This document shows positions 1-64,000 of a stretch of DNA of 64,000 nucleotides, in pieces. Location: positions 5,709,001-5,773,000 of the forward strand of contig OX419755.1 in the NCBI GenBank assembly GCA_948567375.1. The letters run 5' to 3'. The translations under genes and the position numbers were made by a program. This DNA is from Lunularia cruciata. Taxonomy: Eukaryota; Streptophyta; Marchantiopsida; Lunulariales; Lunulariaceae. Each line of letters begins with the position of its first letter. Position 1 is the stretch's first letter. The notes below the pieces were generated by a model. It was not told the origin of the DNA and did not search any database. It saw only the letters and a list, made by a program, of their open reading frames with translations.

Positions 1-124
1 ATTGTGGAGTTCCAAGGAGGCATTGTAGCAGCATGCAAATCAGTTGGTGCAATAGGCTTGGAGTGGAGCCTTCATACCATCAGGAGATGAGTGTGAGGAT
101 GAGCCTCCGGAGGCAATTGCTTTG

Positions 125-1155
125 ACACCTCTGGATACCTCACTCATTGCTTGGCAGTATCCAGTAGAGGGGATATGCCTATTGGAGTTGTTTGGTGGGA
201 TCAGCACCAGACTAGCTATGGTATTACATGCGGGTATACGAGTACAGAGGTACTTGTATGTAGGGAGAGATGAGACTGCTAGGTGAGTCTCTCTACATCA
301 TGTGGCACACTTGGCCTATCAATATCCGGAGTTATTACCAATGTTAGTAGTCAGAGGTTACTAGAAGGCCCTACCATCAGACATTTCCTTATTGGGGGCG
401 CATGACCTAAAGAAACATGGGCCTATTCACTTGGTGATTTTTGGATGGCCATGTCAGGGACATACACGTGCAGGCTGCGGTTTGGGTCTTTAGGATCCTT
501 GTTTTGGTATGTTTTGTGAGATGTTACGGATACTACAACATCTCCAAGTTCATCAGTCTGTTTCTCCAACTTACCTTTTGGAGAACATTCCTTTGATGGG
601 TGATTCTCACACTAGAGTTGTGGCGAGTACACATTAGGTTCATTCTTGGATGGGACCTGCTATATTGTTAGATGCAGCCACAGTGGGATCACGGGCTCAT
701 CATCTTTGTCTTTGGTGGACGAACTTCTTACCTAGAGAGGTTTTACAACGTGCTTATGATGGGGTTCAATGACTTGAGCACATCCTTGTTGATGACATCT
801 TGGATATTGGGCGTTAGTCTCAGACAGTGGTAGTGGCTGATAGGTCACCTATGGCAATGGTTAACCTAGTTGGACAGCCTAGAGCCGCATTTCCCACACT
901 CATGAGTTTCCTAGGCTCTCATGCATTTCAAGAAGGAGGACCTGGACTTGTTTGGGATTCACACTTACAGCAGTTGGTGGAGTCAACGCTGATGAAAGAG
1001 AGCAGGTGATGGGTTTTCACATCAGTATTATCGTTATTCCAACAATGTCAGAGGCATCCAGACGTCAGGTGTTAGGTCAAGCTATGGACCTAAATTGTTT
1101 GACCTGGATTGTGAGCCTTGGCTTGGCAGAGCAGTGTAGGATGCGCTTGATAGGC
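125..1155 (+). pseudogene. retrotransposon-borne cytosine-5 DNA methyltransferase (DNMT3-like), broken
   Basis: C5 methyltransferases move a methyl group from S-adenosylmethionine to cytosine through a catalytic Cys. Visible motifs in frame 2: motif I LELFGGIST (182-208, SAM loop); motif IV GWPCQGHT with the catalytic Cys codon at 452-454; motif VI LENIP (578-592, the Glu that contacts the cytosine); motif VIII region GSRAHH (686-703). After a frameshift near 985 the C-terminal block continues in frame 1 with DEREQVMGF and ASRRQVLGQAMDLN, matching the order of DNMT3 C-termini (Glu-Arg, Gly-Phe, then Arg-Gln-x-Leu-Gly). Motif order is unpermuted, unlike plant DRM enzymes. Six in-frame stops: TGA at 284 and 770, TAG at 362, 491, 635 and 815. 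No target-recognition domain can be delimited. The C5-methyltransferase call is strong; assignment to the DNMT3 branch is an inference from motif spacing. Confidence 0.85.
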
Positions 1156-1500
1156 ATCACCACTCGGACACTTGTGAGCCATGTGCCTATCGAGACAATT
1201 CAAGCACATGTTGGGGGCGATGGACCGAGTGGACATGGTATTCTTGGGACACATCCAATAGCTACTAGGGAGAGTGGTCTATTTGGAGTCCATCCAGGTG
1301 AGCGTGGGCTACTTGGATTACATCCTTGGTCCACATGGGATGCAGCTAGAGGACATGTGGAGCTTGCATCCAAAGTGGAGGGAATTTTTCACACAGAGGT
1401 TGGGACTTCTAGTGGTCGAGAGCATAACACTATTGCTCCCAAGGGCCCAATGTAGCAGCTAGTCAGTATGTCTTCCACTCCTACTATAGTTACAAAGGAT

Positions 1501-2946
1501 ACTTAGGAGCCAGATCTTGGACCCAAGCTTATTGGAGAAGAAAGACGGAGGGTTTGGAGTTTCTTGAGGAGCCACATGAGTTGTTTTGCCTTCAATATGA
1601 AGGATTTGGGTGCTTTGAAGGGACCTGGTATATGGATTGAGCTGACTAGCAATACACCAGTTTTTCGACGTCTTTATCGCTATAGTGATATGGAGAGGAC
1701 ATTGATTTAGAGCCGGAGTAGTGACCTTTTTGAAGCTAGTTTGGTGGAGATTTCACATAGAGAGTATGCATTAGCAACAGTGATGCTAGCCAAGAAGGAT
1801 ATGCATGGCACCTATACAGATAGGCGGATGTGTGGAGATTACCGTCCTATCAACCGACAGACCAGGGCTGATTGGTATGCCATGCCTACCTCGGAGGAGA
1901 TTTTTGATGCGATTGGGCATGCAAAGGTCTTCAATACTTTGGATCTTTGAGCAGGATATCATCAGTTGCCGATCAAGGAGGAAGATAAGTCCAAGATAGC
2001 ATTCTGGGCTATTGATCCTCATGGCAAGGATGTGTTATATCAATGGAGGTTCTTACCGTTTGGGTTAAAGAACACTCATGCTAAGTTCCAGAGTATCATG
2101 GATAGGATCCTAGCTGGATTGGATTTTGCTCGGTGTTATATTGATGACATTTTGGTCTATAACACTATTGTGGAGGAGCATGAGAGACAATTGTTGGAGG
2201 TGTTTGAGAGGTTGAGATCTCATGGACTCAAATTACATCCTGGGAAGTGTAGGTTCTTCTACGAGCAAGTTGAGTATTTGGGTCACACTATCTACCCCAG
2301 AGGACTTGGTGTTCAGTAGACCAAGGTGGAAGCTATTGCACGTATTCCTTGGCCTACAGATGTGAGTAGAGTGCAAGCATTCCTTGGGTTGGTGAACTTC
2401 TATTGCCGCTATGTTAGAGGATTTAGTGCCATTGCCAAGGCCTTGACGAAGCTGACCAAGCTTACACATGAGTAGTGTTGGAGAGATGAGCATGAGAGAG
2501 CTTTTGTAGAGCTCAAGGAGAGGTTGACATCTGCTCCTATTTTGAGGAGACCAATCAGAGAACAACCAAATCAGGTTCATATTGATTGGAGTATGTTGGG
2601 GCTTGGAGCGGTGCTCACCCAGCATGATGATGAGGGGATGGAGTTTGTGGTGGCCTATGCTAGTCGCTCCAACAATTCAGTGGAGGCAAAGTATAGTTCA
2701 TATGAGGGAGAGTGCTTGGCAATAGTGTGGGCAGTAGCACATTTCCAATGTTACCTATTTGGTAACCCCTTCACTCTCATCACTAATCATCAACCACTGA
2801 AGTGGTTGATGGAGTCCAACAAGCTTTTAGGGAATCTTGCACGATGGGCTTTGATTTTACAGGAGTTTGATTTCACGGTTGTTCATAGACCTAGAGTGGT
2901 GAACCGTGATGCAGATGGGTTGAGTAGAAACCCATGTCCCAGCTAG
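1501..2946 (+). pseudogene. Gypsy reverse transcriptase and RNase H, broken
   Basis: Ty3/Gypsy pol segment that copies element RNA into DNA and degrades the RNA strand. RT landmarks: MCGDYRPINRQT (about 1828), LDL then a TGA where the family usually has a basic residue, then AGYHQLPI (about 1938-1974), WRFLPFGLKN (about 2045), the catalytic YIDDILVY (about 2137-2160) and YLGHTI (about 2275). RNase H landmarks: HIDWS (about 2578), YSSYEGECLAIVWA (about 2695), ITNHQPLKWL (about 2790, where the usual second Asp appears as Asn) and NRDADGLSRNP (about 2905). The frame is interrupted by TAG near 1708, TGA near 1948, TAG near 2318 and TAG near 2475, and ends at a TAG after 2943. The stops and the Asp-to-Asn change make it inactive. 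Confidence 0.92.
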
Positions 2947-3096
2947 CAAGATCAGACCGGAGCACGTTGGTATGGTGAGACCGATGAGGAGATGGTGCTA
3001 GGTTGGCATGCATCTGCCTTTCTGTGTATATTTTCAGAGGCTTTGGTGGTATCTCTCTCAACGCATACAGGAGGAGTTATGGAGGTCATAGATCCA

Positions 3097-4574
3097 TAGA
3101 GTGAAGATATTGGTATAATTCAGCGAGATATTCATGATGATGTCTTAGTGATGGACTATCTTTGCACTGGTGTTGTGGGTGGCACAATTGGGGCCAAGGA
3201 GAGAGACCGTGTTCTTCAACAAGCCAGACAGATCAGATTGGAGGGTAGACACCTTTTGCATGTATGGGAGGATGGTAGAGTGCGAGTAGTACCACTTCCA
3301 TCTTAGAGACCACAGTTGGTCCGTCATGCTCATGAGGAGCTATGACATTTTGGAGTAAAGTGTACGTATAGCTTACTCCAGAGTCATTATTGGTGGCGCG
3401 GTATGCAGACCAAGATATAGAAGTTTGTTGCCAGATGTGTGGTTTGTTACCGAGTTAGAGCATCATTCAATGCTCCTACACCATAGTTACACCCATTACC
3501 TATCATGGGATTGGATTACCGTTGGAGTTTGGACTTTGCTGGACCTTTACCGTTGACTGTGAGACATCATCGGTATGTTTTGGTGATGGTGGAGCACTTT
3601 TCCAAGTGGATTGAGTTGGTGGCACTTCTTGACAAGTCTAATGAAGGGACAGCTTACTTGTTCTTGGATCGAGTTCTTAGTCATTTCGGTGCACCAGCTG
3701 AGGTTTTGACTGATCAAGGTACAGCATTCTTGGGGGAGTTTCAGGTCTTGTGTGACAAGGCTTTGATTGATCACTGTACTTCTTCTCAAGATCACCCTAA
3801 GGTAGATGGCTTAGCAGAGAGAGTGGTTCAGACAAGACAATGAAGAGAGGGTTGTGAAAAAATGGTTTGCAGAGAGGCCACTTGGGAGATTGGGATCTCC
3901 AATTACCTTGGTTGGCCATGGGCTATCAGTTCAGCCGGCAAGCCTCCTTAGCATCCTTCTCTCCTTACTTCCTACTCTATGGACGAGATCCAGATTTACC
4001 TATAGCCATTTGTCGAGATGCTACTGTAGTTTTGGACTTGGATGACCCAAATGTATGGATGAGCTCATGTTCTTAGCGGGCAGAGATCTTTCAGAGAGTG
4101 ATGCCAATGGCCTTTGAGAACTTGAAGATTGTTTAGCATAGAGATACTTTACGCTATGCTACCATTTGAGGAGGAGGTTATAGACCCTTGATCCGTCAAT
4201 TTCATCCAGGAGACTATGTATATCTACAGCAGATAGCACCAATGACACTTGATGTTTTGACAGACCGCACTATCTTGAGAGTGCGTGAGGTTTTGCCATC
4301 TGGAGTCCTTGTGTTGGAAGAACATGATGGTGTTGTTTGGAGAGATCATGTGCGCAATTGTGCGCCATGCCACCTCCTAAACATTGATGGTACTATGGAC
4401 CCAAGCTTGGCACTTGTACGTGCAGGCTTGAAGTGTATATTATGTGGCTCTTCTGGTGGAGTTGCTACTATGTTAGTGTGTGATAGCTGTTCGAGAGGAT
4501 GGCATATGGCATGTATGAATCCTCCTCTCACGGTGGTTCCTCAAGGACAATGGTTATGTCCTAGATGTACTTGA
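3097..4574 (+). pseudogene. Gypsy integrase with GPY/F-like module and C-terminal PHD finger, broken
   Basis: Integrase inserts the DNA copy into the genome. Visible parts: a zinc-binding HHCC region (about 3325-3455, ending CVVC), then the catalytic core with the first Asp in WSLDFAGPLP (codon 3532), the second in LTDQGTAF (about 3705) and the Glu in VDGLAERV (about 3805-3827). A frameshift near 3842 is followed by LPWLAMGYQFSRQAS and SPYFLLYGRDPDLP in another frame. From about 4188 a GPY/F-like module (GDYVYLQQ, then LRVREVLPSGVLVLE and HVRNCAPCHLLN) precedes the PHD finger. Stops at about 3097, 3304, 3340, 3418, 3484, 3841, 4076, 4134 and 4168 are all TAG or TGA. A PHD finger replaces the chromodomain found in many plant Gypsy integrases. 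Confidence 0.9.
4434..4574 (+). other. PHD zinc finger at the C-terminus of the Gypsy integrase
   Basis: The C-terminal 47 residues have the C4HC3 pattern of a PHD finger: CILC, then CDSC, H after four more residues in SRGWH, MAC, and finally QWLCPRC with the conserved Trp two residues before the last Cys pair. All eight zinc ligands are present and the stop follows directly. PHD fingers usually read the histone H3 tail, often H3K4 methylation state. In an integrase tail the likely role would be choice of insertion site, as chromodomains do in chromoviruses; that role is inference. This stretch is intact although much of the element is broken. Confidence 0.85.
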
Positions 4575-4743
4575 CCTATAGCTAGTTCATTCTTTATATG
4601 GTATAGATTGTAGATAGGCGACTAACGATGGGGCTCCATAGCACCCGGCCTCTTGATCTTTGCCTATCATAGGGTATACCATATACTTAGAGTAGATGGC
4701 TATCTGGAGTTAGAGGGACCTAACCGCCACCTAGGGGGGCGAT

Positions 4744-5277
4744 TGTGGCACTTTAGAGTCTATGTATGACTTATGTGTGAGTTGTGCTTCTATTGTGTAT
4801 GATGTTGATAACAATGTATGTTGTGTAGCAATGTATATATGCATGACAGTTGTCACGCCGTTTGTAGTGTCCCATCTAGATGCTCGGACACTGGAGTTCC
4901 TGTGATAGTAGTTAGAGGCATTTTGGCAGTTACTCATAGACTACTTTCCGACGGTCAGATTTCAGGTTTAGGGTACTGACTTCATGGCGAGGCCCACCGT
5001 CACTTGCACCGTCCGCACCGTCATGTGTGCCTTCAGTGGGACCGTTGGGAGGAGACCTAGGTCAAAATCAGGGGTATACCTTGGGATTGCAACTCCAGAG
5101 AGCTTACTTCTTTGATGTTGAGCCTTCGAGTTCCTGGCTAGAGTGGACAAAAAGCCGGCGAGCGTCACCTGGAGTCTCTTAGCTAGAGTGGATGTGGCTT
5201 GACTGTAATCAGTGCCCTGTTGTTGGCAAGTTGTTGAGGATCAGATCAAATATTGATCTGAGTCCAATTGATTCGAG
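4744..5277 (+). repeat. Gypsy LTR, copy 1 (534 bp)
   Basis: It starts TGTGGCACTTTAG directly after a purine-rich tract (AGGGGGGCGAT) and ends before TGGTAAACG. The same 534-bp unit recurs at 5297-5830 with about a dozen differences by eye. The 3' boundary is set by the start of the primer-site-like linker and lacks a clear CA end, so it may be off by a few bases. Confidence 0.75.
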
Positions 5278-5296
5278 TGGTAAACGATCTGATTAT
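5278..5296 (+). other. primer-binding-site-like linker between two LTRs
   Basis: Nineteen bases beginning TGGTAAACGATC separate two LTR copies. A TGG start right after an LTR is the usual form of a retrotransposon primer-binding site (complement of a tRNA CCA end). The matching tRNA was not identified. Confidence 0.45.
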
Positions 5297-5830
5297 TGTG
5301 GCACTTTAGAGTCTATGTATGACTTATGAGTGAGTTGTGCTTCTATTGTGTATGATGTTGATAACAAGGTATGTTGTGTAGCAATGTATATATGCATGAC
5401 AGTTGTCACGCCGTTTGTAGTGTCCTATCTAGATGTTCAAACACTGGAGTTCCAGTGATAGTAGTTAGAGGCATTTTGGCAGTTACTCATAGACTACTTT
5501 CCGACGATCAGATTTCAGGTTTAGGGTACTGACTTCATGGCGAGGCCCACCGTCACTTGCACCGTCCGCACCGTCAGGTGTGCCTTCAGTGGGACCATTG
5601 GGAGGAGACCTAGGTCAAAATCAGGGGTATACCTTGGGATTGCAACTCCAGAGAGCTTACTTCTTTGATGTTGAGCCTTCGAGTTCCTGGCTAGAGTGGA
5701 CTAAAAGCCGGCGAGCGTCACCTGGAGTCTCTTAGCTAGAGTGGATGTGGCTTGACTGTAATCAGTGCACTGTTGTTGGCAAGTTGTTGAGGATCAGATC
5801 AAATATTGATCTGAGTCCAATTGATTCGAG
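5297..5830 (+). repeat. Gypsy LTR, copy 2 (534 bp)
   Basis: Near-identical second copy of the LTR at 4744, same orientation, following the 19-base linker. LTR-linker-LTR without an internal region indicates recombination or a concatemer junction, not an ordinary solo LTR. Confidence 0.75.
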
Positions 5831-5922
5831 AGTCTATGTATGACTTATGAGTGAGTTGTGCTTCTATTGTGTATGATGTTGACAGCGATGTATGTTGTGT
5901 AACGATGTATATACGCACGACA
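5831..5922 (+). repeat. Gypsy LTR, truncated third copy
   Basis: Resumes the LTR about 13 bases after its start (AGTCTATGTATGACTTATG) directly after copy 2 and runs for about 90 bases before similarity is lost near 5922. Confidence 0.65.
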
Positions 5923-6599
5923 AATATTTTTACAAATCTTCAATAACTCCTTGATCTACTTGGTTGCAAAGCTCAACTCTGCTATCTTTTTGGCCTTTGC
6001 CTTTTTTAATTCCACCCACACATGCTTCTACTAATTGATACTTTGTGCATCTTTCTACACTCAATTCCTTCTTTGCTAATGATGGCCTAAGTCCACTCTT
6101 GTCAATTTTGCTAAAACCTCCTCATCCATCTTTTCTACTTTTACTATATGTAAGCTTTGCCTTGGATGTGTTATCTCCTCCTCCTAACTTGTAACTTTAG
6201 ATGTCATAATTCCATTCTTTTCTTTCAACCTAGTCAGATCTTCTCTTATTGATTCTACCAAAAATTGTTCATCAGTCATTACTCTTTTGGCATCATTTAA
6301 CTTTTTATGGAAAACCAGATCTCACTCTACAATTTTTTCAAGATAGTATATATCCACCTTGGTAGGCCATTTAGGCCTTTCACTTCTAATCGTCAATACC
6401 CTTCGTATATATCAGTTAGAAACTCCACAAAATGGATCTACCCCATTGTCTAATATTCTATTCCACTTCAAATTCAACATAAATGAATGCAATCACTCAC
6501 TAAAGATTGTTCTTGCATTGATATGTTCTCTTTCTCCTTTGGATTATGTCAAAATCCTTTTAAGTCTCCAAAGAGATGTCTAAACCTTTGCTTTGGGCA
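5923..6599. other. degraded sequence, no gene recognised
   Basis: On the minus strand short Lys/Glu-rich reading frames broken by many stops can be read, compatible with an old transposon remnant. No domain is recognisable. Confidence 0.3.
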
Positions 6600-7000
6600 G
6601 CCCAACGTGGGGAAGTGTAACCATGGCTAGCACAAGAATAATGATCTATAACACACAATGCTCCTCTCTATATCTATCCATACCTATAAAATCACAACTC
6701 CTCATATGCCAACTCTTGAGTAAATATACTTTCTCCAAAACCTAAAAAATATAAACTCTTATAACTTTCAATTTCCATCTCAAAAATTTTAAAATTAAAT
6801 TTCCATGGAACTCAAGCATGAATACAAAGAGATTAATGAAAATTCACTACCATCAATGTGAAATAATCTCTTCCTCTTCAATTTTCCATAGCCTTCAATC
6901 TAGATACCAATGGAACCAAATTGAAAAATGAACAGAATCTATTATTCACTCATACGATGAATGGAGGTGAGCTCTCTAGAACTCTATAATAGTCTTTCAT
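6600..7000 (-). repeat. dispersed repeat, copy 1
   Basis: Diverged copy of the sequence at 25,210-25,690, same orientation. Shared blocks include GAAGTGTAACCATGG followed by GCACAAGAATAAT, TATAACTTTCAATTTC, and TTCAATCTAGATACCAATGG near the far end. No coding capacity. The copy at 25,210 adjoins the 5' end of a minus-strand LINE, so it may be a LINE 5' region or an independent non-autonomous element. Confidence 0.65.
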
Positions 7001-10000
7001 TCGTTACCTCCCTTCCCTCTCGCCTCTCCCCCTACAAAGTCATAGACAAGGGATTGATATAGAGGATCTAGACAAGGGATGGATGTGCCCACTGTTCCTT
7101 TGGAGGAAGAGAAGGCGTACAGAATCACATGTATGCGAAGACACTCCGTTAACAACACTTCAACTACCCCGGTCTGGGAGGAAACTTTCGAAGTTTGACA
7201 TCACGGACATATTGGCGAATACGTGTGCTTGCTCTCACAATACTGAGTGAACTTGACAGCATAGTGTGAGTGATGAAGACGATTTAGTGGATAGTTTTTC
7301 TTCTGTCCAACATTAGAACAGAAATACCTTCTTTTCTACCATTCAAAGCAATCAACACACAAGAATTCAAGACCCAAAATATGCACGAAGAAAGCCTAGT
7401 ATCTGAACTTACTCCTTACTCCAACGTGCTGATTGGCAACTATGTGTCAGGCTGATGGTATTGAGCAGGCCATGAGCTCAACAGCAACATCTGAAGGACA
7501 AGAAGGGCTGAAGGCAAACGTGTCCCACATTAAGTGTGTGACGGAAAGAAAATCAAGGAATCTCCATGAGCTCAATCAACAAATCTCACAATCATAGCAA
7601 GATACGATAATGTTTATTACAAGCAACACCCTCAATCATGTGTGGACGAAGGGCCGTGAACGGTTTTCAAGATTAACACAAATTCTGCTGTTCACACAGA
7701 TTACACCTCAGAAACAAGCTAGTTTATCATCAGATGTACAAGATTTCTGTTCCCACGAACTCTGTTCTTAGTGCAGATTACATCTCAGAAATTGAATTTC
7801 AGAGACGCACTCATGACAAATGAAGCAGATTGAAACAGATTGAAACTCCTAGCTAGATAGGATCCTTATAATCATAATATGTTATAACACATAGTTATAA
7901 TCATATGAGTTCCGTCAAGTTCAGTTTCTCGTCTGTCAATCCGATTACGCGTTATGAAGAATTGGCCTTAGAGGATCATATTCACTGTCACTGATGATGT
8001 TTTCGGTGATCACTATACAATATTTCAAATTTGCCTACATGTCAGGTCAAGACCAAATTCTATGTCACAAAACATCAATCAAGAAAGATACCTGCTTACA
8101 GATGAAAGACAACAGTGGGAAGCATCATTGATCGATGAAAGACCACAACTGATAACCCGGAATATAATCGAGTGGTCTCAAGCTCCTCTAGCCTCGAGGA
8201 GGAGGAGTTAGTCTAGAAAGAAGCTTGATCAATTCCAGAGATTGTTGAACTGATGTTGAACTGATGGGCTTGTAACCGCATTTGTTCTGCATATCTGGAA
8301 ACGTGAACTCTTAATTAAACCCCTGGAAATCCGAACTACCTATGTACCCAGTGCACATTATAGAGGGGGTCACATCAGGAAGACTCAAACGATACTCTCG
8401 CCTCTGGGTTCTTCTCCAGGAACTCTAATGGCCTTCTCATTGTGACAGTGATTGAGGATTACAAGTCTTTCTTATTTTCTTCCTTTTACCCATGGCTGTT
8501 CTTTACGCCGTGTGGAACAGAAAGACACTCTGAGCGTCCAGCACAGCAATCCCGAGTCAGCACGAACCATTGGAATCGAAGTGGACACTTGATCGAGCAA
8601 AAATCTTGGTGGGTGCACTTCTAGAAATGTCATCAAACATAGAATCCTACTGGTGCCCACTTTACAACTACTCGCAGGATACAAGAAATTGGAATCTCGT
8701 GGAAGCTAGAACAGAGAAACATATTCCCAAGAATCACAATATCGAGGAGGACGTGGACTAACAGCACCAATCCTCATGCTGTTGGAATCAAGCAACTTTC
8801 TTCTTCACGTTCTCAGCTTAGAATTCCTTGATCCTGTAACTGATGCCTTTAAGTTAGTTTGTCAAAAAGGAGGGGGGTTTACGGATGATCTTTCCCCAGA
8901 TCGTTATGTACCCTCAAGTAACATGAAATAGATAGCTACTACATCTCGAATGAGTGTTGCTCACTCGAAATCTTATCTTTGGTAGAACTTAATATGGAAA
9001 CGATGTTTTTCATTTATATCAATTCATTGTTCAAAGTTGAAACCTTTAATCTTCAATTTGGCTAACTATCACTTGGTAATGAGCAGAAAGTAACTTTATA
9101 TATCTCCTATCATCCATTTTAACTAAATGGTTTTCCAAACAAGATGTCTTATCTTCGAACACATAAGCAAACTATAAAACAGTACAAGTCTCGTCTTTAC
9201 TCTATTAGTACTCTTCGGTTCCAAATTTTAAAGAACACTTGGTTTATTCATGAACAATTGTTCACCTAAGGGGTGAATAACCACTTACATAAGCACTCTT
9301 TCCATGAATCGGACCAAAGACAAATACCCCTCATTTGAAGGCAATTTGAATGAGGTATCCTATCATAGCCCAACTGCTTACGAGAACTCTTGGTCGAAAG
9401 CTTAGACTTAATTACTCTAATCGGGGCTAATCCTTCTCAAATGACTTCGCAGCAGCCATCATTAAACTAAGTAACTTCGGGTGGGTTTCCTACCCGAAGT
9501 TACTTATTTTAATCTTTAATACCTGATGCGAAGTTCGCATCATTTATTCAGTTACCACGTAATACGGTAAATTAGTGGAAAGGCTTAGGCTGTCGTCCAC
9601 AAACCTTAAAAGGGTGTTTACAATTCACAATCAAATCCTTATAATGAGAATTGGTCGAAGGTGGTGGAAATCGCGAATGAAGGCAAAGGTAGAAGAAATG
9701 GAAAATCATTCAATGAAGAATATAGGTTCAATCAAAGTCTTTTGACGGGAGAGAAACAAAGGTCTAGTATTGGATGTTTATTTAGGCTTTAAAACCACAA
9801 CAACATCTGGATTAGTGTTAAATCGATCCACCGACTCACAAGAAATCATATGATTATGCGTCACAGAAAAACATGTGATCTCTTAATGTCTTTCGTTATG
9901 TTCATCAATAAAATACGATATATCCATCGGTATTTACTATTTTCTATTTTTTAATTCTTCTCAATTTAAACATCCTGTTTTATTTTTTATATTTTAGTGA

Positions 10001-12692
10001 TTTTCATTCTATTTTGTTGCTTTTTCTTCTTTTTTTTCTCCTCCCAGATTTACTGAAAATTATCATAACGTATATTACAAAGTAAATTGTTTTCACAATG
10101 GGTGGACCGACTGAACGATACCCTAACAACGGGTTCTAATTGCTATCTACTATTCGATCAATTTAAAGCTTCTCTCTGCAAATCTCAACTTGGTTACTGC
10201 GTTTTGCGAGAATCTGGAATTAGGTTTGAACAACGCAGTAACAAAGCATCCGAAATTCCCAAAGAGTTGATCCCATAATCAAGTCAATGGAATCTTGAGC
10301 ACCGCTTGTGAGTACTGCTGCACAGAATAAAATTTGGTTGAGTAATCTTATGACCTATACTGTTCACAATTGAAAGAGAAATGAGGTTTGCAAAACCATA
10401 TCTCTTTTACATAGAACATCTTGTTGTAGCAACAAAGCTTTTCCTCAGAAATTTCCTTAGTGATGAGCGGGTAATCTGGTGATATGCAGTGCATCACTAA
10501 TTTAACAAAACGGATCAAACCAAAACAAAGAAACTAGGAAAGATCGGTATTTGGAATTGAGCTCTCTTCCCTTTGAAGCATCTCGTGGCAGAAAAAGTAC
10601 CTTTTCGAGCAAACTCTTTGGCGGTGAGGAGTGTGTACTCACCCTTCCAGGCATATACTGTGACTACAGTCGAGTCAGTCAACCTCGAGAGTGAATCTCC
10701 TTTCCTCTAAAAGGTTTCTGCGAATCATAGAGGCAATATCGGAGGAACTACTGTACCCAGTCACCTGTGGGCCCTGGGGTTATTGAGAGTCTACCAACTG
10801 CACTCTTATTTTGCAGATGAAACGTGGGATTAGTATGGCAATATAAGAAGGATCCGATCCTCGTGGGCTTTGGCCCCCACTGCAGCATAAATAAGTTGGT
10901 GCCTACGTATCGTCGGTATGTGAACACAGTCACTACACTTCATCGGACGACCAGGACAACGGAGTATTGTAATATCCACATGTAGGTGACAGCACTATGC
11001 TGGTGATAAGGTAGGAAGTGCTCGATTGTCACGCTCTTAAGGATGGAGCCAAATTTAGTGTCGAGTGAGTGATGATGAAATTCGCTGTGTCATGTGCGGG
11101 AGCAGACGAAATAGAGAAAATTACGCAACAAAGTCCAATTATGACCGGTATTTACTGTGTACGTGGACGAGAATTAGATCCTGAGTGTAATAAGTCAGAC
11201 CTAACATCCTCTTTTCGTCCTCGCACTGTCGAGGTTGATACCTGCTGCACTGCGGAAATTGATACTGTTTTCCTATACTCCCCTCTCGTCGCCGTTATTT
11301 CTGAGATTGGTGCTGGATAGACAAGGACCGCACCATGGCAACTTAATGACATGATCATCCACAAATACTCCTTTTCAGCAAGGGAAGAAGAATTCCGACA
11401 TCTGCCAACTAATGAGCACATTCGAGAACGCTGCTAGTCTGGACATGGCTTGTCTTTCCTGCTGTACGCCTCCCTGCAGCTTTTCCTCCTGTTTATGCAG
11501 GCATCACAGTGTAGTGAGTACAGTTCCAAGGTCTGGAACTGTCAACTTTGTGGTGAAGGCCTCTGGCTCATGTTCTGGACTCATAGCTGTGCCCGGATTC
11601 GGGCTACGGTTTCGGTAGCAGCATGACTTGCACGGAAACTAACCACCCACCCAAGGAATGGAGGGGCCTACATTTATCTGCGCAGATACAACCAACCCTT
11701 CCCGATTGTAATCTCGTTGTACTTTATCTCATATTAGTAAGGGAAAGGCATATTCCAGTGAGGCATGTACCTCACCACGCCTGTTCTGGGGATAAAGACA
11801 TTGAATGCTTTCCATGTAACTGAGATTCTTTATGCTAACAGGCAAACTGTAGTGATGAGTAGATTTGCGCCTTGCCGAATTACGTTCCGCTAATTTCGTT
11901 CTTCCGGTGTTGTACCACGTAGTAAGTGTCAATTTAATACACCATCTTCAATTTAGTTGACGAAGGACACAGGGAGTACTAGAATTTTGGAAACTCGGTG
12001 CTATACTTGAGTGGAGAGCAAAGGGTATTTCCAAGCATTGAAACGCAAACATCCATAGATAGAGAATGAAAAGAAACAAGAACGTGAAGAGACAGGGAGA
12101 AATCGGGAAACTCGCTCCATCAAATTTGAAAGGATGTGGCAAAGCCAACTACCATCCCAACTTGTTATGTTACAGCTTAATCTGTTCATCTTGCCTGTCG
12201 GCCTTCATAAAAGCCTATCTGCAAGTCTTCAGGCCTGGCCAGCACCACCTCTATATGCCATTCTGTTGCCAGTCGGGGAAAACACTCTTTCCCCATGATT
12301 ATATTCACGTCCTTCAGGCGCTTTTTCCACCATTTGCCAACACCGGGGCAAATCGGCATCTTTCATCGCACAAAGTCAAGAACTCACCACTGTCAACTGA
12401 AAGTAAGGACCGAATTCCCATTTATGGTGCCTCTCATATCACCAAGTCTTTCTATAACGCACTTAGCATTAACGCGTGTCGCCTTTCCATCTTGACTGAG
12501 AAGTGCAAGGACTTCAAAATCGAGGATCCCTCTGTGGTGAACACTAAGTTGTCTGATCAGTTCTACCTGGTGGAGAAGCAATATTTGCTTTCCTGTAGTT
12601 TTTTAGCATCACACACCTCTGCAGCCTACGTAGATATACAACAACGGTTCGGATAGCGATCGAATGAAGTTTAAACACAATTCAATTGTGGT
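7001..12692. other. intergenic, no supported gene
   Basis: Only short unrelated frames occur on both strands; none shows a recognisable domain, and the longest (12,066-12,656 +) looks like chance coding. One strong hairpin lies at 9,468-9,506. The stretch ends at the stop codon of the SINE-type gene. Confidence 0.5.
9468..9506. repeat. perfect 15-bp inverted repeat (hairpin)
   Basis: Arms TAAGTAACTTCGGGT (9468-9482) and its exact complement (9492-9506) surround a nine-base spacer. No coding region is near. Confidence 0.8.
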
Positions 12693-15600
12693 TCAAGTAG
12701 GTACTAATCCTGGTAATTCCGGACGGGATAAGAACAGTTTTGACATCGCCATGGCAAATGGAAGTGCCAAGACAACTAGCAAAGACCCACCGAGGAAGAC
12801 CTCCGCGTAGGAGCGTACACTTCTCCAGCTTTTACTGACTAAGTCGCCAACCCTGCCGCTTATCACTCCGCTAAGTTTCTCGCTGAAATGGTCAGGTGGA
12901 GACATCATATCCTGTCCATCTTTGCAGATAGCCTCTCCTTCAGAATGTTGTTTGGTATCACAATCTTTTCCGCCGTGCGAACAATCGTAGGCACTATCTT
13001 CAACGAGCAAACTCCTCAAACCTCCTCGAGACTGAGAAAATGAGCTAGAGATAACCTCTTGCTGGGTTCTCTTGATGATTTCCACATCCTCGTCAGGTTT
13101 GATCACTCTTCCGTCCTTAACGGATGAAGACTTGCTGACACTGGCCATCTCAGATGCTAAACCAAGGACTGAGTCTGTCATCCGTTCACAAACATCTGCG
13201 TTCATAGTATCTTCCTCAGGGGGTGCTAAGGAATTATCGTGATTCAGTTCAGCAGTCATCTTCTTGCACACCTTCCGTCCACTGTCCTCCTCGTCACTAT
13301 CCGTTTTGAAAGAGTCATCCGAGGCAATTGGGTTGTCTCGCACACTCCAGCCAGCTTCACTGGAAGTTTCCAAATCCATATCAGCCATATCTATTACATC
13401 CCCAGTAGACTTGATGTCCTGGTCTCCCACGCTACCTGAATCCGGGCTGGATAAGGTAGACTGCAAGGACCGCACTAAGCGCCTGGGTGTGCTGTAAGGA
13501 AGGAAATCCTCTGCAGTGATAAGTGCTTTCGGCTTCTGCCAGGATCCAAAAACATTACCACGCGATCAGATAAAGTCACTCAAGCCATATGGAGACGGAG
13601 CATACACCTCCAGCCTAGAATGAGCAATGAGTATATAACAAATTGCGGACAAATGGTCACTCACAGTTTAAAACCAATAACTGACGAGAAAAGTCACACA
13701 ACTACGGAGAGAACTGTTGACAGCGAATTTTAAGCGCACTATCAACCAGGAACAAATGAAAATAAGATCCACATTCATACCTGAGGGCTGTAGGGATCCT
13801 CCATAGTTCTCAGATGAGCCATGGAATTGTAGTGGGCTCGCGAATTGCACAAAGCATCGAGAGCCTCCTTACAATCGCTCCTCGGGAAATCGTCTGGAGG
13901 ACGGATATCGTCCTCGTCGACAGCGGGCCTCACAGGTTGATCTGGGTTTCTCACTATACCGGCATTCACTGGTCCTTTTAGTTCAAAAACGTTTTTCATA
14001 GTTGGTCCAGACAAAACACTGCGGTTGCGAGAAGATCCAGATATCGAGAAGGAGCCTATGCTTTCCCTCTCAGTCCTGATCTGACTAAGGGTGCTCTGCT
14101 CGCTTTGAATGCTGACCCGACTAGAAACACTATGGATGCTCTCTCGGCTAGAACTCGTATCACTTTCTGCTTCAATATCGACTGCAGTCCCGCCATTCGA
14201 AAAGACTTCCTCGTCCTGAGTGAGAAGATCTCCTTCTTGCTCCCTGGAGCTGGTGAGAACAGATTCTTCGAGAGGATTGAAGGTCCTCCCACCTCTGCTT
14301 TTCGACATCACAACGGGACTGATGTCTGCCATGATCATTCCACGAAAGCAAGACTAGTCAGAACCGCATATTACTCTATTGAATATAGTAGACCAGCCAG
14401 CATTAACACCATGAATACAGTCAGATAGCTCCCTAGAGCAATACGCTAGTTTCTTAACCAGAGTTTCATGACGAACTTATACAACAGCCTCCTTATTAAT
14501 TCGCGTGCAGTCATGTTGCCTTCAGCAGATACGTTCCAGATTTCCAACAAGGTCTAAGGTAGACAGAAGCAACTGGCAATAGCTCCCTATATGTAAAATA
14601 GGAATAGTGTAGCAAAGCGTACCCTCAAAGCACAGTCAATTTTAAATCATAGAAATCTAGCATTCATGATTAGGTTCTTAAGGAAAGGGGAGTGAAGGAG
14701 AAGAGGGAAGGGGAGGGGAGGGTGGGATGGACATGGACATGGTAAAGAGGGGGATTTGAGGGACGGGATTGTTGTTGAAAATTATGAGAGTGAATGAATG
14801 GCAGTACTCTGCGATGCATATCCTATGGCAGTAGCTGCCAGATCAATCCTCGAAAGGCTTTGAGACGAGATCCAGTAGCAATTAGACTGACCTATATCTC
14901 TTGATTGCTGATCAGTTCCCAACTTGTCTGAAAGTGACGGAGGATAAGGAATGTAGGACCCCGGTGTGGGAGGTCTGGGCCGGACATACTTTCCAACACG
15001 GCCAGAACCAGGTGAACCACCAGAAGTTATCCCCAGATCCCATGGAACGGCTGCATTGACATCTGGATTGCGTGCCGGAACGTTCTCCTTAGCAGGCGCT
15101 TCACTTGACCGGTCAGGATGAAACAAATAACCATCAAAAGTATCACCCGAACTTACTGACGATGTTTGTGAAGAACACTTGTACTGAGGTCTGGTCGGAA
15201 AGAGAGGTGACCTACGAGATCTCCCAGGAGGAGGAGAGATGAAACTCGAGGTTGAAGATTCTGATGACATAGAAGGTGGAAATGACACAATCTGACTTTC
15301 TTGTGAAACTTGCGAAAAGCATAACGGAGAACAACTTGCACGCCTAGGCGCAGCAGAGGGCATGTACTCCCCCGAAACAGCGAACAAGCTCTTTCTGCGA
15401 GAGGCTTTCTTGAACTGCTTGTCATCCACTGATAAGAAGCTGAGAGATGGAATGCCCAAGGGATCCTCACCATCACCACTCCGTCTGGAGTTATCCTCCG
15501 ATAGCAGAAGTTTGGCCGTTTTGAGTGCTTCGCTCACGGCCGTTCTAACGTGGGGCATCCGGTCATGCTTGCAATTGTCCAGCGCCTGAATGGTGGGTCC

Positions 15601-16672
15601 TAACTCAGATGCAATTGTAGCTCTATCAACAATTGGAAGGACAACTTGAAGAAGACGCGCTGCACATGCTCTTTGCTGCCAGGTACCAGACGCGGGATTT
15701 TGATAAAGGATCTCCACTCCAGCTCTGATAAGCGCGACTCCGTAGCTGCTCATGAATGAGGGGTTCACCGTTGCCAAAGCACACGTAAGTTGCATGTGGG
15801 CGACAGTCCGTGTTCCCTTCTCCCCCATAGCAACTGCGGTCCGCAGACAAGCTTCGTTCACTACTTCGTCTGATGTGTGGCCCCACTTTCCACACTCAAC
15901 CAAAGCCTGCAAACACACGGCTGCACCCGCTGCAAGAGGCTCTAATTTCCCAGCAAGCACTTCCAAGAGAGGCTCACACACCTCGCGAAGAATTTCATCA
16001 GCGTGCAACAGGGAACTATCGTCAATCGAGTACCTAGCGACCGCAGAAACCACTTTAGCGCAGGCCTGGTGAAGTTGAGGTGAACTTCCGCTCGAGGACA
16101 GAGATCGTGTGACAGTGGCCATCACACGAGGTATGTGCGGAATGATGAGCTTCCCGTGAACCCGAGCAACTTCTTCATACAGGGAAATCGCGTACGTTTT
16201 TGATGCTCCTTGGTCTCGTATTTCAGAAACCTGAATGAGAAGAAATTTACACAAGAGTCAAGCAAAGGGCCACAAAGTATGACGGGAACAATATACCAGT
16301 ATTTGCCGATTAAACCTCAATGATTGGAACAACCCGGACCTGATACGCCGATCGGATCGATGTTAGGCAGCAGGAAGCAAGTATTGTCGGTGCATTATTA
16401 ATATCTAAATTAGTAACTTGTAAGTGTGTAACATGGAACCAGAACGAGAAATGACATAAAATGGCGCTGGCGCGATAATTGACCTGTGCAAGGAAACGAG
16501 GCATTGAGCCCGGGTCCAAATTCTCGACGAAGTGCTTCAATGAGTTCATCGCAGTCCGCCTGCTTTCAGTGTCCTTGTCCAGCCTGGCAAGATCCTGCTT
16601 TACGGCTGGGCTCATGTAACGCGGACTGTGACTGGTTTCGACATCCTTTTCTTTCATCCTAACAGTTCTCAC
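12693..16672 (-). CDS. SINE1/SINE2-type armadillo-repeat KASH protein of the nuclear envelope
   Basis: SINE proteins bind SUN-domain proteins of the inner nuclear membrane through a short C-terminal KASH tail and link the nucleus to actin. Proposed exons (minus): 16,672-16,484; 16,230-14,892; 14,325-13,781; 13,535-12,693; joined length 2,916 nt, about 971 residues, with GT/AG introns in phases 0, 1 and 0. The N-terminus SPAVKQDLARLDKDTESRR, the FLAQ|V junction and ISLYEEVARVHGKLI match Arabidopsis SINE1 as I recall it. Residues of about 20-320 form an armadillo-like helical region, then a long Ser-rich tail follows. The protein ends with a single transmembrane segment (GGSLLVVLALPFAMAMSKLF) and a terminal Leu-Val-Pro-Thr, the plant KASH signature. 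Three Met codons near the start are possible; Met at 16,672 is the first. The last 3' splice site is uncertain: an alternative at 13,607 keeps frame but meets TGA at 13,566-13,568. Confidence 0.85.
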
Positions 16673-17880
16673 TTCGCCTCACAGAACCTCCTGGATGAGG
16701 ACGTCCTCTGCAGTTCGAATCGACGCGACGTGACTATTCAGTCACAGCAGCAGATTGACCCGGAGCGGAGGAAAAAATTGATTCGGAAGAGTAACAAACT
16801 CGACGTCGACAAATTATGGGCAAACTAACTTCACAAAGCTTGAAGGTCGGTAGATTCGCATGACAGGATGTCCGATACTCAGGTGGAAGGGTATCTCTGA
16901 CAAGGTTCGATCAAGATGAGATTAATCCTCCAAGTTAACCACAGTGTTCAGAAAAGAATGTACAGGCGCGGTAGCAGGAGAGCCACCTCGGGGAATGGGA
17001 TGGAATGGATTGCTCTAGGTTCAAAATTCACTAGAAAACCAGGGAAAGATAGATAGAGATCACAATTGGAATCTATAACCAACACTTGAGCAGTGATATC
17101 AAGAATGTCACTGAAGAGTGACTTCCACGACCTGATTGGCTATCGCCGGTTTGAAACTAGAAAGGAGAGAGACAGAGAGAGAGTATGTGTTCACTTCTTG
17201 ATTTCATCGACTGACTATTTAATCAAGTTTCCGCAGCCTCGAGCGGCGAGTCTATAATCTATTCCACAAGAGAAACACTCACACCATGCGCGGACGAATC
17301 CCCTCAGGGAACTGGGGTCCATGAACTCCGACGACAGATGTAGGCCTTCGCAACACTAGTTCCGATACACATAATTGCAACTCGAGGCATTCAACTAATA
17401 ATGAAGACAAGAGTAAAGGTGTCGACGAATTGACAAACTCCGTGACCCGGAACACCAGGGATCCAACACGAGCAGAAAGCCTCGCTGACTTTCCACCGTC
17501 TGGAACCAATCGATGCTCACAAGAGTTCCCCTGATCAGAGTATGCCACATGCGATCGATCGCTAAAGAAGACCAAGAGGCTGCACTCCAGCCACAATCCC
17601 CGCTCCCTCCTTCCTCCTCAAACGAAAGTCGACGAAGACGAAAGACGAGACGAGGGCAAGACGAGACGAAAAGCTGTGCTTGTCAGCAGCCCCCAAAACA
17701 GAAGGGAACTTGGCCGCAGCAGCATTCAATGACCAAACAACTTTGATAGTTTCGATCTGTCTGTCTGCCACACAACCAGGTTGTCTACGTACTATCTATC
17801 TCTCTATCCTCTTACTTTACTTTACTATATCTCTCTCAAGCAGCCCTCTCTTCTTGTGTCTACTGGTAAGTACCAGCACC

Positions 17881-17928
17881 ACCACTAGTACTAGTAGTAG
17901 TAAGTAGTAGTAGTAGTAGTAGTAGTAA
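17881..17928. repeat. AGT/ACT trinucleotide microsatellite
   Basis: Imperfect run of GTA/AGT units starting near ACTAGTACTAGTAG and ending before AACAATG. Confidence 0.85.
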
Positions 17929-18180
17929 CAATGAAAGGGTTCCTTAACTTCCTTTCCTTCTCTCGCAATGTACACGACGACAAGTCTAATCAACAAATCA
18001 CAAAAACACTCACGCTCACGCACAAGCAACCCTAACAACAAAGAAGAAACGGGGGACGGGTCCTCTTGTCGTCGTCTATGCTATGCCTATGCTATGCCTT
18101 TGGGAATTGAGGCTCGGAGTCATGTACACTCAGGGAGGCTTCCCCGCGGACAGAGCGATCGTAACTGACATCCCTTCAGT

Positions 18181-18205
18181 CCTTCCTTCCTTCCTTCCTT
18201 CCTTC
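18181..18205. repeat. CCTT tetranucleotide microsatellite
   Basis: Six consecutive CCTT units in the CT-rich region upstream of the SINE-type gene. Confidence 0.9.
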
Positions 18206-19847
18206 AGCGAGAAGTCGGCGTCGACGGAGCGAGGGGGTTGCTTCCCGTCGCGATAAAGTTGCTACGGGGCCCACATCGGTCACAGGAGAGAACAGTAGTG
18301 AACTTCGGGTCGCATCCACAGCCGACGAGTGAAAGGCGTGAGCCCTTCCTGACTGACGTTGGCCGCGACGGGATTTGGGCCCAGTGCTACCGTTGACATC
18401 CATCCTTTTCTGATGTGGTTTCTTCCAGCAAACGAGGTATGAAACCGTCAATTTGATTGTCTATTTGATTCCACGTTCATCCTTGCAAATAGAAAAAGCT
18501 CGTAAATATGTTTCTCGACAATAAATTTGATGCGCTCATTCAAGTTTTACTGCTTGGGCTCCATTCAGCGAAGAGAAACGCTTATCTCATCAGGTGTGGA
18601 GAAAAGCATGCTTTTCGTACCAGAATGTGAATTTTTCTAAGTGTACGTCTCTTGTATATAAAACTATGAAGACCTGACTTTCTTCTGCCAAAAAGTGTTG
18701 CCTACTTTTTGGTATGTACTTCAAAAGATTGATGTTTATCGAAAATGTGCTCATTATCACTCCTTGTATAGAATATTTAATTATTTAAGTTGGATATCTC
18801 TCGTCTCTTAGAAATAAAAACTCACCAAATATATATACATAAACAAATGCAGTCGATGAACCACTTTAGACAAAATTGGATCTGAGCATTGAGCAGTCAC
18901 CCGGCAATGGTTATCATTTCAGTGTCTGCTCAATTCGTCCAAAATCTCTACCGTACAATCCTCCCAAGGTAATGTGTCCACATAGACGCAGATTTGGTTC
19001 ATATCCTTCATTGGCTTTGGAGCTCATTTTCCATGCCTGACCGGATATTAGCACAATCTAAGTACAATTTTGTCTGATTGTTCACAAGCTTGGTTGCATT
19101 ATTGGGGGAAGTCACATGGGCCTCAGATCACTCGTGACCAGTTTTTTGTTCGTATTTGCGTTGGATCAAGAAAGCACGACCCACTAGAGCAGCGAAATTT
19201 GATGCATCTAGTCTTTTGATCTCTTGATACTGCCACCTGAAGTTGAGAGAATATAATGCAAAGCATGAAGTGTGACCATTTGGAAATTGAGTTGAAGAAG
19301 CTTAACACGAGTTAAGAAACCCGCGTCCAGAGTTAAGGTGACAAGGAATGTCGGTTGATGTAACCAGAGCTTCGTAAGACGTGAACATGACGTGGCATCC
19401 TAGCTTCAAGGAGGCCAGAGAAAAGCTCCAAGTTTTTGAATATTGCGCTTTTGATAAGGCTACGTCGTTTTTTTCCCGCGGGCTCCACCAAATTCGAATT
19501 CCGGGGAGGGGCCAACTGGACGTGGCAGAAGTCTTGACAGAACCGAGCAACAGTCGGACGTATGTGAATATGTCCAACTAGGTTTCCGTCTGGAAATGGG
19601 GTACAGTCGTGAACAAGGAAGTTTCCTTTGTTTGGCCTGTGGAACAGGAGTTCCGGCGGATCTTTCTCGAGGGACAACTTTTACCCCGGCGGGAGACCAA
19701 CTAGTCACGTGGGTATCTTTTTTCCTCTGAGAGCACGGTGAAATTTGACCCGCTATTCTGGGTCACTGTCCATCCTCTTTCCTTCCGTTCTTCATGCGAT
19801 CAGACTTTGACATTCTGGACTTCCGTCCTACTCTTCCGTCAACCTTT

Positions 19848-19995
19848 TACCCCGGCTCCGGCAGCCATTATGTACCAGCATTCATCACTAAACCTGGAGA
19901 GTACCGATACTTAGGGGGCTTAGCCCCATTTTACCCCCTTGTGCGGCTTGAAGGGGTCATCCCATCCTTTATGAAAATACTTGACTTGACTTGAC
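19848..19995 (+). mobile_element. short SINE-like element sharing the LINE 3' tail
   Basis: The stretch contains GGGGCTTAGCCCC (19,915-19,927), then CTTGTGCGGCTTGA and CCATCCTT, the order also found at the 3' ends of the LINEs at 22,000-22,100 (-) and 38,385-38,480 (+). It ends in a TTGAC tandem tail (about 19,980-19,995), like the short tails of SINEs. No RT is present. The 5' boundary is a guess and no RNA polymerase III box was recognised. Confidence 0.4.
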
Positions 19996-20450
19996 GGGGT
20001 CTTCCCATCTTTCTTGTTATCACATGCGGTCGCCTGTTGTTTTCTTGACTCGCCTTACGGGTGAGATTTCGTCAAAATCTTGGACTCGCTGAACAATAAT
20101 ACAACGATTAGAATCTTAAATATTCCTTATAGGAGGTTAATTCTATTGATATACTCACGAATAATTTATTTGCAGATGCTTATATATACGCATATAAGTA
20201 CCAGGAATTTAATTATCTTGAAATATAATACCTAATTTCGGAGACCATGTAAATGTCCTTTTTTAGTTTATTATTTATAGGATATTATATTTTTCTCAAT
20301 TTGAAAGTAACTATTTTTCATTTCCTTATCCACATTTCACATTTGTAATCATATTTTTGAAACATTACTAAACACATCTAAGACATTTTTAATGATATTT
20401 ATACTTCTAACTTAAACTAAAAGAATTATTTATGAATATAGAAAATTTTA

Positions 20451-20483
<33 letters not shown>

Positions 20484-21990
20484 GATTTATAGTTATAAAT
20501 TTTGTACTATTGAATGACAGAAACACTGTATAGACATTCATAGATTAAACTTAAATTCTGTATTTATTTATTGACTATATTTATCTAACTAAAGTTTTTA
20601 ATTTATTTATTAAATATATAAATATTTAATAAATATAAATTCATGGTCTATATATAGTACTCATAAAAAAGCATAATTCTAGGTAAAAATAAAATAACAA
20701 CTCAAATAATACTTATTCGTTTTAGAGTTATTACGTAAGGTAATATTTTCAGTTTTACTTTAATGTAATATAAAAGAATACTAACTGAAATGGTATCCAC
20801 CACTGCAATTCATTCTTGTTACTGGAGACAATAATTTTGTAGTTTAGAATAGGATATTATCACATAGGGTGGAGATTTATTTTATTATCTACGTAGTAAT
20901 ATGTAGGTCTATTTAAACCACGAGAAAGTAAAGGCAAAGATTCATAGAACAAAGCAAAGATATGATCGTAATGTTTATTTTTTTCATATACATGTAAACT
21001 ATAATGTTATCATAAACCATCCAAAAGAATTATAATCTAATAGATGATTCATGAACTAGACAGAAATAGCTATGGCGTGCTATCTAGATTAAATTACTAA
21101 AGGACCTCAGCTCTCAAAAGCGCCAATATTTTATGATTACTCTAAGAACTTGATCTTGTATATAAGACAGAACGTTTTGAAACATGATAAAGTTAATTTA
21201 AAATAACTTCAGGAACTAAGATTCATCTCTAGTCGTATATCATCCAAAGGTGGGCGTTCCTGCAAACCTAGAAGCTTATGTGCGAATCTATTTAGGAATC
21301 TTAGAGATCTTAGAATCCAAATAAGAATCTTACGAATCTATTAGTTCCAGAAAGGACGGACTCTCTCATCATCTAGTAGGCGCAAGTCTCGTCAAGTGGA
21401 AGCAATTATTGCCAAGTGGGAAGGTCAATACAAGGATAAAAGAAATTGGGCCCCAAGAGGATAACAAATTGGAGTCCCAAGAAGATGCTTACACGCTGTC
21501 GTGATTGCTTAGACCTATATAATCAAGTTGGATGGATCAAGATGGTCTACTTTATTTTGAATTTTCTATGGTATTTTCATATATTTAATTTATTATAACT
21601 ATGAATGCGAGTCTTATGAGATAGTGGAGTTAGTTGGTGAATTTTTTAATTTAAGTATGTGATCATATTTATCAGGAATTTAACTCAGTAAAAATCTTTT
21701 TGAGATTCCTTATCGAACATATTTATGCTGATCAGGAATTCAGGCTGATACGAGGACCTTGGACATTTTTTATTAGAAGAAAAAAGGTTAAACCTCGACA
21801 TAAAGCTAGAGGAGATTGTAGAAAATAGAAGAACCGATTTAGAAGAGAAACTGAATTTGATAATCACGCAAGAGAGAATACAAAAATAATTAAACGTATT
21901 TCTAAGTGATGTTCTTAAAGGAGGATCCTTATTACTTTCTATATAGTCATATAAAAAGAAACTTTTAAGCTCAATCTAGTAAGAACATTA
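19996..21990. other. AT-rich intergenic DNA, no gene seen
   Basis: Strongly AT-rich between about 20,100 and 21,980, with an ATT microsatellite at 20,451-20,483. Reading frames are short and have no recognisable domain. Confidence 0.5.
20451..20483. repeat. ATT microsatellite
   Basis: About ten tandem TTA/ATT units in AT-rich DNA. Confidence 0.9.
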
Positions 21991-22151
21991 GTATCAAAAG
22001 GGCCACCGCGTAGGAAAAACGAAGGATGGAAAGGCCTCATCAAGCCGTACAAGGGAGAGACAAAAAAGGCAACATGGGGCTAAGCTCCAACAGAGTATAT
22101 ATGAGAAATCTGCCCTACCGCACCTAAGATATTTGAGCTATGCAAGTCGTA

Positions 22152-22890
22152 CTATCTACACACAACTGGAGCATCCGAAGAAACATCACTTAGTGTGATT
22201 GCTCTCCTATGGATTGCACCAGCCATTGCCCTTTGTAGAGCAATGGGCACACGATGTCTAAAATATGCTACAAAGTATGAGAGTGAAAGTGGTACTCCTT
22301 GACGCCTAACATGATAAGCTCTTGCGCACTCCCTGACCAATGTGTCAAATGCCGTGTCCATCGCTCCATATAACTCCAAGGCTAGAGGAACAAAGAGGTG
22401 ACCTCGCTGCATGCTCCTATACTTGGAGACCTTGCGACCTGCTGCTGCACTCGCCGCCCATCCAAGGGGATGGGTAATCACTCCCTCCAAAAGTATATCC
22501 CGCGTAGGGTACGTAACCACAACATCTACTACTGTCACCTGATCATCTCGGACCAAATATAAGTCTGCCCTGACACGTGTCGTCTGTAAAGCATACTAAC
22601 GCTCCCTCCAAGCCAAGTATCCACTCTCTCGTGCCATAGCAAACACTATGTCCCTAATGGCATCATGGGTAGCTATCCTCTATCCTCCAAAAGGACACCG
22701 TATCATTTGGGCCGCTGCTGCATCTAGTGTAGAACCATACTCACAAGTGAGTAATGAAGATATAGATGGGTGGACCAAACCTAGGCGAAACCTCATCTCT
22801 GTAGAGAAAGTAGTTGGTGCGAGTCGGAATGCCCTAATGCACGATCGAGCTAGGATCCAAGAGCTTGCACCCTTGTTGGAGCAAGAGTGA
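22152..22890 (-). pseudogene. LINE CCHC motif and restriction-like endonuclease, broken (copy A)
   Basis: The frame after the RT has CEYGSTLDAAAA and RCPFGG (about 22,690-22,760), a CCHC-type motif whose first zinc ligands are clearer in copy B. The endonuclease follows: RADLYLV, VTVVDVVVTYP (Asp of the PD-(D/E)XK fold), RKVSKYRSM (the Lys) and FVPLALELYGAMDTAFD, ending at the TAG before 22,152. The Asp / Asp / Lys spacing and the hydrophobic strand before the second Asp are those of R2-type endonucleases. Parts upstream are frameshifted. Confidence 0.75.
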
Positions 22891-22989
22891 AGACGTGCTC
22901 TAGTAGCTTGAGGAATGGATGAGTCTACTAAGAGAGAATGTAGCGTATGCTCACATTGTCGCTCCATCAAGGAAGACTGTAAACCTCTA

Positions 22990-24420
22990 GTCCAATCTTA
23001 CGATAGTGAAGCAAAAGGTGGAAAATCCTCTCATGCTCGTGGGGATAGACTATCTCTTGTTTGCCGCAATAACACTTGGAGAGAAAAGGATCCTCCCTCC
23101 ACCTCTGTCACATAAGTCTCCAAAATTGGCCATCAACAACCACAAAACGAGAGGAAAGTAAGGGTGTCGAGAGAGCCAAACTACCCAAAAATGCTATAGG
23201 TTCCGTCTCCTCCATAGAAAGCAAGCCAACCCCACCACATGAGATCGGCAAAGACGTCTATCTACGTGCCAAATCCCCTATCACACACTCAAAAGTCCCT
23301 AGTCCAATAATATCACCAAAGACTCCCATAATCCTCCTATCAAATGCTCTCAAACATGATAAGAAGGACGGTGAAGAAGGAATCGTACGGATGAGGTAGG
23401 ATGGTCACCGAGAAATATTGGAAGAGAGTATACCAAATGCCACTTGCGGATCTCCTAGCAATGGAAGGTCATCCACATGGAGAACATCCTCTGCAGGGGC
23501 AACATCTAAGAAGCGTGCGACAAAATCCTCCGATCCTACTGGCACTCCAAGAACACAAATCCCCTCTGGAAGCTCAAGGTGGGAAGGGATATCTAAAGGG
23601 GACCATGAACTACACTTTGACACATTGACTCTCAAGCCTACTAGATGTAGCTCGGAAGTCAAGTAGTCCAAGGCCTGCCTAATCTAATCTATAGGGCCTA
23701 CGATATGTGTATCATCTGCCAAGGAGTGAAATACACAACATGGCATGGCCAAAGTAGTAGATAGAAGAGCTCTCAAGTGAGCCTTGGCAAATAAGCCCCC
23801 CCCCCCCCCCCCCCCCCCAAAAAGGATCTCCCTGACGTGTATCAACAACTAACTCCAAGACGGTGATTCCCTCTTGTGAACCACCATGCTGGTAGTAAAG
23901 TGAAGCAGGAGAGCCATAAAACGACCGCACAAAAGGAATGAGACTTGCCAAGGATCCACCAGCCTCCCTGAGCTCTCTAAAGATGGATGCACGTGAGACG
24001 CTATTAAAAGTGTTCTCAACATCCACCTGTAGGACGACCCACTCCGGATGGATATCTAGGAGTGCTCTAATGCCTAGAGATATAGCCTCACATCCTCCAA
24101 GTGTAGCTACTCCAAACTGATGTGGACTAAGGTGTTATCAAAAGTGAGAATGATGTTGAAGGACAATGGTACAATTGACCAAACGCAAAAAGATCTCTCC
24201 AATAGCAATCGGCCTAATGCCTCCCGTGTCCTTCTCCATCGCGAGAAGTCGACTAGCACCTAATACCCGACTAATAGACATAGGAATGTCTCCTCTTGCT
24301 ACTGATTTAGCCACCTAAAACAACTCGTTAAAACCACTAGAAGGATCATCTACCTTGAAGCAATCTCTAAGGTGCTCATAAACCATCCTTGACAGGCCTC
24401 TTGAGGAAAGGCAAGGGGTA
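22990..24420 (-). pseudogene. LINE reverse transcriptase, broken (copy A)
   Basis: RT motifs in order on the minus strand: SISRVLGASRLLAM and GIRPIAIGEIFLRLV (about 24,190-24,300), HQFGVATLGG (about 24,090-24,125), VDVENTFNSVSRASI (about 23,985-24,030, catalytic Asp), TRQGDP (about 23,825-23,840), then a poly-G run where coding should continue, and SLADDTHIVG (about 23,698-23,730, the YxDD-box equivalent). LELPEG and VLGVPVG (about 23,540-23,590) and LPISCGGVGLLSMEE (about 23,210-23,260) mark the thumb side. Several stops and frameshifts. Confidence 0.85.
23796..23818. repeat. 23-base C homopolymer inside the LINE RT
   Basis: Uninterrupted Cs (Gs on the coding strand) directly after the codons for TRQGDP. 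The length is prone to sequencing and assembly error. Confidence 0.9.
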
Positions 24421-25209
24421 GTGCACAATGCTAGTGCAACTAGCGACCTATCAAGACATAAAGGCTGCTCAGGCTAATAATCTAAGACCTATATTGGTAG
24501 TCCCTCTACTGCTATAGGATGTAGTGATCGTAGGGAAGAGATACTCTCATCAGTAGGATTTGCCATAGACAAAGGGTGTAACACTCGTGCTGCTATGCTA
24601 AACTCTCCCGCTTAACCCAATGTCCTACACCGTCGTAATTGAGTGGACTCTGTGGTATCCTGTGGCGATGCCTTTCTCCTAAATCGTGTAGCCCTAACAG
24701 ACTCCTCCTAAAGGGCTGCCCAATCTCTCGCTCGGAATCGACGAAATCTAGCAACCACCTCTCTATGCCCCGCACGTCCTCCTCTAGCATAACACAGACA
24801 CCATCAAGGGAGTAAGAGGAATAGAAACCATGCTAACTTGTCCAAGGGATCACGTGCCAAACGATCAAGTGGTAGGCGAAAACTCTATCTAACCACATCA
24901 TGGAGTGTGTGGGGTAGCCTATGGAATAGACATGGACATGGAAAACCAGTCTCAAATAACCCCAAAATGCAACCCGCCTGAGAAGCTAACCACTCCCACG
25001 ACTCGATTGATATCCCTGGAACGATCAACAAAGGGATAGAAGAAGCGTGCATAATCCCGAGTGTCACTACTGTCGATGTGGTCGCTCGTCTCACGTGGGC
25101 ATCCCAAATGATCCAATCATAGTCCTTGTGCATCTTTCCCACATGGGTTTTTATTCCTTGTGAGGTAAAACGTCGATGACACACCGGGCATTGTGTATCT
25201 CAAGTCACT

Positions 25210-25690
25210 CTAGGTGACCCCACATGGGAAAGTGTAGCCATGGTTAGCACAAGAATAATAATAGTATCACATGTTGCTCCTCTCCATATCTGCAAAACCA
25301 CAACCTTTCACATCCCAACTCACATAATAAAACAATCTCTCCAAACCCTAAAATCTATAAATTTTCATAACTTTCAATTTCTATCTCCAAAATTTTCAAA
25401 CTAAATTCCTATAAAATTTAATCATGAAAACAAAAGGATTGAAAATTAAAATTCAAGACCATCACTCTCATCACAATGTATGATGATCACTCTAAACCCT
25501 ACAAGAATTAAAAAAATTCATAACTTTCTACTCCATTCTCCATAGTTTTCAATCTAGATGCCAATGGAACCGATGTTGGTAAACAAAGAGAATATACTAT
25601 TCACTCTGAGTGCTAAGTACTACAGAGCCCTCAGAAGTTATAAATATCTTCTCAAGTCTCTCCCTCTCCTCTCCCGTCTCCACACTCTCC
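25210..25690 (-). repeat. dispersed repeat, copy 2
   Basis: Similar over most of its length to 6,600-7,000, with shared blocks GCACAAGAATAAT, CATAACTTTCAATTTC and TTTTCAATCTAGATGCCAAT. It adjoins the 5' end of LINE copy A. Confidence 0.65.
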
Positions 25691-27535
25691 CGCAGCTCCC
25701 GATCATCATTCTTGTAATTGAGAACAGTCAAATTTGGAATCTGTTCGATGCATCTTGATACATCATCTGTTTTGCCCATTGAAGGATTAGTCACTTGGAA
25801 GCAGTTACGTAAAACTCTACCACCCTTTAGCCTCTATTGTACGTTTCGTCCTTTCATATATCTGATAGGTGCACCTTCAGTTCCTATAACGACAATACAA
25901 TTTTGTTCTAAACGCAGATTTAGCATAAACAACCCTGAAATTGCTGATTATGTCAACTGTGGTAGATAATAAGGAGGCTAGATCTGGAACTGAAGCCCAC
26001 CCACCAACCAATCAGGTGAAGATCGACAGAAAATAAAAACAATGATTTCGAGAGGCCAGCTTTTGTGCATCAACTGAAACTCGAATCGGTATGCAGTGAT
26101 CTCTGCTACTGAAACGATGATCTGTCTCGTCATGGGATCTATCTATGTGCCTACTACGAAGTTGTCCGCGAGTAAACACTGGGATCAAACAATCTAAACG
26201 CCACAACATGACGTGAAAGTATCTTGCAAGTATGGACAGCTTTTTGAAGGAGAACTTTTGGGGCGTCTGAAAGCCTCACAGATTGTAAAGCGGTAAATGC
26301 ACGACCAAACGTACAGATCATTTACAAGTTACGACTAGCTTTTCCAGTTATTCGCAGTACATTCTTGTGACAAGGAGTGTCACGCGCTGCATTTGCAATT
26401 CGCATTCGAAACTACCCTCAAGAGAATTGTCGAGACATTTTGGAGACATCCGTTTGGTTGTATTCAAGTAAGCGCGCCTGAAATGTCCCGCCTACCGAGG
26501 ATTGCACTATATGGCTAGATCCCTCGCTATCTTGAACTAGGTGGTGGGGCATCTAATGAAGATGGCCCGGCAGGGGAGTAATTGTCCCGTGATGAAGAAG
26601 CTGGAGCTCCGCGGTCAAGATGTCGTCTTTCTCACTCCGTGGTATTCGTGGATCTCTTTTCGCCATGGCGAAGACTTCATGGTGAGGCCTCTCTCCAGTT
26701 AGCTTAAAGAGGCTTCAATTTGCGTGACCTTCTCGTGTTCAGCTTTTCATGGTTCTGATGATTCAAGTTCATGACAAACGTAATCGTGAATCACATACAC
26801 ATGGAGGCACTTGTGTCTCAGATACGCAGGAAAAGGGGATTTGAAATGAGAAAGCAAGTGGTGAAGACTTCACTTCATTGCATCTGCGGTTTGGACATTT
26901 CAGTCATTACCGCTGCTCATCCGAACACGATCGTCAGTCCTAGATCTTGCTTCAAGTTCTCGCAGAAGGAGAAAAGACGAATTACAACTGCAACTACTGC
27001 GGTGTTCTACATTGTGGAACAGTTCGACTGTCCAGCTTGTTCTTGTCTTCTCTGTCTACGAGTTTGTAGATCAACTTCCTATCTTAGATCGAACCGCTTT
27101 CGAAGATGTCCAGGATTATCAATAGACCCATATCTAGCAAAATCAAATTTCCCTTCGATCAATACTTTGTACACTGCTGCTGTCTTGTCTGCCTCCTATT
27201 CACCTCTTGATTCCACAATGCAGCTCTGAGGTCCATTTCCAATGGTCTGCAACGATCTATAATACCTTAAATTTGTAAGGAGTCGGCATCCAGACATTTA
27301 GAAAATAAATGGATGGGTGCAAAAACCGCCACAATGTCAGCTTTACAGGACAATTGGCCGAAATACCCGACCATGATAATGTCTGACATTGGATTGGGCA
27401 GAAAACACAAACCATACTCTCTATGCACATGAACATGTGTGTGCAGCATATAACTTGCTCCAGAGTTTTCTTTACCTGAGTACGAAAATTGTGGAGTATG
27501 GTACAGAGGGCCAATTCTTGACCGGTTTGTAAATG
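25691..27535. other. intergenic, downstream of the ethylene receptor
   Basis: No supported gene. The first few hundred bases below 27,535 should hold the receptor's 3' UTR. A 152-residue plus-strand frame at 26,771-27,229 has no recognisable domain. Confidence 0.5.
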
Positions 27536-30500
27536 CTATCTAAGGCTTCCATTGTGAGGGGCTTTCCGTAAAAGCTTGCAGAGCTCAATGCTCATATCCC
27601 CAAGAGAGATCGGCTTTAGTACAACACCATCCATTCCGATTTGTAGACAACGATCACGGGTATCCTTGTCAGTATTTGCTGTCAAAGCCACCACTAAAGG
27701 TCGATCCTCTGGCCGAAACCTCTGACGGATCCTCATGGCAACTTCATATCCGTCCATTTCTGGCATGCAAAGATCCAGTAGGAGAACCTCGAACGAACTG
27801 CCTGGCTGCGATAGCGTCGCCAGACACTGGTGACCTGATTCCACAACAGTTGTATGGCAACCTAGCCGATCTAATAACCTGCGCGTGACAATGCGGTTGA
27901 CACTGTTATCATCTGTGACCAGAACTTTCAAACCTTTCAAGTCCACTTTGTTCAGCTGTTCGTCGCGTGTTAGTCTCTCTCGCTTTCCAGTGCCTGACGT
28001 TGGCAACAATTGCAGCCGGAATATGAATGTTACGGTTGAGCCTTTACCCAGGCCCTCGCTTTCGATCCATATGTGGCCGTGCATCAGCTGCAAAAGTCGT
28101 AGAACATGATTTTTAGATTCCTTGGTTAGGCAAAGTGATTTCATCTTAAAACTGAAAGGGTAATCTATACGGAAGCTGAACTGAAAAGCAAGAGTGAAGT
28201 AGAGCCGATAAAAAATGACAGGCTACACGCACAACTAGCTGAAACAGACGGACGGATTAAAACCAAAAACGAGTTGATGAGCATTAAACCAATCCGAGAT
28301 CCACTTATATCTTTTCCCTTGCTCGTCATCATATATTTCATTCAACTATGAGATGGGCTTCACTTCACTGTGGAGCTTAACAAGAACAGGATGAACAGAG
28401 GCTTCGAGAGCAGGTGCCAGAGGAGAGAAACTCCCCTTCTTACTCTAACCCAGAGCACATGAAAGTCCATCGCGAGATCCGGGGTGACTCATTCCAGTTC
28501 GCTTTCATTTGTGTATATTGCTATGTCTTGAAGAGCTCGGCAGGATCAATGTAGAAAACACCAAGAGGGGCAAGATCATGTTTGCTGAGGATTTGGATAT
28601 ATTACCTGCACGAACTTCTTACAAATGGCGAGTCCCAACCCTGTTCCGCCATAGTTGCGTGTAGTAGTGCTATCTGCCTGTACAAACTTGTGAAACAGTC
28701 TCGGAATGTCACTCTCCCTGAGACCAAGTCCTGTATCCTGTACCTCAATCCGAATGTACACAAAGCCTTCAATTGGTTGAGGTCTCCAACTGGGGTGTAG
28801 CGGGTCCCACCTCCCATCACCTTTTTCCACCTTAACTAACACGGACACATATCCGGTTTTGGTGAACTTGACAGCATTACCTATCACGTTTAGAGATGTT
28901 TGCAAGAGTCTTTTCTCATCACCGATTACATGTCCGGGAACGTCGTCTGCAATCTCAAAGAAAAACTCCAAGCCTTTACCCCTTGCCATAGGTTTTGCCA
29001 AGTTTCCTGCTTCCCTCAGAACTGTGGGTAGATCAAATGGTGCAAGTTCAAGAATCAAGCTCCCATCTTCCAATCTTGAGAAATCCAGCACATCATTGAT
29101 CAGAGTGGAAAGAAGACTGCTGCTTTTGACAACCGTATCCACCATGGCCCGCTGCTCCATGCTTAAATTTCCTTCCTGAAGTAAGGATGATAGTGCAATA
29201 ATTGCATGCATTGGGGTGCGCATTTCGTGATTCATCACTGCTAGAAAATCGTTCCTGGCTCTGATTGCTGTCTCTGCTTCTAGTCTAGCTTGTTGCAAAG
29301 CTTTATTTTGCTCAACCAACTTATCCCTCGTACGCTGTGAATCCTCCAAAACTGCTGCGTGAGAGAGTGCAACTGCTACCTGTAATACAGACATCACGTG
29401 ATTAGGACCCAAGAAGACGAAAATACCAGTGGAACTTGGCTATAGAACATATCTCATGGTTCGCCATGACAAGGTCAAACTTGTCCTCCATTGCTAACTA
29501 TTAACATCCATGTCGGTTTCGGCATCCACCTACGGAGTCGCCTAAACTCGACCTCCATACTCAGGGTAGAAGGTTTTAAAAACAAACCGCAAGAACTAAC
29601 TTTGCACGTGATTATTTACCTGATCTGCCACCACCTCAACCATCTCAAGTTCATGGGGCCTCCATTGCTGTCCACTTTCGCTTGGCAACACGAGCACGAG
29701 AATGGCATACGACGCATGAAAAGTCTCTGGAGTTCCCCCCTTGAAGTTTGAAACATGGAGAAGAGGCAATCTAACAGCAGCCATTGCTCCTGATAAAAGG
29801 CGATGATTACTTTCCCTTCCCAAAGAACAGGTGGGAGGAATAATCACCGCTGCCCTAGTCTGCACAATGAGTCGGACCGAGGCATCTCCTGCAGGTATAG
29901 TGATCGGAACTTGTACCAATCTCCTCTCCAGTTCATGTGTCAACTCCAGTGCATTACCATCCACATTTGGCATCCACACAGTACAGTTCTCAAGGCTGAG
30001 AGTTTTAGCAAGCTCGATGAGAGTCGTGTTGAGAATAGTATGGCGATCCAATGTACTGCGAATCTCATGCGTTAACATCCTCACATGTCGTCCGACTTCC
30101 TCCTGTGTTTTAATTATGTCCATTTCCCTGTCTAACTCAGCAGCCTTATGCTTAAGAAAGAGTTCCCGCACCTTCACGTGCAGAAGTTCTGGTATAATGT
30201 GCACCAGCGTGATAGCCGTTGCGCAAGAAACCACTGCAGTGAGAATTTTTAGAACTGTCTGTGCCACAACAACAGTGTAGGAGTGGGGTCCATACGTCCA
30301 GATAGCTATGAAATGTGTCAACCCACAAAGCACTATAAATGCGCCGAACTGAATAATGACCCATCGGAATGGGAACATATGAGAGCAGCTCACAAAGTAG
30401 ACAAGCTCCAATGGTATTGAGAAATACGCAAGGGCAATGAGAAAATCGCTGGCAAGCTGGCAGCGAGTCATCCCTTCATCGGCAGATGCCCAAACTTCAT

Positions 30501-30615
30501 CCTCACATGTACAGCCAGGAATTATTCCTGGAGGCGAAGTGACCGTCCCTGCTACAACTGCTATGACTACCATAAGGGTCATCAGCACAGTCAATGATCT
30601 CCATAATTTCGTCAT
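27536..30615 (-). CDS. ethylene receptor, hybrid histidine kinase, subfamily II layout with intact kinase motifs (ETR2/EIN4-like)
   Basis: Perceives ethylene at the ER membrane and signals through CTR1-type kinases. Coding exons (minus): 30,615-29,620; 29,379-28,606; 28,087-27,536; all introns phase 0 with GT/AG; 773 residues. Residues 1-23 form an extra hydrophobic leader, the mark of subfamily II. The sensor keeps the Cys pair (35, 37), Asp57, Tyr64, Ile94, Cys97 and His101, which correspond to the copper and ethylene site of ETR1 (Cys65, His69). A GAF domain spans about 160-330. The kinase has the phospho-acceptor His383 ([10 protein letters not shown]), N box ([11 protein letters not shown]), G1 (DTGLGL), F (LFHKF) and G2 (GGTGLGL). 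The receiver has Asp649/650, phospho-acceptor Asp695 ([12 protein letters not shown]) and Lys748. A pyrimidine-rich AG ending at 30,681 suggests a 5' UTR intron. Angiosperm subfamily II members usually lack several kinase motifs; here all are present. Confidence 0.95.
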
Positions 30616-33600
30616 AGGGCTGAATGTTGTGAAATTTGCAGAGCCCTAAATCCCAGGATAGGCACAAGTGTGGGCGTCACCTGCAGAATGCAAAAGAATT
30701 ATAAGAACAAGCAAAACAAGGAGTCAAACTTCCCAAAGAGGGCTCGGTGATTGCATCGTAGGGGTACTAGAAGAGAAACATATAGCTCCACAAGCGCACT
30801 AAGTACATGGCATGGAACCTATGAAGCCGAACTCTTCTTCCTATCAGACTTGCCAATCTACTTACTGTATTGTAGAAATCGAACTGCCTGTGAAGATCAT
30901 GCCCATTTGTGATCTAGTCATTAAACTGCGCTTTAAATTCATGGCTCTCGAACCGCAGGTACATGCCACATTCTGGAAACCATTCCGAGAACCAGGTGCA
31001 CAAGCCGGGAACAGCAGTAGCATGTTCCTCTCGACTATCCACACTTGCAACCGAGAAACTTACATGGCTGTTCAACAATCTCCCATTTCATTTGAAGACC
31101 TCCACATAATTTAGGGCAAATCTGGTCTCCGAACGTCTCGAAAAGTACTCATTGTTGACTGGCTGATGCCGTAACCACCATTTCATCTTCCCTGTATCAA
31201 GTGGGAAGTACACCTATTCCATTCTGCAACCAATTTCTAAATTCTTCCAGTCCTGGCAATCAACCCTGCAAGCAAAGGCAATTATTCAGAGAGGATCTTA
31301 TTATAGCGATATGGCATACGAGCTTATCTAAATGTATGGTTAGTGCTTGTAAAAACTCCTGCATATTGTTATGTTTCTTCGAGAACATGGAGTTTAAGAT
31401 CTCACAATAACACCGTTGTTTGATGGCCCGCAAATGAAAGTCCAATGACCTCTCAGAGTGCTCAGGGTTTAGTATCACCTCGTAAAACCCGCAAAACCTT
31501 GAGAAGGCAAGAACTTGGCTGAGTAAAAATTCACCCTAGGACACGTGAAGATCTTTTACTAAGCTGTAAAGGTTGGCCAGAAAAGGGCAAAGATCTGGCG
31601 CGCAGAGCGTCAACCAAACGTTTAAAAGTTAAAGTTGGTTGAAGAAGGTCTGCGAAAAGGCAAAGCAATGGACGTCGTCCGCAGGGCAGAAAGAGTAGAA
31701 TCCTGGTATCCAGTGATAATAGCGGCGACTCTTATGCATTCGTTTTAGGCGGTCACGAAACATAAGAGGCGTCCGACATACATCAGTCTCAGAATAGTTA
31801 TTATCCCTGAAAGCCAATCCATAAGACCTTGAATGAAATTTCGATCTTCCAAAATACAAGTTGCGGAGAGCTCCAATAGCGAGACCACTTTCACCAACTG
31901 ATGGCCGAGAAGCATTGACGCCAGCTCATTCCTATACCATAGTCAAGCCACACACCGAAGTTCCACCTTCCCATCCACTCCAGTACAAAGTTTATGACTA
32001 GGTCTTGGCATAGCCAAATAGCCGATCAAACTGCTGGTAGGACAATAGGAAAAGACAGAATGATTGGAGGCAAAGGGCTGGATCAACGACCTGCTTGCTA
32101 TGCTTCAGTCATGTTATCGATTCGGTACGGCATGTGGAGCTCGGTAATAAGGTTGCATAGCCTCTCCCGATACAAGCCGGCAGTAGCTCAATATGCCAAT
32201 TGCTGGAGAATGAAATCGGATCCTATTTCACCTCGATTCTATGTCTCCTCACGCTGAACTCCAGTCTTTTCCCTGGAGCCAGCTCTGAATCTTTCCAAGT
32301 GTCCTAGAACACTTGCCAACATTTTCCTCCTTATGAGGATCCCATACCAGTGTCTACGCCTCGACAATGACCAGAAGCTACTAGTTCATCAACTCAGCAC
32401 CGACGAGCAACTCTACCACTCTCGCCACGCTTCCAACCAGGTAGGGACGACTTGGCTCCCCCGGCCTATGTCGATGACCATCGAAGTATACAGTCAGTAA
32501 CGCTAGAATTCGTGAACTCAGAACCGCCAAAAGTTCGTCGCGTCAGCAAATGCCAAGGAACTACAAGGAAAGAGACTCAATCGGCTAAGAGCTCTCACTC
32601 TCGGAAGACCATAAATACTGAACGGGAAGATAGGCGCTTTCCTTTCCTTCTCTTCCGCCACCGATAAATAAAAAAACCGATACTTGCTTCACCTCGTGTC
32701 CAAAAATCTGCTCCCCCACCCACCAACCAAATACACCACCAGCACTCTCGCCGAGTCTCGCCTCCTTCCTCTTCACCAAGCTTTGCTGCCACCACGGAGT
32801 CGTTCAAAAACTCATGCCTCGAATCCTGCGAAAATCACTCGTTCTGAAATTCCCCGAACCAGCTCCGTTCTCCCAGACTCCGTATCTCGATTCGAATCTC
32901 CTCTCTCAAGCCGGCCAGGAATTGCTAAAACCCTAGCAAGTACCACCGTCTTCCATCTCTATCTCACTTCCTTTCCAATCATTCACCTCTTCACTCTTCT
33001 TACAACACCTCCTCCGGGTTTCCCACTCCGCACCTCAATCACACGCAGTGTACCTCCCCTCCGACAGCTGCAGAATCCCTCCTCCTTCCCCTCCTCTCTC
33101 TCTCCTTTACCAAAACAAAACAGCAGAGACAGTAGCTGCAGGAGCAGCGGCATATGTATCTCCACCTCTTCCTGTATCCTATTCGTCTCTTGCTCCCCAC
33201 CCTTCGCTCAATGGCGGAATAACGAGGGACCGGAGGAAGGAAAAAGGAAGGAGCGTGACTAGAGAGAGAGAGGACAGCGGGAGGAGGTATCAGACACCGC
33301 GGCCAATTACGAACGCGAATCGCGAATAGTGGCAGGAGAAAATTCAGATTTTCTTTCTCTCATCCGGTGGGACGATTCGAGAACCTCTACGCCGACGTCG
33401 TTGTCCCCGTCGTCGTTTTTGGTAGCTGCACCGTCAATGTGCTCAGTCAGTCAGTTATTCAGTCAGTGAGTCATGTCGAAACAAAGGAGCGCAAAAGCGA
33501 AGCCGATTTGCCTTTCCCATCGCCAGATCTCCCTCTGCTCTGCTGCTTCTGCCACGGTGTATAGCCAGCCGATGCTGCGCAGACGTATTCCACGTCTGCA

Positions 33601-36600
33601 GTTAACCGCAGCGAAGCGGATTCTGCTGAAGGAGGGTAATCCGAGCAAGGAAAATCCTCGCATCACAGGGTTAACTCATCCCAAGCCCGCACGATCACGT
33701 AACTCTTGTGATCGGGTCCACATAACGCAAACTCTATATCATGTAGGTTGACTCTAGTTAGTCTAGAATTCCTTGAACCCAGCCACTTAAGCCATATTTT
33801 TGCCTGAAATTGCATGCACAATGATATCCCTTTCTACACTATTATTACCAATAGAAGACCTTCATTTTATTTATTATATTTGAGCAAGGACTTTGAGTAG
33901 GATGGCCAACTGGCAGCCTTGTTCTATGGGAAAAGAAAAGGATCCTGACGTACCTCTACTTTAAGGTTTTTCTCTTCGTCTTCTGGGCTCATTTTATATC
34001 TTTGCCACTTTAACTCCTCTTTATTTCTCCTCATTTCTCGCATGCTTTCAAAGTGCTCTGTATTTCCTAACCCTTTACGTCAGCATACAATAAGAATTGG
34101 TTGGCATTGGTGTTTAACGCGAAGAGCATGTCATATTAGTTCTTCAGCAAATCACGACACTCCTCTAAAAATAAAATTTCGTATCATGCAAATATAAACG
34201 ACTGAAGACTTTTAATACTAGTGATTAGAAATCAAATAAAGTTAGGTAAATGATCATATTCTCATATAGTCTCAACTTCATGATTTCCAAGGTCTTGGAG
34301 GAAATATTGTATATTATTAGGTCAGGAAATAATAGAAGACTTAAACAGAAAGGGATCTTCAATACAAGCAACGCATGCATGGAAATTAAATCATTGAAAA
34401 AAGATGCAATGGTGTCTCTTACCCTTCTAATATTTTATTTTAAGATGTTACATGTATCTAGAAGAGTTTCGTATTCTACTATCTTGACCTTGAAAATTTG
34501 AAACTATGTACTATCTTGGAGACTTTGAATTACTACTTTTATTGTCTTTAGAAAGCTTTAGAATCCGCTTTTCTTCTTGTTGAACTATGGCATAAGTGTT
34601 TGGTCATTTCACATGCAGAATTCTATCATTTATTGTAGTGTATTTTGACTATGATTTTCATTTGGTCCGTGATAAGGTATTGTCAACTATTCTTATATAT
34701 GTATAGATTTTATATCCTTAATGCATTTTTCATGAATTCAACATCAACTGATTATACTAACATGGGTGTAAACTTTATTAAACATATTGCGTGTAGATTA
34801 GTAAATAACATATGTTCACTTTCTGTTGAGCCTCGCGCTCTTTATTTTCTCTAGCACTTGTTTGTGGCTTGTTCTCCTTTTCCGTTTCCTTCGGGTACTA
34901 TACACATATTTCTATTCACTTGCTAAAACACATCACGCTTATTCCTCGAGCATCATATCTTATTATTAATCTTAGCTATTCAGATATTTTAATACACATA
35001 CACTAGGTCTGATTAAGTACCTTCTAATTCTTTAAGGTACCTCAGCTTTAGTTATTTAAAAACTTTGGTTATATAGATGAAATCATCAGTCATCCTACTT
35101 TAACGACTTTATACTCTCGAAGACCGCGTCCGACAAGCAATATCATGTGAATAGAGTATCAAATCTTCACGAAATCTACATAGATTGTATTCTAGATGAA
35201 AGGAAAGCCTTCTTTATCTTAGAGTAATATAATTGATTTAGTAACATTTGAAGGATAATTTGTATATTAAAGATATATTAATGACTCGTGTTATAGTATG
35301 TTATAGTATGTTACAGTGGGTCTTTCCATGTACTAAGCTCAAAATCTATCCCCGTGTACCTTAAGTTAGTATATCTATAATTTTAAGAGAAAGTTTCATA
35401 CACCCATAATATGTGACCAGTACGTTTACTTTTGGAAATGAGGGGAGATAACTCAGAATAATTTAACATTACAAGTGTGTCTTACGTAAGTACCAATACT
35501 GTCATCTGAAAAATATTTATCTACCATTCTTCTCAGAATCGTTAGACTTGTTTTATTATTACCTTTTAAATAAAAATAACTACTGCAAAGCCATCAAGAT
35601 TATTCTGACATCAAATTTAGAAGATCTTTACAGAAATAGATGCAAAACAACACCACCATCATTTGAAGAAGCATACAATTATGAAAAAGTAATGCCTCCC
35701 AGAATATGAAATAAAATGTATAGATGTGAAATAGTAAATGTATGACAAGATGAAACATAACCACCAAATGCAAATAGATCCTCCGAGTGATGACATAATA
35801 ATTTAGGGACCTGGATAGACTGACCTCATCACATATCGTATCGCACATTTAGGGAGGAGTACCGGAGAAAACAAACTTTCCTTCACATTCTAAAAGGACA
35901 CTATCTGTCCCGGTCCTACCTTCTAAGATCTTTGAGACTGAAACAATTAATTAAAATAATGGCAAAATTAGAAAAACTTTACATATGTGTCCTATTGCTT
36001 TTGTCTTAACTCGTTTATGATCTTTACGTTACTGAAACTAACTCTCTCTGTTACTTTATATGATCGCATCACCATCATAATAACACCTACTGTAGAGACG
36101 TGTTCTATACTCCAAGTTTTCTTGGACTATAGAAAATTTGCATTCCCCAATTAATTTAATGATGGAGAACTTATGATTAAAAATTTCACTTAAACAGATT
36201 AATAAGATGTCCTTCATGACTTGACCTCCAAGAGGAGTAGAAATGAAGCTGCTTTCCCATACAAAAATATTAATAAAGAAAAAATCCTGGATTAAAATTT
36301 ATCAAATTAGACAATACACCGCTAGGATTGAACTACGAAAATTAGGATTTTTTAACTACTCTAACATGAATTAATTTGAATTAGTTTGTATGTTTAGCAA
36401 TGTACACCTAAAAAAATTCAAAAATATTAACCATACACACTCTTTTTTTTTAATCAATCATCAGATCCACAATAAGCCAGGTTATAACCGCTAATACACC
36501 TAAGTGAACCACTTAGTCAAATGTATAACATATTTACGGAATATTGCTGCAACTTGAGTCAAGATATGTTTGGTGAATAACTTCATTATAATTGCAAAAA

Positions 36601-36739
36601 TAGAAGTCCGTTTGACGGCCTATGACTTCCAGCAACATAATTTAGCACATAATCGTGATAATAAATATAGGAGACTATCATTGGATAATACCGGGATACT
36701 AGCATGGGGGAATATTGGTATCATGCTAAAGGCTCCGCC
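30616..36739. other. upstream region of the ethylene receptor, then AT-rich DNA; no other gene seen
   Basis: From 30,616 to about 33,750 composition is balanced, with a pyrimidine-rich block at 32,640-33,330; the receptor's 5' UTR exon and promoter probably lie here. From about 33,780 to 36,700 the DNA is AT-rich with only short frames, and a 9-bp tandem motif (GTTATAGTAT) occurs near 35,290. Confidence 0.45.
32640..33330. promoter_or_regulatory. pyrimidine-rich block, candidate promoter/5' UTR region of the ethylene receptor
   Basis: The plus strand is CT-rich, so the receptor-sense strand is GA-rich, with runs such as CCTCCTCTCTCTCTCC near 33,090. Such blocks are common at plant transcription starts. 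No TATA box or start can be assigned, and the block could also serve a plus-strand transcript. Confidence 0.25.
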
Positions 36740-38480
36740 CACTATCATATTGGCGGATGATACACACATCGTAGGCCTTGTAAATCAGATTAGGCAGGCT
36801 TTTGACTACATGACTACCTAGCTACATCTAGTAGGCTTGAGAGTCAAGGTGTCAAAGTGTAGGGCATGGTCCCCTTTAGGTATCACTCCACACCTTGAGC
36901 TTCCAGAGGGGTGTATCACATCCGCAGATGGACCTCGTGTTCTTGGAGTGCCAGTAGGATTGGAGTATTTTGTCACACGCTTCTTAGACGTTGCCCTTGC
37001 AGAGGATGTTCTTCATGTGGATGACCTTATGTTATTAGGAGATCCGCAGGTGATATTTAGTATACTCTTCTCCAGTATTGTTCGTCGACCATCCTACCTC
37101 ATCCTCACAATTCCTCCCTCATCGTCCTCCCTTTCGAGTCTAAGAGCATTTGATAGGAGGATTATGGGAGTCTTTGGTGATATTATTGGACCAAGGACTT
37201 TTGAGTGTGTGACAAGGGATTTGGCACGTAGACAAATGGCTCTGCCAATCTCATGTGGTGGGCTTGGCTTGCTATCTATGGAGGAGACAACACCCATAGC
37301 ATTTTTGGGTAGTTGGGCTCTCTCGCCATCCCTACTTTCCTCTCATTTTGTAGTTGTTGATAGGCCGGTTTTGGAGACTTATGTGATAGTGGTGGAGGGA
37401 GGATCCTTTTCTCTCTAGGTGTTATTGCGGCATACGAGAGATAGTCTATCCCCACGAGCACGAGAGGATTTTCCACCTTTTGCTTCACTATCATCAAATT
37501 GGACTAGAGGTTTACAGTCTTCCTTGATGGAGCGACAGTGTGAGCATATGCTACATTCTCTCTTAGTCGACTCGTCCATTCCTTAGGCTACCAGAACAAG
37601 TCTTCACTCTTGCTCTGGCAAGGGTGTAGGCTCTTGGATCCTAGCTCGACCATGCATTAGGGCATTCTGACTCGCACCAACTACAACGATGAGGTTTCGC
37701 CTAGGTTTGGTCCACCCATTTGCATCTTCATTACTCACTTGTGAGTGTGGTTCTACACTAGATGCAGCAGCGGTCCACATGACACGATGTCCTTTTGGAG
37801 GACAGAGGATAACTACCCATGATGCCATTAGGGACATAGTGTTTGCTATGGCATGAGAGAGTGGATACTTGGCTTGGAGGGAGCGTTTGTATGCTTTGCA
37901 GGTGACAAGTGTCAGGGCAGATTTATATTTGGTCCGAGATGATCAAGTGACAATAGCGGATGTCGTGGTTAGGGATGCTACATGGGATACAGTTTCGGAG
38001 GGAGTGATTACCCATCCCCCTGGATGGGCGGCGAGTGCAGCAACAAGACGCAAGGTCTCCAAGGATAGGGGCATGCAGCAAGGTCACCTCTTTGTTCCTC
38101 TAGCCTTGGAGTTATATGGAGCGATGGACATGGCATTTGACACATTTGTCAAGAAGTGCGTGAGAGCTTATCATGTTAGGCGTAAGGGGTACCACTCCCA
38201 CTTTCATACTTTGTAACATATTTTAGACAGCGTGTGTCCATTGCTGTATAGAGTGCAGTGGTTGGTGTAATACAGAGGAGAGCAATCACATTAGGTGATG
38301 TTTCTACAGATGCTCCCGTTGCAAGGCTTGCATAACTCAAATATCTTAGGTGCGGTAGGGCAGATTTCTCCTATAAACTCTCTTGGGGCTTAGCCCCATA
38401 TTACCTTTTTTTTTGTTGCTCCCTTGTCCAGCTTGATGTAGGATGTAAGGCTTGTACATCCTTTGATTTTCCTCCGTGGT
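36740..38480 (+). mobile_element. LINE copy B, 5'-truncated, with RT C-terminus, CCHC and restriction-like endonuclease
   Basis: Begins abruptly inside the RT at ILADDTHIVG (about 36,748) and follows copy A closely on the opposite strand: LELPEG, VLGVPVG, LPISCGGLGLLSMEE, then LTCECGSTLDAAAVHMTRC (a readable C-x-C...H-x3-C motif, about 37,734-37,793), RADLYLVRDDQVTIADVVV and RKVSKDRGM (endonuclease, about 37,915-38,075) and FVPLALELYGAMDMAFD. The 3' tail has GGGGCTTAGCCCC at 38,385-38,397. Stops include TAG near 36,821 and 37,417. Loss of the 5' part is typical of LINE insertion. Compared with copy A, the Tyr of the KxxKY motif is Asp here. Confidence 0.8.
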
Positions 38481-41400
38481 CGCTCTTCTACCACTTAACA
38501 TCTCATTTGGTTAATCACGTTGCGCTAACTAGGTTCGATAATAAAGAGGTCCTGCCCACAGAGTCTGTTTTAATCGGTTTTAGGTAACTCACCAACCAAC
38601 GTAAAACCATTGTACCGGTAGAGAGAGCACTTCAAATACACTGTATAGATTGGCACTAAACATGACAATTAGTGTAGCAAGAAGCTTAATTAGCTCATAT
38701 CAAGTTTGTCGTCTTGTTGGGCGAAGTGGTAAGAATAAGACCAACATTCGTCCGTGAGATAAGCGATGTTGTTCATAAAAGAGGGGAAGACTTATCTAAC
38801 GGCTGCTGATGATGGGGTTAGAAGAGGAGGTGACAATTCTAGTAATGACCTGTAAGCACTAAGCAGATTTGCGACACGTGATGCTTCTTCAGCCCTCTCC
38901 TGTCAGCACGTGCCATGAAACGTGTCATATCCTCATGACCTGCAAGCTTCTCAACTTATATAGACAAAGCCAAAAGAAGCTCCTCCCTATCCTATAGGTT
39001 TGCTGTTGTGTCCTTCCTCCTAGCCTCCAGTCCTAGAAGCCTTTCCTTAATCCTGGAGGTATCCTTATATACTCCTTTGCCGTATCTTATTCTCAACAGT
39101 GTTTTAATCTTCAGATATCCATCATTTGGGTTTGTTGAGGCTCTTGCAGAGGCTGTGAAAGGTAGGCTCACCTGCTCGAGTTAAAATAATGGTCCTCTGG
39201 TGAGAATACAGAGCCGATTGGATCAGCTAATTTACACATTCCATGATAGTTTGAAATCTGAAGTTATATCTCATCTGAAAGTCCAAATACAAATGTTGCA
39301 AAGTAAATACATCTTTGCCATCGTTCTAGCTAGACTTATCGGAGTATTTGATTCAGGAAAGGGAGTGCATGAGAATCTTCTTTGTAAGTATCATGAGAAA
39401 GTAAACACATCATAGTGGAGGTCAAATCATCGATGGGATCGAAAGGCGTGCATGACTAGAGAGCTCGAAATCTCTAGGCTTACGTAGGAACCTACTAAAA
39501 TGGCTTCCGCGTGCCAGAAAATGAAAGACGAATCTGTTATTTAACAAACAAATAGTATTATTATTCTACAACAAATAGTCCAAGACGGAAATATGAGTGA
39601 GCATTATAAACCTCGCGTGTCACATAAAAAGTTAGATCCCTTAAGAGGGGGAAACCTGACGATATAAGGAGAATAAGGAAAGTCGTTATTTTCCGCCTTA
39701 CAAGCAACAGTTAGTGGGAAAGGCGACAAGCAACAGTTAGTTAGGGTAAGCAAAACACACACCCCACTGTGCTTGGTCTGTCAGTGAAGATCCTCGTCAG
39801 GATTCAGATCTAAGGACCCGCCCGCAACAAGGACCGTCGTCGTCGGCCTGCCAAACCTCTCGTGTATAAGAGCGAGATCAGCGAGGGCATGCGCGGCTTT
39901 GTTCTGAGCCCAACGTACGTATCCCAGGAAGCGGTGGGGCCCTCAAGATCTTGCAAAATTGGATTGGATTTGGTCCTCCTGGACAGGACATAAACAGGAC
40001 CCATTAAAGTTCCATTTATATCTGAGCCAATGACGTGCTCTTGACTAATATTTTAACGCTCGTTCGGCTGATTACCACTTTTGCCAACCCTGGATCACCT
40101 CCCTGTCCAAATAGGGTACTCCATTGGTTTTCATTCCCATGCATGCATTTACCTCCAGTGCCCCGGGAACCCCCCCCCCTCACAGGGATCCCGTAAATTA
40201 CCGGTTGATTCTGCAAATACCCGGATGTTTCGTAAAATTCACGAAATTTCGTGTTATTTCGGGATTGTGATAAGATTCCTGGAGGTCTAGTTGCTTCTTT
40301 CATGCACGGATATCTTTACGGTGCGGCAGGTTCGAGAAATCCCCTGATGGAATTTACACTCTTCTCTGAATTTACCAGAGTAGCGATTTCACCTCGCCTC
40401 AATTTGGCGTCAGTAGTTCTAATGTGTTGGCGCAAATTTGCCCACGGCACTATGGACGAGAACATCTATGTGTCTTTTCTTCGTCTTCTCTACAAATAAT
40501 TAATTTGTGCAACATAATGAGAGGCAATTTGCGCGGGTGTGCTGGCATGTATCGGTTCAAAAGGTCGAACCGCATTCGATTTTAAGTCGCATTGCATTTC
40601 TCTTGAATTTTGCGCTTCGGATAGTCGTCGTCGTCGTCTTCTTCCGTCGAGGAAAGGTTGGTTATTTTACGTGTGGATGTCGAGCAAGATTCTGCTCTCA
40701 TTCCAAGTTCAATAATGTGTCCCTGCTTGGCGCTTTTTTTAAACTCCTCTGTGCTCTCAGGTGTTGACCCCTCCAGGTTTCTCGCTCGCTACAGAGAACG
40801 ACATCTTTCCTTCTCCGTGCACAGAAATCAAGAAATTTTGCTACAGACAAGAGATATGCTGTGATGTCTATTAGTTGATGTTTGGATGTAGAGCTGTAAT
40901 CCAACTTCGTGCTTAATTGCGTGGTCTCGTATTTTCGATTAAGCCGCAAATTGCGTCACTGTCATTACGGTTCTCATCTCCACGCCTTGTGGTGATGGTA
41001 TATTTGTTGGTTTTCTCTTCTCATCAACTTAGGATTCAGTGTTCCTTTCTTTCCTCAAACATCACTGAAAGTAATTGCACCTCGTAAGTTGTTTCAAGTG
41101 ACGCACATATTCTCTCCCTGCACGAGTTCTTTGCCAACTTCCCGCAGATCGGGTAATCTCTCAAGATCGCATTTCACATCAAAGTGGAAATTCCACCCTA
41201 GAGTCGGCTGTCAAGCCTCACGGAAACCAAAGGATGTTGTTCTTATTACAGAATTTGAAAATCCATGGTCTAAGATTGTGTAGGGACATGGACCGCATGG
41301 GGCATCGACACACAGACAGACGCAGCAGGTATGGTTAGTGAGATTCATTTGGTTGGATATCGCTCTAGAAAATGATCCAATTTTGTCGGCTGGTGGATTA

Positions 41401-43430
41401 GTAGTTTAAATGAATAATGAGCTCTTGTGGATCCATAGAGGATCGTATTTGACATGATGCCTTTTAATGCGACTGGACACGTTATTCGCTATTAAGATGA
41501 AACTCAACAGAGGACGAAGCCTTTTCATATAACTATCTTCTGGACAAGAAAAAGTTGAACCTAGGGCACACCGGTTTTTTGGAGTAGACATACCAAATCT
41601 TCTGACATATCCTTCCTATTTTTCTCATGGACTAGTGCACATAGTCTGTTTCATGGCACCTTGATTGAGCTCATAATACTACTTATTGTAATCTGAGCAA
41701 AAAGCTATCACCCTTAGTATCAGCACCTACATTCAAACCATACAAGTATATGCCAAGAAACATATGTGGTGTGGATCTAACACTGTCACCGAAAGTATAA
41801 GCCTGTCACGTAAATCATAGTGTTTTATGTCAAGCAGTTGATATTTTTCTAGAGAAAGAAAAAGAGACGTTCAACTGTAAGAGAACTGTTTTCATGACTT
41901 CGCTTGAACATTTTTTATACACTCCTCGTAGGGAGAAGTACCACTTTGTCAAGTTCACACAATTAATGCCCCGGTAGTGACCTATACAATCCTTACAAGA
42001 GAAAGTTGGCTACCGAAATGTGATTATATTCTTCTATAGTTCCCGATGAGTGGTAGATGAGATCAATCACTGACACCTATTTTCTTCGAAAAAGATAGGA
42101 ATTCAGAAGATATGAGAAGGTTGGGAAAGCAAAAGAAACACTTTCTGACGAATCTTTGTAATGAATATACCAACTTGAATAAAGTAAGTAGGATTGAAAT
42201 CAAGGCAGCCTTGATTCGCTTAAGTAGAAGTAAACAAAGTGTTTTCTAAAGCATTATATTCCGTTTGCATGTTTTCTGGTTATGTAGGTTGGCCATCATG
42301 ATCCACACATGGTGAAGTTTGAATTGCTATGATGCTTGTGTGACTCAGACAAAATAATGATGTTTATTTATTTTTGATTTTAGTTTGGAGAGAATTTGCG
42401 AGAAGGAAGCATAAAAAGACTAACTCAAGGAGGAATGAAAAACCTTAGGGAATCTCTTCATACTCAGTTAAGATACTTGATAATTAAATTAGTACTCGTG
42501 TAAGTTTAAATTAAGCATAAAATCTCAGGGGATCTATACATTATGTCCGGTTGCATATTATATGACATTCTTGTTCGCAGATGCTCTTCCTGGATTCCAC
42601 CCATCATTACATTGCAAGTACCTTACCAATTCCACAGTAGTGACGTGGGTTAGATGAGACATTTGTGTTGGATCGTTAAAACATTGTATTAATGAAGTCT
42701 CACGTATGTGTCTACCTGCCATGTAGATGAGAGAGGAGGGGGAGAAGTTCTCAAACAGATAATTCCAGCAAGAGTTGCACTCCACGCTTTAACATACTGT
42801 ACTGTTCCTCCCACATTTGCTAACATGCTCCCACACCAAGATTATGAAGAGAGAGAGAGAGAGTACTTGAGGCATGGGGGGTTTGCTCGTGTAGGCGTGT
42901 GTGGGACATTACGGCCATTAAACGGTCCCTTCAATCACCACACTAACTCGAAAGTGCACTTGGTGTAGGCAACTGAAAGGAAACTAGGATTCTAATCTTA
43001 AATTACTCATAATAAGCTGGCTACAGGTGGCAATGTTCATTGCACTGTGATGGTCGTGTGTGAAACAGTAGGTGGACGGAAGAGGCTGCATAAGCTTACG
43101 CACTGCTACTGTATTGAAGTTTAGACTGAGTTTGTGGTCGACTAATCCCTGGCACTGTGTTGGGTTGCCGCTGTTTCCAATCGGCTGCTCTAACGTGAAC
43201 CCCCCTTGTTGCTGCTGTTGTGTGAGGTTCTATAGAGCAAGCCTGGGGTAATGGGAATCATCATTCGAGACTAGTCATAGCAAGGGGTCGAGGTCGAGTC
43301 TGCGTATCCATGCAGCACCCAGTTTCAAGCGTTTCCCTGCACATTTTGGGATATTTTAGCCTTTCTGGGCAAATTTTCGGTTGGCCTTGGTATTACATGT
43401 GTGATTCGAGCTGGTGGGGCGAGCGACCGA

Positions 43431-43472
43431 CAAGATCAGGGCACCTTATCTGATATAGGTGTCCTGATCTTG
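43431..43472. repeat. 16-bp inverted repeat, ten-base loop
   Basis: CAAGATCAGGGCACCT (43,431-43,446) pairs with AGGTGTCCTGATCTTG (43,457-43,472) with one G-T position. Confidence 0.8.
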
Positions 43473-44734
43473 CCAGATGAGAAGGTAACCTTTCATGGAG
43501 GGTCCTGCGCTACAGCATAGCTAAAAGATTAATTTGTATATACTTCTGTGATAATCCTTGGAAGACTTGGCCGCTTCCAGTGGTTGTAGTATTGGTAGGA
43601 GTTATGAAGCTCATACTGGTACGTGAGCTGGTTAAGTGAAGTGGTTCAGACCTGATGAAGCCCTGAGCATAATATCTCGGATAAACCATCTTCATGGAAT
43701 GTAAAATTATTTGGAATCGTGTGTTTAGTCTCGGTTTTACTCAGACGTTTCTGCTCTGACTCATTCTTTCTTTATCGGTTACGGTACTTCCAAAGTTTCT
43801 TCGATGAAAGCACTGACAGTACTGCAATGACTACAATCATCAGGTTATGATTTTAAATCGTCGGAGTTGCATGAAAGTTCACAAGTATAGATAGCATCGA
43901 AGTGCTAGAGATCTGCTGCATCTACCGTTGTATTGTTCCTAGTCTTCAACCGAGCAGGTCAGCTCAACTACTTCTAGCGATTTCCTGGGACCTCTGTATA
44001 TCATCCTCAAACCCTTTAAACTTCGTCAGGTGATGAAAGGCATGTGTTGAATATCAAAGCTGAAGTGTGCCGTAAGGTGACATATAAGCTACTGTCTGGA
44101 GCAAATCAACTTCCTGGCCTGACATAGTGGACACCAATGCAGACGGTCCACGTTCAACCTACACGCCGAAAGGTACAGGTTGAGTAGCAGCTTTTCTCTG
44201 GGTTTTGTGAGCAGTATTTAATCTCGCGAGTTCTTGTCGATACCTCACACCAAAAGTGCAAAGTTTCGGAAAGACACCTCTCAGTCAACCTGATCTCGCG
44301 ATGATAGGAGTCGCAAGCATTAATTTGGCTTCTCGAAGGTTCCAGCTTTGTGAGCCTGGCACGTAATCACATGCAGAGATAAAAGGCAGACAACGCTCTA
44401 ATCCTTTCTCGTCCCGACTGCTCATGTTTGCACAAATCCAACAACGGAGATTTCTCGATACCGGACAACGGTACATTGTTCTACCTTCTCGTGCCTCTCG
44501 TAACGGCTCAACCCCGCGAAATCCCTCATTCTTCTTTCTCATTATTTACATTTCACATCGGATGCTTCAAATATGTTAGTACAGCATAACTGCCAGGTTG
44601 GCAGTTACACAGCCATCCCAGTAATTTTCTCGAACACTCCCAAACTACACCTCAATGTACTCAATGTAATTGAAGGAGCTACTCGCTTGATCCAGTTTCC
44701 CTCTTCGGCAGCAAGTCTTATACGCTGCGTTCTT

Positions 44735-44780
44735 ACTTGATACAGCCCAATCTGTACTAACAGATTGGGTTGTATCAAGT
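44735..44780. repeat. 21-bp inverted repeat, four-base loop
   Basis: ACTTGATACAGCCCAATCTG plus T (44,735-44,755) pairs with 44,760-44,780 with one G-T position; the loop is ACTA. Confidence 0.85.
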
Positions 44781-46057
44781 AGCAGGGCACGTTCAGCTGG
44801 GCATCATTGATGAAGATCCTCCTGAAATAAACCCCACGGAGAGAGACACTGTTCAGCGGCTCGAAGAATGCTTCGACCAAGGGCCTACACGCAGGGATGG
44901 CGCCTCCATCTATGGTACCCACTGCTGACAAGGCTGAGAAAATATGCGCAACTTTTCAACGTGCCGGGAATCTTTGGAAGTAGCGAAAGCAAGCGAATAC
45001 AATTGCATATTTCCACCTATTGTCTGGAAGATTGTTGCTTGCAACGTCATCGGCGTGCTTTCAAGTATAGTCCAGTCAGTAAAGTTTGATAACTTCCGAA
45101 TGGAAACCGCTGTTGAAGAACTTACCTGCATCCATCATTGCTGACACACATGGATGATATTGGTAAAACAGTTTGTAAGGCGAATGAGTATCCCGTAAGG
45201 AAGAAATCAAAAGGATCAACCTCGAGCGTCTCAATTGCGTTGGAAATCAAGGAGAAGCGCATACACTTATATTGACAACAAAGGTTCAACGGAGGTAGTG
45301 CTAGCTTTCCCAACTTCAGAGGTAAAATGTTACCAAAGCCAAGGGGGTAGATACACGCGATGGAGTTCTTAAAGTTGTGCTAAATATAGATCAAGAATTT
45401 TATTCATTTCCTTGCTGTAGCATTCGAACTTACATTGTTGAGAGAGCCACGGAGGGACTAGACCTGAAAGTTAATCTGCTTTTAGCATTCATTCACCGGT
45501 CCAGACTCATTTCAGTGCACTCGACATCGATGCACCTGGTCAAGTCCACGGTAGATTCCACTGGTTTTAATGTCCACTTGCTTCTCTTCATTTCAATGTG
45601 ATCTAACCCCTTGGACAAGGTAAGGCCCTTGGCGCAACCAAATAGTGTGAAAGAAACTCTGAAGGAGTACGAGTCCATCCCACAAGTGGATACTGTAATG
45701 AGAGACGCCCTACTATAGGACCAGCATCTAGCTCACCCCAGTGGGCGATGACATTTGCATCCCGTCCATGACGACGAGCAATCCATGAGTTTGATAACAT
45801 GCCCACAATGGCAGACTGTAACGGTCGAAACTAGTCACCTATGTGGGCGGCTGGAATAGTCGTCATTCACAGACTCCGGCACCAACCTTCATCCTTATTC
45901 CTATGAAATAATGACAACCTAGTGCAGCAATGGGTTTTGCGTCCACGATAAGGTGACGAGTACCAATGATTCGTCTCATAAAGTGCACTTGTCAAGCATG
46001 GACGTTCTCTATCAGGTATCTACCACTTAATTGAGATGCAAGAAGGTACGAAGGTAT

Positions 46058-47965
46058 TCACTCCTCGACTTGAGGAGCTGTTTGAGTGACAAGTTCGTCC
46101 TCTAACACTGCACACCCAAGAACTGCTCCACGAGATTCACCCATCGCCTTCACTCTCCTCCATGTTACGTCTCTCCCTCTCGTAGAGGGGTTGCACGCAA
46201 TTACTGTGTTTAGCCTCAATATGTCAAACTTCTTCCAGTGGCCATTTGCGGGCTGCCACCTTAGCACCTTCCCACCCAATACATACAACTCGTCCCGCAA
46301 CCCAATCAACCCGAAATTGAAGCCTTTTGGTCTTCGGTCTTGACCCGGAACTTCAACCCCAGGGACAGGGCCAATGTTGACCCATGCCCCCAATTGTGGA
46401 TCGTATAGTTTTATGGTGTTAGCATCCCAGTCATCCAATGCGTACATAGCACCTTGCATGGATGTCACAGGACATGGCATTTGCCGTGAGAACAACCATA
46501 CATCAGGAAGAGAGTACCAAGCAGATCTTGTTGGATCGTAAACTTCCACTGTTCGTTGATCCGCGTGATTCTCCACCACTCCTGCTATTACATAGAAAAG
46601 ACCTGCCAATGCCACTCCAACACAATCTTCTCTTGCGTTTGGAAGGGGGGCTATGTCTTCCCATCTGGACAGAAACATTTGGAGAATGATCAACAGCTAT
46701 TTTTAACTAGTTCATGGTGCTACATGATGTTCCCTTTACATTAACCTGTGTAAACAGTTAGGAGGAGCAGCATTCAACATCGCAGCATGGCTGACCAGCT
46801 CCAGAAGCAGAAAAGTTAGGTAGACACGACATTCACGTACCTGTCCTCTACGGGATCATAGACCTCAGCATGAGAAAGAGGGCTTCTTCGAGAGGAGCTA
46901 CATCCTCCGGCTACATAAACTTTGCCGCCAATGACAGCGCATGCGAAACTACACCGAGGGATCCTCATATCCGCAGCCCTACTCCAATTCTTCATAAATG
47001 GATCAAACTGGAACACCTCACTCATCGCAAAATACTTCACGGGCTGCATGGGAGGATCAAATGGAGTATAATATCCACCCATGACCAGTAATCGTTGGGC
47101 TACCCCTACACATGCAAAACCATAATGTCGATGATCTGTGGTTACCCCGGGCATTGGTGGAAGCATATGCCATTTACCAGCCTCTGGGTCATACGAAGTC
47201 CAGTTGCCTTCCTTTGGTTCCTCAGTAAGAACAAAGAGCCAGTCCCCACATTTGCCCTCTTGAGCCTGTGCACGTGCGTACTCGGAACTTTGAATGAGAA
47301 AATGCCATCTTTTGCACACTGCTTGTAACATGCCATGATGTCCATGTGAAATTTTGGCTAAACACAGGAGAGCTAGATCATCTGGAAGCCCCGGAAGAAG
47401 AGCATCCTCTGCTTCTCCATGATCTCCTTTTTCACTGCAAAGAACATAAATTCTTTCAGTGAAGCTTATCATTAAAAACGGTGATAGCCTGCCGTGGTTT
47501 TGATGCAAGATGCCCAGGTAAACAGCGGCTTAGGAAAACCAGAATTTTGCTGGGGATAGTCAAGAAGAAACTAAAGCATTGGTGGTGATGAGATTGTACA
47601 AACTGATAAAGATTTGGATTGACTCTGGCATCACAGGGCAGAGAAGTAACATCATATAGCTGCAGCTCAGGCGATATGGTAGTGACTTGCAGCGATCGTT
47701 CACTGACGCTTGTGAGAAAATTCAATGCTGCAAAGCCTTGAAAGTTGATCTTGCCTTCATACTGTATATTTAAAGGGTGGTCGTCTTTCTGAGCTAAGAG
47801 GCAAGAGGAGTCATGACTGGAACTCTCATAATGAGAGCAAGAGGTTTCAAACACCCACCGCCGCCCAGAAGGGACGATCTTGAACTTAGGTTTACGATGT
47901 CTCCCAGAGTCCTCTATGCAAAGATCACCAGTGGAGAAAAATCTCAGCCACCGACTCAAGGTCAT
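46058..47965 (-). CDS. F-box/Kelch-repeat protein, At1g16250-like
   Basis: F-box/Kelch proteins are substrate adaptors of SCF ubiquitin ligases: the F-box binds SKP1 and the Kelch propeller binds the target. Exons (minus): 47,965-47,763 (proposed first exon); 47,434-46,841; 46,664-46,058; introns phase 2 with GT/AG; 467 residues. The F-box starts LLPGLPDDLALLCLAKISHG and ends near CKRWHFLIQ. Kelch units include WLFVLTEEPKEGNWTSYDPE, MGGYYTPF, AGGCSS then AEVYDPVEDR|WEDIAPLP across the second junction, and LYVLGGKVLRW near the end. Order and wording match Arabidopsis At1g16250 as recalled. Exon 1 (MTLSRWLRFFSTGDLCIED...) is inferred only from frame and phase; an in-frame Met at 48,028 is an alternative start, or translation may begin elsewhere upstream. 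Confidence 0.85.
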
Positions 47966-48028
47966 CACCAACCTGAAGTGGACAAGGATGCGTGACAGGA
48001 AAGTGATTTTTTGTGGATTCCCTTTCAA

Positions 48029-51000
48029 TCCGGAACTTCATCACACAATTGATGTTATTGGCACAAGGAATTGCAGAAAAGGAGACAGAATAGTTTGAAG
48101 AACAAGAGATTCTTCAAGAATGAGATTTCAAGTCCAGAAGAAACTGGCGGGAATTACGTAGGTTCTCCATTTCTCTTCGAACGCAGATTAACTGATTGGC
48201 ACAAGACTCACTAAATTCTGTGAGACACCGAACTCACCTTCTCAGAGGCAAATTGCCACAACGACAATGAAAAGCAGAATTGGTCCTTCCAAATTCAAGT
48301 TCTGCTAAGAAAGGAAAGGGAAACAGATTTGAAATGTAGGCGACGAGTTGTCGGCGACATCGACGCTATCCTCTAGTGAAAAAAACGGAATTCTTCTCCT
48401 ATGCCTCCTTCTCCAACGACCATCCACCATGATCAACACTATACTGGATGCAATTAGAGAGTTACCTTGACAAAAAACTCTTCAAGGGATTCAAACTCTC
48501 CACACAGCTCTCCACTATCGTATTGATAGTCCTGCTCGAAACAGTCAATAACGGAACAACATGAGATCACTTAAAGTCCTCAACTGCACAAAGACAGTGC
48601 AAGGAACTAACAATAAATACTATTGAGAAACACCAGATCGGCCCATCATTCAATGCGGTGTGCTTTTATTTCGGAACATGTCTCATGTTTTCAAATCCAA
48701 CCAAAATCAGAGCAGGATTATTTCATCTCTAATTTTGCAATGGGTGCAAGTTGAAATCGATCCAGCGACTGCTTCGCGCTAAGTAGTCATGAAATGGTTT
48801 CCGTTTCCGCCGAAATCCAAACGGCACGGAGACCTGTTAAGCGGTCCACCCTAACTACTCACCCTTCTCCAACGACCTGTGCCCAAGACTTGGCAGGCAC
48901 GGGAACCAACCCATTAGACATGATCGATGAAATCCAGTCCTCCCACAAATCTGATTCAGACTCCTCAAACCCGTTTCTCTCAATCCACACGTTCGTTCTC
49001 CTTCTCTTTCACCACTCTCCCAAGAAATCAGCTCTTTCTCCCAGCCCCGCAACTTCCTGCAAAACATACACACCTTCCTCGATCCTCCATAATATTCACC
49101 AATACCAAATTCTCCACGGATCCTCGAGCCGAATAATCCAAATCCCTACCATACCTTTCCTTCCCAATCCACCTGTGCAACTTCACCCTAAACCCTTCTC
49201 CACCTCCATCCAGGGCACCATACTCTGTCATTCCTGCACCACAACAACCACCTACTCCTCCTCTCCCTTAAAGCCTCTAACCAAATTGAATCCCTTACCA
49301 AATTGAACCAGTTCATATCATGAACGACGCCTCCATCCCCACAACCTGTCCATAATTGCAGTGACCTATATCATCCGCGGATATTTCCACACCCATTGAA
49401 ACTCCGATCCCTCTCACGCAAAACAGGTGTCGATGCAAGATGCACGGCCTCTCATTGGCCAATCGCTACCACACCTCTTGCAGCTTTCATCCAATCGCCT
49501 TTCATTTCATTTCATTTCCTCCCTGTTCACTCTGAAGATCTCGAGCTCTCTCGGATCTTCTCTATCTTCTCTCCTTCTTCATGAAACTTCATGACTTCAG
49601 CTTCATTCAAAACTTCTAGCAACCCCCGTCTTTGTGGGCGATTTCCATGCCCACTCGGCCTTCCACAACCTCATTGATGATGAGTTTCTAGTCCAACTTT
49701 GGCATTGGACTTACGAGAAAGTCTCCAAACGTGTCCCATGTGGGGGTTTAATTGTCATGCTTGCGAGAAAAGTGAATCATAATTGCATATGAAAATGCAC
49801 AACTGCATATAAACTGCTTTTGCTTTGCCAAAGAAGCAGAACTGGTGAAAACAGATTTCGGTTTCAGAGGTCTCTATGTAATTGACAACTGGTTTCTAAC
49901 CATAATTCAAGTTTACTTTTATTCTTATCCTTGGATGATAGGATAAATGATTTACTCAGAAACTCCTAACTTGAGACAAAGAAATCAGTGTAATCGAAGA
50001 ATTCGAGGAATGCATTTGGTCCTGTTGAAATTGATTTGAAAATTTAAAAAGGAGAAGACACTCGAGGTGAAGGATTTGCTTTCGATAAAATCCACATCTA
50101 CTACTGAGTTCATTGTGAAATAAATTTAATGCAGCATTCAGGACTTTATCATGCAACGGGATTCTATCATTTTGCTAGGGAAAAGGTTGAAGAATCCCAC
50201 TGAGGGAAGATAAGAAAAAAGAGCTAGTCTAAGACCTGATTTGCCAAAAGAGGTTCAAATGAATCTCAAGAGCCAACCATTACTTCAGTAAAGATACATT
50301 TGATTAAAGCAGAAAGTAAGACTTAGTCAAAGAATTGCCATGTTTAAAACATAAAATAAAAAAGGTACAGAATATGCTGTTAACGTGCAGTTCTTATCTA
50401 TAACGGTGGTACTAAAAGGGTACACAAATTACTCTTTCTCTGGTCCTATAAACCCATTTGATAATCAAAAGCATCTCGAACAAGCACTGAAACTTCTGAA
50501 AGAAATGACCAATTGTAAAATCTTACCAACCATATTAATCACGTTATAAAAATTAAAAAAAATCAATCATAGTTTGAGAAAAGGGCCCAAAATGTGTTGT
50601 ATTCATAAGATCCGAATGACACTAACGGTTATTACTTAGTTCTTTTGGCCAAGGTATTCCTGTCCCTACAATGCTTCACACCTTTGAGCTAGAAAAGATA
50701 TTCGAATAATACAAGCATAAACTATATACCCTCGACCACATCTTTATGTGAACAGCGAAATACAACATTCCTCGTATTTGAATGAATCAGTGATAGTAAA
50801 ATATACTACTGAATAGAAGATCCCAACGAGTGGATCCGATTGTTACTTGTAAATCATCTATTATCTCAAAAGTAGCGTATTCCATGCATCTAAACAGTGG
50901 GCTACATATTAATTACATCATCTTCAGTAATTAATATATAGTCCCGTGAGTCCATATGCACAAATCAAACCGAAGAAACAAATGTGTTCCAATGCAAATG

Positions 51001-51741
51001 AATCTTTAGTTGGGCAGCTTTTCATCTCCCGCTCCATTCCAGTACGAGTTTCCTTCCACCTTCCTTTCGAAGCATTCTGATGGAAAATGCTCTGATATTA
51101 TGTATCAATGCTGATGAAATTCTCACAATAAGTAGTAAAGTGTTATAGTGGTTAGTGTAGCACTATCTTTGGTGGGAAGCAGCAGTTGTGAAATCACTGT
51201 TGAGCCTGAGCCGAAATGTGTGCTTAACTTTCAGCTCTAAAATCTGGGAGGTGGAAATTCCTAATCGTAAAAGCTCTGTGGAAGTACCCAATTCCTCCAA
51301 ATGAACAAGTAGACGATTGTAGTGTTGGGAGGAGCTGTCTCTTCTGTCAGGAACGAAATTCATTACAGGATTTGGGTTCGCTTTTATCTACATTAAGGAA
51401 TTTGAGTGCTTGTAGAAAGATAGTCCTTATAACAAGGAATCCACGAACATCCAAGTTTGAAAGAATGGAGGAGGTTCTTGATGTTCCTCGGGTTATCGAA
51501 GGGGATCAAGGAGTCCAAGAACAAGCACTGTTTACTTGCCAATACCCTCAGACTATCATGATACTCATCTGCAAGATCCTGCGAGTAGTTTATCTAGCAC
51601 AGAATTAGTATTCATGCTCAAGTTCCCAATACCTTCAAACTATCACGATATTCAACTGCAAAAACCTGTGAGTAGTATATCTAGCACAGTAATAGTATGC
51701 ATGAATTGAAAATCAAACCGCGACGATCTAGAAGTACTTAT
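48029..51741. other. upstream region of the F-box gene and intergenic DNA, no gene seen
   Basis: A plus-strand CT-rich block at about 48,800-49,310 gives a low-complexity 170-residue frame that looks like UTR or promoter composition. At about 49,620-49,790 a plus-strand frame VFVGDFHAHSAFHNLIDDEF can be read; I do not recognise it. AT-rich DNA follows. Confidence 0.4.
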
Positions 51742-51830
51742 GAGTAACTTCTGGGATTAAAAGCCATAAGAAAAGGGAGAAGTCACTGCACGGGAACTCC
51801 TATAGATACCGATGGCAACCCTTCATCCGG
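51742..51830 (+). repeat. Copia LTR 5' fragment
   Basis: TAACTTCTGGGATTA and GCACGGGAACTCCTATA occur in the same order as at the start of the LTR at 57,452. Similarity stops near 51,830. Confidence 0.6.
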
Positions 51831-51883
51831 CCTTCCTCTGAATAAATGGTATGACAAATGTACCGGGAAAAGCGCTTGACATT

Positions 51884-52646
51884 TCTGTACAGAGGTTTGT
51901 CCGAAATTGCCTTCTAATCGTGATATCATCTAATGCCTAACTGAGCAAACCAGTGCTTGTAACAGTCTGCACGTCGAGTGCTAGTAAACTACTCTGAGGT
52001 ATGGGCTTAAGCTACTACAGCGCGGAAGTTAATGGTAGTACATTTCAAAATCATACATCATGAAGAGGACTAAACAAAATCATGTTTTAGAGTCTCCGTA
52101 CAGTTACAATTGTAACAACCAAAATGATTATGATTACGCATCACATAGGAACACCAGGGCCGTTCTCACATCTCATTTATGCTCCTCCAGCTGACGTTCA
52201 ATATGGGTCGATGTTGTAGCCAGCCATTGTACTATGAGTGTGGTGCAAGTCTAACCCTTCTTTCGGATCGCAACCAGACTCTAAAATCCGAGCTCCCAAT
52301 CGTGAACTACGAAACCACGTAAATCAGTGCAGGATTTAGCTACCAGCAGGACCCTGAGAGCTCGAACACATCTATCACCCAACAAAGATCTTCACATAAT
52401 ATTAGAGGTCACACAGAAGGGATAGAGAGAAGACTATTTTCTCTGATCAGTTGAACTGGATTGCTACCCACGAGCGTGAACTCAAATAAAGTGCTACTCT
52501 ATGATCTTAACACGAGGATAAGCAATCTGCTGTGCTCAAGATTGCAGGTCTGATACCTGAGGTACATTAAGCATGATAGCAGAACAGGAAGCTGACTTAT
52601 GCGCTGAGGCTAAAATGAAATAAGACAGGCATGGACAATTTGCACA
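51884..52646 (-). repeat. left arm of a ~750-bp inverted duplication
   Basis: Reverse-complement match, with scattered differences, to 57,687-58,432. It contains part of a Copia LTR (about 52,417-52,646, minus orientation) plus about 530 bp of non-LTR sequence. Confidence 0.75.
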
Positions 52647-53097
52647 CTAATGAAACTAATAACAGGAAGACAACATCAGGTGGAGAAAATGTATGGATGT
52701 TTCTTAAGAAGGTGTTACTACCTTATGCCGGAAGACAATTAACGTGCGTGCTTCCATTCCTCCTTTATCCCGTTTTGATCTTGCTTCCTTATCATCAAAA
52801 GGTGGGCATGCCAACGTCCCATCAACATACTTCTAGAGTTGTCGTGAACTCATCAAGTATTTCATGACAAAAGACCAGGTAATGTAGTTCTTCTCATCTA
52901 AGCTGCAATTCGCTGATCAGACGAGCTTGAGCTCATGGCCATCGAATTTAACACTCTTGGATGAATAAGAAAAACTTCAAATGGACAAGGCTATCTCAAA
53001 GCTATTTGAAATAAAATAAACAGAAGAGGTTTAAGGAGTATATACCTCAAAAGGAGAGCATATACACAAGACGCAGACCTAAGTCAAACGAGCGCAT

Positions 53098-53108
53098 GCT
53101 CTGATACC
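53098..53108 (-). other. primer-binding site (initiator tRNA-Met type) of a minus-strand Copia relic
   Basis: The minus strand reads GGTATCAGAGC, the usual plant Copia primer site, and abuts the LTR fragment at 53,109-53,357. This marks a second Copia element on the opposite strand, with little internal sequence left. Confidence 0.6.
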
Positions 53109-53357
53109 CTATTACAGGTCACATAGAGGGATAGAGAGAAGACTATTCTCACTGATCAGTTGAACTGGATTGCTACCAATGAGCGTGAACTCGAATAAAG
53201 TGCTACTTTATGATCTTAACACGAGGATAAACAATCTGTTGTGCTAAAGATTGCAGGCCTGATACCTGAGCTACATTGAGCATGATAACAGAACAGGAAA
53301 CTGACTTCTGCACAGGGCTAAAATGAAATAAGATATGCGTGGACAATTTGCACAGAT
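53109..53357 (-). repeat. Copia LTR 3' part, minus orientation
   Basis: Close match to 52,417-52,646 and, inverted, to 57,690-57,937 (for example GATCAGTTGAACTGGATTGC, with one-base differences between copies). Confidence 0.7.
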
Positions 53358-53499
53358 TGCAGGCCTGACACTGAGCATGAGGCTGGAGAGGAAATAACCC
53401 CTTTGTCTTGAACATTAAACCCTCTCAACATGATCACATACGAAAATGTGAGATTGCGGGAGACACGTGGTAAAAGCTAGAGAAGGTGCACAAGCCAAT

Positions 53500-54210
53500 A
53501 GGAGTCGTCATAGAGCTCTTCTTGCAGAAGAAGCTCTACAACCTTTGCTATACATATGGTGATTCGATGGAAAGCTTCCTTCAATAAATTTTTGATATTC
53601 GAGATCAATACATTGAGTCTGGAAGTGAAATGAGTACGGGAAGCATGACATTCTTGGTATTCAATGCATTGCCAAAGTCATGGGATCCATTGGTTCTTGA
53701 AGTTCTTGAAGTTCGTAGAGAGGAGTTAGGGAAAAAGGAGAGAAGAACTTTCCTAACCTCCGCCTTGACAATCAAATAAATGACCAGGCAGTATCCAAAA
53801 GTGCATAACTCAAGAGGCATGCAGAACCCAAAAGGGATGAAGAAAAGAATTGATAAGTCAAGAAGTATATACAAGGCAGGTGGACCAAAGGGACATTTGT
53901 CAGTTGATGTTGAATTCTTGATGGCAAAGACAGGTGGTTCAACGAGTGCAAACATTGCAGTAGTGCTTGCAGCACATGAGGTAATCTCTAAGTCACAATC
54001 CATGATTGCAACCTGTAATCAACCATGCCACTACATTCAAATTGATGGTGCAACAAATGTGCACATCCAAGGTGATAAGAGTAAGCTTCACAATTTTCAT
54101 AAGAATGCTTGCACACAACTTCAAGGATATGATGGAGGTATCAACCAATCCCATGGTTCAAGAGAAATGCACCTACCCATAGTTGGTCCCAAGGAGAAAG
54201 TGTATTAGTC
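53500..54210 (+). pseudogene. Copia gag region, broken
   Basis: The frame MTFLVFNALPKSWDPLVLEV (about 53,647) resembles the gag core of Copia elements, which package element RNA. The following Lys-rich frame (53,780-54,208) includes KAGGPKGHLSVDVEFLMAKT. No intact CCHC zinc knuckle is visible. Confidence 0.6.
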
Positions 54211-55045
54211 TTTATCCAAAATGCGCATTATGTTCCTAGAGCTCATGAAATGTTGTTATCCGTAACAACTTTGGTAAGAAGGGCTACAAGTTTAACTAAC
54301 GGAGTAGATTGGATTCATCCTCCATGAAGCCTTCTTGCACAAGGTGTCATGAACTGCAAGGCTTACCTAATGCCATATAGGATGGACAAAATTGCTACTC
54401 TAGCTAGTTCAACTTCGTCATGCCAAACACTCATGAAATGGCATGAAGCACTTGCACATATCTTGATGCATTCCATCTATGAAGATAAAAGATTAGGTGT
54501 TGTAGATGGCCTGATCATCAAGGGAGATTAAAAAAAAAGGATACTAACATTTGAGTCATGTATTCTTGGTAAGAGTCATTGAGAACCATTCCCAAGCACA
54601 CACAAACATATAAAGGGAGTGTTTATTGTTGTTGTATCATATCTAGCATTCTTTGATTGAGCCAATTTTGGAAGTTTTGAAACTCTTGTTATGTGGATAG
54701 ACCAGTACTTGTCTTATTATAGCCATGATACTTGCAAAGAAAGGATCAAGCCATTGATGCTTATAGGGGTTGGGAAGCAAAAGCTTGGAAAAACTTGTAA
54801 AAAGGTAAAATGAACTTGTAAGAACCTGTGAAAAGGTAAAAAGCTTCCTCACTTCCTCAAGGAAAAGAGTACATGAACGACAATCTCAATCCATACTTCA
54901 AGGCCAAGGTATTTGGCACATGATAACCCCCTTGTATACTCATGAGATTGTGGGAATGGCAAATCAGATGAATCACATAGCTTTGTATGTATTAGAAGCA
55001 ATACATACACTCCTTGATGATGCTAATCTAGATCATTGGTATTAG

Positions 55046-55330
55046 GTGTTTGCATCTAAATATTTCATGTGGATTCACAATCTGATGCCACTCACAAGAG
55101 TTCATGGTAGAATTTTGTACAAAGCATTCTATGATGAGAAACTATCTTTCACCTTAGCTTGTCATTTTGGATGTGCGGTGTGGTATCATATTCCAAAGGA
55201 GAAGTATAGAAAACTAGATCCAAAGACAAAGAAATGGATTTTTGTTGATTACTCTCACAATAGATACTAGATCTTCAAACCTAAATCCAAGTCAACTGAG
55301 GTTAGCAAAGATGTTAGATTTGTAGATGTA
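55046..55330 (+). pseudogene. Copia integrase C-terminal fragment
   Basis: Reads KAFYDEKLSF, HFGCAVWYHIPKEKYRKLDP and KKWIFVDYSHNRY, then a stop and SKDVRFVDVDISY. These correspond to the conserved block after the Copia integrase core (fold with HIPKEKRxKLD and IFVGYS). The catalytic core upstream is too decayed to define. Confidence 0.8.
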
Positions 55331-55779
55331 GACATAAGTTACTCATATGTTGTTTCCCTAGATACTCATGTGAGTGATGGAGAAACAAATCTTCACTTAA
55401 TTCACTTAATCTTCTTGTACCAATGACTCAAGTATACTTGAGCCACAAGTACAAGAATCATGAGTCCAAGTGGAAATTGATTGTCAAGAAGAATCAAATA
55501 CAACAAGTTGAGTAGAGACCATTGCAAGTCACAACTAGTTAGCTAGCATTGCCGCCAAATGGCTTCAACCAACCTTGCATTAGTGCCAAAGAAGTGGACG
55601 AGATATGGATCCTGCCAACATTGTGCAAGGTAGGAGAAATTGACATACACCATGGAAGGCAGATGATGATTTTGTGAGTGCAGTTTTTTCCTTTCCACCA
55701 AGTCTATCTTGTCCATGTAGGACAACATGCTAATGAAGACCCGAGGATAGTCTAATAGGCAATGACCTCACCATTCAAC

Positions 55780-57345
55780 AAGGAGTAAAAGCATGTTATG
55801 GAAGAGGAGATCATCTCAATGATAGAATATGGCACATGGGAGTTCACAACACTCCTTGATGGGAGAAAAGCTATGGGTTCTAGGTGGGTTTTCCCAAGGA
55901 AAATTGTTATAGATGGTTCTATTGAGCGCTTCAAGGCCCGATTGGAGGCGCAAGGCTACTCCTAGATGGAAGGTATAGACTATCACAAAACTCTTGCATC
56001 TATAGCCCACCATGCTACAATTAAGAGTTTTTGTTGTGATAGTTGCAACTCTAGGTTGGATAGCATGGCAACTTGATGTTATATCAGCTTACTTGAATGT
56101 TGAGCTTAAGGAAGAGAACATATTCATGAAGGTCTTTGATGGCCTTGACATTCCACCACAACTCAAAGGTAAGGTGTTGAGACTGTTGAAAACCTTGTAT
56201 GGTTTGTAACAAGTCGGAAGAGGTTGGAGCAAAAACTTGGATGCATCGCTTCATAAACTTGGTTGGAAATGCTCCGATTCTGATCCTTGCTTGTATGTTG
56301 CTCAAGTCAGTGACCTAGTTCTTGCACTTGTCGTGTACGTTGATGATGTGTTAATTGGTGGGAAGAACTTTGAGATATTGCGGGCCTGCAAGGAGGAGTT
56401 ACAAGAACACTACAAGATGAAAGATCTTGGGGAACTATGCATTTTTTTTTGGAATAGAGTTCTTTCAAAACAAAGTAGCAAGAAGCATTAGCCTCAGCAA
56501 AGAAAGTTACATTTCTCCAAAGTTGAAAGAATTTGGCTTGGAGAACGCAAAAGTAGTGGTGACTCCAATCGAACCAAGCCATCTTACCAAGCATGAGAAT
56601 GATGAGCCTCTTGGCATTGAGGAAGCTAGATCTACTAGAGCTCCATGGGTTCACTCATGTGGGTAGCACACAATACGATATATAGGCATCGCATTTTCAT
56701 TTCAAAAATTTTTGCAATTCCAATCAAGCCCTTGTGTTTCTCATTTGCATGGAATCAAGTAGATATGGAGATACTTGAGAGGGACAAAAGACTTGGTGTT
56801 GCAATAGAGTGGCAAGAATACAAGTCTGCAACTTGTTGGTTATAGCTATGCATATTGGGGTGGTTGTACCAAGACAGGGTGTTATGTGTGCGGTTATGCT
56901 TGTTGGGAAGTGCAACAGTCACCTTGTCGAGCAAGAAGCAGTCTACAGTTTTGACATCATCAACCGAGTGCGAGTATGTTGTGGCCAGCATAGCTGCAAA
57001 GGAGGCCACTTGGCTTCAGAAAGTGTTGAAGGATTGAGGGATAAAGTAATCCGGTCATCCAATAATGAGTATTGGACCGGATAAAGTAATCCGGTCCAAT
57101 ACTCATTTATGAGGATAATCAGTCCTGATTATCCTGATTTGCCACAGTATCCAATACAGGACTGATTATCCTGTATTGCCACAGCAAAGAATACTACACA
57201 TCATGGTCGCACCAAACATTATGATGTGCAACATCACTTTATTAGGCAATGTGTTGAGCAAGGAAAGGTCGAGTTAGAGTCCTGTCGTGCCAAAGGATGG
57301 CAGCGGACATATTCACTAAGGCACTTCCTAAGTCTCCGTTTATAG
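55780..57345 (+). pseudogene. Copia reverse transcriptase and RNase H, broken
   Basis: RT landmarks: GSRWVFPRKIVIDGSIERFK (about 55,876), WQLDVISAYLNVELKEENIF (about 56,060), LLKTLYGL (about 56,184) and the catalytic VVYVDDVLIGG (about 56,332-56,364). A T run near 56,440 coincides with a frameshift before FQNKVARSISLSKESYI. RNase H is scattered over three frames and contains the inverted-repeat cluster at 57,064-57,177, ending in ADIFTKALPK. Confidence 0.85.
57064..57177. repeat. cluster of three inverted repeats in Copia RNase H
   Basis: Arms 57,064-57,082 / 57,089-57,107 (19 bp, perfect, six-base loop); 57,112-57,122 / 57,125-57,135 (11 bp, perfect); 57,153-57,161 / 57,169-57,177 (9 bp, perfect). 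The second and third hairpins share the 16-base unit AGGATAATCAGTCCTG in opposite directions. Confidence 0.85.
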
Positions 57346-57451
57346 CCTGTAGAGATGCTTTCGAGACCACGCAACCAAGCATACCAAGAGACCCAAGCAT
57401 AGAGATATGCTTGGTCTCGTCACGAGAGAGAAGTTGCTAGTGAAGGAGGAG

Positions 57452-57937
57452 TGTTAACTTCTGGGATTAACTTGTGTCACTTCTAGGACCCATAAAGTAA
57501 GGGAGAGATCACGGCACGGGAACTCCTATATATACCTAAGGCAAGGTAGTTGTCACATTCTGCCAACGTAGTTTTCCAGCAGTGATGATCTCTGCAGACT
57601 CCGAAAACCTGCTTAAGGCAAAAACACCTTAAGAAATTCATCCATTTTCTGCGCCAGATATTTTCCAGATATTCGTTACACGGCTTTGTGTGCGAATTGT
57701 CCATGCCTGTCTTATTTCATTTTAGCCTCAGCGCATGTCAGTTTCCTGTTCTGTTATCATGTTCATTGATGCTCATTGTAGCTCAGGTATCAGACCTGCA
57801 ATCTTGAGCACAGCAGATTGTTTATCCTCGTGTTAAGATCATATAGTAGCACTTTAGTTCACGCTCGTGGGTAGCAATCCAGTTCAGCTGATCAGTGAGG
57901 ATAGTCTTCTCTCTATCCCTCGGTGTGACCTGTAATA
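57452..57937 (+). repeat. Copia 3' LTR
   Basis: Starts TGTTAACTTCTGGGATTA after the pol end and finishes near GACCTGTAATA, where the opposite-strand LTR copies also end. It holds a TATATATA-like box near 57,528 (CTCCTATATATACC). End bases are approximate. Confidence 0.7.
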
Positions 57938-58432
57938 TATGTGAAGATCCATCTTGGGTGATAGATGTGTTAGAGCTTTCAGGATCCTGCTGGTAGCTAA
58001 ATCCTGCACTGATTTACGTGGTTTCGGACTTCACGATTGGGAGCTCGGATGTTTAGAGTCTGGTTGCGATCCGAAAGAAGGATTAGACTTGCACCACACT
58101 TACAGTACGATGGCTGGCGGAAACAGGCACATATTGAGCGTCAGCTGGAGGAGCATAAATGACAAGAAGATGTGAGAACGGCCCTGGTGTTCCTATGTGA
58201 TACGTAATCATAATCATTTTGGTTGTTACAGTTATAAATGAACGGAGATTCTGATGCATGATTTTTCTAAGTACTCTCTAGTAGCCTTGCATCGCGGTTG
58301 TAGCTTAAGCCCGTTCCTCGTGGAGTTCTCAATCACCTCGATATTCACAGATTGTTACAGGCACTGGATTGCTGAGCCAGACATTAGACGAGATCCAGGT
58401 TAGACGGCAATTTCGTACATAACTCTGTACCA
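57687..58432 (+). repeat. right arm of the ~750-bp inverted duplication
   Basis: Includes the 3' part of the Copia LTR and about 495 bp of flank matching 51,884-52,417 in reverse complement (for example CTGATTTACGTGGTTTCG and GAACGGCCCTGGTGTTCCTA). Confidence 0.75.
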
Positions 58433-61100
58433 AATTGCCATCATTTGCTGCAAAGTTCAGTTTAGGGATTTAGTTGGGTCTTACGAGCTGTAATTTAGAG
58501 TAGAGTCAGCCATCATTGCGCTACACAAGAGGCACTCGAAGCCTGAACCGTATGGTCGCAGTTGGCTGCACGGAAATTGGCACAGAAATTGCAAGGATCC
58601 ATGAGAGGGAAAATCGTTGGTTTGTTGACTTAATATCTATCCTTAGAATCGGAAACTGAGCAGATCATATGAGATTTACCTGTCACAGTTGTCGAATGGC
58701 CTCGTGACCTGAGCCCAATTTATAGGCAAGTCATCGAAAGAAATGGCCGTTCAATTCTTCGTCACTAAGTGCCAATCTACTACGTTTTCTTGCAAGGGTT
58801 ACTCCAGTTTGACCCTATGAAACAATTTGTGATGTACGCTTTAAATATGGAATGCTGTCCAGAGGGTGAGAAGATATTCACAGATCATAAAATTGACGAT
58901 TTTTATACGAGTAACATTCCAGTGTCACTTACATGCAACTGAAAAGAGATGTGCAGATGGTATTCCTAGATCTACAATTTTCCGATATAAGCCGGGGTAT
59001 TTAAGGCATGTACATAGGAAGGCACAGCTCTAAGACAGAATATTTACTGAAATACACATAGTCCAGGTTCCTCATCCTCAGCCCTAGTACTTTGTGCTAT
59101 TCTTGACAAATCTGTGGAGGATGTTGAATACAGAGACTTCTGTTAAGAAACAGCAAGCAGAAGCTCCATCTGCAGGCAAGAAAATTTCGTGATTGATCGG
59201 ATAGACGCTCTTTCATGAACCTGTATACGAACGAGGAGAAGGACCCGTTATGTAACTTCCTCTACACGCTCGTTTCGTTCTAGTAGCCGCAATCGTGAAG
59301 ATCATTTTGCTCGTGATCCTGATTGGAAAAATATCCACAGTACTCGTTTCTTACCACAGTGATGCTGCGGTTCCTCGTAGAGAAAATTTTAGATGCTAGT
59401 GTGTGATCCTGGGCTATCTGAACGATAACGTGAACAACCAGTTGAAGGCCGAGAAAAATTTCTAAAGAGTGATTTCAAGCTGCTATCGAAAGCAATTTGG
59501 AATTGACTGACCATCGTGACTTTTAAACGATCCCGAAGATAATATTCTGAAAGGTTTCAACATCAGCACGAAATTGAGAAGTGGTGCAGTGGGGTTGTGG
59601 TGTCTCCATCCATGTTCGCATCGGAGGACTACTTGATCTCCTGCCCGGATAGTGATGGAATTGACAATTTGTGAAATTTTCGCAGGTAGCAACAGTTACG
59701 TCGCAGGTATGGCTGCTGTTTCTTTGAGGTAATCTTTTGACGGTGTGATGTCACATGAGCAAGTATTTGCTACCTTATGAGCCTAGTCAATTCAGCCGCG
59801 TGCCCTCATTAATCTAATATCTTATTTTCCGATGTCGAAATTCTGATCGTCAATGTAAATGACAAAGTGGCAATGTACGATTTCCCACCTGAAGCCGAAT
59901 TTGTCATCTGGAATGTAAATTCGGGGAACTTCTTCTAGTTTGACCGAACCTTGTCTGAAACAAGCGTTTGACCTGCCTAATCAACCATCCAAACACAAGG
60001 AGAATTTGGTCACATAACCAGTGGGGTGTCGTTAAAATGGATAATGAAGTTAAGTTCGTTTCCAGTTCTGTCCAGATGAACAGAACCACGATGCAAACGA
60101 TCCCACAATGGGGTGTATGGAAGTGGGATCCTGTTTCTGCAGCTTAGGCCCGTGTTGTTGATTCCTACCACGGTGCAAAGTGATGCCAATGTCGATCCTG
60201 CCACCACTCGGGCTTGCAATGAGTCTTCAGTTTGCTATGTATAAAGACTGCTGCTCAGGGAGGCTCGTCCAATTTGAGGATGTGCATGAGCTTCTAAGCA
60301 GAAAATGACATTCGGGTGAAAAGTGGGCAAAGGTTACGGATGATCATACAGAGCTGAAAACCACCACCTGGTACAGAGAGGCGAAATGCTAGGAATGCCA
60401 TCGAGGCAAAATCATCTACAACATGATGTCAATGTCAGTGTAACCTTGGAATCGTCCATGTACGTAGATTCTGGAGGACGATCACACCATGCAACCTCAG
60501 GTTGTGCAGAAAGACGTACAGAAACGAAGTGCGTGGCTAGCCTCTGCATAAATACAATCAACTTCAGTCGCGTAGTTGACGAGCCAAGGACCTTGCCTCG
60601 AGTTTCGAAGCTACACTTGCGGGTTTCAGCAATCAAGGCGATGTAATTTTGTATTGGTAATTCGTAAAAGTTTTATGGGTAAGTGGCGTAAGGAAAAGAG
60701 GTGAATTTTATCGGGAAATGTCATAGCCACCTAAATTCTTTATAGTGATGAAAATGCATTACTCATCAGATTTTATATGGTTACGGCCATTTTCATGTAA
60801 AATTCACGTACTTCACGGTGGGACTCTTACGGATTAAGATCTAAGACGGTTGTACGTTTGTATTTTATGTATAATTTGAGATATGAGATACAATCTCAAC
60901 GTTGAGATTGAAACCTTCAAGTTTAAGATTTGAACTTTCATGATATGAGATTGGGCATTTTGGATTTCTTGAGGTCGTAAATAAGATAAGATATGAGTAC
61001 GTTGATAACCGCAGATAGATAGATAGCATCGTTACCTTCTCAAAACTAGCAATTAATAATATGCTTATGTATTATATGAAAAAATATAGATATAAAATAC

Positions 61101-61290
61101 CTTGTACTTTTATAAAACCTGAAAGCATATTGTCCTGGGTGGAATCCTTAGGGATAATGGATAATTTTATAATGTATTTTAGGGGAAAGTAGAATGTTAA
61201 AAGTAAGCTTTGTACTTTTATACAACCTGAAAGGTAGTGTACTCGTTGGAATCCCAATGGATTTCAAATATGAATACTCTAAGTTGTGGA
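61101..61290. repeat. tandem duplication, ~107-bp period
   Basis: TTGTACTTTTATAAAACCTG near 61,102 recurs as TTGTACTTTTATACAACCTG near 61,210, each followed by GAAAG and a GGAATCC block. Confidence 0.6.
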
Positions 61291-61750
61291 AAGGATATAC
61301 AAGTATTATTACCAAAAATTGAGGAAACACAATTGATACTACCTCTAAACTATGAGGAGGTAAAGCAAACACAACTAACACATCCCTCCCTCGTGTGAGT
61401 AATATATCTAGCATAGCCATTTCATTTCTCAAATTTGAGGTGGTAGAACACATTCAAAACTTGAGGTATATAGCTGGTATATGAGTATTATCTCTCAAAT
61501 TCGAGGATTTTGCTATACCTTCTTACCATTTACTTGCTTGTCTCGAATATTTGGGCTATGGATTTAAGTATCAATTGCAATTTGTTTATTGTGAGGTGGA
61601 CGACAACAAAGTCATTGCATACTTGCTCTTTGAAGAGGTTGCACATGTTCACTCAATACAAAAAGGTTTAATGTGTGAATATGTGTGGTTCAATCAATAG
61701 TTTTTTGTTCATCTTTCTGAAAATTATTCATTTGAAAGTAGAATAGGAAA

Positions 61751-61960
61751 GAATCATTCTTCATCTTTAAGGTGATAATATAGGTAAGATGAAAAACCAA
61801 AAGGGTTGGAGAGTTAGACTAAAACTAATATTCTCTGTATAGTCATTTCATACTAGAAAAGGAACAATCATTCTTCGTCTTTAAGGTGATAATATAGGTA
61901 AGATGAAGAAAAAGAAAGGCTTGGAGAGTCAGACTATTTTTCTAATATTCTCTCCATGAG
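61751..61960. repeat. tandem duplication, ~114-bp period
   Basis: AATCATTCTTCATCTTTAAG near 61,752 recurs near 61,866 (with G for A), each followed by GTGATAATATAGGTAAGATG and a TTGGAGAGT block. Confidence 0.7.
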
Positions 61961-64000
61961 GCAGTAGACATATTTGATTTTGGAGAAATGGTAATCCCCC
62001 ATAGATCAAGGTCGTTGATAAACTTATAGCTTGCAATCGTTACTATTGATAATCCTCTGCTCGGAGTTGCACATTTTTAAAGATATCCCAATTTTTATGG
62101 GAGTTGCAGCTTCGTAAAAGAAAGAATTTTTCCTCAATGATAAAGAAGGTGAAGTAAGGAAGGCAATGCATACTTTAAACTCTCCTAGACTTGTTGTTCA
62201 AGAGTCCGGTTGTAATTGTGCCAACTTCTTTGAAAGAGATTCTTTTGTTATCACCAAGAAATTTATTTTTTAGTATGATCACTAGTTTGATAGTTGGTGT
62301 ATTAGTCAAGAATAAATATCTATTTACCAAATTTCAATACAACTTTGGAATCAATATACAATCAATGATCCATGATATTGTTGGTTGCTACATATACATA
62401 TGTAGAAGCAACAAAAACTCTATGTATTACTGGACTTAGTGTAGACAGAGCTTGGTCCACTATGTTACCATTAAATCATTAAATGTTGAAATTTTCTCGG
62501 GTGATATTCTCGGCCGATGGCCCACCTCGTTACAATAGAAATAGTGTTGGTTTGGGTATGTTCAAAGTATCTTAAGGCGTTGGTTTATGAAGTTGTTTTG
62601 AGAGCTTGTATAGTTCCAAAATAATCAAAATTCCAAATTAATCAATATTTCCCTATGTTGGATGAGTTTAGCAAATCTCAAGTGGGAATGAGAAGTATCC
62701 TTCATTTTCATATGCTCAATGATGCACGCATGTTCACATGCCATTGTTAGGCCAATCTCTTAAGTTTTTGAGTATAGCATAAAAATTACTCAAGTACAAA
62801 GTAGGTTCTTGTACAAGGCAGGGAATATAGAAACTTAGAATACAAAATTAACTTCTAATAATATTCATAAGAGGACATTAAGATATACATAGTAAGGATT
62901 TTAAATCCAAAGGTTATTAACCTAAAAGGAGTTCAACTAAAAATTGGTCCTTATAAATGAAAATAAGAGTATAGTTAAAATTTCTATATTAGGAGTGCAT
63001 TGCAAAATCAAATACCTAAACTTAATTACTTTCTTATTCTTCAAAATATTAAAATTATCTCATTGGTGATATTCTAATATCAATTCGGATTGTACTTATT
63101 TAAATTCGGATATGATTTATGCTATGGAACATATCTCGATGTATGTGGGTGACAGTCCTTGTTGTAATCTCCACCCATTGAAATTTGTGTTCATGCTGAA
63201 GCGATTGTTTAAACATTAACACAGCGCTACGTAGTTAGTCTTCAAATTGTTCCAGAATGTGTTTACGTGGTTACTCCCGTTAGTGTTCGCGGCAAGTTGT
63301 TCAGTGACAGGAAATGTTGGTTGGGGCAATGAACAGAGGCAGCAAGGAAAGAGCGGGCGAGCAAACCAATTCAAATTCTCGAAGCTCAAACAGAATTGGA
63401 ACTGAGGAGTGTACAGTAGTGATGTTTCTGGGGTCAGTGGAACTGTCAGATTTGAGCTCGTGTAGTAGAGGGAATGTAACTGTAACCAGAATTTGAAGAT
63501 TGACAATCGCCGGTTTTGTAATTCTGCAATCGGACGAGGACGATAGCATGCTGTTGTAAGTTAAGATATCGCTTCAATGTGGGAATGGATCTGGAATCGC
63601 GTCTTGCTTTGAATCCAATCTATGACTCCATCAGCAAATTTGTATTTCGGAAGCGGTGCTCAGCTTCAAGAAGGAGATGGGAGAGAAAATGTGTGTGATT
63701 TATGGGGAAGAGTTAGATGGAGATGAGACCAGGTGGCGAATGTTTCAACCGGAGTTCGGATGAAGCACTTTTTATGAAAACTGTAGATTCTTTGGACAAT
63801 CTGCATCAACTGGAGGTTATTTAGGAGATTCTCCACGAACTGAAAGACTACTGAGTTGTCGTTTCAATGACAATCAGAAATTTTAACGACGATGTACGTT
63901 ATGGTCAACACAGAGATATGCTCACAGATCGTTCCGTTTCTTTGTGAGCTCCTGACAGTAGGACAATGCATATATGGGGAGCTCTGCACAAGCATGGCAA

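Follow-up and report, generated by a model that had tools for sequence, protein, structure and literature searches.

The window, by which we mean the whole 64,000-nucleotide stretch of Lunularia cruciata DNA analyzed here, almost certainly begins within a dead copy of a Ty3/Gypsy retrotransposon that is present in many copies. The first open reading frame (ORF1) of this element encodes gag, a protease (PR) and a DNMT3-type cytosine methyltransferase (DNMT), and the second (ORF2) encodes reverse transcriptase (RT), RNase H (RH), integrase (INT) and a PHD finger. The left edge of the window truncates the element, so that the first 4.6 kb of the window are its decayed downstream part, and PR was read upstream of that edge. 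A sequence-only reading of the window had proposed that a Ty3/Gypsy element carries a DNMT3-like enzyme upstream of RT, and a whole family of copies now bears this out. Elements of this kind are already known, and their liverwort and peat-moss hosts are new relative to the published algal descriptions as far as the available text of these goes.

The copy in the window

The features of the copy are collected in Table 1. The DNMT is read in frame 2 from position 164 and in frame 1 after a frameshift near 980. Motifs that we take to be I (LELFGG, 182-199), IV and VI (LEN, 578-586) lie in frame 2, a presumed motif VIII block is also present, and the C-terminal block NADEREQVMGF...LGQAMDLN...SLGLA follows in frame 1 to about 1128. 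These are the C5-methyltransferase motifs and the DNMT3-like C-terminal block that had been picked out from the sequence, and all of them were recovered. Among solved structures, the nearest to this piece is DNMT3A (E 2.6e-5). Downstream on the same strand, RT, RNase H, integrase and the PHD finger pass their Pfam cut-offs, in agreement with the earlier placing of the DNMT ahead of a Gypsy RT. The outer limits given for the integrase region are approximate, and its zinc-binding part was placed solely by comparison with another copy (L024). The PHD finger and the terminal repeats are additions to the features listed before.

Table 1. Parts of the retrotransposon copy at the left end of the window.
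Feature	Position	Strand	Basis and remarks
C5-methyltransferase domain, DNMT3-like and decayed, at the end of ORF1	about 164-1128	+	limits from comparison with the L009 copy
Motif IV Pro-Cys-Gln, in GWPCQG	449-457 (catalytic Cys codon 452-454)	+	sequence, alignment
UAG stop between ORF1 and ORF2, then CAGCTA	1453-1461 (UAG 1453-1455)	+	sequence
Reverse transcriptase, stop-broken	1633-2445	+	RVT_1 in frame 1951-2316, E 1.1e-21; limits from comparison with L024 ORF2
RNase H	2446-2946	+	RT_RNaseH in frame 2476-2943, E 1.6e-33
Integrase region, DDE core, frameshift near 3843	3298-4035	+	rve in frame 3487-3840, E 6.7e-12
PHD finger (C4HC3), integrase C-terminus	4434-4571 (stop TGA 4572-4574)	+	PF00628, E 1.4e-11; PDB PHD matches
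Purine-rich tract, polypurine-tract-like, immediately ahead of the terminal repeat's first TG	4733-4742	+	similar in L010, L014, L015
Terminal repeat array A-B-A-B-A	4742-5922	+	A about 107 bp, TG...CA; B about 430-450 bp

The copy is a dead pseudogene. Its 273-aa DNMT match contains six stops as well as the frameshift, and scores 19.6 bits with Pfam DNA_methylase, below the cut-off of 22, compared with 28.9 bits in an open copy. Motif VIII reads HHLCLWW here and HRLRLWW in two open copies, and the window copy departs from the compared copies at 268 of 4465 sites where these are unanimous. Many of the changes are C-to-T, at 51/220 CG, 88/405 CHG and 58/1563 CHH cytosines. Silencing in plants usually involves methylation of CG and CHG, and the bias towards these two contexts is the mark of long CG/CHG methylation expected of host silencing; being explained in this way, it does not bear on methylation of the element by its own enzyme. 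The ratio of observed to expected CpG is lowest in the window copy (0.33), somewhat higher in two other copies (0.43 and 0.45, over a 7-kb stretch) and highest in the remainder of the window (0.67).

A family with a conserved domain order

The 273-aa window DNMT was used to search the 565.8-Mb, 74-contig genome; there were 12088 first-look candidates, and the best ones were scored. This gave 141 scored matches as a lower bound: besides the window there were 140 more, with identities of 84-88%. The 28 loci examined comprise eight short ones and 20 of 9 kb, the latter picked mostly for long frames, and represent 26 distinct copies (L002 is the same as L028, and L003 as L025; L001 corresponds to the copy in the window). 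PR, DNMT and RT follow one another on one strand at 27 of the 28 loci, or in 25 of the 26 distinct copies including that of the window, with similar spacing throughout. The full order PR-DNMT-RT-RH-INT-PHD is found at 19 of the 20 9-kb loci. There are two exceptions to these orders: L004 is rearranged, and L018 has no PHD finger.

The window by itself holds a single decayed copy and could not exclude that a host DNMT pseudogene lies by chance beside an unrelated Gypsy element. The recurrence of the order in 25 of 26 distinct copies means that this is not a chance adjacency, and it disposes of the refutation envisaged beforehand as far as the joining of methyltransferase to RT in other copies goes. 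A single open ORF1 frame containing gag, PR and DNMT, and the same order in proteins of Marchantia and Klebsormidium, point the same way, and we regard a fortuitous neighborhood as refuted, with a probability that is negligible. A second alternative, a host pseudogene with introns, is excluded because gag, PR and DNMT lie together in unbroken ORF1 frames that reach 1448 aa.

In an open copy RT and RNase H stand ahead of a DDE integrase, which places the family in Ty3/Gypsy. The integrase there matches rve at E 1.1e-12, and this DDE-type enzyme, in place of a tyrosine recombinase, led us to reject a DIRS identity. A chromovirus identity was also rejected, as the C-terminus of the integrase carries a PHD finger and gave no chromodomain match.

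Two reading frames separated by an in-frame UAG

In copies with open frames, ORF1 runs uninterrupted through gag, PR and DNMT, and its translation includes what we take to be two CCHC knuckles in gag and a protease with DSGA. ORF1 closes with a UAG, beyond which ORF2 is read on without a change of frame. The junction is TAG CAGCCA in 20 of 20 other copies, and the UAG of the window copy is followed by CAGCTA. Both hexamers fit CARYYA, the readthrough context of tobamoviruses, and the window copy still fits it at about 92% identity to the other copies. The 20 copies were picked mostly for long frames and are close relatives, so their shared junction amounts to one conserved state, not 20 independent observations.

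Two Marchantia ORF1 proteins (P0002 and P0003) likewise end shortly past the DNMT. In Klebsormidium nitens, P0100 contains PR, DNMT and RT in a single predicted protein with no stop between them, which makes it unlikely that the UAG arrangement holds throughout, with the proviso that the gene model could hide a stop.

Which methyltransferase the element carries

A profile built from five element DNMTs was compared with solved structures, and its best match is DNMT3A (3.7e-23), followed by 4onj (3.2e-12), DRM2 (7.6e-11), M.HhaI (1.4e-8) and DNMT1 (only 0.42); 4onj, a plant 'DNA methyltransferase', is presumably a DRM. The motif order in an open copy is I, IV, VI, VIII, X. It is not permuted, which excludes a DRM and agrees with what had been claimed for the window copy. 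Among the 64 of 79 DNMT rows that are at least 240 aa long, 62 have the catalytic Cys and the remaining two a gap at that place, and motif VI has Glu in 64/64 and Asn in 62/64. The third residue of motif IV is Q in 54 of the 64 rows and N in two. PCN, as found in human DNMT3A, is a defining mark of the DNMT3 family. PCQ in place of PCN, together with an identity to DNMT3A of 28% over 262 columns, indicates a divergent DNMT3. Neither a PWWP nor an ADD domain was found in the element DNMT, and the AlphaFold model of P0004 has a mean pLDDT of 46.8, too low for use.

Bacterial origin was considered and rejected as first choice. The PCQ motif and the GQAMD end motif look bacterial-like, and with the low identity to DNMT3A they could suggest a methylase derived from a prokaryote or virus; the order of the profile E-values, with M.HhaI well behind DNMT3A, argues against this. 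So does a DNMT tree of 47 element rows (17 of the 64 being omitted), a single DNMT3 row from human DNMT3A with no plant DNMT3 row, and, for the outgroup, 11 phage methylases (from 12 loci on viral contigs, one of them shorter than 250 aa). In this sample, all element rows fall into a single clade (99/97) next to human DNMT3A, and the two together are split from the phage enzymes at 100/99. We therefore hold a prokaryotic or viral source to be improbable; nearest profile and tree position make the element enzyme a divergent member of DNMT3, with predicted activity.

Constraint on the domains

Pairwise pN/pS was calculated across 20 copies, picked mostly for open frames, and its values pool decay after insertion. 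It is 0.36 for DNMT, 0.37 for RT, 0.36 for RNase H and 0.37 for gag, and constraint is weaker in PR (0.51), INT (0.59) and PHD (0.68). The DNMT is under moderate purifying selection, its ratio being moderately below 1. For the K. nitens element a Ka/Ks below 0.2 has been reported, a stronger constraint than the 0.36 found here (PMC5890265). With few counts per domain, changes shared between copies were less constrained than singletons in PR (0.65 versus 0.49) and slightly more constrained in INT (0.57 versus 0.73).

Relatives and history of the element

Named organisms with proteins related to the DNMT or to Pol are Marchantia polymorpha, Sphagnum fallax, S. troendelagicum, S. tenellum, S. jensenii, Calypogeia fissa, Riccia sorocarpa, Closterium, Klebsormidium nitens and Tetrabaena socialis, and there are many unnamed metagenome proteins. 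From 8000 candidates scored for each search, all 52 of 52 and the best 120 of 153 DNMT matches were listed, and the best 120 of 2055 RT matches. Vascular plants and hornworts are not named among the DNMT matches listed; since the majority of rows lack an organism name, such hosts may nevertheless be among them. Four flowering-plant proteins among the RT matches listed (P0130, P0137, P0138 and P0165) have no PF00145. In Riccia, R1sor_014310 matches the DNMT and R1sor_014311 matches RT-integrase. The DNMT of P0001 is 73% identical to that of Marchantia P0002, with 61% for gag and 63% for PR, and the same domain order is repeated in Marchantia and Klebsormidium proteins.

The DNMT occupies two positions among these relatives. 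It lies before RT in bryophytes, Closterium and K. nitens, and between RNase H and integrase in Tetrabaena and many metagenome proteins. An RT-RNase H tree was made from 100 of 170 rows retained by domain length, with seeded random thinning of rows that have a PHD finger and no DNMT in frame. In the resulting unrooted tree of 73 rows the position of the DNMT changes once, splitting 16 rows from 27 (99/94, and 100% of 200 bootstrap trees), and the group with the RNase H/integrase position is also one clade in the DNMT tree (96/84). The simplest reading of these trees would be one capture of the DNMT and one relocation within pol; there may instead have been two captures of related DNMTs. A PHD finger is present in 84 of the 170 rows, many of which are fragments.

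A further DNMT tree used 44 of 45 hand-picked rows (named bryophytes, algae and 24 unnamed), and several of its deep branches are weak. The bryophyte rows, with the exception of Calypogeia P0279, which falls outside, form a clade of 24 with some metagenome rows (100/99). Within it, Sphagnum, Riccia and two metagenome rows group together (100/99), and this group joins Marchantia and two more metagenome rows (96/93). Calypogeia and the family in the window lie outside the Sphagnum-Riccia-Marchantia group, and the family is not adjacent to Marchantia. This grouping conflicts with the kinship of mosses and liverworts and suggests horizontal transfer between them; old, coexisting element lineages could give the same grouping. 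Taken together, the trees allow a tentative history, to which we give somewhat less than even odds: DNMT3-PHD Gypsy elements would form an ancient green-lineage clade with the methyltransferase as a core component of the particle at Gag level, captured once, relocated once and later moved horizontally between mosses and liverworts.

Comparison with described elements

The sequence-only reading mentioned retrotransposon-borne methyltransferases in some algal lineages, and such elements have been described from K. nitens and Symbiodinium (PMC5890265). The Gypsy-Dnmt3 element of K. nitens (KnitGypsy-Dnmt3) was described by de Mendoza et al. in 2018 as a Ty3/Gypsy element with a non-permuted, divergent Dnmt3 in its pol region, and retrotransposon DNMTs are stated to methylate CG de novo (PMC5890265); a survey from 2025 mentions DNMT3s of retrotransposons and refers to the 2018 description for them (PMC12344493). 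The Lunularia family, with a Gypsy RT-RH-INT and a DNMT3-type domain in one element, is of the KnitGypsy-Dnmt3 type. We take KFL_009030040 (P0100), which has the order PR-DNMT-RT-RH-INT, to be the published element. It lies on the same side as the window family of the split by DNMT position in the RT tree (99/94), and its placing inside the clade of 47 element DNMTs (99/97) is weak.

The two differ in several respects. The host here is a bryophyte, ORF1 ends at a UAG past the DNMT, and at least 141 places in the genome carry the DNMT. A PHD finger follows the integrase here, and the term 'PHD' is absent from the main text of PMC5890265; a PHD finger does occur in a second element protein of K. 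nitens, P0144. The 3' repeats here are A-B-A, and those of the K. nitens element are termed DIRS-like (PMC5890265). SymbioDIRS-Dnmt3 and SymbioLINE-Dnmt of Symbiodinium are likewise retrotransposons with a cytosine methyltransferase, in the former also a Dnmt3, but they are a DIRS element with a tyrosine recombinase and a LINE (PMC5890265), and have no Gypsy integrase.

Plant chromoviruses are Ty3/Gypsy elements with a chromodomain. They share with this family a histone-reader domain at the integrase C-terminus (PMC3350952) and differ in that here a PHD finger replaces the chromodomain and a DNMT is present. Host DNMT3A/3B and plant DRM enzymes have the DNMT3-type catalytic core in common with the element; relative to the former, the element has PCQ, not PCN, and no PWWP or ADD, and relative to the latter its motif order is unpermuted.

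The suggestion that such an element in a land plant may be undescribed thus stands in part. The kind has been published from Klebsormidium (PMC5890265), and the titles, abstract openings and passages covered among open-licence PMC papers gave no report of a retrotransposon-borne DNMT in bryophytes or other land-plant hosts, nor of the PHD finger, the UAG arrangement or the relocation of the DNMT inside pol. The accessible parts of PMC5784723, PMC10538959, PMC9033089, PMC13182070 and PMC9985172 do not mention such an element.

The hosts of DNMT-bearing Gypsy elements include liverworts and Sphagnum, and among them the genetic model Marchantia polymorpha, so that the question of why a retrotransposon carries an enzyme of a silencing pathway becomes directly testable. 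Some annotated host proteins resemble element ORFs or pieces of them: in Marchantia, P0002 (Mp_4g09160) and P0252 (Mp_7g09570), and in Sphagnum, P0176 and P0182, which are named DNA (cytosine-5-)-methyltransferase. Element-like gene models such as Mp_4g09160, P0176 and P0182 could mislead counts and phylogenies of DNMTs.

Possible roles of the methyltransferase and the PHD finger

The explanation that we favor overall, with a probability of about 0.6, is that the UAG limits Pol, that the DNMT is packaged and methylates the cDNA of the element, and that the PHD finger reads histones. Low-frequency readthrough of the UAG would yield Pol in small amounts. The UAG would set the ratio of Gag to Pol, placing the DNMT on the Gag side and making it a particle component, produced in large, structural amounts and packaged. 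The packaged enzyme could then methylate the double-stranded cDNA of the element before or at integration, and new copies, already methylated, might pass for host DNA or enter a tolerated chromatin state. Through the PHD finger, the integrase complex may read a histone tail and steer integration, in place of the chromodomain of chromoviruses. The functional part of this explanation (readthrough, packaging, the cDNA substrate and steering by the PHD finger) is more speculative than the whole, and we put it a little below an even chance. The earlier idea that the element might tune its own silencing is likewise speculative. Counted in favor are the conserved order, the TAG CAGCCA junction, the catalytic residues, and a constraint on the DNMT equal to that on RT and gag; counted against are the PCQ of motif IV, the weak constraint on INT and PHD, and the lack of a stop in P0100.

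Other uses of the enzyme can be proposed. DNMT3 enzymes act on chromatin, and a DNMT and a putative histone reader occur together in this one element family, so the DNMT might act on host chromatin or on rival elements, marking the neighborhood of an insertion or silencing competitors, and not on its own cDNA. However, the DNMT belongs to the ORF on the Gag side and the PHD finger to the one on the Pol side, and the two need not stay joined after processing; this option appears unlikely, if the most credible of the alternatives. Less likely again is that the element retains the DNMT for some role other than catalysis, such as nucleic-acid binding or assembly of the particle. Inactive relatives of enzymes can serve as scaffolds, as DNMT3L does, but the near-universal retention of the catalytic Cys and of the Glu and Asn of motif VI in the element rows speaks against this.

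Terminal repeats

At the 3' end, 15 of the 20 other copies have an A-B-A array about 168 bp past the PHD stop, and the sequence beyond it varies from copy to copy; in two others the first A is the last repeat, and three loci stop short. The window copy has A-B-A-B-A, its last A being without its first bases. The two copies that end at the first A (L017 and L018) have the appearance of having lost B-A when one A repeat recombined with the other. In L009, the sole 5' stretch read, B lies directly before the leader, with no second A. An A-B-A at the 3' end with B at the 5' end fits the DIRS-like split repeats of K. nitens, or else an LTR element whose 3' end is unusual.

Other features of the window

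Ethylene receptor exons (ETR1_N, GAF, HisKA, HATPase and receiver) on the minus strand at 27536-30645 mark the window as plant nuclear DNA. Plant genes in the window and nearest named relatives in liverworts and Sphagnum together give good support to the land-plant setting assigned to the element from the sequence. Also on the minus strand are a TORTIFOLIA1-like gene (PF24714) at 14782-16257, within 12693-16257, and an F-box-kelch gene at 46058-47529 in two open stretches; the frame at 12693-13565, next to the TORTIFOLIA1-like gene, matched no Pfam family. A 1.7-kb repeat occurs as an inverted pair with 86% identity (21998-23722 and 36750-38487), and frames near it are LINE-like in appearance, yet matched no Pfam family. 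Diverged direct and inverted repeats with 80-90% identity are clustered at 51887-58430.
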